From a virus, in the IMG/VR virus record IMGVR_UViG_3300027708_000068, positions 1 to 64,000 of that record: 64,000 nucleotides of DNA, one strand, 5' to 3'. The translations under genes and the position numbers were made by a program. This document shows, piece after piece, positions 1 through 64,000 of this stretch. The notes below the pieces were generated by a model. It saw nothing but the letters and a program-made list of their open reading frames with translations. It was not told where the DNA came from and did not search any database. Positions within the stretch are counted from its first letter, which is position 1; every line of letters begins with the position of its first letter.

Positions 1-6606: not shown

Positions 6607-6996
6607 ATGAAGCACTTAGCTAACCACCCAACACCTGATGACCCAAACAAGTTCTACACACCTAAGCAATACCTACAAAAGTATTTCTATTACAAAGATG
6701 GGCAACTCATCAAGCACTCAACAGATAAACCAGTAGGCACAGTAAACACACAAGGCTACTTGCAAGTCATGTTTGAACGCAAGCTATACACAGTTCACAA
6801 ACTAATCTACATCCTTCTACGCAACCGAGTGCCAGCACTAATCACCCATGCAGATGGAAACAAACTTAACAATAGGATAGAGAACCTAATCCCTAAAGAG
6901 CAACGCAAGAAACCACTCAAGTATGGCAAACAAGAACCCAAAGTCCCCAAGTTTGCACGAGCCAAACCTAGCAACATAATCCATCCATATAGTTAG
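6607..6996 (+). CDS. HNH endonuclease (HNH_3 / homing type)
   Basis: This 129-residue protein has the usual order of the HNH_3 group: a sheet around GYLQVMFERKLYTVHKLIY (50-68), with H64, then THADGNKLNNRIENL (80-94), with H81, D83, N89 and N93. That segment corresponds to the family's IDHxDGNxxNNxxxNL, with Thr replacing the usual acidic residue. The C-terminus is basic and would contact DNA. It is probably a free-standing homing nuclease that promotes its own spread or excludes competitor phages. AAGGA lies 8 bases before the ATG. It is monocistronic, between two promoters. Confidence 0.8.
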   Translation: MKHLANHPTPDDPNKFYTPKQYLQKYFYYKDGQLIKHSTDKPVGTVNTQGYLQVMFERKLYTVHKLIYILLRNRVPALITHADGNKLNNRIENLIPKEQRKKPLKYGKQEPKVPKFARAKPSNIIHPYS

Positions 6997-7070
6997 CAAC
7001 CCCTAACATTTAGTCCTCCCATCACCTACCGCACAATCGTTTCCCTTTGGTCACCGCTCGGCTAAAGCCC

Positions 7071-7099
7071 TTGTATTTCGTACCACATTATGTTATACT
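7071..7099 (+). promoter_or_regulatory. Early promoter, class A, extended -10
   Basis: TTGTAT (7071-7076), 17-base spacer, TATACT (7094-7099) preceded by TGT. It shares TTGTATTTCGTACCACA with the 9875 promoter, differing at few positions. The leader (about 56 bases) contains palindromic site 5, which overlaps the first start codon. Confidence 0.7.
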
Positions 7100-7155
7100 A
7101 GTTATATTAGATAGAGCAATACATATTCAATCCAACCAAGCAAACGAAAGGGAAC

Positions 7156-7168
7156 ATAACAATGTTAG
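7156..7168. promoter_or_regulatory. Palindromic site 5 over a start codon
   Basis: ATAACAATGTTAG, one outer mismatch. The ATG of the 34-residue membrane protein is the centre of the site, so a bound protein or the RNA hairpin would mask initiation. Confidence 0.75.
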
Positions 7169-7266
7169 ATAAGACGAAAGGCGGATTTGTGGATAAGTTC
7201 TTTGATTTCTTGCTAGTGCTACTCCTACTAGCTTTTATAGCTAACCTAATACATGGTGCGATATGA
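7162..7266 (+). CDS. Small membrane protein, 34 residues
   Basis: The frame reads MLDKTKGGFVDKFFDFLLVL and continues LLLAFIANLIHGAI: a short charged head followed by a single transmembrane helix. A GAAAGGGA ribosome site precedes it, and its stop overlaps the next ATG (ATGA), both signs of real translation. Its first six residues and 21 of 24 surrounding bases match the start of the VWA gene at 11410, which shows how closely the palindrome and start region are conserved. Single-helix phage peptides often alter the host membrane or exclude rivals; the specific role is unknown. Confidence 0.8.
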   Translation: MLDKTKGGFVDKFFDFLLVLLLLAFIANLIHGAI

Positions 7267-7448
7267 CAGGCGACATACTAAAGATTAAGGGCATTACTTA
7301 CGAGATATGGGAAGAAGGCTATTCAACCACTATATTGCGTAGTTTAGATTCTCGTCACTATTTTGTAACACTACATAATACTAGCCCCTACTTACATAAA
7401 GCATATGCAAAGACTACAGAGGGGCAACCATGTCAGACGACTATTTAG
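7263..7448 (+). CDS. Small early protein, unknown
   Basis: 61 residues, overlapping the preceding gene by ATGA and the next by 19 bases. The N-terminal half (DILKIKGITYEIWEEG) looks like a small beta-sheet fold. No motif is recognised. It belongs to the 7.16-9.83 kb operon under the 7071 promoter. Confidence 0.75.
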   Translation: MTGDILKIKGITYEIWEEGYSTTILRSLDSRHYFVTLHNTSPYLHKAYAKTTEGQPCQTTI

Positions 7449-7612
7449 TTATGGCTCGGGTTATGGAGAGAGAACTCGAGAAGTGGAAGAAAGAGCAAAA
7501 GACATTTAATAGCTGGACAGGCATAGAGCAGTTGTATGCAGAAGCCGCTTATCAAGATGGTTTTATGGCTGGTTTCTTGTTGAAGTTTACAAAGGCAGAT
7601 GAGAGGGGCTAA
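7430..7612 (+). CDS. Small helical early protein, unknown
   Basis: 60 residues, rich in charged helix (VMERELEKWKKEQKTF), then YAEAAYQDGFMAGFLLKF. The pattern resembles short phage proteins with a conserved AAYQDGF turn, but I cannot name a family. Its stop codon lies inside palindromic site 6. Confidence 0.75.
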   Translation: MSDDYLVMARVMERELEKWKKEQKTFNSWTGIEQLYAEAAYQDGFMAGFLLKFTKADERG

Positions 7613-7621
7613 CAATGTTAT
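7609..7621. promoter_or_regulatory. Palindromic site 6 at a stop-start junction
   Basis: CTAACAATGTTAT holds the TAA stop of the 60-residue gene and, two bases later, the ATG of the next. Confidence 0.75.
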
Positions 7622-7815
7622 ATGGGTTCGAATGTGAATGTGGTGACGAAGTAGATGCAAGGCGTATCGCAATAGGGTATCAGACTTGTTTGCGGTGCGG
7701 TGATGTAGAAGCTAAGCAGAGGAAGTTTTTAATAGCAAACTTTAATAAACAGGGGTATCAGTTGTTTAGCAACCCTGATGACTTACGATTTACTAACCCA
7801 AAGAGGACTACATAA
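7615..7815 (+). CDS. Zinc-ribbon protein, TraR/DksA-like finger
   Basis: 66 residues. C7, C9, C26 and C29 form a zinc-binding set: CECGDEVDARRIAIGYQTCL then RCG. The spacing and the RR...G...C..C pattern recall the finger of TraR/DksA proteins, which bind RNA polymerase in its secondary channel, although the first pair is CxC instead of CxxC and the coiled-coil tip is absent. It could act on host transcription or be a simple zinc ribbon. The ATG is embedded in a palindromic site. Confidence 0.7.
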   Translation: MLYGFECECGDEVDARRIAIGYQTCLRCGDVEAKQRKFLIANFNKQGYQLFSNPDDLRFTNPKRTT

Positions 7816-8054
7816 TGAAAGCATATGAAAAAATTGTAATGACACCTGACGAACTAGATGATGGCTCGGTGGTGATTAACTTTGATGTAGTAGATGACTA
7901 CAACATACCTACTAGACAAGGTGGATATGTAATATCTAGGAAAGACGAAGTAGATAACTGTTTTTATGTGGTTGTTTGTAATGAACAGGGTGATGTGCTT
8001 TCCGAAACCCAAGTGCCATTTACTTTTGTTGGGGGTGAAGATGAAGGTGATTAA
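7815..8054 (+). CDS. Acidic early protein, unknown
   Basis: 79 residues, strongly acidic with long beta-like stretches (GSVVINFDVVDDY; NCFYVVVCNEQGDVL). No known motif. It shares a TAATG stop-start with its upstream neighbour and overlaps the next gene by 14 bases. Its negative charge would suit a nucleic-acid mimic, but that is speculation. Confidence 0.75.
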   Translation: MKAYEKIVMTPDELDDGSVVINFDVVDDYNIPTRQGGYVISRKDEVDNCFYVVVCNEQGDVLSETQVPFTFVGGEDEGD

Positions 8055-8241
8055 GGTATTCATAAATCGTGAAACCGAACCACGATTCTTTGAGTATCGC
8101 AGAGTAGGTGAGAAAGGCTTGGAATTGTTTGAGGGTTGGTTATTGGTTGCTTACCCCCTAGATAAACCCGAGTCCAAGCGTAGTGCTAAGTGGCTAGACC
8201 CTAGCCGTTGTCGAGTTGATTGGATAAAGGAGTTTGTATGA
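8041..8241 (+). CDS. Small early protein, unknown
   Basis: 66 residues beginning MKVIKVFINRETEPRFFEYR. The longer frame starts at 7966, but ATG at 8041 has a GGGGGTGAAG ribosome site and gives the usual small overlap. Fairly basic, with several Trp and Arg residues. No family recognised. Confidence 0.7.
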   Translation: MKVIKVFINRETEPRFFEYRRVGEKGLELFEGWLLVAYPLDKPESKRSAKWLDPSRCRVDWIKEFV

Positions 8242-8456
8242 AACAAATTAGCCTAGTAGATGTAGCACGAGAGATTGAACAAGACCCTTTGCAAAAAGCC
8301 TTTGTGCTGACGGCATTGGAATCATATTGCCGTAGCGTTATTACAGACACAAGCGATTGGGGTAATTCCCTAGTCAATAAGGATGCTTGGGTAGCCATAG
8401 CAAGAGAAAACCTAACATTGTTAGGGTATGACGAAAACGGAAACAGGGTGGAATGA
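8238..8456 (+). CDS. Small helical early protein, unknown
   Basis: 72 residues. The start at 8238 (AAAGGAG 5 bases upstream, ATGA overlap) is preferred to the longer frame at 8220. It is predicted mostly helical. Palindromic site 7 encodes the NLTLLG segment near its C-terminus. Function unknown. Confidence 0.75.
   Translation: MKQISLVDVAREIEQDPLQKAFVLTALESYCRSVITDTSDWGNSLVNKDAWVAIARENLTLLGYDENGNRVE
8412..8424. promoter_or_regulatory. Palindromic site 7, exact, 15-bp form
   Basis: CTAACATTGTTAG, extended by flanking C and G, inside the 72-residue gene as Leu-Thr-Leu-Leu. It lies 34 bases before the next start codon (8458). Confidence 0.75.
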
Positions 8457-8457
8457 T

Positions 8458-8979
8458 ATGGGCTATCGAAGTGATGTGGGCGGAGTTATTAGTGTGAATA
8501 CTTGGGGTTATGAGCCTGAGACCCGAGAGGAACGAGACCTGACCATAACGAAATACAAAGAGATGATTGGGCTTATCAAGCTATCCAAGTTCTATGAAGT
8601 CATGAACTCAACCGAGACAGACCGAACTTGTATTGGGTGGAAGGATGGTTCGTTCTATTTCCATGCACAGAATTGGAAATGGTATCCCGACTATGATGTG
8701 GTGAGTGCGTGGGATGAGTTGTGGGTGCAGATGCAACAGGTAGAGGGTATATCAGGCTACTTTTGCAGAGTGGGCGAGGAGTTAGGTGACATAGTGCAAG
8801 AGGAATTTGGGGATGAACCCGACTATGATGCGTTCCACCCATACACAGGGATGAGTTGCGAGGTGGCAGACGAGACCTTTGGTGGTGGTGATATTGATGC
8901 AGAAACACAAGCAGTTAAACCTAACAATGTTATAGAGGGAGAAACAATATGTACGGACAGCAACGCAATACAGGCATAG
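8458..8979 (+). CDS. Conserved phage protein beginning MGYRSDV
   Basis: 173 residues. The MGYRSDVGG opening is seen on many phage and plasmid proteins of unknown function, and it fixes the start at 8458 rather than at the longer frame (8428). A GGGTGGA ribosome site precedes it. The mid-region contains several Trp and Tyr residues and an acidic stretch (VGEELGDIVQEEFGDEPDYD). A palindromic site near the end encodes PNNVI. The last 31 bases overlap the next gene. Confidence 0.8.
   Translation: MGYRSDVGGVISVNTWGYEPETREERDLTITKYKEMIGLIKLSKFYEVMNSTETDRTCIGWKDGSFYFHAQNWKWYPDYDVVSAWDELWVQMQQVEGISGYFCRVGEELGDIVQEEFGDEPDYDAFHPYTGMSCEVADETFGGGDIDAETQAVKPNNVIEGETICTDSNAIQA
8921..8933. promoter_or_regulatory. 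Palindromic site 8, one mismatch
   Basis: CTAACAATGTTAT inside the MGYRSDV gene, read as Asn-Asn-Val. It ends 15 bases before the next ATG at 8949. Confidence 0.7.
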
Positions 8980-9833
8980 TGCTACTACGCACTTACGAGG
9001 AAGCATTAAGTCATCTGGAGAATACGAAACCTATTCGTGGCAAAGGTTCTAATGCTGGAAAGATTGCACTTGGATATAGACATAGAACCGCAGAGTTTTA
9101 TATCGAGATGAACGCAGACAAGTCGATTGATTGTATGTGCTACCGCACGCCAGTCGTTAGCTTTAAGCCTGACGGCAATATCGTGGTACAAAGTGGTGGG
9201 TGGGCTAGCATCACTACTTGTATGTTCATTGAGGAAGTATTGGGTATCTCATCTAAGGTTAGGGATTGTTCAATAGTCGTTAGCTTTAATGGCGGAGAGT
9301 TCAAAGTTGATAACGAACTATGCTTAAAGCGTGTAGATGGTCGGCTGACCGCATTAAATCAAAAGCCAACCTATGTGCATAGAGTGAACCGCAAGCAAGC
9401 TAACATTGTTAGGAAGGAATACGCAGAGTTTAATTCTTACCTTAAAGGCTTTCTGAAGTTGCGTGAGGGTGGAATCATTCTTGATACCGAGTATATCAAT
9501 TTGTTTGGGGCAGACAATAAAAGAGGGGGTCATACAGTTAAAGCAGAGATGCCTGTGGATGTAGCACTACGAGATGAAGCACAAGTTCAGAAGTTAATTG
9601 ACCTCATGCAATCCAAAGACCCACAGAAAATGTATGAAGCCAGCTTGCGTATCATTAAGCAGTTCGGACATAGAAGTTATTGGCAGAATATGGGGTTTAG
9701 TATGCAACCTGCCAGTATAAAAAGGGCTATGGATAACCTGATATTCGCAAAACACAAGGATGTAATCTTTGATAAGGAAGAAGTGCCAGTAGGAACTATT
9801 AAGAAAGATTCTTGGTCACATTTGTTTAATTAA
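8949..9833 (+). CDS. Unknown 294-residue early protein
   Basis: I do not recognise it. The N-terminal half looks beta-rich (RTAEFYIEMNADKSIDCMCY; DGNIVVQSGGWAS). The C-terminal half is helical (LRDEAQVQKLIDLMQSKD). No catalytic motif, signal peptide or membrane helix is visible. It ends the operon driven from 7071 and has a GAGGGAG ribosome site. Palindromic site 9 encodes its ANIV. Proteins of this kind recur in environmental podovirus-like contigs as hypotheticals. Confidence 0.85.
   Translation: MYGQQRNTGIVLLRTYEEALSHLENTKPIRGKGSNAGKIALGYRHRTAEFYIEMNADKSIDCMCYRTPVVSFKPDGNIVVQSGGWASITTCMFIEEVLGISSKVRDCSIVVSFNGGEFKVDNELCLKRVDGRLTALNQKPTYVHRVNRKQANIVRKEYAEFNSYLKGFLKLREGGIILDTEYINLFGADNKRGGHTVKAEMPVDVALRDEAQVQKLIDLMQSKDPQKMYEASLRIIKQFGHRSYWQNMGFSMQPASIKRAMDNLIFAKHKDVIFDKEEVPVGTIKKDSWSHLFN
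9400..9412. promoter_or_regulatory. Palindromic site 9, exact
   Basis: CTAACATTGTTAG in the middle of the 294-residue gene, read as Ala-Asn-Ile-Val. It is far from any promoter or start codon. Confidence 0.75.
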
Positions 9834-9874
9834 GGGGGGTATAAAAATCTTTAGTTATGGTAAGACTGAATCAT

Positions 9875-9903
9875 TTGTATTTCGCACCACAGAATGTTAT
9901 AAT
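9875..9903 (+). promoter_or_regulatory. Early promoter, class A, consensus -10
   Basis: TTGTAT (9875-9880), 17-base spacer, TATAAT (9898-9903) preceded by TGT. It is nearly the same as the 7071 promoter across TTGTATTTCGYACCACA. It drives the AAA/VWA operon; palindromic site 10 lies 48 bases past the -10. Confidence 0.8.
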
Positions 9904-9950
9904 GGTATATAAAAATAAAAAAGTAGTAGAGCGTAGTAAAAACCAACCGC

Positions 9951-9963
9951 CTAACATTGTTAG
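9951..9963. promoter_or_regulatory. Palindromic site 10, longest (17 bp)
   Basis: CTAACATTGTTAG extended by two bases each side to GCCTAACATTGTTAGGC (9949-9965). It sits in the leader between the 9875 promoter and the ATPase gene, the best-formed copy and the most obvious operator. Confidence 0.85.
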
Positions 9964-9987
9964 GCACACACAAAAGGAAAAGTAGAA

Positions 9988-11055
9988 ATGGCTGAATTAA
10001 ATTTTGGTAAGACCCTTACACTCGCACAAGCATCTGAGTTATTGCTAGCGACCCCCGAGAATCGTTACTTATTACAAGGCGAGCCGGGAATTGGTAAATC
10101 TTCTTTACTCAAGACCTTAGGTCAAGCCTTACCCTCGCATGAGATTGCTTACATTGATGTACCAAACATGGACTTAGGTGATATTGCTATGCCAGTCGTA
10201 GACCATGAGAGCAAGACTACCGCCTACTACCCTAACCGCAGATTCAAAATGCACACGGGTAGACCCGTAGTAATTATGCTTGATGAGTTTACGAAGGGTG
10301 CAGACCCAGTTAAGAATATGTTGCACCCCCTACTAGAGAAGGCAAACCCTCGCTTGGGTGATGTGGAAGTTCACCCCGAATCTATTATCTTTATGACTGG
10401 TAATCTAGGTAGTGATGGGGTAGGCGATACATTGAAAGCCCATACTCGCAATCGAGTTGTGCCTGTGACTGTGCGTAAGCCTGATGCAGATGAGTGGTTA
10501 TCTTGGGCTATTAACAATGGTATTGCACCTGAGGTATGTGCATGGGTTCGTCAGTTCCCTCATGCTATGGCTAGCTATACCGAAGAAGGACAAGCAGAGA
10601 ATCAATACATCTATAACCCTAAGAAAGTTCAGATGGCGTTTGTATCTCCTCGTTCCCTCGAGACTGTATCTAACATTGTTAGTAAGCGTCATAGATTAGA
10701 TGCCGATACGCTAATAGCTAGTATGTCAGGTGCAGTAGGTGAATCAGCAAGTCGGGATATGCAAGCATACATTGAATATGCAGACCAGTTGCCTACATGG
10801 GATAACACTATTGCTAATCCGAAGTCAGCGTTAGTTCCTGAAAGTGCTGGTGCTTGTGCGATTGTAGTATTCGGTGCGATTGCGAAGATTGATAAGAATA
10901 CTATTGATACATTCATGACATATCTTGAACGATTTGAAAGTGAATGGCAAGCGTGTTTTGCTATCAATGTAGCTAAGTCTCCAAGCAAACAAGCGATTGC
11001 ATTTAGTAGCCGTAAGTTTACTGAGTGGGTTGCTAAGAACGAAGATTTGCTATGA
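9988..11055 (+). CDS. MoxR-type AAA+ ATPase
   Basis: 355 residues. Walker A GEPGIGKSS is at 31-39, Walker B VVIMLDEF at 94-101 (D99, E100) and sensor 1 MTGN at 136-139, in the arrangement of MoxR/CobS-like AAA+ proteins. Such ATPases work as hexameric remodelling chaperones, usually with a VWA-domain partner that recruits the substrate. The partner here is encoded at 11410, with two small genes between. The ribosome site is AAAGGAAAAG. Its stop overlaps the next ATG. It probably remodels a host or phage complex during early infection; the target is unknown. A palindromic site lies in frame (SNIV). Confidence 0.92.
   Translation: MAELNFGKTLTLAQASELLLATPENRYLLQGEPGIGKSSLLKTLGQALPSHEIAYIDVPNMDLGDIAMPVVDHESKTTAYYPNRRFKMHTGRPVVIMLDEFTKGADPVKNMLHPLLEKANPRLGDVEVHPESIIFMTGNLGSDGVGDTLKAHTRNRVVPVTVRKPDADEWLSWAINNGIAPEVCAWVRQFPHAMASYTEEGQAENQYIYNPKKVQMAFVSPRSLETVSNIVSKRHRLDADTLIASMSGAVGESASRDMQAYIEYADQLPTWDNTIANPKSALVPESAGACAIVVFGAIAKIDKNTIDTFMTYLERFESEWQACFAINVAKSPSKQAIAFSSRKFTEWVAKNEDLL
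10670..10682. promoter_or_regulatory. Palindromic site 11, exact
   Basis: CTAACATTGTTAG inside the ATPase gene, read as Ser-Asn-Ile-Val, the same peptide as in the VWA gene site. Confidence 0.75.
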
Positions 11056-11207
11056 AAAAAGAAAAGACTGAACCTAAAAAGCGTAAGGTAGTACAGAGGG
11101 ATACCATAAGCCGTCAGCGTGTAGAGCAGATACAAAAAAGTGGTATCGGTGAGATGCGTAAGCGGTTGTATGAGATGGGTATATTCGGAATGAAAGATAT
11201 TTTATAG
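11052..11207 (+). CDS. Small basic protein, 51 residues
   Basis: Begins MKKEKTEPKKRKVVQRDTIS and ends GIFGMKDIL, with about a third basic residues. It overlaps the ATPase stop (ATGA), so it is translationally coupled to it. It may be an accessory subunit of the AAA/VWA pair or a nucleic-acid binder. No family recognised. Confidence 0.75.
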   Translation: MKKEKTEPKKRKVVQRDTISRQRVEQIQKSGIGEMRKRLYEMGIFGMKDIL

Positions 11208-11215
11208 GGGGTCAT

Positions 11216-11407
11216 ATGGAAAAAGAAGATGAATCGTGTGTACTTAATTGGGAGGTGTTTGTAGTTGACCATAGCGATGAACTATGGGGTGTGGGTAGGT
11301 CTGTAACTAATAGTGATGGTAAGTTTCAGTATCAGAAATACCATAGGACATTTAACAGCGAATTAAAAGCTAAGCAAGTAGCAAACGAACTTAATAAGGA
11401 AAGCTAA
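11216..11407 (+). CDS. Small protein between ATPase and VWA genes
   Basis: 63 residues, with a beta-like core (CVLNWEVFVVDHSDELWGVG) and a C-terminal helix (SELKAKQVANELNKES). The ribosome site is TAGGGGGTC. It lies inside the MoxR/VWA operon; function unknown. Confidence 0.7.
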   Translation: MEKEDESCVLNWEVFVVDHSDELWGVGRSVTNSDGKFQYQKYHRTFNSELKAKQVANELNKES

Positions 11408-11416
11408 CAATGTTAG
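11404..11416. promoter_or_regulatory. Palindromic site 12, exact, over a start codon
   Basis: CTAACAATGTTAG contains the TAA stop of the 63-residue gene and the ATG of the VWA gene. From here sites recur at 1009, 904, 1006, 981 and 1117 bases. Confidence 0.8.
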
Positions 11417-12645
11417 ATAAAACTAAAGAAGTAGCAGATGAGTTTACGAAAGTAGATATGAGTAAAGAAGAACGCAGACTTAAGAAGGTCAAGATTTCAT
11501 TAATGCGTAATTCTAGGTTTGCATTATGGTCAGGCATCCTCATGGTCGGCAAGACTTATGTGCGTGATGATATAGATACGGCTTGCACCAATGGTCGTGA
11601 TGAGATTTATGGTAGTAGCTTTATCAAGTCGTTAGATGATAAAGAGTTAGCCTTTGTTGTATTACATGAGGCACTACATAAAGCATATCGTCATCTATTT
11701 ACATGGCGTAAGTTGGCAGAAGAAGATAAAGAATTAACTAATGCCGCTTGTGACTATGTAATTAACTTACAGCTAGTAGAGTTAGACCCAAACCAAGAAG
11801 TGATTGCTATGCCTATGAAAGAGGGCAAGGTAGTTGGCTTAGTAGATAAGCGATTTAAAGGTATGAACACCAAGCAAGTATTCGATATTCTAAAAGAAGA
11901 AGGTTTTGGTGGTGGCGGTGGCGGTGGTAAAGGGTTTGATGAGCATGATTGGGAAGGGGCTAAAGACTTAACTGATGAGGTTAAGAAAGAACTTGCAAAA
12001 GATATTGACCAAGCTATGCGGTCAGGTCTTATTGCACAGACTAAGCTACATGGTAAGGGTGGCGGTGGTATGAATCGTGAACTTGATGAGTTGCTTAACC
12101 CCAAGATTGATTGGCGTGAGCAGTTGCGTGAGTTTGTCAAGACTGTTTGTGCTGGTCGTGATTCATCCTCATGGCGTAGACCGAATCGTAGATACCTAGC
12201 CCAAGATGTATATATGCCTAGCATGGTATCCGAGAAGATTGGTCGTATTGCAATCGGTATTGATACTAGCGGTAGCCAAGGTGCGAGAGAAATTGCGGAT
12301 TGTTTGTCCGAGGTTCAAGGTATCGTCAATGAGGTATGCCCACAGTTTATTGACCTTGTGTATTGGGATGCAGAAGTTGCAAACCATGAACAGTACGAAG
12401 GGTCAGCCGTATCTAACATTGTTAGTGATACTAAAGTAATGGGTGGTGGTGGTACAGACCCTACTTGCATGGCGGTACATTTGAAAGAGCAGAGCATTAA
12501 ACCTGAGTGCATCATTCAGCTAACTGATGGCTATATCGGTAACTGGGGAACACCCGAAGAATGGCAAGATGTGCCAATGTTGTGGGCGATTGTTGGTGGT
12601 GGTAACGCAGTAGCACCAGTCGGTAAGACTATTTACATTAACTAA
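11410..12645 (+). CDS. DUF2201-type metallopeptidase-like/VWA protein
   Basis: 411 residues. The N-terminal domain has H-E-A-L-H at 86-90 followed by a second helix with NAACDYVIN, the pattern of the DUF2201 putative metallopeptidase domain. A Gly-rich linker (GFGGGGGGGKGF) joins it to a C-terminal von Willebrand A-like domain with DTSGS near 284-288 (metal-ion site) and LTDGY near 370. Proteins of this build are the usual partners of MoxR ATPases, here at 9988. Together they probably form a substrate-remodelling machine. Whether the HExxH site is active cannot be judged. The start codon is set inside a palindromic site. Confidence 0.9.
   Translation: MLDKTKEVADEFTKVDMSKEERRLKKVKISLMRNSRFALWSGILMVGKTYVRDDIDTACTNGRDEIYGSSFIKSLDDKELAFVVLHEALHKAYRHLFTWRKLAEEDKELTNAACDYVINLQLVELDPNQEVIAMPMKEGKVVGLVDKRFKGMNTKQVFDILKEEGFGGGGGGGKGFDEHDWEGAKDLTDEVKKELAKDIDQAMRSGLIAQTKLHGKGGGGMNRELDELLNPKIDWREQLREFVKTVCAGRDSSSWRRPNRRYLAQDVYMPSMVSEKIGRIAIGIDTSGSQGAREIADCLSEVQGIVNEVCPQFIDLVYWDAEVANHEQYEGSAVSNIVSDTKVMGGGGTDPTCMAVHLKEQSIKPECIIQLTDGYIGNWGTPEEWQDVPMLWAIVGGGNAVAPVGKTIYIN
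12413..12425. promoter_or_regulatory. Palindromic site 13, exact
   Basis: CTAACATTGTTAG in the VWA domain, read as Ser-Asn-Ile-Val. Confidence 0.75.
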
Positions 12646-12655
12646 GGAGAATGAA

Positions 12656-12805
12656 ATGGATAGGTGGGAGGAAGAATTTGAAGATTTATTTGATGATGTT
12701 GAGGGTTCGTTTGCGAACATGGCTAAGGCTTACTTCAAAGCTGGATGGATGTCAGCAATTCAAATCATGCAAGACAGAGTTGGAGAGGGGTTTGATGATG
12801 AGTAA
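12656..12805 (+). CDS. Small acidic protein, 49 residues
   Basis: MDRWEEEFEDLFDDVEGSFA and onward to VGEGFDDE. AAGGAG is 6 bases before the ATG at 12656, which is better spaced than the ATG at 12651 in another frame. Very acidic at both ends with a helical centre (AKAYFKAGWMSAIQIMQ). Function unknown; it follows the VWA gene by 10 bases. Confidence 0.75.
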   Translation: MDRWEEEFEDLFDDVEGSFANMAKAYFKAGWMSAIQIMQDRVGEGFDDE

Positions 12806-13046
12806 AGGCATACTAAATCTAGGCTATCAATCGTATGTAATAGATACACAAGATGCAGTTACTTTGTTTGAAATACTTAGCAAAGCGGAAAGGTATGAGG
12901 ATAAGTATCGAGGCTCAGGAAATAAAAACACAATCCATGTGTGGGAGCCTGATACAGACGAGCAGAACAAGTTTAGTTTTGCACTAATCCCCAATTCTAT
13001 TTATCGTGTCGCTAAGATGGCAGGTAAACCCGAGGATAAGTCATGA
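12798..13046 (+). CDS. Small early protein, unknown
   Basis: 82 residues starting MSKGILNLGYQSYVIDTQDA; ATG at 12795 is also possible. The longer frame from 12651 is rejected because its first part duplicates the 49-residue gene in another frame. The order helix (VTLFEILSKAERYEDKYR), strand (IHVWEPD), strand-helix suggests a compact fold. No family recognised. Confidence 0.7.
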   Translation: MSKGILNLGYQSYVIDTQDAVTLFEILSKAERYEDKYRGSGNKNTIHVWEPDTDEQNKFSFALIPNSIYRVAKMAGKPEDKS

Positions 13047-13222
13047 AGAAATATCAAGTGCTAGTAACTGGGAGTGCATACCTAGAGGGCGAGGGTAATA
13101 CCCCCGAAGAAGCTAGGTTGCAAGTGATGAACCGACTACAAAATATTCGGTTTGGTGTATGGGATTTAGATTTTGAATATGTATGTGATGAAGCAGACTT
13201 ATTGGAGAATGAAGATGATTGA
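13043..13222 (+). CDS. Small early protein, 59 residues
   Basis: MKKYQVLVTGSAYLEGEGNT followed by PEEARLQVMNRL, then an acidic tail. The strand-helix-strand pattern with a GxxxxxEGEGNTPEEA motif is common to small phage and plasmid proteins of unknown role. ATGA overlaps on the upstream side and an 8-base overlap on the downstream side support translation. Confidence 0.75.
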   Translation: MKKYQVLVTGSAYLEGEGNTPEEARLQVMNRLQNIRFGVWDLDFEYVCDEADLLENEDD

Positions 13223-13409
13223 AGTTACTTATGCAGATATGTTTTTAGGTGTAGTCGTTCTATTGTTGGGTGGCTTGCTGGTTAAGGCTAAGGTGGAATT
13301 GATTATGCACAAGAGACTAACAATGTTAGGTTTACAGGCGGTGATGGAAGGTGATGCCGAGATTGTTAGAGAAGATGGATACATTCAAATTAGAGGGGTA
13401 AGAAAATGA
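13215..13409 (+). CDS. Small membrane protein, 64 residues
   Basis: MIEVTYADMFLGVVVLLLGG then LLVKAKVELIMHK gives one transmembrane helix near residues 8-24, and a soluble tail of about 40 residues follows. The start at 13215 has GGAG 7 bases upstream and is preferred to 13209 or 13173. Palindromic site 14 encodes its RLTMLG. It is one of at least four very small membrane proteins in the early region. Confidence 0.75.
   Translation: MIEVTYADMFLGVVVLLLGGLLVKAKVELIMHKRLTMLGLQAVMEGDAEIVREDGYIQIRGVRK
13317..13329. promoter_or_regulatory. Palindromic site 14, exact
   Basis: CTAACAATGTTAG within the 64-residue membrane protein gene, read as Leu-Thr-Met-Leu. Confidence 0.75.
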
Positions 13410-13579
13410 TTGTATTTGAAATTGTAAATAAAAAGCATACTGAGAAGTTCAGCATGAAAGAGATGGGTTTAATCTATGACGCATTAAATGAGTACCCTCA
13501 ATGGAACGACGATGAAGATGATAACCCAACATCTCGCATCATGAACAAACTTTATAATTTATTGGAGAACGCAGAATGA
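13406..13579 (+). CDS. Small early protein, 57 residues
   Basis: MIVFEIVNKKHTEKFSMKEM then an acidic loop (EYPQWNDDEDDNPTSR) and a C-terminal helix. It overlaps both neighbours by ATGA. Function unknown. Confidence 0.75.
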   Translation: MIVFEIVNKKHTEKFSMKEMGLIYDALNEYPQWNDDEDDNPTSRIMNKLYNLLENAE

Positions 13580-14427
13580 GCATAGCATCTAGCGCAGTAT
13601 TAGTAGAGTTAAATATAAGCGTTTGGCCCGCAAACAAATTAGACAAAAGTGCAACCGAAGCGGTGATTGCGGATAACTCGGCTGGCAAAAACTCGGCACA
13701 GGTTCGTAAGAATCTATTGGCTGGCTCTAGCTTGCGTAAGGACATTAGCGATTATGCGGCTGGTACTCGCTTGTATAACAATAAGATTACTTTGCCATGG
13801 TCAGACAAGGGTGCAAGACTATTGCCGACTAGCTTGATGATGGACTACCGACCCAACATGAATAATCGACAGCAGTATTTTAATAAGCTGTTACTAAACT
13901 TTTATTCTAACTACGATACGCTAGTAGGCACAAGTAAGATTTACATGGGCAGTCTCTTTAACGAGAATGATTACCCACCCCTTGAGGAAGTGCAGAAGAA
14001 GTTTGGCTTTCGCTTAGTCTTTTCTCCGCTAGCAGAGAAGGGGGATTTCCGTATTGATGTAGGCAACCAAGACATAGAGGAACTATCAGAGAATTATGAA
14101 CAAGCGTACCAAGAACGAGTAGCCGAAGCTATGCGCAAACCTTGGGGTGACTTGCATGATTTGCTCAAAGGTATGAGCGGTAAGTTAGCTGATGTTGATG
14201 GCGAAGAAAAGAAAAGATACCACGAATCTTTTGTGTCTAATGCTCAGGCTATGTGCGGTTTGCTTACTAACTTAAATATTACTAAAGACCCTAAGTTAGA
14301 AGAAGCTAGGCGTGCATTGGAACTAACAATGTTAGGTGTGGACATTGAGGAAGTTAAGGATAGCCCGATAGTCAGAGTAGAGTTAAAGACGAAGATTGAT
14401 GACATTCTTAAGAAGTTTGATTGGTAA
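13576..14427 (+). CDS. Unknown 283-residue protein near MoxR/VWA genes
   Basis: Mostly helical, with an N-terminal segment SAVLVELNISVWPANKLDKS, a conserved-looking LPWSDKGARLLPTSLMMDY block and a C-terminal coiled region. The arrangement, and the occurrence beside MoxR and VWA genes, recall DUF3150 proteins found in similar neighbourhoods of phages and mobile elements. I hold that link as tentative. No catalytic residues identified. Palindromic site 15 encodes ELTMLG near the end. Confidence 0.8.
   Translation: MSIASSAVLVELNISVWPANKLDKSATEAVIADNSAGKNSAQVRKNLLAGSSLRKDISDYAAGTRLYNNKITLPWSDKGARLLPTSLMMDYRPNMNNRQQYFNKLLLNFYSNYDTLVGTSKIYMGSLFNENDYPPLEEVQKKFGFRLVFSPLAEKGDFRIDVGNQDIEELSENYEQAYQERVAEAMRKPWGDLHDLLKGMSGKLADVDGEEKKRYHESFVSNAQAMCGLLTNLNITKDPKLEEARRALELTMLGVDIEEVKDSPIVRVELKTKIDDILKKFDW
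14323..14335. promoter_or_regulatory. Palindromic site 15, exact
   Basis: CTAACAATGTTAG inside the 283-residue gene, read as Leu-Thr-Met-Leu; it is followed by GGT exactly as in site 14. Confidence 0.75.
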
Positions 14428-14447
14428 TATTAACTAAGGAAAACGAA

Positions 14448-15293
14448 ATGACAAATAAATTTGTAGAAAAAAGTGAGTTCATTAACACGGACTTTGATAA
14501 GTTACAAACGGATGCACGAGCACAAACCATTCATGGGGTTAATCCACACTTAGCGGTGTTAGCGCAAGCAGTAATTGCAAAGTACCCACAATGGCAGTTA
14601 GTTGCGGTTAGGGCAGACCAGCATATTACGCACGAAAATGTAAGTGGTAGATTAGTTACTAATTTTAATATTATCGAAAAGCGTGAGAAGTTGGGTTATA
14701 TCGGTTGGGACTATTCATATAGTCGTGGTGACCAATATGTAGTTGGCAACGATAGAATCTCTGAACAAATGGAACGCCAGACGCATACTAAGACTACGAA
14801 GATAGATGTAGCTATGCGACATATTAAGAAACACTTTAGCCCCAAGACTACTGACGAACACTTTGCTAAGTCGGTTGCTGAGGCGTCACAAAACATCCAT
14901 AGACAAGCGCAAAATATTAACTATGAGGTAAGAAGTAACTATAGTGATATACAGCAAGAAGTCCTTGATTTTGTTGATGCTAATTGGACATTATTTACAT
15001 CTACGCTAAACAACACAAAGGTTGTAATGGCAGCTAAATATTTAAACCAAAAAAACAAACTAGAAACTATAAATAAGATACAGGAAGCTAATCTAAGAAA
15101 ATTGTCACACGATATATTGCTACGAGGTAACGAATATGTTATAAGGCATAAAGGGGTCATTAGTATTTTTGACAACGAGCATTTGCCACAAGAACTAAAA
15201 ATGAAACTAGGTATGCTTAAGCTAGTAGGAGTAGGTGAGATGGTAGATGGTATTGGCTATCGTGGCACAGAAGATTGTTTTATTGTTATTTAA
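14448..15293 (+). CDS. Unknown 281-residue early protein
   Basis: Starts MTNKFVEKSEFINTDFDKLQ at 14448, where AAGGA lies 8 bases upstream; the longer frame (14421) is less likely. The first 110 residues look beta-rich (WQLVAVRADQHIT; RGDQYVVGNDRIS), followed by a long helical region. No known motif. It ends a few bases before the next palindromic start site. Confidence 0.8.
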   Translation: MTNKFVEKSEFINTDFDKLQTDARAQTIHGVNPHLAVLAQAVIAKYPQWQLVAVRADQHITHENVSGRLVTNFNIIEKREKLGYIGWDYSYSRGDQYVVGNDRISEQMERQTHTKTTKIDVAMRHIKKHFSPKTTDEHFAKSVAEASQNIHRQAQNINYEVRSNYSDIQQEVLDFVDANWTLFTSTLNNTKVVMAAKYLNQKNKLETINKIQEANLRKLSHDILLRGNEYVIRHKGVISIFDNEHLPQELKMKLGMLKLVGVGEMVDGIGYRGTEDCFIVI

Positions 15294-15303
15294 CTAAGGA
15301 GAA

Positions 15304-15316
15304 CTAACAATGTTAG
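15304..15316. promoter_or_regulatory. Palindromic site 16, exact, over a start codon
   Basis: CTAACAATGTTAG with the ATG of the 62-residue gene at its centre, preceded by AAGGAGAA. Fourth case of a site masking an initiation codon. Confidence 0.8.
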
Positions 15317-15498
15317 CTATTAAAAATATATTTAAAAAAGAATTAGAAAAACCAAAGGGTGAGCTACCTTTAGCGATTGATAAAAACTCAGCTTTTATTT
15401 ATCAGGGCGGTGCTGATGTGCAAAAGGTTTGGCGTAAGTATGGTTGGGTTCCACCATCTGAATATCGAACTGATTATGAATTTGGAAAGAAGGATTGA
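15310..15498 (+). CDS. Small basic early protein, 62 residues
   Basis: MLAIKNIFKKELEKPKGELP, then an aromatic stretch (VWRKYGWVPPSEYRTDYEF). Strong AAGGAG ribosome site overlapping the palindrome. Function unknown; directly followed by the ribbon-helix-helix gene. Confidence 0.75.
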   Translation: MLAIKNIFKKELEKPKGELPLAIDKNSAFIYQGGADVQKVWRKYGWVPPSEYRTDYEFGKKD

Positions 15499-15499
15499 T

Positions 15500-15676
15500 A
15501 TGACGGAAGAAACTAAAAGAAAAGGTCGAGGTAAGGGTAAAACCCCACCTATGCTAAGCACAAGTATCCGCTTATCAACAGACATAGTAGAGTATTTCAA
15601 AGGGAGGTATCCGCATAAGTGGCAGTCAGAAATGCGGAAGGTGTTAATTAATTTTATTGGGAAGGAGAATAAATGA
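15500..15676 (+). CDS. Ribbon-helix-helix protein, BrnA antitoxin-like
   Basis: 58 residues. A basic tail (KRKGRGKGK) is followed by STSIRLSTDIVEYFKGR and WQSEMRKVLINFI, which matches the strand-helix-helix pattern of BrnA-type antitoxins (IRL..D....F...G..WQ..M...L). Such proteins bind short palindromes as dimers. No BrnT toxin is encoded beside it, so it may be an orphan antitoxin or a phage regulator; it is one candidate to bind the 13-bp palindrome. The start at 15500 is internal to a longer frame. Confidence 0.75.
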   Translation: MTEETKRKGRGKGKTPPMLSTSIRLSTDIVEYFKGRYPHKWQSEMRKVLINFIGKENK

Positions 15677-15939
15677 GTAATGTAATACAAGGTGCAACTG
15701 GTGCGCAGTATGAGTTATTAGATACCAGTCCGAAGAACACAGATATGGTCAATAGCCCTAGTCATTACAAAGTAGGTGGTATTGAAACGATTGACTTTAT
15801 TGAAGCTAAGAATTTGGGTTATCACTTAGGTAATGCTATAAAATACATTAGCAGAGCAGACCATAAAGGCGCAAGAATTCAAGACCTAGAAAAGGCTAAG
15901 TGGTACTTGGATAGAGAGATTAAAAGACTTAGTGCCTAG
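15673..15939 (+). CDS. DUF3310 (SaV-like) protein
   Basis: 88 residues. The segment SPSHYKVGGIETIDFIEAKN then YHLGNAIKYISRADHKG and DLEKAKWYLDREI is the DUF3310 signature. These proteins are common in phages, sometimes annotated as nucleotide-kinase-like, without a proven function. It overlaps the previous stop by ATGA and is the last gene of the palindrome-rich operon. Confidence 0.88.
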   Translation: MSNVIQGATGAQYELLDTSPKNTDMVNSPSHYKVGGIETIDFIEAKNLGYHLGNAIKYISRADHKGARIQDLEKAKWYLDREIKRLSA

Positions 15940-16131
15940 AGCATTTCGTAAAGACAATAGCTTATAGAAGTCTTGTATATGCGGTAAGCGATTTGTCGTA
16001 GTAGTTGGGGTCTAGGCGCATTGGTATTTTCCCCACTACTCACCTTTCACGAACACGACGAGGGGCGTGCTAATATACTAACCCCTCACCCCACCTAGTA
16101 TTAACCCCCATAAAAAATATCCATAAACTCT
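15940..16131. other. Intergenic region between early operons
   Basis: No credible gene. GAGGGG (16060-16065) and CCCCTC (16082-16087) form a 6-bp stem around a 16-base loop, but no U-run follows. It separates the palindrome-rich operon from the replication block. Confidence 0.6.
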
Positions 16132-16159
16132 TTGACAGAGTAAAGAACTATGCTATACT
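16132..16159 (+). promoter_or_regulatory. Early promoter, class B, with consensus -35
   Basis: TTGACA (16132-16137), 16-base spacer, TATACT (16154-16159) preceded by TGC. It shares GACAGAGTAAAGAA-C-ATG-TATACT with the promoter at 24449. The predicted start of RNA is at or next to the ATG of the VRR-NUC gene (16166). Confidence 0.85.
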
Positions 16160-16165
16160 CATGGC

Positions 16166-16474
16166 ATGGCTAGCACACCCGAAAAAAAAGTAAAAGACAG
16201 TTGCGTTAAGCTCTTAAAGAGCTATGGTGCATACTATTTCTACCCTGTTATGACAGGGTTTGGGCGCTCAGGAATCCCCGACATCATTAGTTGTGTTAGA
16301 GGTAAGTTCCTAGCCATAGAGTGTAAGGCTGGCGACAATAAGACCACCGCACTACAAGAACGAGAACTACAAAAAATAAATGAGGCTGGAGGCGTATCGT
16401 TGGTAATCAATGAGACGAACCTAACAATGTTAGATGAGATACTAAAAGGATTGACGCATGGAACGAAATTCTGA
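16166..16474 (+). CDS. VRR-NUC domain nuclease, possibly leaderless
   Basis: 102 residues forming a single VRR-NUC domain: TPEKKVKDSCVKLLKSYGAY, then SGIPD at 35-39 (D39), AIECKAG at 50-56 (E52, K54) and Q64. These are the PD-(D/E)XK catalytic positions. The family cuts branched DNA and occurs in phage recombination modules. The N-terminus matches family starts, so ATG 16166 is well fixed. The -10 box ends only 6 bases before it and there is no ribosome site, so the mRNA may be leaderless. Palindromic site 17 encodes NLTMLD near the end. Confidence 0.92.
   Translation: MASTPEKKVKDSCVKLLKSYGAYYFYPVMTGFGRSGIPDIISCVRGKFLAIECKAGDNKTTALQERELQKINEAGGVSLVINETNLTMLDEILKGLTHGTKF
16421..16433. promoter_or_regulatory. 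Palindromic site 17, exact, last of the dense cluster
   Basis: CTAACAATGTTAG in the VRR-NUC gene, read as Leu-Thr-Met-Leu. No further copy occurs for 12 kb. Confidence 0.75.
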
Positions 16475-16862
16475 CTTTTGCACAGGCGTGCAGATTTTAC
16501 TTAGTCGCATGGAAAGTAATCCCGAGGAGTTTATAAGCGGGGATAAGTGGTATTGGATTATGAGCAAGGTAGTAGACACTAAAAGAAACCCAACCCACAA
16601 CTCAAATACTTTAGCTGAATTAACAGCCGAAGAAATTAACGCGCTCTTTGATGCGTATACGCCTTTCTTACGCAAACGTTTTGATGATTCTGTTTTGAGG
16701 GAGGTTTTAGCTGATGGGGAAAAGGAACTATCATATTCTGTGACGTCAGCCCCACCAACCGTTTTAGGGAATTCCCATGGGGCAACATGGACAAACCATC
16801 AAACTCATGTGAACAAACACACGATGATGCTACACACGCTAGGGCTTAAGGAAACGATATGA
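16458..16862 (+). CDS. Unknown 134-residue protein
   Basis: Helical N-terminal region (CTGVQILLSRMESNPEEF) and an interior ELTAEEINALFDAYTPFLRK helix. The C-terminus is Thr/His-rich (TWTNHQTHVNKHTMMLH). It overlaps the VRR-NUC gene by 17 bases and the next by ATGA. Function unknown. Confidence 0.75.
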   Translation: MERNSDFCTGVQILLSRMESNPEEFISGDKWYWIMSKVVDTKRNPTHNSNTLAELTAEEINALFDAYTPFLRKRFDDSVLREVLADGEKELSYSVTSAPPTVLGNSHGATWTNHQTHVNKHTMMLHTLGLKETI

Positions 16863-17554
16863 GAATCAACGTAGAATGGGGTAACCTTCCTGAACAAGTT
16901 GCGGACACAGATTTATTAACCATTGAACCTGTACCTGTATTTAAGTTTTACCCCGAAACGGCTACCGCCGACTATCGTAAATGCCCAGCACATCAAAACC
17001 ATTTTAAGAATACTTATGTGGTATGTAGTCCTATTGATATAGAAATTACTATTAATAAAGAAGAAAATTGGTGCGATATTTTATCTCCTAAAGGACTACC
17101 CCCTGAAATATTAAACCCAAGATTTAAAGAAGAAAATGAATCCCCATACCCAATATTTTCTCTTAGGCTGAGTCGTTTAATTTTTACCCCAAAGGATTCT
17201 CCTAAAGATGTATATATAGCTCAACTTGAACCTATATTAGAATGGGATAGGGATAAAAATATTCGTATTGTTGAAGGTAATTTTAATATTAGCAAATGGA
17301 CTAGACCAATAGAATCTTCTTTTGAACAACGTAATAAAACTGTTACGGTTAAATTCAAACGGGGTCAACCAATGTATTATGCAAGATTTTTTACTGATGA
17401 CCCCGAAGATGTAATTGTTTTAAATAGAGTAGAAGTATCGGAAGAAACTCTTAAAGATACAAAACGGTGTACAGACGTAAAAACTTTTTTGCCTAATAAT
17501 AAACTTCAGGCTTTATACGATTTACGCACCCAGTATTTAGAAAGTTTAAAATGA
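16859..17554 (+). CDS. Unknown 231-residue protein
   Basis: Predominantly beta-rich sequence. FKFYPETATADYRKCPAHQN near residues 29-48 is followed by VVCSPIDIEITI, a combination also seen in cyanophage and marine-phage hypotheticals (DUF6065-like, tentative). No signal peptide, membrane segment or catalytic motif is evident. Both ends overlap neighbours, so expression is coupled to the nuclease operon. Confidence 0.75.
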   Translation: MRINVEWGNLPEQVADTDLLTIEPVPVFKFYPETATADYRKCPAHQNHFKNTYVVCSPIDIEITINKEENWCDILSPKGLPPEILNPRFKEENESPYPIFSLRLSRLIFTPKDSPKDVYIAQLEPILEWDRDKNIRIVEGNFNISKWTRPIESSFEQRNKTVTVKFKRGQPMYYARFFTDDPEDVIVLNRVEVSEETLKDTKRCTDVKTFLPNNKLQALYDLRTQYLESLK

Positions 17555-17934
17555 CAGCGATGCGTAACCCCGATGCAAAACATACGGATTTTACCGACTT
17601 TATTGGGGTTATCCCTAGTAACCCTAAGTTGCTTCCGTCTAACCTAGACATGGTAATAGAACGTTTTGGTAATTTTCTAGTGGGTGAATGGAAACGACCA
17701 AACGAAAAAATTAGTTTGGGGCAAGAAATTCTTTTAAAGCGTTTAGCCACTAAAGAAGATTTTGTTGTGCTATTGATTGAAGGCGATACAGATAATGGCA
17801 TGGTAGTTAATAAGATTGAAGCCTTTACCAAAGATGGTTTGCTTACTCACATAGGCGATGATGTAAACGCACTAAAAGGGTTTATTAAATTTTGGTATGA
17901 ACACGCAGAGAAGAAAGCTAGAGGAATAGCATGA
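17551..17934 (+). CDS. PD-(D/E)XK nuclease-fold protein (putative)
   Basis: 127 residues. PSNLDMVIERFGNFLVGEWK (30-49) supplies D33 and the E47-x-K49 pair, and GQ at 57-58 supplies the downstream glutamine, in the order of small PD-(D/E)XK proteins related to VRR-NUC. If active it would be a second small DNA nuclease in the same operon. The Walker-free, cysteine-poor sequence makes it distinct from Cas4/RecB. Assigned by motif reading only. Confidence 0.6.
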   Translation: MTAMRNPDAKHTDFTDFIGVIPSNPKLLPSNLDMVIERFGNFLVGEWKRPNEKISLGQEILLKRLATKEDFVVLLIEGDTDNGMVVNKIEAFTKDGLLTHIGDDVNALKGFIKFWYEHAEKKARGIA

Positions 17935-18221
17935 GAAATTTAGTACTTAAATGGTTAAGGCTAGATACTAAAGATGGAGTTGTTAGGACAATTATCCCTG
18001 AAGATGAACGTGTTTCTAGTGAATCAATAAATCACCGTATTGGAATTATTAAAACAATCAATGGGGGTTGCGTATTAGAAATTGGTACTTATAAAGTAAA
18101 TTCAAGTAGTCGAAGTTTGGGACATGGAGATTGGACATACGAGTTTTATACAGTAAACGAAGACCAAAAGATTAGTGAAGCGGTTGGTGTTGTGCTTTTG
18201 ATGAAAGGACTGGAAAAATGA
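17931..18221 (+). CDS. Unknown 96-residue protein
   Basis: Begins MRNLVLKWLRLDTKDGVVRT. A beta-rich middle (GGCVLEIGTYKVNSSSRSL) is followed by a hydrophobic C-terminal helix (AVGVVLLMKGLEK), too short for a confident membrane span. ATGA overlaps on both sides. Function unknown. Confidence 0.7.
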   Translation: MRNLVLKWLRLDTKDGVVRTIIPEDERVSSESINHRIGIIKTINGGCVLEIGTYKVNSSSRSLGHGDWTYEFYTVNEDQKISEAVGVVLLMKGLEK

Positions 18222-18538
18222 ACAATGAACCAGTAGCGTATGTAGATAATGTTTGGATTAACAGACCTGATTTGGCTATGGATTTGGGAATTGGTCAAAT
18301 GTTTTCAAGATGCCAATTATCAGACCATCAAATTCCACTCTACACCCATCCAGCAAAGGAATCAAAAGCAAAGGATAGGTTTTCTAACTATGAATCAATT
18401 TGCCTACAATGTGGCACAACTATCTACAAGCCAGCGTTTAAAACACTAACAGATGATGAAATACTTAAGTTGTATTTGGATTGCTGGGATGAAATTGAAT
18501 TTGCTAGAGCAATACTAAGAAAGGCACAAGAGAAATGA
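18218..18538 (+). CDS. Phage protein with NEPVAY...PLYTHP motif
   Basis: 106 residues. The opening NNEPVAYVDNVW and the IPLYTHPAKES segment near 45-55 are typical of a widespread group of short phage proteins of unknown function. Two cysteines (ICLQCGTT) follow, then a helical tail. It is part of the coupled gene string. Confidence 0.75.
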   Translation: MNNEPVAYVDNVWINRPDLAMDLGIGQMFSRCQLSDHQIPLYTHPAKESKAKDRFSNYESICLQCGTTIYKPAFKTLTDDEILKLYLDCWDEIEFARAILRKAQEK

Positions 18539-18711
18539 ACGCAAATGAATTAGCACAAGAGTTTGAAGAGTATTTAAAAGAAATTGAGGAGTTACCTTGG
18601 GGCAACCACCAAATTTTATGTGACCAAGCCGCCGATATGCTACGCAAGCAACAATCTGAAATAGAGTATTGGAAAGAAAAGTTTAACAAAGCTATGGAGT
18701 TACAAAAATGA
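18535..18711 (+). CDS. Small helical protein, 58 residues
   Basis: MNANELAQEFEEYLKEIEEL ... QQSEIEYWKEKFNKAMELQK: largely charged helix with heptad-like spacing near the end, so probably a coiled coil. ATGA overlaps on both sides. The central CDQAADMLRKQQ is common in small phage proteins of unknown function. Confidence 0.75.
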   Translation: MNANELAQEFEEYLKEIEELPWGNHQILCDQAADMLRKQQSEIEYWKEKFNKAMELQK

Positions 18712-18872
18712 TTGAAAGCATAGTAAAACCACAACCCTTAGATAACGATGTTGCTGTTATGAAAATCATACAGCTCATGGGGCAACTAAGCGTAAACGAC
18801 CTTAGCTATATCCTAAAAGTTATTGCACAGGTATATAAATCAGTTGCCGTAGATGGCGAAAGCGCTGAGTGA
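18708..18872 (+). CDS. Small helical protein, 54 residues
   Basis: MIESIVKPQPLDNDVAVMKI then two helices (IQLMGQLSVNDLSYILKVIA). It overlaps neighbours on both sides. Function unknown. Confidence 0.7.
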   Translation: MIESIVKPQPLDNDVAVMKIIQLMGQLSVNDLSYILKVIAQVYKSVAVDGESAE

Positions 18873-19090
18873 AAACAATTATTCATGTTAATCAGCACGT
18901 AGTTAAAGCTAACGCTAAAGATGGGGTTAATAATCCTGTGCTTACTGTTAAGACTTACAAAAGTAATACCTACGCCCACGAAGTAGAAATTAAAGGGGAA
19001 AGCAAAGTAGTGTATTCACCTGATAAGCCTTTGTCTTGTGGTGCTAGGGTATGGATAGAAACACAAGCGGAAGTAGAAATTACTAAATAA
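18869..19090 (+). CDS. Small beta-rich protein with GTG start
   Basis: 73 residues, starting at GTG in a GTGA overlap with the previous stop. It is built of alternating strands (TIIHVNQHVVKANAKDG; NTYAHEVEIKGESKVVY) and ends one base into the polymerase ATG. Its place directly before the polymerase suggests a replication accessory role; function unknown. Confidence 0.7.
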   Translation: MKTIIHVNQHVVKANAKDGVNNPVLTVKTYKSNTYAHEVEIKGESKVVYSPDKPLSCGARVWIETQAEVEITK

Positions 19091-20907
19091 TGAACATAAT
19101 TACACTAGACTTTGAATCTTATTATTCTCAAACTTATAGCCTGTCAAAGATGACGACGGAAGAGTATATTCGTGGCGAAGAGTTTGAAGTTATTGGCGTA
19201 GCCGTAAAGGTAAATGATGAAGAGACACAATGGTTCTCAGGAACAAAGGAAAAAACACGTCAATTTCTTGAGCAATTTGATTGGGGAAATAGTTTGGCGC
19301 TTGCTCACAATGCAATGTTTGACGCTGCTATACTTACTTGGAATTTTGGGATTAAGCCTACTGCTTGGTTGGACACTCTTAGCATGGCTCGTGCAATCCA
19401 TACTATCGAAGTTGGTGGTAGCCTAGCAGCTCTAGCAACATATTACAATTTGGGTGTTAAAGGTACAGAAGTGTTAGACGCTAAAGAAAAGCACCGCATA
19501 GACTTTACACCTGAAGAATTAAATAGATATGGCGAGTATTGTATCAATGACGTAGAACTTACCTATGCACTCTTTCAAGAACTAATGCAAGAGTTTCCAA
19601 CATTTGAACTTAAGTTGGTCGACTTAACTATTAAGATGTTTAGCGAACCTGTACTAGAGTTAGATGTTGATGTATTAAATAAACATTTAGAAATGCTACA
19701 GTATAAAAAAGAACAGATACTAAAGAATTTTGATGGTGAAATATTAAGAAGTAACGATAAATTTGCCGCCCTATTAAATGATTTTGGTGTAGCGCCCCCA
19801 CGCAAAATTAGCGTTACAACAGGCAAAGAAACATGGGCATTGGCTAAAACTGATGAAGGTTTTAAAGCATTGCTTGAACACGAGGACGAGAACATTCAAC
19901 TTTTAGCAGCGGCCCGCCTTGGTGTTAGGTCTACCATAGAAGAAACAAGAACAGAACGATTCCTAGGTATTGCAAGCCGTGGTGTTATGCCTATACCATT
20001 ACGCTACTATGCGGCTCATACAGGGCGTTGGGGTGGGGATGACAAAATTAATATGCAGAACTTGGGGCGGGGTTCAGTATTAAAACATGCGATTCTTGCC
20101 CCTACTGGGTATCAGATTATTGACTGCGATTCATCACAAATTGAAGCACGAACATTAGCTTGGCTTGCTGGGCAGGAGGATTTAATTGAGGCATTTGAAA
20201 ACGGCGAAGATGTTTATAAAATCATGGCCTCGGCAATCTACGTCAAGGCAGAAGAAGATATTACAAAAGATGAACGGTTCGTGGGGAAAACAACAATCCT
20301 CGGGGCTGGCTACGGTATGGGGAGCAAGAAATTCTCGTCCCAACTCAAGACTTTTGGCGTGGAGGTGGAAGAGGGGGAAGCCAGTCGTATTGTCTCAGTC
20401 TATCGGCAAACTTATCCTTGCATACCATCTCTTTGGAAAGAAGCGGCTAAGGTACTAGACGCAATCCTTGAAGATGGTACTTGCGAATTTGGTAAAGAAG
20501 GAGTTTTATATGTCGAAGGCAAGAAAGGTATTCGTCTTCCTAATGGTCTGTATATTAAGTATCCTAATCTTCGCAAGCAAACCAATGAAGATGGAAAAGA
20601 CGAATATGTGTACGACACCAAGCGTGGCAAAACCACTATCCCTAATAGAATATACGGCGGGAAAGTTGTTGAGAATGTGTGCCAAGCCTTAGCTCGTACC
20701 ATAGTAGGCGAACAGATGCTTATGATTGCTAGGAAATATAAAGTTGTAATGACTGTGCATGATGCGGTTGCTTGTATTGTCCCCGATAATGAGGCTCAGA
20801 CAGGGCAAGAGTTTGTTGAGCTGTGCATGAGGATGCGACCTAAATGGGCACAGGATTTGCCTTTAAATTGTGAAAGTGGTATTGGTAAAACTTATGGGGA
20901 ATGTTAA
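19090..20907 (+). CDS. polA: Family A DNA polymerase with 3'-5' exonuclease
   Basis: 605 residues. The exonuclease domain has LDFES (D7, E9), LAHNAMFD (N74, D78) and YCINDVE (Y150, D154). The polymerase domain has motif A IIDCDSSQIEAR (D345/D347), motif B DERFVGKTTILGAGYGMG (R396, K400, Y408) and motif C MTVHDAV (H557, D558). There is no N-terminal 5' nuclease, as usual for phage replicative enzymes. All residues needed for both activities are present. It is the main phage replicase and lies in the middle of a long run of overlapping genes; its TAA shares bases with the next ATG. Confidence 0.97.
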   Translation: MNIITLDFESYYSQTYSLSKMTTEEYIRGEEFEVIGVAVKVNDEETQWFSGTKEKTRQFLEQFDWGNSLALAHNAMFDAAILTWNFGIKPTAWLDTLSMARAIHTIEVGGSLAALATYYNLGVKGTEVLDAKEKHRIDFTPEELNRYGEYCINDVELTYALFQELMQEFPTFELKLVDLTIKMFSEPVLELDVDVLNKHLEMLQYKKEQILKNFDGEILRSNDKFAALLNDFGVAPPRKISVTTGKETWALAKTDEGFKALLEHEDENIQLLAAARLGVRSTIEETRTERFLGIASRGVMPIPLRYYAAHTGRWGGDDKINMQNLGRGSVLKHAILAPTGYQIIDCDSSQIEARTLAWLAGQEDLIEAFENGEDVYKIMASAIYVKAEEDITKDERFVGKTTILGAGYGMGSKKFSSQLKTFGVEVEEGEASRIVSVYRQTYPCIPSLWKEAAKVLDAILEDGTCEFGKEGVLYVEGKKGIRLPNGLYIKYPNLRKQTNEDGKDEYVYDTKRGKTTIPNRIYGGKVVENVCQALARTIVGEQMLMIARKYKVVMTVHDAVACIVPDNEAQTGQEFVELCMRMRPKWAQDLPLNCESGIGKTYGEC

Positions 20908-21086
20908 TGATTGATTATTCAGAATATTTAGTGCGTGCTAAACACTTACTAAAAGATGTTGAGATACTAATGAGCGAGCGTCGTACAGAAGAAGCGTTTA
21001 TGGCTTTATATAACTTGTATGTAGAGATTAAACTTATGGCTAATGCAATACGTACAGCAGAGGGCGGTGTGTACCATGAGAAGTGA
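20907..21086 (+). CDS. Small helical protein after polymerase
   Basis: 59 residues: MIDYSEYLVRAKHLLKDVEI then MSERRTEEAFMALYNLYVEI. Two amphipathic helices, TAATG coupling to the polymerase gene. It resembles short phage proteins of the HLLKD...R..EA...L pattern with no known role. Confidence 0.75.
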   Translation: MIDYSEYLVRAKHLLKDVEILMSERRTEEAFMALYNLYVEIKLMANAIRTAEGGVYHEK

Positions 21087-21267
21087 AGAAAAAGAATATT
21101 TAGAAGCTGTGTATGCTGGGTTGGCGATGGCTGGCTACATTATGAATGGCGACTACCACCCATCAGAAATACCTACGCTTGCTAAAGCAATGGCTAAAGT
21201 GATGATGGAAGAACCTAAAGAAGAAACTGGAATAACTGCAGTTAAACGAGTGAGGAAAACAAAATGA
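21076..21267 (+). CDS. Small protein, 63 residues
   Basis: MRSEEKEYLEAVYAGLAMAG then MNGDYHPSEIPTLAKAMAKV and a basic tail (VKRVRKTK). The start at 21076 overlaps the previous gene by 11 bases. Function unknown. Confidence 0.7.
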   Translation: MRSEEKEYLEAVYAGLAMAGYIMNGDYHPSEIPTLAKAMAKVMMEEPKEETGITAVKRVRKTK

Positions 21268-21407
21268 GTAGCTGGCTAATTGCAGTTATTGGTGTAGTGT
21301 ATTTGTTTGTAGCGGTTGACTTATACATCAAGGGACAAGTTGGTTTATCAATAGCGTTCCTAGGCTATTCTCTAGGCAATATCGGTTTGTTTATGGAGGC
21401 AAGATGA
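21264..21407 (+). CDS. Small two-helix membrane protein, 47 residues
   Basis: MSSWLIAVIGVVYLFVAVDL forms one membrane helix and GLSIAFLGYSLGNIGLFM a second, with YIKGQV as the turn. ATGA overlaps on both sides. Similar tiny membrane proteins occur in related environmental phage genomes (inference from memory of sequence style). Possible roles are membrane anchoring of replication or superinfection exclusion. Confidence 0.8.
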   Translation: MSSWLIAVIGVVYLFVAVDLYIKGQVGLSIAFLGYSLGNIGLFMEAR

Positions 21408-21580
21408 GTGCAATTGAACGACAAGAATTGGTAGACATTCTTACACAAGGTTTAGAAGCTTTTAAATTATCAGGCGCAGATGCTCCTGACTATGAAATTT
21501 TACCCGACGGCTCTGTGCTGTTTCATTACATGCCAACAGAGGAACTTAAAAAATATGTGGAGCTACTTAAAAATGACTAA
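21404..21580 (+). CDS. Small protein, 58 residues
   Basis: MSAIERQELVDILTQGLEAF, then PDYEILPDGSVLFHYMPTEE and a C-terminal helix. Acidic, soluble. The ATGA start overlap with the membrane protein gene and an 8-base overlap with the next indicate coupled translation. Function unknown. Confidence 0.7.
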   Translation: MSAIERQELVDILTQGLEAFKLSGADAPDYEILPDGSVLFHYMPTEELKKYVELLKND

Positions 21581-21815
21581 ATGGATTGTAGGTGCGGTAC
21601 TTGCTATGGTTGTTATTCTTTGGTGTGCTGGTGTTCGTGCACAGGTAACAACTTATTTAGGCCCAACAGGTAGTTATATGGGACAGTCTCTTACTAATGG
21701 AAACATTACTACATTTACAGGACCTCAAGGTCAGTTTGTGGGGCAAATTATTGCGCCAAGCCCATCCCCAACTCAACCACTACCGCCAGCATATTGGGGG
21801 CCAAATGGTCGATAG
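21573..21815 (+). CDS. Exported protein with signal peptide and two short repeats
   Basis: 80 residues. MTKWIVGAVLAMVVILWCAG ends in VRA, a good signal peptidase I site before Q24. The mature part contains two related units, TTYLGPTGSYMGQS (26-39) and TTFTGPQGQFVGQI (46-59), then a Pro-rich tail (APSPSPTQPLPPAYWGP). A secreted early protein inside a replication operon is unexpected; it may modify the periplasm or block infection by other phages. The start at 21573 overlaps the upstream gene by 8 bases and has GAGCTAC as a weak ribosome site. Confidence 0.75.
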   Translation: MTKWIVGAVLAMVVILWCAGVRAQVTTYLGPTGSYMGQSLTNGNITTFTGPQGQFVGQIIAPSPSPTQPLPPAYWGPNGR

Positions 21816-22491
21816 AGTAACTTGGTCGTATAGTAGTTTAAAGACCTTTCAACAATGCCCTAAGAAGTATTACCACTTAAAGATTGCTAAAGATATACAG
21901 CAAGAAGATACGGTACATACAATATACGGTAAAGAAGTTCATAAAGCTGCGGAAGATTACATTAAAGAAGGAACACCGGTACCTGAAAAGTACGCATATA
22001 TTCTAGAAACCCTAGACGCTTTAAAAGCTATTCCGGGAGATAAGTATTGTGAAATTGAGCTAGGCATTAAAAAGACTTCAGATGGTAAATACAATACCTG
22101 TGAGTTTAATGACCCTAAGTATTGGTGGCATGGTATTGCTGACTTACTTATAGTTAACGGGGATGAAGCCTATTTGGTTGACTATAAGACTAGTAAAAAT
22201 GCAAAGTATGCTGATACTAAACAGTTAGATTATATGGCTGCCGCAGTTTTTTTAAAGTTCCCAGAAGTTGTTACGATTAAGTCTGCTCTAGTATTTGTAG
22301 TAAGTAAAGAGTTTGTTAAAAAAGAACATACTTCTATGTTTAAATTATCTTATTTACAGTCAGTAGAACCCGACTTAAAAAGGTTAGAAGGTGCGATTCA
22401 TAGTGGTATTTGGAACCCAGTATCCGGCCCATTATGTGGTTGGTGTCCAGTTAAATCGTGTGTGCACAATAAAGAGAAAAAATCATGGTAG
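21805..22491 (+). CDS. RecB/Cas4-family PD-(D/E)XK nuclease with Fe-S cysteines
   Basis: 228 residues. WSYSSLKTFQQCPKKYYH (7-24) is the RecB/Cas4 N-terminal motif with C18. H48 lies in GKEVHKAAE, D113 in HGIADLL, D126-Y-K128 in VDYKTSK and Q140 downstream. C211, C214 and C219 complete, with C18, the four-cysteine set of Cas4/AddB iron-sulfur nucleases. It is probably an exonuclease for phage recombination or end processing. It is one of three PD-(D/E)XK proteins in this operon. The start at 21805 overlaps the exported-protein gene. Confidence 0.92.
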   Translation: MVDRVTWSYSSLKTFQQCPKKYYHLKIAKDIQQEDTVHTIYGKEVHKAAEDYIKEGTPVPEKYAYILETLDALKAIPGDKYCEIELGIKKTSDGKYNTCEFNDPKYWWHGIADLLIVNGDEAYLVDYKTSKNAKYADTKQLDYMAAAVFLKFPEVVTIKSALVFVVSKEFVKKEHTSMFKLSYLQSVEPDLKRLEGAIHSGIWNPVSGPLCGWCPVKSCVHNKEKKSW

Positions 22492-22823
22492 AAAACAATC
22501 AAGCTATAGACGCCGCCTTAATTTTGGAAGATAAACTAAAAGAACGAGTCCAGCGCATTGTAGAACGGGTAGTAGTCAATATTGTAGGTAGGGAAATTCA
22601 TGCGGCAATAGACCGTGAAAAGCAAGCTATGATAACGGAGATTACCCTTTCCATAGGAAAAGCTTTACAATCTATAGAGAAAGATGGGCGAGTACCTTTA
22701 TGGGAAACTAACCCTTTTGTTACTAACATACCTGACTTCATACCAGTAAAAACTGATGGTGAACCAATTCCAACCGTAGAGATTAACTATGCCATACAAG
22801 AACCCAGCAGACCGCAAATATAA
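22485..22823 (+). CDS. Unknown helical protein, 112 residues
   Basis: The first 70 residues are a predicted long helix (EDKLKERVQRIVERVVVNIV; DREKQAMITEITLSIGKALQ). The C-terminal 40 residues are Pro-rich and extended. It overlaps the nuclease upstream and the HNH gene downstream by 35 bases. A coiled-coil scaffold or accessory subunit is possible; function unknown. Confidence 0.7.
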   Translation: MVENNQAIDAALILEDKLKERVQRIVERVVVNIVGREIHAAIDREKQAMITEITLSIGKALQSIEKDGRVPLWETNPFVTNIPDFIPVKTDGEPIPTVEINYAIQEPSRPQI

Positions 22824-23082
22824 AAACGCAGCAGCGTACGAAAATGCGCCTGAGCAAGTAAAAAATAGAACCGCACGGAATAAAGCTCGTGCAGAGTTAG
22901 CTAAAAAAGGAAAAGTAACCAAAGGCGATGGAAAAGATGTTGACCATATCAAGCCCCTTAGTAAAGGGGGCGCAAATACTGAAGGCAATCTGCGGGTTAA
23001 ATCCGCTAGTGCAAACCGTTCTTTCAGTAGAAATTCAGACCATACAATCAAAAAGAACAAACCAAAAAATGGCGCAAATTGA
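22789..23082 (+). CDS. HNH endonuclease-like protein
   Basis: 97 residues, very basic. DVDHIKPLSKGGANTEGNLR (50-69) carries the D52-H53 and N67 residues of the HNH fold, and SANRS follows. The zinc cysteine pairs found in the 3362 gene product are absent. The MPYKNP opening resembles that protein's MPYKDP. It may be a nicking enzyme working with the recombination genes or a mobile nuclease. Confidence 0.82.
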   Translation: MPYKNPADRKYKNAAAYENAPEQVKNRTARNKARAELAKKGKVTKGDGKDVDHIKPLSKGGANTEGNLRVKSASANRSFSRNSDHTIKKNKPKNGAN

Positions 23083-24445
23083 AACCGACTATGACTGGCC
23101 AGGACAATATAAACCTTTTAATCACCAAAAAATAACATCAGCATTTCTTACAGAACGACCAAGAGCATTTTGTTTTAACGAACAAGGTACAGGAAAAACC
23201 GCATCGGTTATTTGGGCTGCCGACTTTCTGATGAATTTAGGTGTTATTCGTAGGGTGTTAGTTGTATGCCCACTATCCATTATGAAATCAGCATGGCAAA
23301 ATGACTTATTTAAATTTGCATGCCATCGTTCCTGCGATATAGCTTACGGCGACAAAAAAAAGCGCACTAAAATTATTGAAGGTGGTACAGAGTTTGTCAT
23401 TATTAACTTTGACGGGCTGGCTATTGTACAAGATGTTATTGCTGCTGGTGGGTTTGACCTAATCGTAGTAGATGAGGCAAGCGCCTATAAAAACGTAACA
23501 ACAGAGCGTTGGAAAATACTTCGTGATTTATGTAAAGATATTAAAGGCTTATGGATGCTTACAGGTACTCCAGCAGCACAATCACCAGTTGACGCGTATG
23601 GTTTAGCTAAACTAATTAACCCCGATAATATACCCAAGTTTTATGGTTCTTTTCGTGACCAAGTTATGTATAAAGTTGGCATGTATCGTTGGGTTCCAAA
23701 AGCTAATGCACAAGATGTGGTACATCAAGCATTACAACCAGCTATTCGTTTTGAAAAAAGTCAGTGTTTAGATTTACCTGATGTAACTTTTGTAGAACGT
23801 GATGCGCCCCTAACTGCTCAGCAAGTTAAGTATTACCAGAAGCTAAAGAACGATATGATTATTCAAGCAGCCGGAGAAGAAATTAGTTCAGCCAATGCAG
23901 CAACCAGCATTAATAAGTTACTGCAAATATCTGGTGGTGCGGTCTATACCGATACTAAAGAAGTTGTAGAGTTTGATGTATCTAACCGACTACAAGTAGT
24001 TAAAGAAGTTATTGATGAAGCATCCCACAAAGTTTTAGTATTTGTACCTTTTACCCACACTATAGAATTATTACAAGCGTACCTAACAAAGAACGGTATA
24101 ACAAACGCCGTAATCAACGGGCAAGTTCCAGTAGCAAAACGTAATACAATTATTCAAGACTTTCAAGATACAGACAATGTGCAAGTGTTAGTCATACAAC
24201 CCCAAGCCGCATCACACGGGTTAACCCTAACAGCTGCAAATGTAATTATTTGGTATGCCCCTGTAATGAGCGTAGAAACATACCTACAAGCCAATGCTCG
24301 TATTAATAGGCCCGGACAAAAGAATCCTATGACTATCGTACATATCAAGGGCAGCGAAGTAGAAAGTAAACTGTATAAGATGCTTAATAACAACATTGAT
24401 AATCATACAAGATTGATTGATTTATATCGCCAAGAAATAGAATAA
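23069..24445 (+). CDS. SNF2-type superfamily 2 helicase
   Basis: 458 residues from ATG 23069; the longer frame (22928) duplicates the HNH gene in another frame. Walker A NEQGTGKTAS (37-46), VCPLSIMKSAW for motif Ia, VVDEASAYKN (133-142) as the DEAx box, LTGTPAA for motif III, and QANARINRPGQKN for motif VI. This is the compact phage SNF2-like ATPase that moves on double-stranded DNA, probably in replication or recombination. It has no extra nuclease domain. It ends just before the second class-B promoter. Confidence 0.93.
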   Translation: MAQIETDYDWPGQYKPFNHQKITSAFLTERPRAFCFNEQGTGKTASVIWAADFLMNLGVIRRVLVVCPLSIMKSAWQNDLFKFACHRSCDIAYGDKKKRTKIIEGGTEFVIINFDGLAIVQDVIAAGGFDLIVVDEASAYKNVTTERWKILRDLCKDIKGLWMLTGTPAAQSPVDAYGLAKLINPDNIPKFYGSFRDQVMYKVGMYRWVPKANAQDVVHQALQPAIRFEKSQCLDLPDVTFVERDAPLTAQQVKYYQKLKNDMIIQAAGEEISSANAATSINKLLQISGGAVYTDTKEVVEFDVSNRLQVVKEVIDEASHKVLVFVPFTHTIELLQAYLTKNGITNAVINGQVPVAKRNTIIQDFQDTDNVQVLVIQPQAASHGLTLTAANVIIWYAPVMSVETYLQANARINRPGQKNPMTIVHIKGSEVESKLYKMLNNNIDNHTRLIDLYRQEIE

Positions 24446-24448
24446 TAG

Positions 24449-24477
24449 TTGGACAGAGTAAAGAAACATGTTATACT
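24449..24477 (+). promoter_or_regulatory. Early promoter, class B
   Basis: TTGGAC (24449-24454), 17-base spacer, TATACT (24472-24477) preceded by TGT; TGGACA with a 16-base spacer is the alternative alignment. It shares GACAGAGTAAAGAA with the 16132 promoter. RNA would start near 24484, 17 bases before the ATG with AAGGAG. Confidence 0.75.
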
Positions 24478-24500
24478 GACAGCTCGAAAAGGAGCAGGAA

Positions 24501-24893
24501 ATGGAACAAATGTCAGCGGAAAAACTTGCAAATATCTACATTAAAATTCGTGATGCTAAGCAAGCCGAAGAAGAAAAAATGAAGTCAAAGTTGGCAGAGT
24601 ACCAAGAGCAATTAGACACAATTTCGGAGCAGTTGTTAGAGCTATGTAAAGACCAAGATGCAACCAGTATTAAAACTGCATCAGGTACAATTATCCGTAA
24701 AGTATCTACCCGTTACTGGTCTACTGACTGGGAGTCAATGCACCAATTTATTAAAGAGCATGATGCTTTAGGTTTGTTAGAACAAAGAATTCATCAAGCA
24801 AACATGAAGCAGTTTTTAGAAGAAAATCCTGAACTGATGCCAGCGGGAGTTCAGGTCGATAGAAAATATACCGTGGTAGTTAGAAGGAGCTAG
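24501..24893 (+). CDS. Conserved coiled-coil phage protein (Gp157-like)
   Basis: 130 residues. An N-terminal coiled coil (KLANIYIKIRDAKQAEEEKM; LAEYQEQLDTISEQLLELCK) leads to a compact domain, TASGTIIRKVSTRYWSTDWE and FIKEHDALGLLEQRIHQANM. The build resembles phage proteins grouped with Gp157 or host-nuclease inhibitors, usually next to ssDNA-binding proteins as here. Function is uncertain. Strong AAGGAG ribosome site. Confidence 0.8.
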   Translation: MEQMSAEKLANIYIKIRDAKQAEEEKMKSKLAEYQEQLDTISEQLLELCKDQDATSIKTASGTIIRKVSTRYWSTDWESMHQFIKEHDALGLLEQRIHQANMKQFLEENPELMPAGVQVDRKYTVVVRRS

Positions 24894-24894
24894 T

Positions 24895-25125
24895 ATGTCA
24901 GAAGCACAAGAAGCAACACAAGAGCAACAAGAGCGTATGCAAGCTGCAATTAAAGATGCACAACAACAGGCAATGCAAGAGCTACAACAAAACGCGCAAA
25001 TTGAAATTCAAATGCGGGTTCAAGCATTGGGTGCGGCAGTTAATGCAAGCGCTTCAAATACACCCGAAGAAATTGCAAAAGCAGCAACAGTATTTTTAAA
25101 ATTCTTGAAGCAAGGAGAAGCATAA
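24895..25125 (+). CDS. Gln/Ala-rich helical protein, 76 residues
   Basis: SEAQEATQEQQERMQAAIKD and QQQAMQELQQNAQIEIQMRV predict a continuous helix, then a short C-terminal helix. It lies between the coiled-coil gene and the ssDNA-binding-like gene with only 1-base gaps, so it is probably a partner of one of them. Function unknown. Confidence 0.75.
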   Translation: MSEAQEATQEQQERMQAAIKDAQQQAMQELQQNAQIEIQMRVQALGAAVNASASNTPEEIAKAATVFLKFLKQGEA

Positions 25126-25126
25126 C

Positions 25127-26011
25127 ATGAGTAATATTTCCGTATTTAACCAAGAAGTACCATCGTTTTTACAAGGCGCTAACGGCCTTAACGATTTAAC
25201 TAAATCCCTTGCAGGTAAAACTGCTGGTGGTGGTAAACGTATCTCAATTCGTGGCGGTGTATTCCGTAAGATTGTAGGCGGAGAAGAAGTTGGTAAAATT
25301 ACTAGCCGTGAGTTAAATGTAATTATTGTTAATGCAGCTCGTGGCGTATCACGTATTTATTACGCTGGTAAATATGACCCAACTGCAATCGTTCCACCTA
25401 CTTGCGTATCTAACGACGGTATCCATGCGGATACTAAAGACGAAGGACGTCAAAGTGATTCATGCGCTACTTGTGCACAGAATATTGCTGGTTCAGGCAA
25501 TGGTAATTCCCGTGCATGTCGTTACACTCGTAAGGTTGCTATTATTTTAGAGAACGACCCAACGGGCGATGTATACCAGTTGCAACTTCCATCTACTTCT
25601 ATATTTGGTAAAGGTGAAGGTAACGTACATCCGTTTGAAAGTTATATTAAATTCATTGCCGGTAATGGTCGCAACATTAATCAAATTGTTACGCAGATTA
25701 GTTTAGATACAGATAGCGATACACCTAAGTTATTGTTCTCACCAGTACGCCATGTAAATGAAACTGAATGGGACTTAGCGGCAGTAGCTGGCGATTCTTT
25801 GGAAGCTAAAAATGCAATTACTTTAACGGTTGCACAAACTGATGGGGTTAAAAAAATTGCAGCTCCTGAAGTTAAAAAACCTGTAACACAAATGGAACCA
25901 GATGAAGAAATTTCTGAGCCTACAAAACGTGTTACTAAAAAAGTTGAGGTTGCGCCTGCTAATAAAAAGAGTTTGGGTGACGTAATCAATGCGTGGAGTG
26001 CAGTAGACTAA
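25127..26011 (+). CDS. Putative ssDNA-binding protein with zinc cysteines
   Basis: 294 residues. The core (30-240) has ISIRGGVFRKIVGGEEVGKI followed by C93, C113, C116 and C131 (PPTCVSNDG...CATCAQ...SRACR), a cysteine set seen in a phage family annotated as ssDNA-binding or annealing proteins. The C-terminal 60 residues are disordered and charged with an acidic end, as in many SSBs. It sits between coupled replication genes. The role as SSB is inferred from family resemblance and place. Confidence 0.75.
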   Translation: MSNISVFNQEVPSFLQGANGLNDLTKSLAGKTAGGGKRISIRGGVFRKIVGGEEVGKITSRELNVIIVNAARGVSRIYYAGKYDPTAIVPPTCVSNDGIHADTKDEGRQSDSCATCAQNIAGSGNGNSRACRYTRKVAIILENDPTGDVYQLQLPSTSIFGKGEGNVHPFESYIKFIAGNGRNINQIVTQISLDTDSDTPKLLFSPVRHVNETEWDLAAVAGDSLEAKNAITLTVAQTDGVKKIAAPEVKKPVTQMEPDEEISEPTKRVTKKVEVAPANKKSLGDVINAWSAVD

Positions 26012-26238
26012 TGAGCCATGGCTACAGCGTAAAGCTGGTCCAGCTAAACAAACTAGCAGATAAGAAAAAGCTAGGGGTAATACTTGGCAAAGAGTGTATA
26101 CGGACTAGTATTTCTGTATCACAAGTTGCTAAAATTATCGGTGTTAGCCGGATGACTGTATATAATTGGTTTACGGGTTTGCACAACCCACAAGAAGTAT
26201 ACGAACCCGCAATACAAGGTTTACTAGACCAGCTTTAA
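26011..26238 (+). CDS. HTH transcriptional regulator, 75 residues
   Basis: The start at 26011 shares TAATG with the ssDNA-binding gene; the longer frame is out. Residues 34-56, ISVSQVAKIIGVSRMTVYNW, form a clear helix-turn-helix of the MerR/Cro type, followed by a short tail. It is the only classical HTH protein in the window, so it is a good candidate for control of early promoters or of the 13-bp palindromes. Direct evidence is lacking. Confidence 0.85.
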   Translation: MSHGYSVKLVQLNKLADKKKLGVILGKECIRTSISVSQVAKIIGVSRMTVYNWFTGLHNPQEVYEPAIQGLLDQL

Positions 26239-26261
26239 TTTAATTGTTTTTAACTCATTAA

Positions 26262-26281
26262 GGGGGGTAACCAATCCCCCC
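26262..26281 (+). promoter_or_regulatory. G6/C6 hairpin before primase gene
   Basis: GGGGGG (26262-26267) and CCCCCC (26276-26281) form a 6-bp stem with loop TAACCAAT. No U-run follows. It ends 24 bases before the primase start and might protect or attenuate the mRNA. Confidence 0.45.
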
Positions 26282-26305
26282 CGACGACCTGTCTTTGGAA
26301 GATAT

Positions 26306-29146
26306 ATGACAACGATTGACCTTTTAGATACAGTGCTACCCCAAGAGGGATGGTTTGCTGTACTCGGTATTAAAGGGAAATCTGTAAGACAAAAGCTAGT
26401 ACAGACACGAGATGAAGTAAATAAAATAACAGAAAAGTTTGTTGCAGAAGAACGCAATGTATTCTTTGGGCTTGCTAAGTTTGAAACTGGTGAAAGCAGA
26501 GAACAAGATAACGTAAAAGCGCTTAAAGCATTTTGGTTAGATATAGATTGTGGCGAAGCTAAAGCAGAAGTAAATTCCAAAACTGGAAGACCTGATGGTT
26601 ACATTGACCAAGCAACAGGCATGCAAGAACTTATAAAGTTTTGCGACCTTATTGGTTTACCACAGCCTATAGTTGTTGATTCAGGCAGAGGTTTACATGT
26701 CTACTGGCCGCTTACAGAATCTGTTTCACGGAACATTTGGGAACCTGTAGCTAAGCGCTTTAGGGACCTATGCGTTAAACAAAACTTTTATGTAGACCCA
26801 TCCGTGTTTGAAGCATCTAGAGTTTTACGGATTCCTGGTACATTTAACTTTAAAGAAACACCTGCATTATCAGTAGCAATCGTAGCTGAGGGTGCGCCTA
26901 TAGAGTTTGAGAAATTTAAAGAAATACTAGGTGTTACTGAGGTAACACCCATAGAGTTTGCACCTAGTAAGGGTGAGCTTAATGAGTTTACTAAGTCTTT
27001 ATTAGGTAACAAGATTCAACGCTTTAAAAACATTATGATTCGTGGTGAGAACGGTTGCCAACAACTGAACTACGCTTTTGAAAATCAAGATTCTATTAGT
27101 GAGCCTTTATGGTGGTCTGCATTAACCGTAGCTAATGTATGCGTGGATAGACAAGTAGCTATTCATATGATGTCTAGTCAGCATCCTGATTATGATGCAA
27201 TTGCTACCGAGGCTAAAGCAACACAACAAAAGGAAGGTAAGGGCGGCCCTCATACTTGTGCAACATTTGAAAAACACAATCCCGGCGGCTGCAATGGCTG
27301 CAAATGGAAAGGCAAAATTACTGGACCAGTTGCACTTAGTTCAGAAATTAATGCGGCTAAGTTTGAAGACAATGAAGTAGAAGTGGAAGAGGGGGTAGTT
27401 GAAGTTATACCTGAGTATCCAAAGCCATATTTACGTGGCGCCGCTGGTGGTATTTTCTTGCCCCCAGTTGGGGATGAGGCTGAGCCTATCTGTGTATATG
27501 AGCATGACATATATGTGCTTAAACTAATGATGGACCCCGCCGCTGGTATGTGCGCGTTGATGAAACTTCACCTGCCGCATGATGGCATGAAAGAGTTTGT
27601 AGTCCCATTAGAAACAATATCAGTACCAGAAGAACTAAAAAGAGAGCTAGCTACAAAAGGGGTTGCATGTACCCAAACACAGATGAAACATCTAGCCATG
27701 TTTGTTATGGCGTTTGTTAAAAATCTGCAATATAAAAGGAAATCAGAAATTATGAGAACACAATTTGGATGGGCTGAAAAAGATAGTAAGTTCATCATTG
27801 GGGATAGAGAGCTTAGCAAGGACGGTACTTATGGAAGTCCAGCATCTGCCGAGACTAGGGCTATTGCACAGCATTTAGTACCACAGGGTACATACGAAGC
27901 ATGGCGAGAAGTATTTAATATGTACGCTTTACCGGGTTTAGAGCCGCATGCTTTTGCTGCCCTGACTGCTTTTGGCGCACCACTATTTAAGTTTACTGGG
28001 CTTAAAGGCGCAATCATTAACGTCATCTATAAATTTGGTGGTACGGGCAAGTCAACAACGCTCTTTATGTGCAACAGCGTATACGGACACCCTGAGTCTT
28101 TATCATCGGTCTGGAAGGACACAAACAACGCCAAGATGCAGCGTTTGGGGGTAATGAATAACCTACCCTATACCATTGATGAAATCACCAATATAACCCC
28201 CGCAGACTTCTCTGACCTTGCTTATGGCATGTCTCAGGGTAGGGCCAAGGACCGCATGGAAGGGGCAACCAATAGGCTGCGTGAAAATAACACTACTTGG
28301 CAGACTATGTCCCTGGCTAGTGCAAACGCTTCCTTCTACGAGAAATTGGGTAATGCTAAAGCAGGGGCAAACGCAGAGATGTTACGCCTATTTGAGTACA
28401 CAATACCACCTAACAATGTTATATCCACCGAGGATGGCAAGCGTCTATTTGACCGCCAGCTTAAAGAGAATTATGGGCATGCTGGAGATATGTATATTCA
28501 ATGGCTAATTAATAACCTAGAAGAGGCCGTACAGTGCATGCTTGATATTCAGCGTAGGATTGATACAGAACTGAGGCTTACTCCCCCTGAGCGTTTTTGG
28601 TCTGCTGTAGCGGCATGTAATTTAGCTGGGGGTCTTGTTGCTAAGCGGGTTGGGTTACATGACTATGATATGGCTGAGCTTTATAGGTGGACTTGTAAGA
28701 CTATCCAAGGCATGCGGGAGGAGATTAAACCCCCTGCAGAGAACGCAGTAGCTGTAATTGGTGACTACATTAACCGCCATATGCAAAACATCTTGGTAGT
28801 AAAAGCTGATGTGGATAAACGTACTGCAGCACATTCGTTGCCTACATTAGAGCCTAAGGGTGAATTACTTATCCGTTATGAACCAGATACTAAAATGATG
28901 TACATGATTACTCGTGAGTTTAAGCATGATTGTGTGGAACGCCAGACTAACTATAAAGATACATTGAAAGAGCTGGAGACCCGTGGGTTTTTTAAAGGGT
29001 CTATGAATAAGCGCATGTCTAAAGGGATGAAGATTACTTCCCCTGCAGTAGCTACTTTAGCATTTGATTGTTCTAGTGGTTTACTGGATATGGATGGATT
29101 AATTGCCCCGGAGATTGAGCATGCGAGTAGAGAGACTGAGTTATAA
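26306..29146 (+). CDS. Primase-helicase (AEP-type primase plus SF3/DUF927 helicase)
   Basis: 946 residues. The N-terminal domain has FWLDIDCG (D79, D81), DSGRGLHVYW (125-134) and a later DPSVFEASRVLRIPGTFNFK, the catalytic and nucleotide-binding pattern of archaeo-eukaryotic primases. A cysteine cluster near 316-335 (CATF...GGCNGCKWK) may bind zinc. The C-terminal domain has Walker A FGGTGKST near 577-584, followed by DEITN, resembling DUF927/SF3 helicases. The protein would unwind and prime at the replication fork for the family A polymerase. It is preceded by GGAAGA. The single outlying palindromic site (28410) lies in it. Confidence 0.92.
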   Translation: MTTIDLLDTVLPQEGWFAVLGIKGKSVRQKLVQTRDEVNKITEKFVAEERNVFFGLAKFETGESREQDNVKALKAFWLDIDCGEAKAEVNSKTGRPDGYIDQATGMQELIKFCDLIGLPQPIVVDSGRGLHVYWPLTESVSRNIWEPVAKRFRDLCVKQNFYVDPSVFEASRVLRIPGTFNFKETPALSVAIVAEGAPIEFEKFKEILGVTEVTPIEFAPSKGELNEFTKSLLGNKIQRFKNIMIRGENGCQQLNYAFENQDSISEPLWWSALTVANVCVDRQVAIHMMSSQHPDYDAIATEAKATQQKEGKGGPHTCATFEKHNPGGCNGCKWKGKITGPVALSSEINAAKFEDNEVEVEEGVVEVIPEYPKPYLRGAAGGIFLPPVGDEAEPICVYEHDIYVLKLMMDPAAGMCALMKLHLPHDGMKEFVVPLETISVPEELKRELATKGVACTQTQMKHLAMFVMAFVKNLQYKRKSEIMRTQFGWAEKDSKFIIGDRELSKDGTYGSPASAETRAIAQHLVPQGTYEAWREVFNMYALPGLEPHAFAALTAFGAPLFKFTGLKGAIINVIYKFGGTGKSTTLFMCNSVYGHPESLSSVWKDTNNAKMQRLGVMNNLPYTIDEITNITPADFSDLAYGMSQGRAKDRMEGATNRLRENNTTWQTMSLASANASFYEKLGNAKAGANAEMLRLFEYTIPPNNVISTEDGKRLFDRQLKENYGHAGDMYIQWLINNLEEAVQCMLDIQRRIDTELRLTPPERFWSAVAACNLAGGLVAKRVGLHDYDMAELYRWTCKTIQGMREEIKPPAENAVAVIGDYINRHMQNILVVKADVDKRTAAHSLPTLEPKGELLIRYEPDTKMMYMITREFKHDCVERQTNYKDTLKELETRGFFKGSMNKRMSKGMKITSPAVATLAFDCSSGLLDMDGLIAPEIEHASRETEL
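28410..28422. promoter_or_regulatory. Palindromic site 18, one mismatch, isolated
   Basis: CTAACAATGTTAT inside the primase-helicase gene, read as Asn-Asn-Val, as in site 8. It is 12 kb from the nearest other copy. Confidence 0.6.
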
Positions 29147-29315
29147 CATTAATTGGAAAAACTTTAAGGCTGGGACATCATTTTTTATTCCCGCTTTGAA
29201 TTGCATGCAGGCTAAGCAGGATATAGGCCGTGTTGCAAAAAGATTAAAGATGCTGATTTTGATGCAAGTTGTTATTGAAGAAGGCATCAGAGGAGTTCGT
29301 GTCTGGAGGGTTTGA
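29121..29315 (+). CDS. Small basic protein at end of early region
   Basis: 64 residues starting MRVERLSYNINWKNFKAGTS, with GGAG upstream. It overlaps the primase end by 26 bases. FFIPALNCMQAKQDIGRVAK and a final strand (IEEGIRGVRVWRV) give a compact alpha-beta pattern, fairly basic. Likely a small nucleic-acid binding protein; no family named with confidence. Confidence 0.7.
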   Translation: MRVERLSYNINWKNFKAGTSFFIPALNCMQAKQDIGRVAKRLKMLILMQVVIEEGIRGVRVWRV

Positions 29316-29317
29316 GT

Positions 29318-29405
29318 TATACTATAAGGGCAGACCACGTCTGCTTTTCCTTGGAAGATAGCTCCTTCCTACCCTCTTTGTCCCCGCCTAGTGCGGGGAT
29401 TTTTT
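29318..29405 (+). ncRNA. Possible small structured RNA ending in terminator
   Basis: A TATACT box (29318-29323) would place an RNA start near 29330, but the -35 region is weak. The next 75 bases fold into three hairpins: GCAGAC-CAC-GTCTGC, GGAAG with CTTCC, and the terminator stem. No frame of any length is present. It could be a phage small RNA or only the 3' end of the early mRNA. Confidence 0.35.
29382..29405 (+). terminator. Rho-independent terminator at early/late convergence
   Basis: CCCCGC-CTAGT-GCGGGG followed by A and six T residues. It ends early transcription exactly where the leftward late block also ends (29404). Confidence 0.92.
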
Positions 29406-32400
29406 ACTTTTGCCCTTGCTTAAGGACTGGAATAAAGTAAGCAAGCATGTCTTCTGTTGGAATACGTACGCCTTTGTAAGTTAAAGCACGGGCATCTAAC
29501 GCGGCATTTAATGTGTTATCAATAGCCTCCCCATCAACCATTAACTTTTCCATACCAATATATTTTTTATTGTGCTGGCGAATTTGATTAATAACTGGCT
29601 GCAAATCTTTCTTGTCACCATTAAATTCTTTGTTCAAGATAGCGTCATTCATATGTTGCAGAATTTTAGTTCTATCTTGATTAGCTTTGATATATTCACC
29701 CTTAAGTTCAAAGCCAACTTCTTGTGTACGAGCTAACTTAGTAGGAGGAGAGCCTGCAGCCTGGGCTAAAATGTTAGCTATAGTTATATCTTCCTTCTTA
29801 ATAATAGTGTCGCCAGCTTTAGTCTTAGCACCTTCTGTTGCAAGTCGTGCAGCCACTAAAGGATTTTTAAAGAAAGCAGGCAAAGCTTTTTCTAAACCAC
29901 GTTCAATATGACCATTCTCAAAGTCATCTAATGCACCAGCTTGACCTAGGATACCTGATACCGCTGGTCCAATGTTAGCCAATATAAAATTGTTAAACGC
30001 TTCTTTATTAGTCTTAGCAGGTTGGCCTCCACGGAACCACAAGTTATCGAACGATGTACGTGAGCCAATGTTAATGTCAGTAATTGAAGAGATAGGACCG
30101 CTATAAAGCATATCTGCTGTTACAGGACCAAAGTTCTCTTGTAAGAATCTACGGAAACGCAAGTCTGCGTTCTGATACACCAACGGGTTTTGTGCACGGC
30201 GACGGCGTTTCTCTTCATCATCCTCACCTAAGTCACTTAAAGCTTCTACTACTGCACCAACAGTACTATAGAGCGGCATACCTTTTAGACCATGGAACAT
30301 AGCGCCCATCATCAATACACCACCAAGAATTTTCATACTTTCAGCAGCTTCTTTAGGGTTCTTCATAACCTGAGTAGAAGTATAGGCATGGCGGATAAAG
30401 AAAGATGTCATGTTAGCTGCATACATTTTGAACTGAGAAATAACAGGAGCGTATTTAAATGCTTCAGGTCTTTCCATTGCATCGTAGCGACCCATATTAT
30501 CTTGCACAGCAGCAATAGCTTTATTAATAGACTCATCAAAATTCTTAGTCTTTTCATAGTGCAACTCAAATGCCATCATGGATGCAATCTCACGGCTGAT
30601 ACGCTCGGAACCGCTAAACAAACCAGACATAATATTTGCAGTAGTACGTAGTACTTTCTTAGGCAGATTAAGGGTTGCATTTAATGGAGTGCGACCACGT
30701 TGGGAAAGAAGGTTATTCTCGGTAAATGCAAACAAGCCACGTTCTTTAAGTTCAGCATAAGCTTTTGATAGGGTCTTGTTATTCTTAACACGGGTTGAAT
30801 CAGCTACAGATATTGTGACAACAGGTAGATGGTCAGGCGACATCTTAGCTTGATAACCCATACTATTTAAAATATTTGAGTAAGCCGCGAACTTGGCGGA
30901 TGCTCTACCAACACCATAGCGTGCAGCCATTACTGGGTAAATCATTACGGGTACAGCTACTAGCTGAACTGCTGCAGACATAGCTCCTGTAAGCAACATG
31001 TAATATGCGTAGCGAGTAGCCAAAGAAGCTAGTATGTTAGGTGTCGGTGGGTTTAACTGTTCAACTGCCCTACGAGATACAGCATCAATAAACAAGCCAA
31101 GCTTAGCTTGCTCTGGGTTTCCAGACAAACTATCCCTTGCACGGGTAATCTCAGCTTCCATTTGGTCTGCATATTTAAGGCGTGGGATTTGACTAGCTAT
31201 ACGGTTAGCAGATTCGGTAAAATTACGGAACACATCGGCACTAAAGCCAGCTACATTTTCTGCGTGTAAAAACTGCTTACGAATACTAGACTCAGGCAAA
31301 GTCATTAACCAAGTTTGATAGAGTTGGTCTTTAAGTTCTTCGCTAGAGATTTCATCCATCTTAGCTTTGTCAACAATCTCAAACATGTTTTTTAGCATTG
31401 AGCTTTCACGATGGTTAGTGCGACGCAAGGAGGCAATATCATTACCTTCACTCATTTCGTTATCAGTAAACATCTGCTCTACGGATTTATTAGCTTCTCT
31501 AGCTTTCTTAATCTTATATAGCTCACGTTGCGCTGCAGTATCAAACAAAATAAAGCCTTTATCAGCACCCGCTTCACGCAACCAAACTGCGCCATGGCGC
31601 ATCAATGGGAAGTATTCTTGTATTGCATCCTTCTCTTGCATCTTGCGAATCTCAGCCATTAACTGGCCTTTAGGAGTCTTCTCATCTTTAACATCACCGG
31701 GCAACTCTTGTAGGCGCTCAATCCGCTCATCTAGTAAGTGGCGTGTAAGGTTGTAGTTATCTTTGTAAAACTGACGTACCATCTTATACATCTCATGGCC
31801 ACCTTCAACTTTACCTAAACGCTCCCAAGCATCATAAACAACTTGAATGTCATTCTTACGTTTAGTTACTTGGCCTTTTAAAGAAGGTAGTTTTACTGGG
31901 TCAGTAGCAGGGTCATTAATCTGTGCTTCTATAGCTTTAATCTTAGGGTCAGCTGCAACAGCGTCAATAGCGGTAGCGTGCGCATCTGGTGTAACACCTT
32001 TTAAACGCCCTAGGTGCATTGAGTTACCTAACAACTTATCATTGCCTTTACCACTTACAAGCCATTCAGCTAATTCATCGGTTTTCTTTGCATAGGCATC
32101 AAGCATACTTGTACGCATAGCAGACATCTTTTGCGTAAAGTCATCAATCTCTTTTAGACCCGGAATTTTATCCCCCATCCAACGGATAATGTCAGATGTA
32201 CGCAATACATAAAGCATAGCTTGAATAGCATCTTGCCCCATGCCTTTAAGCTTAGAGTTTAAATAATCTTTATAATCTTGGAAGTCATGCCCGTCTCTAA
32301 TAACCCCGCCCAAACCTTCGGTAATCTCATGTATCTTTTGGCTAAGCATAACCTTCTTAACATCACGGTCAACTTTCTCTACCTTATCTTTCTTTTGACG

Positions 32401-35400
32401 AGCTGCGCTTACTCCCGATACTTCTATTGTTGGCTTGTATTGTAATAAACCTTCAGTAACAAGTATTAAATCTTGCAGAGCAGACTGGTGGTTTCTATCC
32501 ATGGCAAATAACTGACGAATAGAATTAGTAAAGGCATTGAATAAAGTTTTAAAGAATCCTGGTTGGTCAGGAATTGCTTCGCCCTTAGTTTCTAACAAAA
32601 ACTGTTGCATAACATCTTCAGTTAAGCCATAAGCAACAAATTCTTTTAAGTCTTCAAACACGCCAACACGGTTAAACAAATCATCAAGGCGTGGGTCAAC
32701 TGGCTCACCAGATAATTTCTTTTCTAAAAAAGCATCTTGTGCATTAAACATAGCCATCTCTAGACCATGAATAGCATCTAGTAAAGCCGCTGGTATTTTA
32801 GAACCCCGCTCAAGTAGTTGTAGGTATTCGTCAATACGGGCATTGGTTGCAGCATGTAAAGCTTCGTGCAGGAATACGGTATTATTTGTGCCTTGGAAAT
32901 CTTGAGCATTACCAAAAGCTGGGCCACGTAAAAAGATGAATTTAAGGGTCTTTCCATCAGTAGGTCTTGTCCATTGACCAAATACACCATTAGCACCTTG
33001 GAAAGAATCTTTAAGAGTACCATCTGTAGTTCTTAACTCTGGTAATTCATTCTCTGCATTAACAATTTGTAATTGCACATCCTTAAGGAATGGAGCCAAA
33101 CGGCGGGCCAAGAAACGCTCAAAGGTTGTACCGTTTGCAAGGATATGGTTAATAGCTTGCTGAGTAGTCTTAAAGCCTAAGTACTTATCATTATGTACAC
33201 CACTAGTTGTAGTCTGTGAAGATTTAGATACCTTAGCAATGCCACGTTTTTTTGTATCAGCACGTACTTGAATATTAGCACGTTCTTGTGGAGTAATAGA
33301 TGGGTGGTCCAAACCTACCTTAGCGGTTGCACCTAATTTACCAGAACGTTGAGGGCCAGTAGCTACACCATGTAATGTATCTAGTGCTTGGTTGCGGTCA
33401 GTTCTATAACGCATGCCAGCATCAAGGTACGCATCTTGAGTTTTAAATTCGTCTCTTGACGGCTCAGGAAGTTCAAGAACGGCTTTAGCTGCAGCTATTT
33501 GTTTGTCTGTGGCTTTCCACTCTTTAGTCTGGGTAGCCTTAGCTTGCTTCTTAGCAACAGCTTCTTCAGGGGTTAATACGGCGGCTGGACGACCAGTACG
33601 TTTACCTTTAGTTGCTTGTGGAGCTGTAGTTGTGGTTGTTTCTGTGGGTGTGGTTGTAAGTAAACTAGCAGCTTCGCTTGATACATCTATAGGATAACCA
33701 GCCATTAAACCATTTGCGTATTTAAGACCTAGTTCATATGCTTGTTTTTCTTGTTTATTTTTGTAATCTTTAGCGCCTTTAGAATATCCATTTCTTGCAT
33801 CTCTGCCGCCCATTTCAAAAGCATTAATTAAAGGCCATCTTTCCGCAGGGGGTTGGTCAAACCCGGGTCTTCCATCTGTTCTTACATTATTTGTATTAAA
33901 CAATGTATGCGCCATTGTACCCGTATCATTTTGAACTTTTTGGCTTTCTGATGAGTCAAGACTTTGTAAACCAGGAGTAACTGGTGTTGCTTTTATAGGT
34001 GCAGGTGCTGCCGTAGTTGGAGTAGGTTGTGTAGTGACTTTAGGAATAACTACTTTGCTAACTGTTTCATCAAATGCCGGATGCAATGTACCTAAGTCAC
34101 TAGAATTTAAATTACCTTCTTCTAGTAAGTAGTCAGCAAATTCATTAGCTTTTTTCTTACCTATAGCTGGAGTAAAGTGTTGCAAAATATATGAACGAAC
34201 TTTTTTCATGGTAGGGGATTTACCAGTCTGTTCGTACTCTTGTTGAGCTATTTTATAACCCTCTTGTGCTTGTTGAAGCACACCCATTACTTGTGCTGAG
34301 GCTTGGATTCTATCGTTTAATGCACTTGGTTCATTCGTTTGCACAGCCTCTGTTCGTACTCCAGGTTGTCCAGTAGCTCCGACAGGGCTTGCCAATCCTG
34401 TAGGTTGAGATGTCGTAACTCCTCCGGTGGGCTGAAGTCCATCTTGAGGCACAGAAACGCTTGGCTGATTTGCTCCGGGGACAACTCCATTACTCTGCTG
34501 TGTTCCATTTTGTGTCTCCTCTAATACTAATTTTTGTGCATCTGCTAATGGTATACCAAGTTCAGTTGCTTTGGCTTGTACTTGCGCTTCTATATTTGGC
34601 GCTGATGCTTGCGCTGCAGTTTGTTTTATTGCAGTATCTAAAGGCATTGCAGGTATTGGAGTGCCTTCAGCAGATTGAACTACTGGTCCAGGAGGAGGTG
34701 TAGGTGTAGGTTGTCTTGCTGCAATAGCTTCTTTTTGTGCGGATTTAAATGTACTTACTGCGCCAGCAGGAGCACCGAATATTTCACCAAGACCTTCTTC
34801 CATAATTGCAATTGGGTCTAAGTTTTGGCTAGCTGCTAAGGAACCAATAGTTTCTCCAGCCATACCGTACAACGCTTGCACACCGACTTCTTTACCTACT
34901 TGTTTAGCAACGTCTTTTGCCACGCCTCTTTCTACATCTTTAAGCACGGTACGAGCTGCATTACCCGCAGAACCGAATGAGGCTGCATCAAACAAACCAA
35001 TAGCACCAGACTTAACTCCAGCCTTTTCCCAAGCTTCATCGTGTGGCATACCTTGTGCACGGTACTCAGCGTAGGTATTACCGAACTCCATCATTGCGGA
35101 AGTTGCGCCTGCTGAAGCCGCTGCAGTTGTAGGGCCTAGCTTAAAGAAAGATGCAAGTATTGCAGGTACAGCCATAACCAAAGAAGAAGGGGCTGACTCT
35201 AAACCAATACCAGCGATGTATCCAGGAATTTCAGATTTGTTGTTTAACAGAGTAGAACCATAAGCTTTTAGCTTATCAAACGTATCTAGCTTCTCATACT
35301 CTGGGCTGCTACCCATAGCACGGATTTCTTTTTGTAATGGGTTAATACCACGTTTTTGTTCGATAGCTGCACGTTCTTCACCATATCCAGCTATCTGTTG

Positions 35401-35829
35401 AATCTTATCTTGAATAGCTTTGTCTCGTGCGCTAATAGCTTCTAATTCGCTGGCAGGAGCTTTCTCGTAGAACTCGCCATACTTACGTTTATCAGCTGCT
35501 TGTAATTCCATTAAGCTAGCAATTTGGTTTGCCGTTGCCGCTTGTTTAACACCAACAAAACCTTTTTCCACAGCGCCTAAACTAGCTTGGCTTGGGGTAA
35601 GTACGTCAGTTACTGCTCTATTAATATCTGATATAGCACCAGTTATTCCAGTGCTCTCGGGTTCTTCTGTAGGTGCGGCAGATACGGTTACTTGCCCCTG
35701 TGGTTCTGGTTGTGCAGATATTTTCTGAGTTGGCAGAATATCATTTTGAATGGCCGCAAGAATAGCATCTTGGGACATAGAGTCGGGGAAATTAACCTGC
35801 CCAACATTAGGTATATTTACGATTGGCAT
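29404..35829 (-). CDS. Giant internal virion protein with HExxH motif
   Basis: 2141 residues, the largest product. Size, last place in the late block and N-terminus (PNVGQVNFPDSMSQDAILAA) mark it as an ejected internal virion protein, analogous in role to T7 gp16. Residues 988-992 are H-E-A-L-H in TVFLHEALHAATNARI, a zinc-metalloprotease-like motif. Hydrophobic stretches lie near 210-245 and 1620-1670 (YYMLLTGAMSAAVQLVAVPV), suited to crossing the host envelope during DNA delivery. Low-complexity Gln/Pro/Thr linkers occur near 375-500 and 600-740. No lysozyme or transglycosylase motif is obvious. Confidence 0.88.
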   Translation of the reverse strand: MPIVNIPNVGQVNFPDSMSQDAILAAIQNDILPTQKISAQPEPQGQVTVSAAPTEEPESTGITGAISDINRAVTDVLTPSQASLGAVEKGFVGVKQAATANQIASLMELQAADKRKYGEFYEKAPASELEAISARDKAIQDKIQQIAGYGEERAAIEQKRGINPLQKEIRAMGSSPEYEKLDTFDKLKAYGSTLLNNKSEIPGYIAGIGLESAPSSLVMAVPAILASFFKLGPTTAAASAGATSAMMEFGNTYAEYRAQGMPHDEAWEKAGVKSGAIGLFDAASFGSAGNAARTVLKDVERGVAKDVAKQVGKEVGVQALYGMAGETIGSLAASQNLDPIAIMEEGLGEIFGAPAGAVSTFKSAQKEAIAARQPTPTPPPGPVVQSAEGTPIPAMPLDTAIKQTAAQASAPNIEAQVQAKATELGIPLADAQKLVLEETQNGTQQSNGVVPGANQPSVSVPQDGLQPTGGVTTSQPTGLASPVGATGQPGVRTEAVQTNEPSALNDRIQASAQVMGVLQQAQEGYKIAQQEYEQTGKSPTMKKVRSYILQHFTPAIGKKKANEFADYLLEEGNLNSSDLGTLHPAFDETVSKVVIPKVTTQPTPTTAAPAPIKATPVTPGLQSLDSSESQKVQNDTGTMAHTLFNTNNVRTDGRPGFDQPPAERWPLINAFEMGGRDARNGYSKGAKDYKNKQEKQAYELGLKYANGLMAGYPIDVSSEAASLLTTTPTETTTTTAPQATKGKRTGRPAAVLTPEEAVAKKQAKATQTKEWKATDKQIAAAKAVLELPEPSRDEFKTQDAYLDAGMRYRTDRNQALDTLHGVATGPQRSGKLGATAKVGLDHPSITPQERANIQVRADTKKRGIAKVSKSSQTTTSGVHNDKYLGFKTTQQAINHILANGTTFERFLARRLAPFLKDVQLQIVNAENELPELRTTDGTLKDSFQGANGVFGQWTRPTDGKTLKFIFLRGPAFGNAQDFQGTNNTVFLHEALHAATNARIDEYLQLLERGSKIPAALLDAIHGLEMAMFNAQDAFLEKKLSGEPVDPRLDDLFNRVGVFEDLKEFVAYGLTEDVMQQFLLETKGEAIPDQPGFFKTLFNAFTNSIRQLFAMDRNHQSALQDLILVTEGLLQYKPTIEVSGVSAARQKKDKVEKVDRDVKKVMLSQKIHEITEGLGGVIRDGHDFQDYKDYLNSKLKGMGQDAIQAMLYVLRTSDIIRWMGDKIPGLKEIDDFTQKMSAMRTSMLDAYAKKTDELAEWLVSGKGNDKLLGNSMHLGRLKGVTPDAHATAIDAVAADPKIKAIEAQINDPATDPVKLPSLKGQVTKRKNDIQVVYDAWERLGKVEGGHEMYKMVRQFYKDNYNLTRHLLDERIERLQELPGDVKDEKTPKGQLMAEIRKMQEKDAIQEYFPLMRHGAVWLREAGADKGFILFDTAAQRELYKIKKAREANKSVEQMFTDNEMSEGNDIASLRRTNHRESSMLKNMFEIVDKAKMDEISSEELKDQLYQTWLMTLPESSIRKQFLHAENVAGFSADVFRNFTESANRIASQIPRLKYADQMEAEITRARDSLSGNPEQAKLGLFIDAVSRRAVEQLNPPTPNILASLATRYAYYMLLTGAMSAAVQLVAVPVMIYPVMAARYGVGRASAKFAAYSNILNSMGYQAKMSPDHLPVVTISVADSTRVKNNKTLSKAYAELKERGLFAFTENNLLSQRGRTPLNATLNLPKKVLRTTANIMSGLFSGSERISREIASMMAFELHYEKTKNFDESINKAIAAVQDNMGRYDAMERPEAFKYAPVISQFKMYAANMTSFFIRHAYTSTQVMKNPKEAAESMKILGGVLMMGAMFHGLKGMPLYSTVGAVVEALSDLGEDDEEKRRRRAQNPLVYQNADLRFRRFLQENFGPVTADMLYSGPISSITDINIGSRTSFDNLWFRGGQPAKTNKEAFNNFILANIGPAVSGILGQAGALDDFENGHIERGLEKALPAFFKNPLVAARLATEGAKTKAGDTIIKKEDITIANILAQAAGSPPTKLARTQEVGFELKGEYIKANQDRTKILQHMNDAILNKEFNGDKKDLQPVINQIRQHNKKYIGMEKLMVDGEAIDNTLNAALDARALTYKGVRIPTEDMLAYFIPVLKQGQK

Positions 35830-35846
35830 CGTTGTATTTTACCTAA

Positions 35847-38729
35847 TTATTGGTTGGGTACGTAGTTTAATATTCCATTTTGGCCCGGTACTAATTTACC
35901 CCCTACCGGTACTTGTGTATTTCCAGGTATATTAGGGGTAACTACAGGCTGTGCGCCACCACTTTTAGCATTACCTAACTGCGTATTAAACTCCGTTTCA
36001 ACTGCTCTGCGTCTAGCTTCAATTGCAGCAGCATTGGCTTTTTTCTCGGCATCTGTACCAGTAAACTCTAATGTACGTTGTTGTTTGAATAAGTTATTAA
36101 GTTCTTGGTCTTTAGCTATCCTATCACCTAATGCACTAGCAACTTGCGTTGCACCATAAGGACGAGTTGCAGCAAAGTATTGTTGTTGGGCTTTTTGTAA
36201 AGTAATTGGGCTATCAGGACTATAACCTTGTGCAACCAATGCGTCATACTCAATCTTAATACCAGCTTTATCTTTAGCACTTGCTTTCTCAGCACTGATA
36301 CCCGCAGCAGCAACAGTAGCCCCCGCATGGATTTGAGCAGCTTTAATAGCCGCGTCAGCTGCTGTTTCAGAACCAAGAATTTTAACGAGGTCATCACGAG
36401 TGGCTTTTTTGTCTTCACGATATGCTTTAAGAATATCTGCTTCAGAGTTATAACCAAATTTACCAAGTTCAAACTGTTGTTTAGCCAAATCTAGTTTAGC
36501 TTGTTTTTGTTCTTTAACATCTTGTGCATAGCCAGCAATAGCAGGTTGTACGCCCTGACCAATATTAACACCGCCAAAAGGAGATGCACCGCCCATCATA
36601 CCCATACCTGCTTGGAGTAAGCGTAAACCCTGAGAAGACTTAGCATCTGCTTCAGTAGTCAAACCAGCTTGAGATAACATATCACCATACTTAGTAGCAA
36701 AATCAGTTTTAGGTTGCATTGCCTTGTTCTTAGCAATTTGTTCTTCCATTGGGGTTTTATATTCTTGCATTAACATAGACTTAATGGAACTATCATCTTT
36801 TACTACATCCCCTTCAGCAAACGCAACAATACCACCACCAGCGCCTTGGTAGTTATAGTTTTGACCAATACCCGCTGGACGCATCTGGCTACGAAACGCT
36901 TGTTGCCCTGTAGCTGCTTGCGCAGTTTGTGGGTCGTTCATTCTTGGGTCAGCTTTTTGAGCTAATTGTTTATCATCTAAACGACCAAGCATTGCATCTA
37001 ACTTGGGAGCAGGTACACCGCTAGCAATACCGCCTTTAGCCATCTTAACAATGTCTTCAGTGGAACCACCTTGGGCAGCAGTAGCTAACTTATACGCGCC
37101 AATACCAGCAGTACCAAGACCAGCCAATGTAGATACAGAACTTGGCGCAGCCTGATAAGACTGAGTAGTAGTTGCTTGCATAGGTAAACCACGCAATAAA
37201 GAACTCATGTTTGCTAACTGAGTCATTGGGTATTGCTGAGCAGTAGCGTAGTTTTGAATCTGCTGATTAATAATATTTTGTTGTTGTGCTTGCTGAGCAG
37301 CACCTGCAGCTTGTTGAGCCTGTGCAATATTAAGTTCAGTACCTGTTTGTTGACCAGCAATATTAGCCAAATTAGTACCTTGAGCACCAAGTTGTTGATA
37401 TGCAGCTTGTTGAGCAGCTGTACCTTGTAAACCAGTATTAGCTCCAGATATGCCTTGTCCGTATAACTGATTGGCTGTAGAAAGACCTTGTAACCCAGCT
37501 TGTTGACCTTGCATTGCAGCATTAACACCAGATAGACCCACACCAGCACCCTGCATAGCCGCTTGTTGACCAGCGAGCCCAGCATTAACACCAGCCAAAC
37601 CAGTATTAGCACCTTGAATATTTGCTTGTTGTCCAGCAAGAGCGGCGTTAACACCGGATAGACCTACACCAGCACCTTGCATAGCAGCCTGTTGGCCTTG
37701 AATACCTTGAGCTGTACCTTGCATACCAAGATTGGCTGCAGTCTGCATATTCTGATTAGCTGTATTATAGGCTTGGTTATACGCATTACCAACAAGTTGG
37801 TTCTGTGCAAGCATTTGGTTTTGTTGGTTTAATCCCTGCATAACGGCTTGACGACCACCACCAAATGCACCCTGTTGAGTAGCTTGTCCTTGATTTTGCG
37901 CATTAATTTGCCCAAATTGTTGGTTCTGAAGCTGCATAGCTGGGTTTAATGTAGCTTGCAAATATGGGTTCATATAAGACTGAACTGCTCCAGCATTAGT
38001 AGCATTTTGTCCATAAGATAAACCTTGCTCCGCACCCAATGCCCCATAACCAGCAGCATTTTGACCAGCTTGCATACCAGCATTTCCATAACCTAAACCA
38101 CCAACAGTACCAATAGCCCCTGCAAGTTGACCAGCTTGTGCGCCTTGATTGCCGTAACGCATACCACCCATAGTACCAAGAGCAGCTGCAGTTTGACCGG
38201 CTTGGGCACCCATACCACCATAACCCATACCACCAACAGCACCAATATCAGCAGCATTTTGACCATATTGTTGTGCTTGCGGAGCCAAACTAGCTGCACT
38301 AGCTCCAAAATTAGCGCCTAACCCACCATACTGAGCAGCTGTATTTGCAGTACTTAAAGCGCCTAAACCGGCTGTAGTAGCATAATCCGTACCTGTAGCA
38401 TATTGCCCAGGAGTTTGCATATTAGCAATATTAGACTGGGCTTGTTGTTGTAATGGAGAAAAGCCAGCAACATAATCTGTTGGACTAGAGCTATACGGAG
38501 TATATGGCTTCATGCTGGTTACATTACCAGAGTCATCATAATTAAAAATCTGTTGCTGAGCAGCACCAAGCATTGTTTCTACATAAGGCTGAGCATATGT
38601 AGGGATATTAGTATTAGTTACGTTAGTTTGGGTAGGTGCTGGGGAACCCGAAGAACCACCGCCGCTAGAGCCGCCACGAGCAACACCGCCGTCAGCAAAT
38701 AATTTTTGTTTCCATCTTAATAAACTCAT
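35847..38729 (-). CDS. Gly/Gln/Ala-rich internal virion protein with repeats
   Basis: 960 residues. The first half consists of repeated Gly/Ala/Gln units (AAMQGAGVGLSGVNAALAGQ and close variants; GGMGYGGMGAQAGQ), the second half of helical, charged sequence (GKFGYNSEADILKAYREDKK). This type lies beside the giant ejection protein in podovirus-like genomes and probably belongs to the internal core or tail. The DNA behind the repeats (about 37.2-38.3 kb) is itself repetitive. The last 4 bases overlap the acetyltransferase-like gene. Confidence 0.8.
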   Translation of the reverse strand: MSLLRWKQKLFADGGVARGGSSGGGSSGSPAPTQTNVTNTNIPTYAQPYVETMLGAAQQQIFNYDDSGNVTSMKPYTPYSSSPTDYVAGFSPLQQQAQSNIANMQTPGQYATGTDYATTAGLGALSTANTAAQYGGLGANFGASAASLAPQAQQYGQNAADIGAVGGMGYGGMGAQAGQTAAALGTMGGMRYGNQGAQAGQLAGAIGTVGGLGYGNAGMQAGQNAAGYGALGAEQGLSYGQNATNAGAVQSYMNPYLQATLNPAMQLQNQQFGQINAQNQGQATQQGAFGGGRQAVMQGLNQQNQMLAQNQLVGNAYNQAYNTANQNMQTAANLGMQGTAQGIQGQQAAMQGAGVGLSGVNAALAGQQANIQGANTGLAGVNAGLAGQQAAMQGAGVGLSGVNAAMQGQQAGLQGLSTANQLYGQGISGANTGLQGTAAQQAAYQQLGAQGTNLANIAGQQTGTELNIAQAQQAAGAAQQAQQQNIINQQIQNYATAQQYPMTQLANMSSLLRGLPMQATTTQSYQAAPSSVSTLAGLGTAGIGAYKLATAAQGGSTEDIVKMAKGGIASGVPAPKLDAMLGRLDDKQLAQKADPRMNDPQTAQAATGQQAFRSQMRPAGIGQNYNYQGAGGGIVAFAEGDVVKDDSSIKSMLMQEYKTPMEEQIAKNKAMQPKTDFATKYGDMLSQAGLTTEADAKSSQGLRLLQAGMGMMGGASPFGGVNIGQGVQPAIAGYAQDVKEQKQAKLDLAKQQFELGKFGYNSEADILKAYREDKKATRDDLVKILGSETAADAAIKAAQIHAGATVAAAGISAEKASAKDKAGIKIEYDALVAQGYSPDSPITLQKAQQQYFAATRPYGATQVASALGDRIAKDQELNNLFKQQRTLEFTGTDAEKKANAAAIEARRRAVETEFNTQLGNAKSGGAQPVVTPNIPGNTQVPVGGKLVPGQNGILNYVPNQ

Positions 38730-39139
38730 ATTTTTGTCTCTACAATAATGTACCGCTCTTCAAACCCATAACGACTCCACAAACGAGCTATTGCTTCTCT
38801 AGCCGCACCTTGTATTTTAGTCGCCCCAAAGGACTTCAAAACATTTCTTAACTGCGCAAAAGTATCTCGGTTAGACACTAATCTACCACCAATAAACGTT
38901 ATAAATGCTACACGGTCATTCGGCATATTAATAAAGTTTACCGTCGCTGCTCCATGTAATTTACCTTCTTCATCTGCTGCTACTAACAATAACCATGACC
39001 CTTGTGCTATATACACTTTAATCTGGTCTAATGTGTAATCATCGCCACCAAACTTTTGAGCTTCAGCAATATACTGCTCGACCAAAGGCCAAGTTTGATG
39101 CACATGCTGATGGGCTACGTGACTAATTGTTAAGGTCAT
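38726..39139 (-). CDS. GNAT-like protein of the internal virion cluster (T7 gp13-like)
   Basis: 137 residues with the GNAT arrangement: helix (VHQTWPLVEQYIAEAQKFGG), strands with WLLLVAADEEGKLHGAATVN, a central strand AFITFIGGRL, and RLWSRYGFEERYIIVE at the end. Similar small GNAT-like proteins, including T7 gp13, are encoded next to internal virion proteins in podoviruses. Whether it still binds acetyl-CoA is unknown. ATGA-type overlaps join it to both neighbours. Confidence 0.75.
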   Translation of the reverse strand: MTLTISHVAHQHVHQTWPLVEQYIAEAQKFGGDDYTLDQIKVYIAQGSWLLLVAADEEGKLHGAATVNFINMPNDRVAFITFIGGRLVSNRDTFAQLRNVLKSFGATKIQGAAREAIARLWSRYGFEERYIIVETKI

Positions 39140-40905
39140 GCTTTTAAATACTTATCCGCTTTAATTTGTTTACCCTGTTTCTTAGTACCCGTACGAGCCG
39201 CACGTACTCTATCCATCATAGCGTATAACTTCTTAGCACCTGCATCAGTAGAGCCGTTACCCAAATGACTAACAACATCAGCAGGTACGACAAACTCGCC
39301 ATCTGCCAAACGCGCAGGTTGTTTAGCACCAATTTGAGCTGGGATATTATCTGACATGCCATCGCCGGGGCCTTTCAATAAACGACCACCATCTGAATAA
39401 CTGCCTAAATGCCCAATACCACCACCAGCTGCATAATGTTTAAAGTCTTTTGGTAAACCACCTGTAGCGCCAGCAATATTAGAACTACCATCGCTAGAAG
39501 AAGTATACATAGCAGCTTGTCTTTCGGCTTCTGCTGCGGCTTCAGCAGCAATTCTATCGTTGTATGCTTTAGTACCTACAATTGCTCCGGGATTTTGAAA
39601 CTGCACAGGGGCTACATTAGTTGGTCGAGTAAAAGTAGGAGTTGAATAGCCTTGATATTGTGTTTGTGGAGCCGCTGCCATAATACCTGCTGGTTGCATA
39701 GGGGCTACAGGAGGGGTTTGTCCTGGCATAGGGCTAGCTGCATTTCGTGCAGCCATACGAGATACTAAGTCTTGTGTTAAAGCATTATTAGTATTTACTG
39801 AATTTTGGGTAATGAAGTTTGGCATAGCCTGTAGCGGTATGTTTGGTTGTCCCCCTGTAGTTCCACCCCCAGCAAAACGTTCTGCGCCAGTATATGGGTC
39901 TACACTTGCGTCTGAAATTCCCGATACTATATTTTGTGATATTGGAACGTTAGTTGGATTTGAAAAAGTGTCACTATTAATAGTAGATTGTGGGTATATT
40001 TGGTTTTGAGCCACGCCATTAGTTTGAAACATTTGCCCTGCGCCATCAACATTTTGGTTGTCTCCAGCAATACCACCTGCTGCCATAGCTACTACGTGCC
40101 CACCTTCAGCGGCATAAGCATTGTATGGGTTTTTAACGTAGTTTGGATATACTGGTTTATAGGCTGGGTTTGGTTGCGCTGTGGTTAAAGGCGTATAGTT
40201 TTCACGACTATAGTGGAAATCTGTTAGTGGGCCTTCATATGTAGTATCTGTTGGAGTACCATATTTTTTATTATCTTGGTTAATAAAATATCCAAGAGCT
40301 GTAGCACCAAGCCCTAATTTAGCGGCTGTGCCCATATTACTACCCCAGAAACCAGCTCCAGCACCACCAACTCCACCAGCGCCAGCTCCACCAACTCCAC
40401 CAGCAGCGCCAGCTCCACCGGCAGCGCCTACAGTAGAACCTGCGGTACCGGCTGCGGAACCCGTAGCAGAATATCCAGCAAATACGTCACCGGCAGTTCC
40501 AGCTCCGCCAGCCCCAACACCGCCATTAAAACCAGCAGAACTCCAACCAGGACCAAAGGCAGTTGCATCAGTAGAAGCAAGAGTACCAGAAACAGGGGCC
40601 GTAGCAATAGTAGGAGTAGCGCCAGCAATACCTTCAGTTCCAATAGCTGTTGTACCCAGAGCACCACCTAAAGCGCCAGCGCCAGCGCCCATTAAAGCAC
40701 TTCGACCCACATCTTGCCCAGTTACGGCAGCGGTTAAACCAGAAGCGGCGGCGGCGGCGGCACCAGAAGTTAAAGCTCCAGCGGCTGTAGCACCCATAGC
40801 ATCAACCAACCAAGGGGAAGCCGCGCCGTCCGTAGCAATCGTAGCCGCCAAAGCAGCTGCTATAGGTAAATAACTTTCTGCACCACCAGAATTTCCGCCA
40901 GCCAT
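39136..40905 (-). CDS. Gly/Ala-rich virion protein
   Basis: 589 residues. The N-terminal 200 residues are Gly/Ala-rich and partly hydrophobic. The C-terminal part contains GGRLLKGPGDGMSDNIPAQI then ADGEFVVPADVVSHLGNGST, a segment found repeatedly in podovirus structural proteins, followed by a basic tail. It is probably an internal or tail-tip protein. No enzymatic motif. It lies 45 bases downstream of the preceding structural gene. Confidence 0.8.
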   Translation of the reverse strand: MAGGNSGGAESYLPIAAALAATIATDGAASPWLVDAMGATAAGALTSGAAAAAASGLTAAVTGQDVGRSALMGAGAGALGGALGTTAIGTEGIAGATPTIATAPVSGTLASTDATAFGPGWSSAGFNGGVGAGGAGTAGDVFAGYSATGSAAGTAGSTVGAAGGAGAAGGVGGAGAGGVGGAGAGFWGSNMGTAAKLGLGATALGYFINQDNKKYGTPTDTTYEGPLTDFHYSRENYTPLTTAQPNPAYKPVYPNYVKNPYNAYAAEGGHVVAMAAGGIAGDNQNVDGAGQMFQTNGVAQNQIYPQSTINSDTFSNPTNVPISQNIVSGISDASVDPYTGAERFAGGGTTGGQPNIPLQAMPNFITQNSVNTNNALTQDLVSRMAARNAASPMPGQTPPVAPMQPAGIMAAAPQTQYQGYSTPTFTRPTNVAPVQFQNPGAIVGTKAYNDRIAAEAAAEAERQAAMYTSSSDGSSNIAGATGGLPKDFKHYAAGGGIGHLGSYSDGGRLLKGPGDGMSDNIPAQIGAKQPARLADGEFVVPADVVSHLGNGSTDAGAKKLYAMMDRVRAARTGTKKQGKQIKADKYLKA

Positions 40906-40950
40906 AGTCTATCCTTTAATTTTTGTCAATTTTATCACCAATATGCCAAT

Positions 40951-41247
40951 TTAGGTCTTGATTTTTAGAACATTACCCGCAGTAGTATCATAGTAAACAT
41001 CGCCAGTTCTTAGTGTTGCTAAGCTAGTTTGCGTTGGTATAGATATTACAGCTAGTCCTGTGGTCTGGTTAATAGTACTTAAGTTTAGTGTAGTTGCTCG
41101 TAAAGCTCCAGGGTTATCTGTCTGAGAAAAGTACAATCTTAGGATGCGAATAAACTCATCCATAAACCGCTGGTCATATTCTAATGGGGCTGAAGGTAGC
41201 CTTGGTGCTGTACTAGTAGTACCTGTACCACGAGTTGCTATAGCCAT
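40951..41247 (-). CDS. Small virion-associated protein
   Basis: 98 residues. MAIATRGTGTTSTAPRLPSA and EYDQRFMDEFIRILRLYF then a beta-rich end (TGDVYYDTTAGNVLKIKT). The pattern recurs beside the gp10-like gene in environmental podoviruses, indicating a tail or head-completion part. It touches the upstream gene by one base. Confidence 0.75.
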   Translation of the reverse strand: MAIATRGTGTTSTAPRLPSAPLEYDQRFMDEFIRILRLYFSQTDNPGALRATTLNLSTINQTTGLAVISIPTQTSLATLRTGDVYYDTTAGNVLKIKT

Positions 41248-43232
41248 TATCTTCTTCCATCTGGTTTAATATCAATCCTAGGAACACCTAACTGCCATTG
41301 AGTACCTAGCTCATTAGACTCCACTTTAAACGCCATTTGACGCCCACGCATCCGCACATACGCGTATTCCGTAAACTGTTGAATATTGTAGGTACGGGTG
41401 TTTTGGTAATTTTGTTTGCTAATTACTGCAGGGTTATTATCTGTACCATAATTAGAACCAGGGTTTTGACGAGGTAGTACAGTAAAGTTTAAAGACGGCG
41501 CATTGTTATAAGAACCATTAAATGACACATCAGGAATTAAACGCCAGACAAACCCAAAGTTATGCCCATCACCAATATCAAAGTCAGAAGATTGAATATA
41601 AGAATCAATAGCAGTAGCTGGGTTAGTTTCCCCATTATTTACGTTGTTTTCATGGTATATAAGGTTAGAGTATGTGGTACTTCCAACTACATAATTAGTA
41701 GCCATAGGACTACTACGTATTGGGCTATCCAGCCATGCTGTGCGAGCTAAAGTACCATAATACCAAATACGTTCTAAATGGTTATATATTACATAGCGGT
41801 CAATGTAGTTTGAATTAGCAGAACAGTAAAACCACCATACTTCATTAAATCCTTCATTAGTACCAGCAAAAAACTGGAACGCTTGGACCATATTAATGTC
41901 TTTAAAGATATAGTCTCGTAAAGTACAAGGTAACGTTTCATTACGACCAGAGTACATGTAAAACTTATCTGTACCCATCCAGTAGGTAATATTGTTTGCA
42001 ATTGCCGTAACGTTTGGCGATACGATAGAAATGTTATCCGCAAGTAACTGAAAACCCCAAACATAAGGAGCGCCTAAATACTGCATAGAATAAAGGGTAG
42101 CATCTGTCCAAATTAAAATCTCTTGGCGAGATTGTAGTGCCGTAATAATAGTAGAACCATGGCTTAGCAAATAACTACCTGCTTGATTAGTAACTGAAGG
42201 TGTCCAAGTTAATACGCTTTCTTGGTCAGACCAACGCACCAATAATGGGTTTAAAACTGTATCGCCATAATCGTTAGTACCAAAAGCAATTGTAAAACGG
42301 CTAGCATCTGAAGTCATTACATAGTTGCAATATAACGGGCAATCTGTATCCCCATGCCACCATTGCACACCGTTTTGAGTGTTAGTATTACTAGATGAAA
42401 TTACTTGGGCTACATTGTATGTATTTGCATTAGCTGTATCAACAACCCAATAGTAAATAGGTCCCCCACGAGGGTTAAACAATAAATTCTGACCAAAGTT
42501 ATCTTGACTCCATAAACGAAGCTGAACACCAATACCCAGACCTGCAGGGGCAGAAGAACCCCAACCAGTAGACGTATATCCAGTAGTTACACCTGACCAG
42601 CCACCAGCACCCCAACCAACGTTAGTAGTATAAATAGCACTACCAGAAGTAATTTTATATGCTGCAATAGTAGACCCACCGCCATTACCGGAATCCCCCG
42701 CGGTAGCAGTAACGGCTACTGTAATTGTATACTGGCTTGAAGATACATAAGTAATTACATACCCGGCTGTAGCATTAAGAACAGCAGCAGTTACATCCCC
42801 ACCAAGACTAACTGCACTAGTAAAAGTAACAAAGTCGCCCGTTTGAGCTCCATGACCTACATCAGTTACAGTAATAGTAGAGAGGCCAGTAGTAGCTGCA
42901 AAAGTAGCCTCCCCCGCTGTAGTTACAGAACGTATTGGAGTAATGTCATAGGCATAACCACCAGTACCTTGTTGTACATAGAACTTTTGGTTTGTGCCAA
43001 CACCTAGGTAGTTATACCCGTTAAGGCCAATCCAGTTCCATAAAGAACGAATAACCCCAACATATTGGCCACCAGTAATTACGGTGCCACCATCTAATAC
43101 CCAACCACCAATTTTTTCTACTTGTCCAGAACGAAAGCGAATCTTATCGCCAGCATACCAACCGCCTTCGTTAGCAAGCGTTGTACCTTCACGGTTAATG
43201 CCTGGGCGAAATTGTAATTTTTGTAATGGCAT
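41247..43232 (-). CDS. Tail/DNA-stabilisation protein (P22 gp10 / T7 gp12-like)
   Basis: 661 residues, beta-rich. The opening KLQFRPGINREGTTLANEGG WY..DKIRFRSGQVEKIGGW is typical of the tail-hub proteins of P22 gp10 and T7 gp12 type, which plug the connector and hold packaged DNA. The rest alternates Trp/Tyr-rich propeller-like strands (VYWV.., YYWVVDTANANTYN). Assigned by opening motif and position next to endolysin and other tail genes. Confidence 0.82.
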   Translation of the reverse strand: MPLQKLQFRPGINREGTTLANEGGWYAGDKIRFRSGQVEKIGGWVLDGGTVITGGQYVGVIRSLWNWIGLNGYNYLGVGTNQKFYVQQGTGGYAYDITPIRSVTTAGEATFAATTGLSTITVTDVGHGAQTGDFVTFTSAVSLGGDVTAAVLNATAGYVITYVSSSQYTITVAVTATAGDSGNGGGSTIAAYKITSGSAIYTTNVGWGAGGWSGVTTGYTSTGWGSSAPAGLGIGVQLRLWSQDNFGQNLLFNPRGGPIYYWVVDTANANTYNVAQVISSSNTNTQNGVQWWHGDTDCPLYCNYVMTSDASRFTIAFGTNDYGDTVLNPLLVRWSDQESVLTWTPSVTNQAGSYLLSHGSTIITALQSRQEILIWTDATLYSMQYLGAPYVWGFQLLADNISIVSPNVTAIANNITYWMGTDKFYMYSGRNETLPCTLRDYIFKDINMVQAFQFFAGTNEGFNEVWWFYCSANSNYIDRYVIYNHLERIWYYGTLARTAWLDSPIRSSPMATNYVVGSTTYSNLIYHENNVNNGETNPATAIDSYIQSSDFDIGDGHNFGFVWRLIPDVSFNGSYNNAPSLNFTVLPRQNPGSNYGTDNNPAVISKQNYQNTRTYNIQQFTEYAYVRMRGRQMAFKVESNELGTQWQLGVPRIDIKPDGRR

Positions 43233-43825
43233 TAGTAGGTATCCAGTGCTTTTTGTGCAAGTGCGGTTTTTTCAACACGCTCAGCGTATCCAGTCATTCC
43301 ACCATTAACTCTATGGGTTATTTCTTTTATATCTCCAGCATCTGCAAGAGAGTTTAAATTCTTTTTATTCCAAAACCAACCTGCAGATAGGGCAGCCCAT
43401 TTAGGTTCAAGGATAATATCTGGATGTGTAATTGTATCAATACCTAGGCTAGTACCACAAAACAAATAAACTTCTTTACCAGTTAACTGTATGACACCAC
43501 GTCCACGGTATTTAAACCCATCACCTTCTTCGGTATTACCCATCCGTCCAGCATACACTTTGTTTGCTATCTTCTCGGGATTATTGGCGTACTTATCAGC
43601 AGTATCATGGTCAGGAAACCTAGAAGGCCAAACCCGCATAAGGGCATTAGCTGAGTAATGTAAGTTTTCTTCTAAAGTCTTAAAGTTATTAGACTCGTGT
43701 ATGCACTGCCCTAAAAAAGCGGCTTGTCTTTTAGTAGTAGAAATACCATATTTTACAAACGTAGTAACTAATGGTTCGTACCATTTTCCATCAATACCAA
43801 GAGACTTTAACTGTTCAGGACTCAT
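43232..43825 (-). CDS. Endolysin, GH19 (chitinase-like) muramidase
   Basis: 197 residues. LGQCIHESNNFKTLEENLHY carries the catalytic E of GH19 enzymes (HES), a second E lies in the same segment, and RGRGVIQLTGKEVY is the substrate-binding signature. WFWNKKNLNSLADAGDIKEI and RVNGG complete the fold. It would cut peptidoglycan at lysis. There is no signal peptide or SAR domain, so export depends on the holin encoded just upstream (44220). It overlaps Rz by 4 bases. Confidence 0.95.
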   Translation of the reverse strand: MSPEQLKSLGIDGKWYEPLVTTFVKYGISTTKRQAAFLGQCIHESNNFKTLEENLHYSANALMRVWPSRFPDHDTADKYANNPEKIANKVYAGRMGNTEEGDGFKYRGRGVIQLTGKEVYLFCGTSLGIDTITHPDIILEPKWAALSAGWFWNKKNLNSLADAGDIKEITHRVNGGMTGYAERVEKTALAQKALDTY

Positions 43826-44223
43826 TTAATACCTATCTGTGCATTAACCCAATCTTGTAAGCTTGTTAATTGGACCGTTGCTGCAGCGCATTGTCCAGCA
43901 AGTATTGGGTAGGCGGTTTCTGCATCAGTTCCTTTGGGGGCTGGGGAAATGCCGGACATTGAACCGCTACTGGGGTTGCGCACGCCACTAGTATAGAAGT
44001 TACGCACAGCAGAAAGCTTGCTTTCATAATCATTTTTAATTCCTTTATTTACTAAATCTTGTTGTTTTTTAACTGACTCAACATTAGCTTCTTGCGCTTT
44101 AGCAATGGCAACCACTTCTTTCTTAAATGCCATGTAATCCACATCACGTGTATGCCAACCAGCATAGAAAATGCCAAGTACACATACAACTCCCGCGATA
44201 AGTTTGGCATATAGTAGATTCAT
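43822..44223 (-). CDS. Inner-membrane spanin Rz
   Basis: 133 residues. One N-terminal membrane helix (LIAGVVCVLGIFYAGW) is followed by a periplasmic coiled coil (EVVAIAKAQEANVESVKKQQ) and the C-terminal AYPILAGQCAAATVQLTSLQ, typical of i-spanins. With its outer-membrane partner Rz1, encoded inside it in another frame, it disrupts the outer membrane at the end of lysis. It overlaps the holin and the endolysin by 4 bases each. Confidence 0.9.
   Translation of the reverse strand: MNLLYAKLIAGVVCVLGIFYAGWHTRDVDYMAFKKEVVAIAKAQEANVESVKKQQDLVNKGIKNDYESKLSAVRNFYTSGVRNPSSGSMSGISPAPKGTDAETAYPILAGQCAAATVQLTSLQDWVNAQIGIK
43866..44033 (-). CDS. Outer-membrane spanin Rz1, nested within Rz
   Basis: 55 residues in a different frame inside Rz. 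The signal MIMKASFLLCVTSILVACAT contains a lipobox (LVAC, lipidated Cys at 18). The mature part is Pro-rich, CPAFPQPPKELMQKPPTQYL, the hallmark of Rz1 lipoproteins. AAAGGA lies 7-8 bases before the ATG. The full nesting is the same as in phage lambda. Together with Rz it bridges inner and outer membranes to complete lysis, which proves a Gram-negative host. Confidence 0.92.
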   Translation of the reverse strand: MIMKASFLLCVTSILVACATPVAVQCPAFPQPPKELMQKPPTQYLLDNALQQRSN

Positions 44224-44405
44224 CGTTCGATAGGTTGAGTAGTTATAAAGCGTAAAATTGCAACAATAATTCCAATAGTGAAAAAAGTTACTCCATAAAA
44301 CTTAGGTTCAAGTAAAGCCTGTACATATGGAAATAACTCCATAGCCGCGCCTAGTACCGCTAGCGCAAAAGCAAACCACATAGTCTTAGACTTGCGCATT
44401 TTCAT
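44220..44405 (-). CDS. Holin (two membrane helices)
   Basis: 61 residues. A basic start (MKMRKSKTMW) leads into two membrane helices (FAFALAVLGAAMELFPYV; VTFFTIGIIVAILRFI) with a short loop, a class II-like holin. It lies directly before Rz/Rz1 and the endolysin. It would form the lesions that release the endolysin. A dual start (ATG at 44405 and 44399) might give holin and antiholin forms, but this is not shown. Confidence 0.88.
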   Translation of the reverse strand: MKMRKSKTMWFAFALAVLGAAMELFPYVQALLEPKFYGVTFFTIGIIVAILRFITTQPIER

Positions 44406-44644
44406 TTTGCTTTAGTTTTTGCGGTTTTAACTGTAGCCTTTGGTTTGCGCATGGATGCCTTTGGAACTATCACTTTCTTTGCTGCTGGTTTTTTCTTTGG
44501 GCGTGGGTCAAAGTCTTCGCTTAAAACTGGAAAAGGCCACATCTTAAACTCTGGCGTTTTTGTGTCAATTTGAACTTTACCAACTTCCATATTAATTTTA
44601 GGCATGTAGCCTAGTTTGTCAAACATCCAAGTTACTATAAACAT
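44402..44644 (-). CDS. Small Lys-rich protein before holin
   Basis: 80 residues. The N-terminus (MFIVTWMFDKLGYMPKINME) is followed by a Pro/Lys-rich tail (KKKPAAKKVIVPKASMRKPK). It overlaps neighbours by ATGA and one base. It may be a virion-associated basic peptide or lysis accessory; function unknown. Confidence 0.7.
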   Translation of the reverse strand: MFIVTWMFDKLGYMPKINMEVGKVQIDTKTPEFKMWPFPVLSEDFDPRPKKKPAAKKVIVPKASMRKPKATVKTAKTKAK

Positions 44645-44964
44645 TATTCTTCCTCTACATATTTTAAAGTTTGTGGTTTATTAAATGCTGCTGTTAATAG
44701 TACTTGTTGATTTGTCTCTTGCGCTTTAACCATTTCGTTCCTAAAAGACTCAACTGCTGCTGAAGTGCTGCGTTGCTGTTTAGAATTCTCAATCATTAAA
44801 ATTGGAAGCCAAGCCATAGCGCAGCCTTTTTCATCTACAGAATCACCAGTAGTTGGATTTGTACCAGCAAAAGTTTGAAACCATACACAACGATGAATTG
44901 CGTTGTCTTTAATTTCTTCACATTTAGCCCCTAATGGGCAAGTAAGTACTGTTTTAAGTTCCAT
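44644..44964 (-). CDS. Conserved phage protein with four cysteines
   Basis: 106 residues. LTCPLGAKCEE, HRCVW and GCAMAWLPILMIEN provide four Cys that could bind zinc or an iron-sulfur cluster, followed by a helical tail. Such proteins occur near lysis or tail-fibre genes in environmental phages. Function unknown. Confidence 0.75.
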   Translation of the reverse strand: MELKTVLTCPLGAKCEEIKDNAIHRCVWFQTFAGTNPTTGDSVDEKGCAMAWLPILMIENSKQQRSTSAAVESFRNEMVKAQETNQQVLLTAAFNKPQTLKYVEEE

Positions 44965-46457
44965 TAGTTTTTAGCGCAAATAATGAGGTCGATGTATCGT
45001 GGAGCCCAATTAGACGCACTTCCATTGGCTGCTGTTGTACCAGATACTGTTACTGTGTGATTATGTGCTGGGTCTGACGCACTTGTTGTTCCAGAGTATG
45101 TATGACTATGGTCAGCAGAGGCATCTCCAAGAGAAATTCCTGTATAAGCGTTATTTAGTACTGGGTTTGTGTAATCTCCACGAACCGCATTGTAGTCACC
45201 ACGAATATTAATTTGACCACCAGATGGCACGTTATAAATAAAGGTAGATGCAAAACTATGGCCATGGCCTGGGTCTGATACAGAGTGACTGTGGGTTACA
45301 CTTTGCCCACTAGATGTGCCGCTAAATGTATGCGAGTGATTAATGCTAGTTGTACTAGTTGTGCCTGAAGAGGAAACAGTATGGGTATGGCTTGGAACTA
45401 CATCCATTAAAATAGGACTTGCAGAACCGCCTACTCCGTTCCCTGCTGTATTAACAACACGAAGCATACGGTTAGTAGCATTATCAGAGGTATCTTGCGT
45501 CCAGCCAGTAGGGGCGGAGGATTGAGCAAATGGAAGTCTTGTACCTGATGGGAATGCGTTAGACACCGCTGTGGTTACAAAAGCCGTTGTAGCTAATTGG
45601 GTATTATTAGTACCTGCGGCTTGGGTTGTACCCACTGCCCCACTTGAAACTGTTGTTGTTACAGTTGCAGCGCTACCGCCAATGCTTAATCCAGAAGCTG
45701 TTCCAGTTAACCCAGTACCGGCACCGGAAAAAGAGCCTGAATTTAAAGTTAATCCACTTGAGCCTATTGTCCCCCAAGTTACTGAACCAGAAGAAGGTTG
45801 AAAATAAATGGAACCTGTAGAATACCCACGAATAGCTACGTTTGTATTATCTCCATATAGTCCTGTAGCAATACCACCCCCAATAGCTAAACTATTTTGG
45901 AAGTTTGCAATTCCAGTAAAAGTAGAAGTACCAGTAAATGACGAAGTACCACCAATTGATAAAGTGCCACCAACAGAAGCGTTACCTGTAACGGTAAAGT
46001 TACTAGGTGTACCGCCAGTACTAGCAAAAAAGTTTGTTCCGTCTGACCAAATAGATGTTGTCATACCTGCTGGAATAGTTACACCTGAACCAGCGGCAGT
46101 AGTATTACCAATAACAGAAGAGTTATAGAAAGTAGCTGTATATGCAGTGTTATTCCAAACTGTATAAGTTTTACTTACAGGCGGGGCAAAAATGTTAAAG
46201 TTAGCGCCCAGAGTACCTGCATTTAGTTTTAATACAGCATAGATTGATTGATTTAGTGAAGGGGTAGCAGACGGCCCGTTTACGTATGTAAGTACTTGAT
46301 TATTAGAGGTTGGGCTTACTGTAACCGCTTGATAGCCTGCAATAGCCGTTTCAAATACATACTGAAAGTTATTATTAGTAGTGCCACCCCAAGAACCAGG
46401 CTGGTCTCCAGCACCGATTAATTCGGTTCGTAGTATGGGTGAGTAGGTGCTTGCCAT
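44964..46457 (-). CDS. Tail fibre with collar-type metal-binding tip
   Basis: 497 residues. After repetitive beta sequence (VTGNASVGGTLSIGGTSSFT) comes LPFAQSSAPTGWTQD and then the C-terminal tip with many H-x-H pairs (VPSHTHTVSS, NHSHTFSG, HGHSF, HSHTYSG, HNHTV) ending NWAPRYIDLIICAKN. This is the phage tail-collar fold, whose His pairs bind metal along a trimer axis. It probably contacts the host receptor. No chaperone is visible downstream. Confidence 0.9.
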   Translation of the reverse strand: MASTYSPILRTELIGAGDQPGSWGGTTNNNFQYVFETAIAGYQAVTVSPTSNNQVLTYVNGPSATPSLNQSIYAVLKLNAGTLGANFNIFAPPVSKTYTVWNNTAYTATFYNSSVIGNTTAAGSGVTIPAGMTTSIWSDGTNFFASTGGTPSNFTVTGNASVGGTLSIGGTSSFTGTSTFTGIANFQNSLAIGGGIATGLYGDNTNVAIRGYSTGSIYFQPSSGSVTWGTIGSSGLTLNSGSFSGAGTGLTGTASGLSIGGSAATVTTTVSSGAVGTTQAAGTNNTQLATTAFVTTAVSNAFPSGTRLPFAQSSAPTGWTQDTSDNATNRMLRVVNTAGNGVGGSASPILMDVVPSHTHTVSSSGTTSTTSINHSHTFSGTSSGQSVTHSHSVSDPGHGHSFASTFIYNVPSGGQINIRGDYNAVRGDYTNPVLNNAYTGISLGDASADHSHTYSGTTSASDPAHNHTVTVSGTTAANGSASNWAPRYIDLIICAKN

Positions 46458-46466
46458 GTTTATCCT

Positions 46467-47309
46467 TTATGGGAAGTTATTATTAACTGGAACCCAAGTT
46501 ACTGTTTGTCCATCATTAATACTTACCCATGAACCCGCAGTAGCGTTATTAATCTGCGCCCAATTACTTGTTTGGCCGTCGTTAATTTTAAACCAACCAC
46601 GAGGGAAAGGGCTGTCTAATAATACCAAATTTTCGGCTATCTGGCTATTAAATGCGGCAATTACAGTTATAGCGTCAGCGGGTACTAGATTTTCGGTTAC
46701 TAGGGCGTTATGGGTGCGTAAGGCAGTTTGAGCATCCGCTAGGGTTAAGGCTTCAGCTATGTTTGAGTTATGTATGCGTATCGCTAGGCTAGAGTCGGCT
46801 GCAGTTAGAGCTTCAGAAAGACTGGATACAAAAGCTGCAGTAGCTGAAATAGCATCTGCTAGGGCAGTATTTTCGGTAATAACAGTTGAAAAAGAAGCTA
46901 TTACGGTTTGGCTGTTATCAACCCCGATGTTCTCTAAAACCACGCTGGCGAAGCTTGCTACAACCGTCTGGGAGTTATCTAGCGTTAGGGCTTCAGTTAT
47001 ATCTGAGTTTTGAATGCGGATAACTACGCTAGAGTCGGCTAAATCAGCAGCCTCGACAATTGCAACAGCAAAAGCAGCTAAAACAGATGGGGTATCTGCA
47101 AAAGACGCATTTTCAATAACAACAGCAAAAAGGGTGCGAAGCCCATTTACAGAATCAGCTAGGGTTATAGGTTCTGTAATGTTATTATTAAAAGACGCAA
47201 CTGTACTGGGTATGTCGTTGATAATAAAAGGCTCCGTAATGGAATCCCCCCATTTAACAATACCCCTTTGTACAAAAGGTCCAGAGCTTATCGGCTGTTT
47301 ACCGAACAT
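46467..47309 (-). CDS. Repeat protein with EALTLADAQT-type units
   Basis: 280 residues made mainly of a degenerate unit of about 27-30 residues with the pattern (I/V)TEALTLADAQTxxxxF, at least seven copies, ending in a Trp-rich domain (NDGQTSNWAQINN; NDGQTVTWVPVNN). The same unit appears at the C-terminus of the 787-residue protein, so the two are related and perhaps interacting or alternative fibre parts. A role in the tail fibre is inferred. Confidence 0.75.
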   Translation of the reverse strand: MFGKQPISSGPFVQRGIVKWGDSITEPFIINDIPSTVASFNNNITEPITLADSVNGLRTLFAVVIENASFADTPSVLAAFAVAIVEAADLADSSVVIRIQNSDITEALTLDNSQTVVASFASVVLENIGVDNSQTVIASFSTVITENTALADAISATAAFVSSLSEALTAADSSLAIRIHNSNIAEALTLADAQTALRTHNALVTENLVPADAITVIAAFNSQIAENLVLLDSPFPRGWFKINDGQTSNWAQINNATAGSWVSINDGQTVTWVPVNNNFP

Positions 47310-47312
47310 AGC

Positions 47313-47579
47313 TTAGCAGTCTACTGCACCTTGATAATCAGCCATAGTCTTTAATACTTCATAAATAGCTGGGATTAAATCGCCTTTTAAATCTTCCATA
47401 GCGATGTAATGAGCCAGCTCTGCAACTGTAGACCTGTTTGAGTGCCTAGCGTCTTCATCATAGTAGATAGCTACTTGTACTTGAAGTTGGTCTTTTGTGC
47501 CGTAAAAGTTAGTAATGCGGGCATAAGCCTGCGGTGCTGCTGGGCCAAACTGTGTTGCAATTTGTAATTTTAGTGCCAT
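47313..47579 (-). CDS. Conserved small structural protein, 88 residues
   Basis: MALKLQIATQFGPAAPQAYA then strands and helices (LQVQVAIYYDEDARHSNRST; MEDLKGDLIPAIYEVLKTM). It lies between fibre genes and is probably a baseplate or fibre-attachment part. No motif identified. Confidence 0.7.
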   Translation of the reverse strand: MALKLQIATQFGPAAPQAYARITNFYGTKDQLQVQVAIYYDEDARHSNRSTVAELAHYIAMEDLKGDLIPAIYEVLKTMADYQGAVDC

Positions 47580-47590
47580 TGTAATTCTCC

Positions 47591-50500
47591 TTAATAAGTT
47601 ACTTCTGTAGTTTGTATTTGTGCAACTGTTCTAATCGTGGTTGCTGCTGCACCAGTAAAGGTAACTTTCAATCCACCATTGGTTGTATCTGCTGTTAATG
47701 CTACATCCCATGCCGCAGTTCCTGTGTCACCAAAACTTGAAGTAATAGTGGGTGAACCAATTAGTCTTGTACCGCCTACCGCAGAAGTACGCATAATTGC
47801 ACCTTCAATACTCCAACCTTTAGTCAGAGAAGTAGCTGTAATTGTTCCAGCGACTGTCTGCGCCCCAGTTGTAGCGTTAGTATATTGAACAGTAGTAGTT
47901 GTACAAGCTGTTACTGTTTGTGTTCCGTTAAATCCTAAAGGAGTTACACCAGCCACCACAATAGTCTGTCCTACTACAAATGGGGCTACAGTCTGCGTAG
48001 CAAAAGTAATCGTTGCAGTACCAGCCGCACCAGCAGTAGCAGTAGTAGCTAAAGCAAACTGAGCAGTAGATATAACAGAGCCTTTAAAGTAATAAGCAGA
48101 GTTGTTAGGTAGGATTACTTGGTTTGCTGTTCCTGCGGCATTAGAGTCTGCACAAAGAACTGTAGCAGTAGCATCAGTAGTTTGTCTTGCAAGAACCAAA
48201 AGACCAGCTTGTGTAATGCCGTTTGCCCCAGCTATTGGGTTAGAGCAAGCTGGAAAAACATGGTTTCCAACTATACCTCTTGTGGTTCCTTGTTGTCCAC
48301 CACCAATAAAACTGTAACTGCCGTTTCCTACATGATTATCCCCCGCACCAATAAACGCAGAAAACCCTGATGCTGTACTTGACCTACCAGCAACAATCGC
48401 AGAGTTGCTACCGCCAGTATTAATAACATGGTTTATCCCAGCACCAATAAATGCGTTAGTTATTGAAGATGCAGAAGCTATAATATTTCCATTATTTCCA
48501 AATGCTTTATTTCCGCCACCACAAATTACAGAAGATTGCCCACCATTTTGATTTCCTGAACCACTTAAAACTGCTGACCAATCACCCGATGCCACATTCC
48601 TATTAGCCGCAGTACCAGCATCACCACCACCACCGATAAAGCTATATGCTCCTGTTGCTTGGTTATTACCACCACCGACTACTGTACCAAAGGCGTTGTA
48701 AAAACTCAGTGTAGATGCCGCAGTTAAGGTGACTGCTGTAGAAGTTGTTATGGTAAATGCTGTACCAGTAATGGTTGTTGATGCAACAGTTTGTGATGCA
48801 CTTACTGTCCAAGAAAGACCTGAGCCTGAAACAATGTATGTCCCTGCTGTAACGCCTGTACCAGTTAAGACTTGACCAGCAATAATAGTCCCAGAAGAAA
48901 GTGAGCCAACTGTAAGCGTTGTTCCAGAGATGGTAGACGTTGCCATTACCGCTGGAGTACCAGTAGTTACTGCGCCTGTAACCATTACAGGAACAAAGTT
49001 TGTACCAATAGAAATTTGTGCAGCGTTTGCTAAAACAAATTGACCAACTTTAATATTGGCGTTTGCGCTTGTAAGATAGGTTGTAGTAGCCGCTGTTTGG
49101 GCAATGGTTGTGGTGTTTGTGGTAATTGTGCCAAGTTGGTTATTAGAGTTTGTGTATCCATTACCAACAAAACCATAGTAACCAGCCGAGGTATTTATTG
49201 CTCCACCAGTAATAGAGCCATAGGTTTGCGACACTGTGTTTACATTACCACCAAGAACACTAGAAAATAAACCAGTTGCTTGATTGCCATCTCCACCAGC
49301 TATAACTGGAAAGTTTTGCCCAGATGCTATATGTGAACGACCACCACCAATAAATGCCCCCGAAGCTCCTGATGCTAAGTTATTCCATCCACCACCGATA
49401 AATGCACCTGTACCAGATGCTGTATTGCCAGAAAATGTTGTTCCGCTAGTACCACCACCACCAATTGCTGAGCCTGCGCCTGATGCTACATTTTTAAAAC
49501 CGCCTGCTACAGTAGACCAATCACCTGATGCAGCGTTCCTGTTTGTGTTTGTTCCTGCGTCTCCGCCTCCACCGATGAATGAGTAGCTACCAGTAGCCTG
49601 ATTGTTTCCACCACCGACTACTACCCCATGTGGAGTAAGGAAAGATAGGGTTACACCAGCAGCAGTTGTAGCAGCTTGGCTGATTGTGAATGTATAGGCT
49701 GTGCCAGTAATTGTTGTAGAAGCTACAGTCTGAGAAGTAGATACAGTCCAAGTAGAAGCTGAACCACTAACAATATAAGTACCAGCAGTTACACCAGTAC
49801 CAGTTAAAACCATACCAGCAATAATTGTGCCTGATGCTAAAGAGCCTACAGTAAGCGTTGTTCCACTAATAGTAGAAGTGTTCATTACTGCGGCAGTACC
49901 AGTAGTTACTGTGGATGTTGCGTAGGTATTACTTGGTACTCCTGTTGCGGAAATATACTGACCTACTTTAATGTTAGCGTTTACAGAAGATAAGTAAACA
50001 GTAGTCTGTGCAGTTAAAGCAATAGTTGTTGTATTGGTTGTTACTGCTGTATTTGATGTTCCTGAATTTACCGCACCACCGCCAATAAAGTTTAAATATC
50101 CGTTTGCAGTATGGCTTATTCCACCAACGATTGCTGATGAATTATTTGCGGTATTGGCATTTCCAGCCCCAATAAAAGTATAGTTTCCAGTAGCAGAATT
50201 TGAATTGCCTGAACCAACAAATGTTGCAAATCCTAAACTAGAATTAGATGCTCCACCAGCAATTACAGATTGTGTGCCACTTGCTACTTGGTTTGCAGCA
50301 CCTCTATTAGTCTGCCAATCAGTCGCATTAGCACCCCTAGCGTTACCGCCTGCTGTTGTAGATGTAGTCTTTTGTGCTTGTAATGCGCCTGTTCCTAATG
50401 GGGATAGTACTAATGGGGTATTAGTACCACCAGTAGCCTGAATCATTGGGTAACTAGCATCACCAGTAATGGTTACATAAGTAGTAGAACCACTAGCTAA

Positions 50501-52090
50501 TGTTGCTGTACCAGTAGAACCTAAAGTTGTAAATGTACCTGTATTGGGTGCTGTATTACCAATAGTAGGTGGACTAGAAAGGTCTAATGCACCGCCTAGT
50601 GTGAGGTTTCCACTAGAGGTAACTGTGCCACTTAAACTAATTCCTGAAACTGTGCCTGTACCGCCTACGCTTGTAACTGTGCCTGTAGTATTAGACTTTC
50701 CATTAAATGTAGTCCAATCAGCAGCAGATAGATAACCATCTACGCTTGTAGTTGCTTTAGCCATGCTAATAACAGGGGTTGTAGTTCCTGTAGCAACTGC
50801 AACTGGTGCTGTGCCTGTTACGGATGTTACTGTACCCCCTGTTACTGGCCCATAGGTTAGCTCTTTAGTTGTAGTGTTGTAATAGACACCGTTTGTTACC
50901 GAACCTGTGTTGTTGCGAACTGGGTTGATGTATAAACCAGCGTTAGTGCCGTTAAGTTGTCCAGCGGAAGCATTAATAATTATTGAATTAGCTGGTTGAT
51001 TTGTTTGACCAGCACCCGAACCAATTGCTACAGCGTAGTCGCCTTGCTTAGTAAGCCCAGCATTATTACCAACCGCTAGAGCATTTTCGCCTTGAGGAAA
51101 TCCAATAAAAAGTTGAACAGGGTCAGAAAGACCATCTGCTGACGCTGATATTTCCAAGGTAGTGCTGTCCACCACAGTTACTACAGATTGTCTTTGAGTA
51201 AACGAGTTAACAGAAAATATGAGCATTCCTACTTCAATGCCAGTGGTGTCAGTTACAACCATAGTAGTATCTACTACTCCTCCGCTAACCCAAGTTGCGT
51301 AAATCAAATCTGGCTCACCACCACCTATTGCAATAGCTTGACTACTTTGATAAAAAGGCGAACTAGTAGTACCAATAGCAATTGAGTTACTTGATTGCCC
51401 AAATATTCCAGCACTCAAGCCAATTGCTACTGCGCCTGTGCCTTGATTAACAGCGCCAGCATCATTACCAATTGCTACAGCGTAATTTTGTTGGGTAACA
51501 TTTCCAGCGGCAGGACCAATAGCTACAGCAGCTATGCCTTGTGTATCAATACCCGCAGATTTTCCTATTGCTACAGAATATTGTCCTTGTGCATTATTAC
51601 CAGCATCTACACCAATCGCTATAGATGTGCCTCCTTGGTCTGTCTGACCTGCGTTTGTACCGACTGCAACTGATTCATACCCTTGATTAGAGTTACCAGC
51701 ATTCTTGCCAACTGCTACAGCGGAGCCGCTTTGTGTATCAATACCAGCATCTGTACCAATAGCCACACTTGTTGCATCAGCAGGACCGTATACAGCCCTA
51801 CCAGACGGATAGTCCACCCATACAGTTAAAGGCGAAGTAAAAGTAGATACTGCATTGCCAGCGTTAGAAGAAGATAGTATTGTTGTACGGGTGAGTGTCG
51901 GACCAGTGGTCGAGTAAGTACCAATACCCACTTCCCAGTTTGTACCATCCGTAGCGCCATAATAGGTCGTGTTTGTATCGCCTACACCAGCTAAAGACTG
52001 ATAACCAGTCTGAGCGCCAAGCAAAGTAAAGCTAACAGTCGTATTTGCTGTTGCTGATTCCTGCGCACGGTCTAATAGTACTAAAGCCAT
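47591..52090 (-). CDS. Large YadA/trimeric-adhesin-like fibre protein
   Basis: 1499 residues. Residues about 100-270 are a run of YadA-head type repeats (SVAIGKSAGIDTQGIAAVAI and SVAVGTNAGQTDQGGTSIAI). Later blocks repeat GSYSFIGGGGDAGTNTNRNA and ASGDWSTVAGGFKNVASG, interspersed with two near-identical TTTIA.T..TTYL.S.NANIKVG units. This is the left-handed beta-roll head of trimeric autotransporter adhesins used here as a phage fibre. It has no C-terminal membrane anchor or S74 peptidase visible. It is probably the main receptor-binding or decoration fibre. Confidence 0.85.
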   Translation of the reverse strand: MALVLLDRAQESATANTTVSFTLLGAQTGYQSLAGVGDTNTTYYGATDGTNWEVGIGTYSTTGPTLTRTTILSSSNAGNAVSTFTSPLTVWVDYPSGRAVYGPADATSVAIGTDAGIDTQSGSAVAVGKNAGNSNQGYESVAVGTNAGQTDQGGTSIAIGVDAGNNAQGQYSVAIGKSAGIDTQGIAAVAIGPAAGNVTQQNYAVAIGNDAGAVNQGTGAVAIGLSAGIFGQSSNSIAIGTTSSPFYQSSQAIAIGGGEPDLIYATWVSGGVVDTTMVVTDTTGIEVGMLIFSVNSFTQRQSVVTVVDSTTLEISASADGLSDPVQLFIGFPQGENALAVGNNAGLTKQGDYAVAIGSGAGQTNQPANSIIINASAGQLNGTNAGLYINPVRNNTGSVTNGVYYNTTTKELTYGPVTGGTVTSVTGTAPVAVATGTTTPVISMAKATTSVDGYLSAADWTTFNGKSNTTGTVTSVGGTGTVSGISLSGTVTSSGNLTLGGALDLSSPPTIGNTAPNTGTFTTLGSTGTATLASGSTTYVTITGDASYPMIQATGGTNTPLVLSPLGTGALQAQKTTSTTAGGNARGANATDWQTNRGAANQVASGTQSVIAGGASNSSLGFATFVGSGNSNSATGNYTFIGAGNANTANNSSAIVGGISHTANGYLNFIGGGAVNSGTSNTAVTTNTTTIALTAQTTVYLSSVNANIKVGQYISATGVPSNTYATSTVTTGTAAVMNTSTISGTTLTVGSLASGTIIAGMVLTGTGVTAGTYIVSGSASTWTVSTSQTVASTTITGTAYTFTISQAATTAAGVTLSFLTPHGVVVGGGNNQATGSYSFIGGGGDAGTNTNRNAASGDWSTVAGGFKNVASGAGSAIGGGGTSGTTFSGNTASGTGAFIGGGWNNLASGASGAFIGGGRSHIASGQNFPVIAGGDGNQATGLFSSVLGGNVNTVSQTYGSITGGAINTSAGYYGFVGNGYTNSNNQLGTITTNTTTIAQTAATTTYLTSANANIKVGQFVLANAAQISIGTNFVPVMVTGAVTTGTPAVMATSTISGTTLTVGSLSSGTIIAGQVLTGTGVTAGTYIVSGSGLSWTVSASQTVASTTITGTAFTITTSTAVTLTAASTLSFYNAFGTVVGGGNNQATGAYSFIGGGGDAGTAANRNVASGDWSAVLSGSGNQNGGQSSVICGGGNKAFGNNGNIIASASSITNAFIGAGINHVINTGGSNSAIVAGRSSTASGFSAFIGAGDNHVGNGSYSFIGGGQQGTTRGIVGNHVFPACSNPIAGANGITQAGLLVLARQTTDATATVLCADSNAAGTANQVILPNNSAYYFKGSVISTAQFALATTATAGAAGTATITFATQTVAPFVVGQTIVVAGVTPLGFNGTQTVTACTTTTVQYTNATTGAQTVAGTITATSLTKGWSIEGAIMRTSAVGGTRLIGSPTITSSFGDTGTAAWDVALTADTTNGGLKVTFTGAAATTIRTVAQIQTTEVTY

Positions 52091-52091
52091 A

Positions 52092-54455
52092 TTATTGCCT
52101 ATTATCTATCAGTACCCACTGGGTACTTTCGGTGTTGTCTATTTTAACCCAAGCAAAGCCTATTGGGGCATCTAAAAGATTGATATTTTCAGTTATTACT
52201 GGATACTGTGTTGTATTACCTAATGAAAAATCTGCTAGGTTAATGTTTTCGTTAATATTAGCCACAAAAACTAATATTGCTGTTTGGGCATTTGCTACGG
52301 TTAAAGCCTCGGTAATAGCGGCAAAAAAAGCAAAAATACCTTGAACGTTATCGTTTGCTGTTATTACTTCTGTTCTAGAAGCTGAAAAATTTGCTATTAC
52401 TGTGGCTGCGTCCTGTATTGTTTGTGGTTCATTTATAGATACATTCTGTGTTGTATTACCTAATGAAAAATCTGCTAGGTTAATGTTTTCGTTAATATTA
52501 GCCACAAAAACTAATATTGCTGTTTGGGCATTTGCTACGGTTAAAGCCTCGGTAATAGCTACTGCTGCTGCAAAAACTGCCGCACTAGTCTCATCTAAAG
52601 TTAGTCCTTCTGTCCTAGAAGCTATAAAACTAACTAAAACCGTGGCTGCGTCCTGTATTGTTTGTGGTTCATTTATAGATACATTCTGTGTTGTATTACC
52701 TAATGAAAAATCTGCAACTACCAAGTCTTCTAAAATAGAACTAACAAGCGCCGTTCCTGCAGTAGGAGTATCCGCAATTGCTATGTTTTCAGTTGCTGCA
52801 GATGCAAATTCCGTTATTAATTCACTAGAATCGGTTAAACCAAGCGCTTCGGTTATTAAATTAAAAAAGTTTTGGGTAGATTCTGAAGCATCTTGCAGAG
52901 AAAGCGATTCTGAAACCACTGCAGTTAATGCTGACCCAAAAAGCCATCCAGTATTATTCCCAGCATCAAAGTTACTAGTGGCGGTAGCTGTCCAAGTGCC
53001 CCCCGTTGCGTTTGAATCTTGAATGTTTAAATATGTTACGGTTGTAGCACCAGATGCCTTGGCTATTGTTGCTTGGGTGCCAGATACAGAACTTCTTAAA
53101 TATTTAAGGGTAGTACCTGTTGTTGTAAAAGACCCTACAGTATTAGTGGTTCCTGCCGTAAATTGCAAAGCCCCGTTAACAAAACTTAAGGCACGGGTAG
53201 AGCCCATAGTTAAAGCGCCATTAATTGCATATGTTGTAGCAGAAGACCCGGCAGCACCAAAAGTAAGCGGAAAATTTAAAGTTTTATTATTGGTAGTAAT
53301 TGTTTGCGTACCAGATGTGGCTGCAAATGTAATTGGGTTAGCTCCTGCTCCAAGAGTCATGGTCGAGGAAGTAGTTAAATTGCCATAGATTGTTTTAGTA
53401 AGATTTGCAACAGTTCCAGCAAATCCTGTGTAATTTAAATTTTTATATGCGTTACCTCCAGAGTCTGTTAGAACATACGTACCAGTAGTAATATTATAAT
53501 TAAAGACGTTTGCTTCAGTAGGCCCACCAGTAGCAATAAACATATTTATTGCTATCGCAGAATTGTTTGATATGTTTACAGTTGGTGTGCCCGTATAAGT
53601 TACAGTAGTACAGTCTAAGCTAAATATAGTCCCTGTTGTACCACTTGCTTTTGTAACAGTAATGTTTCCAGTTCCAAACTTAAATTGACGGACAGAGGCA
53701 GCACTTGCAGCAAAATTACTTGCAGTCAATGTAAAATTGTTTAAATCTAAAGTACCAGCGGCTAAAAAATTAAAAGCCCTTGTTCCTGTGTTTAAGGCAT
53801 CCGCCAATTGTAAAGTTCCACCATTTCCGTTTATTGTTATTCCATTTACTATATTACCCGCCGATGTAATAACTGCGGTGCCAGAAGTATGAGAAAAAGT
53901 CCAAGTGCTTCCTGCGGTAAAGGTCATACTACTGGTTAACGTAAGCGAACCATAAAAATAAGCAATTCCCGTGGCGGACCAAGTGCCCGTAAAACCAGTA
54001 AAATTTAAAGTTCTAAAATAGGCACCTGATGTTGCTGCAAAAGAATACGTTCCAGTTGTTATATTAAAATTAAACACATTGGTTTCTGTCCAACCAACGT
54101 TATTATTAATTGTTGAACTGGTAGCTGAGTTATTACTAATGTTTACTGTAGGGGTGCCTGTAAACGTGACGTTTGTGCCAACAGCAGACCAAGTTGTTCC
54201 AGAACCAAAACAAGTAATACTAGACGAACCAAAAGCAAACACAATACCGCTAGCGTTTACTGCGGTCATTGTAAAAGTAGAGCAAACCGCCCCACTGATA
54301 GTTACAATGCCTGTTCCAGATGCGGAATCAAAAGTAACAGCATCAGTAGAAATTGGAGCGCTTGCGCCGCCAGCACCGCCAGAAGAAAGAGACCAATTAG
54401 CTGTGGAGGCTGTGTCCCATGTTCCAGTACCGCCAACCCAGTACCTATTAGCCAT
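52092..54455 (-). CDS. Large beta-rich fibre protein with 80-residue repeats
   Basis: 787 residues. The N-terminus ANRYWVGGTGTWDTASTANW is the opening of a family of phage fibre proteins with beta-helix repeats (TGTPTVNISNNSA...FNYNITTGTY). The C-terminal 250 residues are repeats of EALTVANAQTAILVFVANIN and ADFSLGNTTQNVSINEPQTI, encoded by nearly identical 240-bp DNA units. The end (WVKIDNTESTQWVLIDNRQ) resembles the tip of the 280-residue protein. Probably a tail fibre or spike. Confidence 0.82.
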   Translation of the reverse strand: MANRYWVGGTGTWDTASTANWSLSSGGAGGASAPISTDAVTFDSASGTGIVTISGAVCSTFTMTAVNASGIVFAFGSSSITCFGSGTTWSAVGTNVTFTGTPTVNISNNSATSSTINNNVGWTETNVFNFNITTGTYSFAATSGAYFRTLNFTGFTGTWSATGIAYFYGSLTLTSSMTFTAGSTWTFSHTSGTAVITSAGNIVNGITINGNGGTLQLADALNTGTRAFNFLAAGTLDLNNFTLTASNFAASAASVRQFKFGTGNITVTKASGTTGTIFSLDCTTVTYTGTPTVNISNNSAIAINMFIATGGPTEANVFNYNITTGTYVLTDSGGNAYKNLNYTGFAGTVANLTKTIYGNLTTSSTMTLGAGANPITFAATSGTQTITTNNKTLNFPLTFGAAGSSATTYAINGALTMGSTRALSFVNGALQFTAGTTNTVGSFTTTGTTLKYLRSSVSGTQATIAKASGATTVTYLNIQDSNATGGTWTATATSNFDAGNNTGWLFGSALTAVVSESLSLQDASESTQNFFNLITEALGLTDSSELITEFASAATENIAIADTPTAGTALVSSILEDLVVADFSLGNTTQNVSINEPQTIQDAATVLVSFIASRTEGLTLDETSAAVFAAAVAITEALTVANAQTAILVFVANINENINLADFSLGNTTQNVSINEPQTIQDAATVIANFSASRTEVITANDNVQGIFAFFAAITEALTVANAQTAILVFVANINENINLADFSLGNTTQYPVITENINLLDAPIGFAWVKIDNTESTQWVLIDNRQ
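52206..52715 (-). repeat. 240-bp near-identical direct repeats in fibre gene
   Basis: A 114-base block at 52206-52319 recurs exactly at 52446-52559, and a block of about 74 bases at 52402-52475 recurs at 52642-52715. Offsets are 240 bases, or 80 codons, so repeat gain or loss keeps the reading frame. Confidence 0.9.
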
Positions 54456-54459
54456 TTAA

Positions 54460-54693
54460 TTACCCCTGAAGGGTTTGGGTTGGGTCAGTAGGAATAACTA
54501 TAGCTTCTTGCGAAGGCTCAAAAACAGCAAGCCAATTTGTTAAACGTTGTTGTTTAAGTGTTTCAATATCCTCGGCACTAAGCGCTGAATAGTCTTCTAA
54601 AGAAAGCACGATGGCATCACTAAAGACACCAAACCGTGTTTCAAAAGAAAACGTGTCAGAAATAAAACCACTTTCTAACGTTTGAACCGCCAT
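54460..54693 (-). CDS. Small acidic structural-region protein, 77 residues
   Basis: SGFISDTFSFETRFGVFSDA then a helix (SLEDYSALSAEDIETLKQQR) and an extended C-terminus. No motif is recognised. Its place among fibre genes suggests a fibre-assembly or attachment protein. Confidence 0.7.
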   Translation of the reverse strand: MAVQTLESGFISDTFSFETRFGVFSDAIVLSLEDYSALSAEDIETLKQQRLTNWLAVFEPSQEAIVIPTDPTQTLQG

Positions 54694-54694
54694 T

Positions 54695-55309
54695 TTACGA
54701 AGTAGCTGTAGTTGTATATGTTACCGCTAAAGAATCACCGCTTGCTACAGTCTTTGAGCCACCAGTAAAGTTACCAGCAGAATACAAAATACCAGTAGTT
54801 GTGTCTTTAGTAGCAGAAGCAGATGCGCCGCCGTTAATAAAGCAACCGTTAACTGTTCCAGAACTAGTCATAGCAAAAGTCAATGCGCCACCAGTTTTAG
54901 AAGTAACGTTTGACGGTGTTGTACCAGAGGATGTTGCTGCAGTCCAGCTAACTGATTGGCGATTGCCTGTATATGTAGGAGCATTAGCTAGACCAACTTC
55001 AGTCCAAGTATGAGAAGCCATAGTGTCGGCTGCAGCATAAGTAGCTGTACCACCACAAAGACCTAAGTAGTTAGCACCAGATGCTGTACCACCAGCAGTA
55101 CCAGTAGCGCCAAAATAATAATCAAATAAAGCTTGTTTACCTACAGCCATAACTAAGTTAGGAGCTTTATCTTCCCATTTTAGGTTGCCTTCGGAATCGT
55201 AGCACTTAACGTCATACCAGCCTTGGATTCCCAAAGTTTCGTTATGGTCTGCGCCACGGGTTACTGATGCGCTTGCGCTGTCACCAAAGTTTGATTGTTC
55301 ATTGCTCAT
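54695..55309 (-). CDS. Putative virion protein, 204 residues
   Basis: GIQGWYDVKCYDSEGNLKWE near residue 30 is an opening seen in phage structural proteins of unknown role. The rest is a Gly/Ser/Thr-rich beta sequence (CGGTATYAAADTMASHTWTE; CFINGGASASATKDTTTGIL). Probably a minor tail or decoration protein. Confidence 0.75.
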   Translation of the reverse strand: MSNEQSNFGDSASASVTRGADHNETLGIQGWYDVKCYDSEGNLKWEDKAPNLVMAVGKQALFDYYFGATGTAGGTASGANYLGLCGGTATYAAADTMASHTWTEVGLANAPTYTGNRQSVSWTAATSSGTTPSNVTSKTGGALTFAMTSSGTVNGCFINGGASASATKDTTTGILYSAGNFTGGSKTVASGDSLAVTYTTTATS

Positions 55310-55310
55310 G

Positions 55311-55745
55311 TTAAGAAATCCTTAAAATAGAAGTTGTTGATGTTGCTGTTGGAAAAGTCACAGTAAAAGTACCTGCTGCTGTATTTGTTTTATCTGAACC
55401 AAAATCCAACACCGCTACAGCCGCTCCAGTAGTTGAATTATATATTAAAGCACATCTAGTAGTAAAGGAAGCTGGGTTCCAAACTGCATTAGAAAACGAT
55501 ATATATGCTGTGTCATTTGAAGCGTCATAGGTGGGCACTTGGCTAACTGTTAGAGTCTTACCGCCCGCTGTATAGCCAGTACCTGTAATCTCGCCTGTAG
55601 TGCTGTAGGCAACGGTATCTGGGGTCAAATCAGCCAAAGAAGTATAAAGGGCAATCTTATAGACATAAGTAGTACCAACGGCAAAGTTCTCTAAACCACT
55701 TAGGCAATTCTTTTTAAAGATGTTGCATTGGCCTTGAGAAATCAT
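55311..55745 (-). CDS. Putative virion protein, 144 residues
   Basis: Beta-rich, with TTYVYKIALYTSLADLTPDT, then AVWNPASFTTRCALIYNSTT. The pattern matches small phage virion proteins found beside the preceding type. Overlaps the connector gene by ATGA. Confidence 0.75.
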   Translation of the reverse strand: MISQGQCNIFKKNCLSGLENFAVGTTYVYKIALYTSLADLTPDTVAYSTTGEITGTGYTAGGKTLTVSQVPTYDASNDTAYISFSNAVWNPASFTTRCALIYNSTTGAAVAVLDFGSDKTNTAAGTFTVTFPTATSTTSILRIS

Positions 55746-56692
55746 GGATTAACCTTAATTTTAGCTTGCCCATCACGATACGCATCGCCACGTTCCAGAC
55801 CAGTACCAAGACGATTAAGCTGTCCGACAGCATCCTGATACATCTTTTCGTAGTAAGTAACCATATCTTGCTCACCCTTCATAAACAAAATAGCTTCTTT
55901 CATAGCGCCATAGAACAGTATTGGGTCGTAATTATCACCTAACCAGCTTGTGCCAGTAGCGTTATTTGCTGTAAGTACAGTAATACTAAAACCAGAACCT
56001 GTACCACCAAGGTCAGTCGAACTAGCACTTAGCACGTCTCCAACAATATAAAAACTACCACCATCAGTTAAGACCACAGAAGTTACTGCCCCGCCAACAA
56101 CGTTAACTGTAGCAGTAGCGCCGCTTCCATTTCCACCAGTCAAAGTTACGTTTTGGTAGTTGCCATTAGTATATAAAGAACCACCAGTAGGGCTACCAAA
56201 AGTAGCAATCACACCCTGAACAATAGAAACTGGGTAATAAAAGTAATGTAGCTCTACTGGATAGCTGCTATCTGGGGTAGGTGCAACTAAAAAAGACAAC
56301 TCATTAGGGTTGCCATACTGTGAACCAAATAACGCATAGTACTTAGGAACGCCTCCTGGAGTGCCCTGATAGGCTGTACCATTATAGGCAACACCTGGGT
56401 AAGATTCCCGAAGGAAGTTAACGTCTTTATTCAATAGATACACATAGTTATTAGTTTCGTCAATAACCGCTACAGAATAGGTTGATAAATAGTCATCTGG
56501 TAGAGATAAGTATTGATTTCCAGTAGAAAGATTACCTGTAACATTTTTACGCAACGCAGGGATTTGAACAGTATTGTAGACACGCTGCTCCGCCTCTTGG
56601 ACAAAACGAGGTATGTTTGCTACAAATAGCGGTTCAGTATTCTCTGAATAGTCCTGTATTGCTTGATACAATTGGACATAATTCATTGCCAT
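55742..56692 (-). CDS. Head-tail connector/tail tube protein (T7 gp11-like)
   Basis: 316 residues. The N-terminal helix pair (YVQLYQAIQDYSENTEPLFV; FVQEAEQRVYNTVQIPALRK), followed by LSLPDDYLSTYSVAV and PKYYALFG...LSFLVAPTPDSSYPVEL, is the fold of podovirus tubular-A/connector proteins. A Gly/Ser-rich insertion near 160-230 (GGSLYTNGNYQNVTLTGGNG) is unusual and may be an exposed decoration. The C-terminal helix (YGAMKEAILFMKGEQDMVTY) closes the domain. Confidence 0.82.
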   Translation of the reverse strand: MAMNYVQLYQAIQDYSENTEPLFVANIPRFVQEAEQRVYNTVQIPALRKNVTGNLSTGNQYLSLPDDYLSTYSVAVIDETNNYVYLLNKDVNFLRESYPGVAYNGTAYQGTPGGVPKYYALFGSQYGNPNELSFLVAPTPDSSYPVELHYFYYPVSIVQGVIATFGSPTGGSLYTNGNYQNVTLTGGNGSGATATVNVVGGAVTSVVLTDGGSFYIVGDVLSASSTDLGGTGSGFSITVLTANNATGTSWLGDNYDPILFYGAMKEAILFMKGEQDMVTYYEKMYQDAVGQLNRLGTGLERGDAYRDGQAKIKVNP

Positions 56693-56706
56693 ATGGGATT
56701 ATCCTA

Positions 56707-56949
56707 TTAAGCCATTGGGCCACGAGCCATCTTGCCCTTGGTCTGTGCTTTACCACCACGAACTTGGATACCAGAAGTCTTAGTAGGCTTGTAGTTACCC
56801 TTGCTTACGTTACCAACAGAAATATTAGACTCGTTCATAAAGTCTTTACCAGACTGTGTAGACATAGAAGGTAGTTTATTACCAACTTTTTTGTCGTCCA
56901 TTGTATGGGGCGGAGCATAAACTGAAGCTGGTTTATTGTGAATAGCCAT
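56707..56949 (-). CDS. Small basic structural-region protein, 80 residues
   Basis: Low-complexity basic sequence (KVGNKLPSMSTQSGKDFMNE; GGKAQTKGKMARGPMA). Similar Lys/Gly-rich proteins follow at 56952, 58347, 58571 and 59413, probably minor virion or DNA-neutralising proteins. Confidence 0.7.
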   Translation of the reverse strand: MAIHNKPASVYAPPHTMDDKKVGNKLPSMSTQSGKDFMNESNISVGNVSKGNYKPTKTSGIQVRGGKAQTKGKMARGPMA

Positions 56950-56951
56950 GA

Positions 56952-57149
56952 TTAGAACCCTTTGCCTTTTAAACCAATAGAACCAAACTGATTATGCAAA
57001 CGAGCACGACTGCTACCGTCGGCTTTAAGCATTTCATTTGATACGCCAGCGCTTTTATTACCTTTATCAATTTTTGCTGTTGGGCCTGAAATACCTAAGT
57101 TTTTACCCTTAGTTGCGCCTTTTTTAATAATACCGTCGCCTCTTGCCAT
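56952..57149 (-). CDS. Small Lys/Gly-rich protein, 65 residues
   Basis: MARGDGIIKKGATKGKNLGI onward with SSRARLHNQFGSIGLKGKGF at the end. Basic and low in complexity. Function unknown, in the head-tail gene group. Confidence 0.7.
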   Translation of the reverse strand: MARGDGIIKKGATKGKNLGISGPTAKIDKGNKSAGVSNEMLKADGSSRARLHNQFGSIGLKGKGF

Positions 57150-57159
57150 TTTTATGCTC

Positions 57160-57576
57160 CTAATTAATTGTTACTTGCCCTACGGCAGTTGTTGCTACTA
57201 AAGTGTTTGGTGTTTCATTAAAATCGTATCTCATACCTACAGGGGCCCAACCCCATTGAATCTGTCTACTACCACCTGCAGGTGTACCATAGCCCAAGAC
57301 TGCGGTACCACCATTAACATTTACGTCTAACCCAGTATTACCAGACTGATAATAACTATTATCCCGTCTTGGCTCCCGTACAGCTTGTGGGTCATTCACG
57401 GGGTACATTCCCAATTGTAACTGAGGTTGGTCAGGTTCCCAACACTCTGGACATACTTTAATGCTAACATTTTTGGTCTTAATCGTCAGCTTTTTAAGTT
57501 TTGTTAATTTAAACCTAAAACCACACCGGTCACATTCCGCAATGGCAAACTTACCAGACGCAAACATGGTTGTCAT
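57160..57576 (-). CDS. Zinc-ribbon virion protein, 138 residues
   Basis: CDRCGFRFKLTKLKKLTIKT followed by VCPECWEPDQPQLQLGMYPV gives two CxxC pairs, a zinc ribbon near residues 15-45. The C-terminal half is beta-rich (QIQWGWAPVGMRYDFNET). These proteins sit beside the connector genes in related podoviruses and may take part in neck assembly. Confidence 0.78.
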   Translation of the reverse strand: MTTMFASGKFAIAECDRCGFRFKLTKLKKLTIKTKNVSIKVCPECWEPDQPQLQLGMYPVNDPQAVREPRRDNSYYQSGNTGLDVNVNGGTAVLGYGTPAGGSRQIQWGWAPVGMRYDFNETPNTLVATTAVGQVTIN

Positions 57577-57578
57577 AA

Positions 57579-58346
57579 TTAACTATTTCCTAAGAACGTC
57601 ATCCTTGGAATAAACCTAATCGGAGCCTTTTCTCTATCTTCATCAGCAGCTAACTGGAATTGTTCGTCATAAACAGCTTTAAGAGCCACTGCGCGTTGCA
57701 TGTCCATATTAGGTAGCTTCATAGACAAATAGTAAGCCAGTCCAGCTACCAAGCAGTTAACAAAACGGAACGGTATATCCTGGGTATTCACACCGCCACC
57801 CGCATCTTGGATGCGGCGCAACCGCCAGTAGATAAATTTATAATAAGGGTTTAACGCTGTACCTTGGTCTGGAGTAGGCCAAACTGTAACTTTAGGGGCA
57901 TCAATCCCTGTAACTGAATCTGTGCCATTTGGTCCTGGTAATGGGTATTTAGCCCCAGACATACGTTGAATCCAAACTTGAATAGGGCGACCCTGAGCTA
58001 GTTTATTAGGTATTGTAGAGTAGGTAGATACACTGATGCGACTGATGGTGATATCGGTTTGATTATTTTGTTGCCCAGAATTAGTACGAATTTGCTGTTC
58101 CAACAAGTCAATTGTGTCAATAGGTAAGTCATAAGTATTTACGCCTTGAATTAAATCAATACTACCTTGCTCAATCGTCCACATATTAATGCCACGATTT
58201 GCCCATTCAATGGTAAGCAAGTTTAAAGAACGACGTGCAGTGCGCAAATCATAGCCAGTACGAAGCTCTGCACCGCAACGCTCAAAAGCCTCTTCGACTA
58301 AATCATTTAAATCTAAATTAAACGATGAGGTACCAGAAGTTGTCAT
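57579..58346 (-). CDS. Tail accessory/neck protein (P22 gp4-like)
   Basis: 255 residues. LVEEAFERCGAELRTGYDLR then TARRSLNLLTIEWANRGINM is the signature N-terminus of the P22 gp4-type tail accessory factor family, which binds beneath the portal. A beta part (KVTVWPTPDQG...FIYWRLRRIQD) and a C-terminal helix (KLPNMDMQRAVALKAVYDEQ) follow. No muramidase motif is evident. Confidence 0.85.
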   Translation of the reverse strand: MTTSGTSSFNLDLNDLVEEAFERCGAELRTGYDLRTARRSLNLLTIEWANRGINMWTIEQGSIDLIQGVNTYDLPIDTIDLLEQQIRTNSGQQNNQTDITISRISVSTYSTIPNKLAQGRPIQVWIQRMSGAKYPLPGPNGTDSVTGIDAPKVTVWPTPDQGTALNPYYKFIYWRLRRIQDAGGGVNTQDIPFRFVNCLVAGLAYYLSMKLPNMDMQRAVALKAVYDEQFQLAADEDREKAPIRFIPRMTFLGNS

Positions 58347-58571
58347 TTATTTTTTCGCAGTCTTAGCAGATTTAATAAAGTCCGCTTTAGTAGGCGCACC
58401 TTTAGCTCCAACAGAGCGCATTTTTTCACCAGAGCCAGCTGCAATACGTGCTTGTTTTTTATGAATATTTTCATATAAACCAACTTTACCACCTTTAGCA
58501 AGAACAGCAGATTTAGAAGCTTTAGGAAGTTTACTGGGCATTACAGCGCCCATTCCACGAGAGGATTTCAT
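58347..58571 (-). CDS. Small basic protein, 74 residues
   Basis: Starts MKSSRGMGAVMPSKLPKASK. ATG 58571 shares TAATG with the previous stop. Lys/Ala/Gly-rich, with a short helix (YENIHKKQARIAAGSGEKMR). Likely a minor virion protein. Confidence 0.72.
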   Translation of the reverse strand: MKSSRGMGAVMPSKLPKASKSAVLAKGGKVGLYENIHKKQARIAAGSGEKMRSVGAKGAPTKADFIKSAKTAKK

Positions 58572-59161
58572 TAGCACATCTTTCCGCGGGTTTTACCTTT
58601 AACTTCAATGCCACCACCTTTAGACATTTTTTTCATAGTCTTGCCACCGCTGCACATGCCACCGCTTTTAAGGGTTAGCTTAGTGCCTTTACCGCCTTTA
58701 TGTTCTTGGGCATCATGCTCTTTAAATGCTTTTTTAATCATTGCTTTGTCTTGAGCTTTATCCATCTTTGTATCTTCTTTCATATCACTCTTAGCCATAC
58801 CGCCTCCTTTAAATGCTTTGTTTGCAAAATTGGGTACTCCACCATCTGTATGGTGGGTTTTTTGTTTATTAATAGCAGCAGGTAATCCACCAGCTTTCAT
58901 ACCTGCGTACTTATTATTATTTACATCTGGTACATCTTTTTGGTATCCATCAATACTACCCCCGCGAGTACGTTGTTTATTAACTTGGTTTTTTCCACCA
59001 AAAGAATAATTAACATTGCCGCCAGTACCAAACTTCTTGCCTTTATCGGCGGCTTCAAAGTCTTTGCCAACAGATTGAGGCACACCAACTTTTTTAGCCA
59101 TTTTTGGGTTGTTAGCAATCATTTCCATAAAGTTGTGTTGCTTTTGAGATTTGCTTGGCAT
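58571..59161 (-). CDS. Lys/Gly-rich protein with PSKSQKQ opening, 196 residues
   Basis: MPSKSQKQHNFMEMIANNPK then KKVGVPQSVGKDFEAADKGK is a conserved N-terminus seen in many podovirus genomes. The remainder is low-complexity Lys/Gly/Met (GGGMAKSDMKEDTKMDKAQD). Perhaps a DNA-binding minor head protein. Function not established. Confidence 0.75.
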   Translation of the reverse strand: MPSKSQKQHNFMEMIANNPKMAKKVGVPQSVGKDFEAADKGKKFGTGGNVNYSFGGKNQVNKQRTRGGSIDGYQKDVPDVNNNKYAGMKAGGLPAAINKQKTHHTDGGVPNFANKAFKGGGMAKSDMKEDTKMDKAQDKAMIKKAFKEHDAQEHKGGKGTKLTLKSGGMCSGGKTMKKMSKGGGIEVKGKTRGKMC

Positions 59162-59162
59162 T

Positions 59163-59411
59163 TTATTTCCAATGGCTCATAAAGAAATCTGTAAACCAAC
59201 CACCAGCTGCAACAATGCAAATCCACATTAAACCAGCTAATGATTTATTAATAATAGCTTTGCGTAACTCAGCACGTTCAGCTTCTGCTTGAATAGCCAT
59301 ACGTACCCAATGTATTTCATCAGGGCTTAGTGGATGAGACTCAACAGCTTCGTTAACAGCGGTTTTTACGAGCTGTATTAGCTCTAGTCTTGTTTGGTCG
59401 TCTAAAATCAT
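59163..59411 (-). CDS. Small membrane-anchored protein, 82 residues
   Basis: A soluble helical N-terminal part (RLELIQLVKTAVNEAVESHP; AIQAEAERAELRKAIINKSL) followed by one membrane helix near 60-75 (AGLMWICIVAAGGWFTDF). It occurs in the head gene cluster, so a host-membrane or holin-like role is possible but not supported by neighbours. Confidence 0.75.
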   Translation of the reverse strand: MILDDQTRLELIQLVKTAVNEAVESHPLSPDEIHWVRMAIQAEAERAELRKAIINKSLAGLMWICIVAAGGWFTDFFMSHWK

Positions 59412-59412
59412 T

Positions 59413-59667
59413 TTAACATTTCCAGCGTTTTAAACTGGCAGCTTTGCGAGTAGGCTTGCCGTTTTCGTCTTTCATCGGACCCGGCATACCAGACATACGG
59501 GCACAAAAAGACTTCTTGCGCGGTCCGCCTTCAGGTTGAGGAGCTTTTAGATTACTACCTGTTGCTGCATTATATTTAGCGCGGCCTTTAGCAGTGAGGC
59601 CAGCCCCTTTTGAGGCTGGAAGTTTCTCACCACGCCCAACTGCGAGAGATGGGGTTTTTTTAGCCAT
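59413..59667 (-). CDS. Small basic protein, DUF6321-like
   Basis: 84 residues: SLAVGRGEKLPASKGAGLTA then GRAKYNAATGSNLKAPQPEG and SFCARMSGMPGPMKDENGKP. This strongly patterned basic protein is widespread in phage head clusters (DUF6321, tentative name). Probably a minor virion component. Confidence 0.78.
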   Translation of the reverse strand: MAKKTPSLAVGRGEKLPASKGAGLTAKGRAKYNAATGSNLKAPQPEGGPRKKSFCARMSGMPGPMKDENGKPTRKAASLKRWKC

Positions 59668-60169
59668 AATGAACTGTTTGAAATACTATATTAGTTACAA
59701 CAATATAAATACCAGTTTGTGCTAAAACACCTTCACCAGGCAGAATAACCTGGAATGGTTGTACGCCAGTAGTTGTATTATAGCTAAGTAAATATTTACC
59801 AGTTGAATAAACGCAGGCAGTACTAGCCGCAATAGTTCCAGAATTAATATCTGTAATGGTAAATGTATTAGCACCAGTAACTGTAATTACATAGTTTCCA
59901 GCAACAGCAGAAACCCCGGAAGCGGCAGCATAAGTAATACCAATATTTTGCCCAGTAGTTAAACCGTGACCCGTTGAAGTTACAGTAACAGTTGTTCCGG
60001 AACGAGCGTAAGTAGCTGTAGTTACAGGCGCAGTTACAGTATCAAAAATATCAATACTGCCAGCAGTTCCAGTACCAAGATAAACCAAATTTTTAAGGCG
60101 CGTACGACCAGATACTGCTAAACCTGAACCGCTAAAATGCGAGCCCTTTACGTCATATTGCATTGTCAT
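59660..60169 (-). CDS. Beta-rich virion protein, 169 residues
   Basis: SGSGLAVSGRTRLKNLVYLG, then YARSGTTVTVTSTGHGLTTG and FTITDINSGTIAASTACVYS. A repeated beta-sandwich look with TGHGLTTG turns, as in decoration or fibre-base proteins. It overlaps the basic protein by 8 bases. Confidence 0.75.
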   Translation of the reverse strand: MTMQYDVKGSHFSGSGLAVSGRTRLKNLVYLGTGTAGSIDIFDTVTAPVTTATYARSGTTVTVTSTGHGLTTGQNIGITYAAASGVSAVAGNYVITVTGANTFTITDINSGTIAASTACVYSTGKYLLSYNTTTGVQPFQVILPGEGVLAQTGIYIVVTNIVFQTVHYG

Positions 60170-60218
60170 AATTAATCTCCTAAGTTGTAAATAGGGGGCC
60201 GAAACCCCCCGGGATTAA

Positions 60219-60926
60219 TTAGCCAGCATTGCCAAATGGATATACAGTTTTAGTACCTAATGTACCATCAGCTTGTACGTAATTAACGTCAAGATTAAAC
60301 TTACCAGCAGTCAAAGTAGTAAGCGTAACGCCAACAATAGACAATGTAAATACAACTTGTGACAAGTTAGTACCGTTAGACTGAAGAATATCAGTTGATG
60401 TAGCAGCCATATTAAGCAAGTTAGTCGCAGAATAGGTAGATGTTTGACGACCTACAGTGCCTACAGTTGTTGTACCTAAAGCTATGGTAGCGTAAGTTGG
60501 TGTACCTGCAGCAGCTGTGTAGCCATTAGAAACATAGATATTAACTGCGCTTAAACTAGCATTACCAACAGTAATTGCTGTTAAATAGTCAACCACAATT
60601 GACTCAATTTGTACGCCGGTTGGAAGGTACATTACAGCGCCACGGTAAATATTTGTACCAGAATCAGCAGGTATAGAAGCTACTGCGGATGGAAATACAG
60701 AAGAAGATGGGGTATAAACAGTAGCATTTACGTTAGCATCAGAAGACATCTGGTTGCCGTTAACAAATTGTTGCGCTGCACCAGGATATCCTGTAGTGCC
60801 ATTACCTGTAGTTACAGAGTAGTCAACAAGGGCTTGTTGTGATAAACGAGCCGAACCTACGTTACGTAGTGGGCCAAAACGTACATCTCCAGCTAAAACT
60901 GGACCTTCAAAAGTTGCGCGTGCCAT
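60219..60926 (-). CDS. Virion protein, 235 residues, after capsid gene
   Basis: MARATFEGPVLAGDVRFGPL is a distinctive start shared with virion proteins next to capsid genes in podovirus-like phages. The start at 60926 (AGGAA 7 bases upstream) is preferred to 60944. The rest is Thr/Ser/Asn-rich beta sequence. It may be a decoration or minor capsid protein. It is separated from the capsid gene by a terminator. Confidence 0.78.
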   Translation of the reverse strand: MARATFEGPVLAGDVRFGPLRNVGSARLSQQALVDYSVTTGNGTTGYPGAAQQFVNGNQMSSDANVNATVYTPSSSVFPSAVASIPADSGTNIYRGAVMYLPTGVQIESIVVDYLTAITVGNASLSAVNIYVSNGYTAAAGTPTYATIALGTTTVGTVGRQTSTYSATNLLNMAATSTDILQSNGTNLSQVVFTLSIVGVTLTTLTAGKFNLDVNYVQADGTLGTKTVYPFGNAG

Positions 60927-61053
60927 GATATATTTCCTATGCAAAAGTTAACCGTACAAATCGTTGCATCGTCTGCTGGGGCAGTCAAGTACGGTAAATT
61001 ACCCAGATAGCCGTAGTTTACACTATTTTTTAAAAATACAACATCTTTATAAA

Positions 61054-61088
61054 GAAAAAAACCCCGCCTTTTGAGCAGGGTTTTTTAT
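61054..61088 (-). terminator. Terminator after major capsid gene (bidirectional)
   Basis: On the minus strand CCCTGC and GCGGGG pair (one G-U) around TCAAAAG, then seven T residues. The plus strand also has a T-run on the other side. It limits read-through from the capsid gene, which helps keep capsid mRNA in excess. Confidence 0.88.
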
Positions 61089-61103
61089 TAGGTAAGTTCT
61101 GGA

Positions 61104-62021
61104 TTAGAACGAACCAGAAGAGCCCCACATACCTAGTGGGTCAGACCAACCGAAGCTGTAACGCTCGCGGGATTTGTAACGTACGTTACCTGTATCAAAG
61201 TCACCGTCCATAGAATTCTGGAGTGGTGTACGCTCGAAATGCTTCAGGCCGTTTGGAACGTCAGTGGTTAAGAACCATGCGTTTGTATCGGTCAAGAAGT
61301 GGTTAACTGTGTAACCTTCAGGGATTGTGCCGTTGTTGTTGATTGCGCTGATATCGTTGTTGTTTGTACCAACACGTAACTTAGTTTCAAGTAAACGAGT
61401 AGCAACGAACATCAATGATGGTGGAACAACCAATTTCTTAGGCTTAGCAGCGATAAGCAAGCCGCGCTCATCTGTCCAAGCAGCGATTTGAATAACAGCA
61501 GCTTCCAAAGAAGTTTCGTTTAAGTCAGCAGGAGTAGCAGCAGTATTGCTGTTAGTACCACCAGAAACCAATGGGTGAGATACGTTAAACAAAGATACGC
61601 CGTCGCCGCCGTTGTATGAACCACCAGTGTTGAAACCGTTGTTCAATACAGAAGCTGCTTTAACTTGCTTGGTGTAAGACATAGCACGAGCCAAAGCTTT
61701 AGTGTAACGAGCAGACAAGCTGTCGTACAAGTTATCTTCAATCGCTTCTTCAGTGATTGAGAAACCTAAAGCAATAGTTTCGTGTGAATATCGTGTAGAC
61801 CATGCTTCTTGTGCATTATCGTAAGAGATAGCGCCGCCTTCGTTTTTAACTGGGGCTGCAGAGAAACCTGACAACTTGGTTTCTTCTTCGAAAGAACGCT
61901 CAGAAGATTCAGTTTCGTAAATCTCTTTGTGCTCTTCGCCGTAGCGTGCGTATTCTAATCCGAACAATGCGTTCAATCCGGGAAGTAACTCTTTTAGGAG
62001 TTGTGAACGTGAAATAGCCAT
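61104..62021 (-). CDS. Major capsid protein
   Basis: 305 residues, HK97-fold type. LLPGLNALFGLEYARYGEEH, then FEEETKLSGFSAAPVKNEGG, WSTRYSHETIALGFSITEEA and the central DGVSLFNVSHPLVSGG are conserved in Mu-like and podovirus capsids. AKPKKLVVPPSLMFVATRLL and the C-terminal RERYSFGWSDPLGMWGSSGSF complete it. It has a strong AAGGAGC ribosome site and is followed at once by a terminator. It would build the icosahedral shell on the scaffold encoded at the window end. Confidence 0.93.
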   Translation of the reverse strand: MAISRSQLLKELLPGLNALFGLEYARYGEEHKEIYETESSERSFEEETKLSGFSAAPVKNEGGAISYDNAQEAWSTRYSHETIALGFSITEEAIEDNLYDSLSARYTKALARAMSYTKQVKAASVLNNGFNTGGSYNGGDGVSLFNVSHPLVSGGTNSNTAATPADLNETSLEAAVIQIAAWTDERGLLIAAKPKKLVVPPSLMFVATRLLETKLRVGTNNNDISAINNNGTIPEGYTVNHFLTDTNAWFLTTDVPNGLKHFERTPLQNSMDGDFDTGNVRYKSRERYSFGWSDPLGMWGSSGSF

Positions 62022-62036
62022 GTTATAGCTCCTTTA

Positions 62037-62672
62037 TTAGTTAGTTGTACCGGCAGATTGATAATATGAATGTACGCCAAAATTTAATTTAACGATACAG
62101 TCAGTATAAGCATCACCTGGGTTTGAAGGGAAGTTGCCGCCGAATGTGGAGCTGGAGTTAACCAAGTCAACAATCTTAACAGCCAACGCGGATGTATTAG
62201 CAATAGAACTAGACAGAGCGATTGTAGAATTGCCTGTAGTTGCGCTACCACCAAAGTTTGCCAATGCAGCAGTCTTACCAATAGAACCGTAACCTACGGA
62301 ACCTTGGGATTGAACTTGATACAACTGGTCTGGGTCTTCTACAACACGAACAAAAATGTTGGTATAGCCAGCAGTTACAGCGTTAGCTGGTAAATACTGT
62401 GCATAGAGTGGGTAACCCAATTGTTGACCTGGCAACTGATAACGTACACCAACGCAAACACCAACTAAACCAACAGTGCTGGTAGTAGGGGTAGCTGTTA
62501 GTGCAGTAGGTTGACCGGCTGCTGAAACGCCTAAAGCGACCAAATCGCCAGAATAAATGGCAGTCGCTGTGTTTGTGGTCATCAAATACTCACGGATTGT
62601 TCCGCCAGTAAAGGATTGACCGCCGATTAAGCTAATCGGCTTTAGCCCGTAGGGGGCTGCTACTGTGCTCAT
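62037..62672 (-). CDS. Putative capsid decoration/fibre protein
   Basis: 211 residues. YGLKPISLIGGQSFTGGTIR then ALGVSAAGQPTALTATPTTS and FVRVVEDPDQLYQVQSQGSV are typical of the conserved protein encoded just upstream of the capsid in podovirus-like phages, often called head decoration or structural protein. Beta-rich, no enzymatic motif. Confidence 0.78.
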   Translation of the reverse strand: MSTVAAPYGLKPISLIGGQSFTGGTIREYLMTTNTATAIYSGDLVALGVSAAGQPTALTATPTTSTVGLVGVCVGVRYQLPGQQLGYPLYAQYLPANAVTAGYTNIFVRVVEDPDQLYQVQSQGSVGYGSIGKTAALANFGGSATTGNSTIALSSSIANTSALAVKIVDLVNSSSTFGGNFPSNPGDAYTDCIVKLNFGVHSYYQSAGTTN

Positions 62673-62698
62673 AAGAGGCTCCTTAAATTAAATTAAAA

Positions 62699-63145
62699 TT
62701 AACTTCCCTTACCGAAAGTAACTTTAGTAGCTCTGTCTTTAAACAAAGGCATACGTGGGTCATTCTGCGACAAGAAGTTATTATCTACCGACTCCATCTG
62801 ACCTGCAGCTAACTTCTCGTAGTGAGCAGCGCGCTGTTTCATAAATTCTTCTGGGGCACGGCATAAAACTAAACCACCAATTTCGATTGAACCCTTAAAC
62901 TGCCCATCAACGGACGCGTGGCTCATAAGTTCCGGGTAATCCTCAGCCTTAACAGGCTCAAAACCTTCCCTACGCTTAGCGGAGACATTCATTGGGTCGG
63001 ATGAACCCATAGTAGATGTTCTTACCCAACGATGTGACCATCCTGGACGCGTATCTGGCGTTGGCAATAACTGTGGGGGGGCCCACTCAGCTACTGGTCT
63101 TGCTTCTGATTCGCGGGAATCTAATTCGCGTGTAAGTTTGGTCAT
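62699..63145 (-). CDS. Conserved head-cluster protein, 148 residues
   Basis: PPQLLPTPDTRPGWSHRWVR followed by FEPVKAEDYPELMSHASVDG and VLCRAPEEFMKQRAAHYEKL is a well-marked pattern between scaffold and capsid genes. Probably a minor head or assembly protein. It overlaps the scaffold gene by 4 bases. Confidence 0.78.
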   Translation of the reverse strand: MTKLTRELDSRESEARPVAEWAPPQLLPTPDTRPGWSHRWVRTSTMGSSDPMNVSAKRREGFEPVKAEDYPELMSHASVDGQFKGSIEIGGLVLCRAPEEFMKQRAAHYEKLAAGQMESVDNNFLSQNDPRMPLFKDRATKVTFGKGS

Positions 63146-64000
63146 GTTCTTTCTCCATTCATTTGTTCGGCAACCTTCTTGGCATACAGTTCTAGAGGCA
63201 CACCTAAGCGCTTAGCAATCTGTACCTGAGTAGGCGTAAGTTGTATTTTCTTTGGGGCAACTGAGCGAGTAGCGGGAGCTACAACACTTGCAGCGGGTTT
63301 TGCACGGGTTTTAACCGGGGTTTTTGCTTCTACTTCTTCTGTATTTTCTTGCTCCTGAAAATGGTCAGGGAACCTTTTCCGAATTGTAACATTAATTTTT
63401 TCGTAATAGTCATCAGTACCAACATATTTTTCACCAAATTCTCTTGCAAGTTGGTTATGTTTAGTAATTGCTAACCCTGTCATTTCATCTTCTTCAGAAG
63501 AATCGCCACCATACCAAGGGTTTTCATCTAGCCATTTGGTAAGTTTTGGGTCTTGTGCTGGAGCTTCCGGAGTACTTTGCGGTACCTGATATTGGTTATC
63601 TCTAACTTCTATAGGGCGTAAGTTTTGTGCTTTATCTAATCTTAGTGTTGCCTCAGCAATTTTTAACTGTGCTTCAACCAAAGCATCAGAATCACCTGTG
63701 TCATAGGCTTCTTTGTAGGCTTTTTTAGCCATACTAAGTTCAGCTTCTGCTCCAGATTTACCTTGCTCGATAAAAATTTTGCTACCTTCGTGCAGCTGAG
63801 ATTGTAGCTTGCGATTTTCATCTGCCATATATTGGGCTGCGCGAATTGCTTCTTCACGCATCCTAATAGCTTCTTCTTTAGCACGACGCTCATCATGGTA
63901 GCCTTTACTAAATTTCTTTAGTCTTTTCTGTACCTTTTTGTCATATTCACCTAGTTCGTCATCATCAACATCTTCTGGGGCGACATCCATTGGCTCACGG
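63142..64000 (-). CDS. Scaffold protein (5' end cut by window edge)
   Basis: At least 286 residues. The first ATG in the window is at 63990, but codons upstream (Arg-Glu-Pro) continue the frame to the edge, so the true start is probably outside. A highly charged coiled coil (KRLKKFSKGYHDERRAKEEA; REEAIRAAQYMADENRKLQS) is followed by a low-complexity linker (ANPAASVVAPATRSVAPKK type) and a C-terminal helix, as in podovirus scaffolds upstream of the capsid gene. It would guide capsid assembly and leave before maturation. Confidence 0.85.
   Translation of the reverse strand, partial: REPMDVAPEDVDDDELGEYDKKVQKRLKKFSKGYHDERRAKEEAIRMREEAIRAAQYMADENRKLQSQLHEGSKIFIEQGKSGAEAELSMAKKAYKEAYDTGDSDALVEAQLKIAEATLRLDKAQNLRPIEVRDNQYQVPQSTPEAPAQDPKLTKWLDENPWYGGDSSEEDEMTGLAITKHNQLAREFGEKYVGTDDYYEKINVTIRKRFPDHFQEQENTEEVEAKTPVKTRAKPAASVVAPATRSVAPKKIQLTPTQVQIAKRLGVPLELYAKKVAEQMNGERT

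Follow-up and report, generated by a model that had tools for sequence, protein, structure and literature searches.

What would a phage do with a MoxR-type ATPase and a VWA protein encoded side by side, and does the palindrome lying in front of them belong to the pair? The question arises from a viral stretch of 64,000 nucleotides (all of it analysed here, hereafter the window), in which the locus is laid out as follows.

9988..11055, + strand: MoxR-type AAA+ ATPase, 355 aa (PF07728, 2.2e-7; phrog_1297, 5e-45), homologue of N4 gp24
11052..11207, + strand: small protein of 51 aa, clade-limited, resembling a sigma-70 region 4 recognition helix
11216..11407, + strand: orphan ORF of 63 aa, without homologue in 40 relatives (E 0.01)
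11410..12645, + strand: DUF2201_N metallopeptidase-like domain plus VWA, 411 aa, homologue of N4 gp25

Profile matches at 9988–12645 bear out the MoxR and DUF2201/VWA pair proposed in a sequence-only reading of this DNA. The 411-aa VWA protein matched DUF2201_N (PF13203, 8e-31) and DUF2201 (PF09967, 5e-13), and its HExxH motif, which that reading had called complete, is intact in the window copy (HEALHKAYRH, residue 86) and conserved among relatives as HExxHxxxxH, with HExxH invariant in all 40 sequences spanning the DUF2201_N site; peptidase activity is thus possible. The VWA MIDAS is likewise intact (DTSGS / GGGGT / TDG) and, when its loss was looked for in relatives, proved to be kept in nearly all of ~40, as were the Walker A, Walker B, sensor and arginine motifs of MoxR in nearly all of ~38–40. 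The C-terminus of the VWA protein resembled VWA/MIDAS folds in an AF2 model (pLDDT 75.9), and a search of the protein against PDB sequence profiles gave no credible match. Subfamily placement of MoxR is based on its pairing with VWA and on phrog_1297. Of 90 contigs, 88 contained the MoxR cluster and 89 the VWA cluster, and 733 INPHARED records contained a VWA match. Motif conservation supports an intact pair of the chaperone type, with a metallopeptidase-like domain at the N-terminus of the VWA protein. The pair itself is already known from N4, as gp24/gp25, and from jumbo phages, where a chaperone role has been proposed for it. PHROG 1314 and many phage records name the VWA/metallopeptidase family 'HNH endonuclease', a spreading label that is corrected here.

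The two intervening ORFs of 51 and 63 codons do exist, the former overlapping the MoxR stop by 4 nt, but the cofactor role suggested for them fails, as they are not conserved with the pair. In a neighbourhood survey the 63-aa gene had no relative at any of 40 loci (E 0.01), the 51-aa gene was confined to the nearest phages (10/38 contigs of spacer class N1 and 0/20 of classes N2/N3; see below), and many relatives pass from MoxR directly to VWA across a gap of 2–50 bp. Homologues of the 51-aa protein in the close relatives L005/L006 matched PF04545 at ~1e-4, a sub-threshold similarity covering the recognition helix only, and the window copy gave no match to this family. As judged from gene content, the MoxR-VWA machine does not include these small genes.

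The pair is encoded on the + strand, on the early/replication side, where it is flanked by conserved early genes and by the DNA polymerase; the structural genes lie away from it on the - strand. Two flanking genes recur in relatives.

8949..9833, + strand: conserved gene upstream of MoxR, in 63/90 contigs
13576..14427, + strand: DUF3150-family protein, 283 aa, a frequent third gene of the module, in 80/90 contigs

Among 27 aligned homologues of the latter, 13 matched PF11348 (DUF3150; best 1.1e-6), the window copy falling below threshold, and the homologue in phage MinM2 carries the DUF3150 annotation. A structure model of the DUF3150 protein found nothing below E 0.001 among PDB folds, and a scan of genome contigs for the family returned three loci only. 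The link of DUF3150 to MoxR-VWA is one of neighbourhood, and the family is absent from the N4 stretch searched.

MoxR rings, docked via a VWA/MIDAS domain, remodel a specific partner complex. The MoxR and VWA proteins of the window, with DUF3150 nearby, would constitute chaperone machinery of the N4 gp24/gp25 type, for which DUF3150 is our best guess as a subunit or substrate, and, since the pair sits among replication genes, the complex that it remodels probably acts early or in replication. The pair might instead process structural proteins during virion assembly, as its conserved HExxH and possible peptidase activity would allow and as has been proposed for this domain combination in jumbo phages of group 2.2 (PMC7824862). 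We consider this unlikely, since the pair lies on the early/replication side, away from the structural genes, and the N4 pair is likewise found among non-structural genes. Far less credible is the dedicated counter-defence or host-shutoff machine that the sequence-only reading had envisaged for MoxR, the 51-aa and 63-aa proteins and VWA. Bacterial conflict systems do have MoxR-vWA pairs among their core components (PMC7159879), but here the small genes are not conserved and a scan of ten genes around the pair revealed neither VMAP nor iSTAND nor effector domains. The suggestion is left unsupported, a core function fitting better than an accessory weapon because of the adjoining replication genes, the strict MoxR-VWA pairing and its occurrence in hundreds of phages including N4.

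The pair had also been credited with an early promoter of its own under palindrome control. A promoter-like box does lie upstream (reading TTGTATTTCGCACC...TATAAT) and its 14-mer recurs exactly in boxes at 5468 and 7071; it is plausible as a candidate promoter only, a sigma-70 consensus scan of the region having given no excess (18 sites found vs 28.5 expected). The palindrome at 9951–9963, however, belongs to a region-wide array. The motif CTAACA-N-TGTTAG occurs in ~17 copies across 11 kb of early genes, mostly within coding sequence; the window contains 12 exact copies, or 18 when one mismatch is allowed (0.18 expected; 0/100 shuffles contained as many), all but one of them falling in 5423–16433. 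The box and the array are listed below, palindromes being without strand.

9875..9903, + strand: promoter-like box, TTGTAT-17-TATAAT, upstream of MoxR
5423..5435: palindrome CTAACAATGTTAG, upstream of ORF 5568
5539..5551: palindrome, one mismatch, in the ORF 5568 leader
6051..6063: palindrome at the end of ORF 5568
6348..6360: palindrome, one mismatch, CTCACAATGTTAG
7156..7168: palindrome, one mismatch
7609..7621: palindrome, one mismatch, spanning the ATG of ORF 7615
8412..8424: palindrome
8921..8933: palindrome, one mismatch, within ORF 8428
9400..9412: palindrome within ORF 8949
9951..9963: palindrome downstream of the promoter-like box, ahead of MoxR
10670..10682: palindrome within MoxR (codons SNIV, residue 230)
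11404..11416: palindrome spanning the VWA start codon, recurring there in many relatives
12413..12425: palindrome within VWA (SNIV, residue 337)
13317..13329: palindrome
14323..14335: palindrome within the DUF3150 gene (LTMLG, residue 252)
15304..15316: palindrome spanning the ORF 15310 start codon
16421..16433: palindrome, last of the array, within an Hjc/VRR-NUC-like gene

Most relatives possess palindrome arrays of their own (5–22 exact copies, against a shuffle maximum of 1–2), which differ in spacer, each phage having one dominant spacer class. The intragenic sites follow these classes: the MoxR palindrome was found in 31/39 N1-class, 3/17 N2-class and 0/4 N3-class relatives, that at VWA residue 337 in 33/40, 0/18 and 0/4, and that in the DUF3150 gene in 26/33, 0/17 and 0/4 respectively, the same residues often being encoded by other codons in other spacer classes. 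The presence of intragenic palindromes in MoxR, VWA and DUF3150 almost only for the cognate spacer class of each phage demonstrates, at the level of sequence comparison, selection on the sites, and such selection for regulatory DNA within conserved genes is seen here across dozens of phages.

A parS-like array, serving genome organisation, replication or partition instead of transcription control, would account for sites that are intragenic, lack orientation and are spaced more evenly than random in many arrays, albeit not all. It would also suit the lack of any tyrosine integrase (PF00589) or resolvase (PF00239) match in eight long genomes, one of them, at 49 kb, possibly incomplete, a result that led us to reject lysogeny-type repression by an integrating prophage. 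We nevertheless see the parS-like array as a serious but rather unlikely alternative, given that the palindromes are essentially limited to the early region in the genomes followed, some lying beside the promoter-like box of the first gene or over start codons.

Two genes of the region were considered as encoding the protein that binds the palindromes.

5568..6071, + strand: candidate binder of the palindromes (167 aa, new family), encoded by the first gene of the array, identity tracking spacer class
15500..15676, + strand: ribbon-helix-helix (RHH; BrnA antitoxin-like) protein, PF14384, 3.6e-6

Array type follows ORF 5568 and no other tested neighbour. Where VWA proteins are 86–90% identical but spacers differ, ORF 5568 proteins are only 12–36% identical; at a VWA identity of 0.7–0.8, ORF 5568 identity was 0.413 within the same spacer class vs 0.185 between classes, the corresponding control values being 0.802 and 0.805 for MoxR and 0.567 and 0.620 for the RHH protein; label permutation equalled the ORF 5568 result in 0/5000 cases. 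In a comparison of gene families, ORF 5568 showed the largest spacer-class effect of those tested (0.180), the next independent family reaching 0.057. ORF family cluster 29, which had seemed array-linked, apparently represents a reading frame overlapping a conserved gene and was set aside. The tree contains five spacer-class changes, and the supported independent pairs are concordant (3/3), with only three of the five independent switches on well-supported branches and a sign test alone giving p = 0.25. In most relatives ORF 5568 has one palindrome upstream and another near its stop. The window protein is of type I, with an N1 array, and those of L110 and L111 are of type II, with N2. Some type II proteins accompany arrays that are still partly or entirely of the old spacer (N1:N2 of 18:1 in L053, 4:4 in L068, 6:11 in L065, 2:13 in L122 and 0:16 in L106), a series that looks like stages of retuning; L053, with a type II protein and an N1 array, can be read as a recent protein replacement or as an exception to the coupling. 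The ORF 5568 product has no relative in Pfam, PHROG, PDB or INPHARED, nothing credible among PDB sequence profiles and no recognisable DNA-binding fold, and no homologue was detected in the stretch examined of the more distant phages L029, L033, L036, L039 and L126, whose palindromes differ.

Binding by the RHH protein in place of ORF 5568 is the obvious competing idea, RHH dimers being classic palindrome binders and this one, with its BrnA-like match, occurring in most array-bearing contigs. Its identity, however, varies without regard to spacer class (residual effect -0.024, with 4507/5000 permutations as large) and near-identical RHH proteins accompany N1, N2 and N3 arrays, so we rejected it as an improbable binder. 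RNA hairpins in early transcripts (e.g. for antitermination or mRNA stability) would suit palindromes that all lie within transcribed early genes and could form short stems, but can practically be dismissed, because substitutions at the outer bases mirror each other (38 C>A on the left, 38 G>T on the right) without any preference for G-U wobble (9 vs 10), as expected of sites acting as DNA not RNA, and a full hairpin is impossible with the N1 spacer.

We thus return to ORF 5568, the product of which, on the strength of this co-variation, probably binds the palindromes and turns the early genes down. The joint explanation that we favour, with moderate confidence, combines an N4-type MoxR-VWA module with ORF 5568 as the binder of the early-region array; module, array, coupling to ORF 5568 and selection on intragenic sites can all be read from the sequences, and from them we infer physical binding, silencing and the MoxR-VWA target. 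The ORF 5568 product would be made early and bind the palindromes as a dimer with phage-specific half-site spacing; on accumulating it would repress its own promoter and roadblock transcription through the early operon, including that of MoxR-VWA. More generally, and here our confidence is evenly balanced, ORF 5568 may represent a new DNA-binding family with which non-integrating phages, their early regions studded with cognate palindromes in and between genes, would switch off early transcription, a variant with another half-site spacing causing the whole array, coding sequences included, to be retuned by selection.

Among known systems, N4 (Schitoviridae) shares with the window a MoxR-type ATPase followed by a DUF2201/VWA protein (gp24/gp25), both found with profiles built here (gp24 with the MoxR profile at 1.4e-23), but lacks a dispersed array of palindromes, and its first 50 kb contain no homologue of DUF3150. 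N4-like roseophages have the pair on record as ATPase and vWFA (PMC2784036). Group 2.2 jumbo phages show the MoxR-vWA combination including the HExxH domain (PMC7824862), whereas the window pair lies in an early/replication region with DUF3150, and for this reason virion assembly fits less well here. Synechococcus phage MinM2 and Burkholderiales plasmids also hold MoxR, DUF3150 and VWA families in one neighbourhood. MinM2, in which no ORF 5568 homologue was found, has a repeated palindrome of its own (GGTTCAG-N-CTGAACC), which precedes gene starts by tens of bp, unlike the window palindromes inside genes.

The array itself recalls the Cluster A stoperators, sites for L5-type repressors; these 13-bp elements are numerous and scattered, and silencing of transcription is their presumed role. 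Those are asymmetric, oriented with transcription and found in temperate phages (PMC4351075), whereas the window sites, also 13 bp, many and dispersed, are symmetric with mirror-symmetric variation and largely intragenic, and no integrase was found. Closer are the 17-bp dyad repeats of Cluster O mycobacteriophages (Corndog), with >30 dispersed perfect palindromes, about one third intragenic, no integrase and a predicted dimeric binder, the binder and function not being known there (PMC4351075). Many perfect dyads, partly intragenic, without a detected integrase are common to both, a functional likeness that does not imply homology; in our phages, spacer classes differ among relatives, the array is restricted to the early region and co-variation points to a candidate binder gene. 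The Corndog puzzle of dispersed palindromes in integrase-less phages is thereby joined to a candidate binder that is directly testable.

The motif CTAACA-N-TGTTAG is present in the window in 12 exact copies, or 18 when one mismatch is allowed (0.18 expected), all except one lying within 5423-16433 and the majority being intragenic. The genes and intragenic copies concerned are as follows.

9988-11055: MoxR-type AAA+ ATPase
10670: palindrome within the MoxR gene
11052-11207: tiny ORF whose start overlaps the MoxR stop; the product resembles sigma-70 region 4 in the recognition helix only
11404: palindrome at the start codon of the VWA gene
11410-12645: DUF2201_N + DUF2201 (VWA) protein
12413: palindrome within the VWA gene
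14323: palindrome within the DUF3150-like gene

The palindrome at 9951-9963, which the sequence-only reading assigned to a promoter of the pair's own, is one of the 12 exact copies. A local promoter upstream of MoxR is plausible from sequence, since the promoter-like box at 9875-9903 has a 14-mer in common with boxes at 5468 and 7071; a consensus promoter scan gave no excess of sites. The record itself is that of an uncultivated virus (66.6 kb in total, 64 kb of it in the window), with early genes beginning near 5.4 kb on the + strand and terminase, structural and tail-type genes on the - strand. A single - strand ORF of 2141 amino acids (29404-35829) codes for a very large polyvalent-type protein. 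An AT-rich intergenic region (4838-5060), where - strand genes switch to + strand genes, carries the short repeats TTTTGTTGACAT (twice) and CCCGTTCGGGAA (twice) and is a possible origin or promoter region. A near-consensus sigma-70 promoter (16132-16159, TTGACA-16-TATACT, 11/12 match) lies immediately upstream of a gene for an Hjc/VRR-NUC-like nuclease at 16166.

Of ~115 relatives, most have their own palindrome array, typically of 5–22 exact copies, compared with a maximum of 1–2 copies in 236 Markov shuffles. CTAACA-N1-TGTTAG is the commonest type, other relatives having spacers of two or three bases (N2, N3) or other half-sites, and, a few mixed cases aside, a single spacer class predominates within any one phage. 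Where longer records could be followed, the sites were essentially confined to the early region. Single-base variants are mirror-symmetric (left outer C>A, 38; right outer G>T, 38) and show no wobble bias, as would be expected of sites that a symmetric dimer reads as DNA. Five more distant relatives (L029, L033, L036, L039 and L126) have scattered palindromes whose half-sites are unrelated to these; in the stretch examined, an ORF 5568 homologue (see below) was not detected. The isolated cyanophage MinM2 (Synechococcus phage; OQ594354) has its own palindrome, GGTTCAG-N-CTGAACC, in 12 copies, almost every one of which lies some tens of bp 5' of a gene start around its MoxR, DUF3150 and VWA genes.

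The intragenic sites follow spacer class. The palindrome at MoxR residue 230 was found in 31/39 N1-class, 3/17 N2-class and 0/4 N3-class phages, that at VWA residue 337 in 33/40, 0/18 and 0/4, and that at DUF3150 residue 252 in 26/33, 0/17 and 0/4, respectively. Phages of other classes often have the same or similar residues at these positions in other codons (e.g. SNIV as AGCAACATTGTC); on this sequence comparison, the sites are maintained as DNA of the phage's own class and not via the protein sequence.

The product of ORF 5568 (5568-6071, + strand, 167 amino acids), the array's first gene, is quite probably the palindrome binder. The gene has a site upstream and another near its stop in most relatives, and no relative of it was found in Pfam, PHROG, PDB or INPHARED. 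Between phages whose VWA proteins are 0.7–0.8 identical, ORF 5568 identity is 0.413 within a spacer class and 0.185 between classes; the controls show no such drop (MoxR, 0.802 and 0.805). A ribbon-helix-helix (RHH) protein (15500-15676) was rejected as binder, as its identity does not fall between classes (0.567 and 0.620) and permuted spacer labels gave an effect as large in 4507/5000 trials, against 0/5000 for ORF 5568. This RHH protein is BrnA antitoxin-like (58 amino acids) and conserved in most array-bearing relatives; no BrnT toxin was noticed beside it. Because permutation does not fully remove relatedness, two further tests were made. When families from the neighbourhood were compared, the effect was by far the largest for ORF 5568 (0.180; next independent family, 0.057), and a VWA+MoxR tree gave five changes of spacer class and six of ORF 5568 type, with 3/3 independent pairs on well-supported branches concordant, too few for significance alone. 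ORF 5568 comes in two distantly homologous types (hhalign 97.8%), type I accompanying N1 (and N3) arrays and type II accompanying N2 arrays. Exceptions combine a type II gene with an array that is still wholly or partly N1 (N1:N2 of 18:1 in L053, 4:4 in L068 and 6:11 in L065), consistent with a recent replacement of the gene and later retuning of the array, although L053 could be a true exception.

The MoxR and VWA pair reported by the sequence-only reading was borne out by the AAA+ and DUF2201_N/DUF2201 domains found, and is an already known phage module. The Walker A, Walker B, sensor, arginine and MIDAS residues, together with the complete HExxH that the same reading had noted, are conserved in essentially all of ~40 relatives. 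The C-terminal part of the VWA AlphaFold model (mean pLDDT 75.9) resembles the VWA/MIDAS folds of Ro60, integrin I domains and MDN1-MIDAS. Our profiles recovered N4 gp24 and gp25, and the VWA protein has a match in 733 INPHARED records. PHROG 1314 (phrog_1314) names this protein 'HNH endonuclease', as do many phage records, a label that the Pfam result does not support for DUF2201/VWA metallopeptidase-like proteins.

The two small genes between the pair, proposed as possible cofactors, are not conserved with it: the 63-amino-acid ORF has a homologue in 0/40 relatives, the 51-amino-acid ORF (11052-11207) occurs in nearest relatives only (10/38 N1-class and 0/20 N2/N3-class contigs), and the MoxR-to-VWA gap is 2–50 bp in many relatives. 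Relatives of the 51-amino-acid ORF align, slightly below the Pfam cut-off, with the final third of the profile for sigma-70 region 4, where the recognition helix lies; the ORF product could itself regulate transcription. A third gene that often accompanies the pair is 13576-14427 (80/90 contigs), of a DUF3150-like family (PF11348 match in 13/27 homologues, the window copy alone having none). MoxR, DUF3150 and VWA occur all together in MinM2 and in a Simplicispira plasmid region, and DUF3150 adjoins VWA in several other Burkholderiales plasmids; it was not found in the first 50 kb of N4. The place of MoxR-VWA among replication genes suggests that the pair would remodel an early complex, with DUF3150, on its neighbourhood, as candidate partner; we give even weight to the module acting on an early or replication complex and to its not doing so.

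We infer that the ORF 5568 protein would be made first, bind the palindromes as a dimer, repress its own promoter and, on building up, roadblock or silence the early operon containing MoxR-VWA. Given such binding, early-gene silencing is slightly favoured; the main rival is that the array serves genome organisation. Eight long genomes yielded neither a tyrosine integrase nor a resolvase, so that control of timing, in a phage that is lytic or does not integrate, is more likely than classical lysogeny.

A MoxR-vWA pair with an N-terminal metallopeptidase domain has been reported from jumbo phages, where virion assembly was suggested as its role (PMC7824862), and for N4-like roseophages the pair is listed as ATPase plus vWFA protein (PMC2784036). 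The pair here is a further member of this known kind; the novel features are the classes of spacer, a candidate for the binder and selection on sites within genes. The window array is similar to the dispersed dyads of Corndog (PMC4351075) and would work somewhat like stoperators, although without their defining asymmetry.
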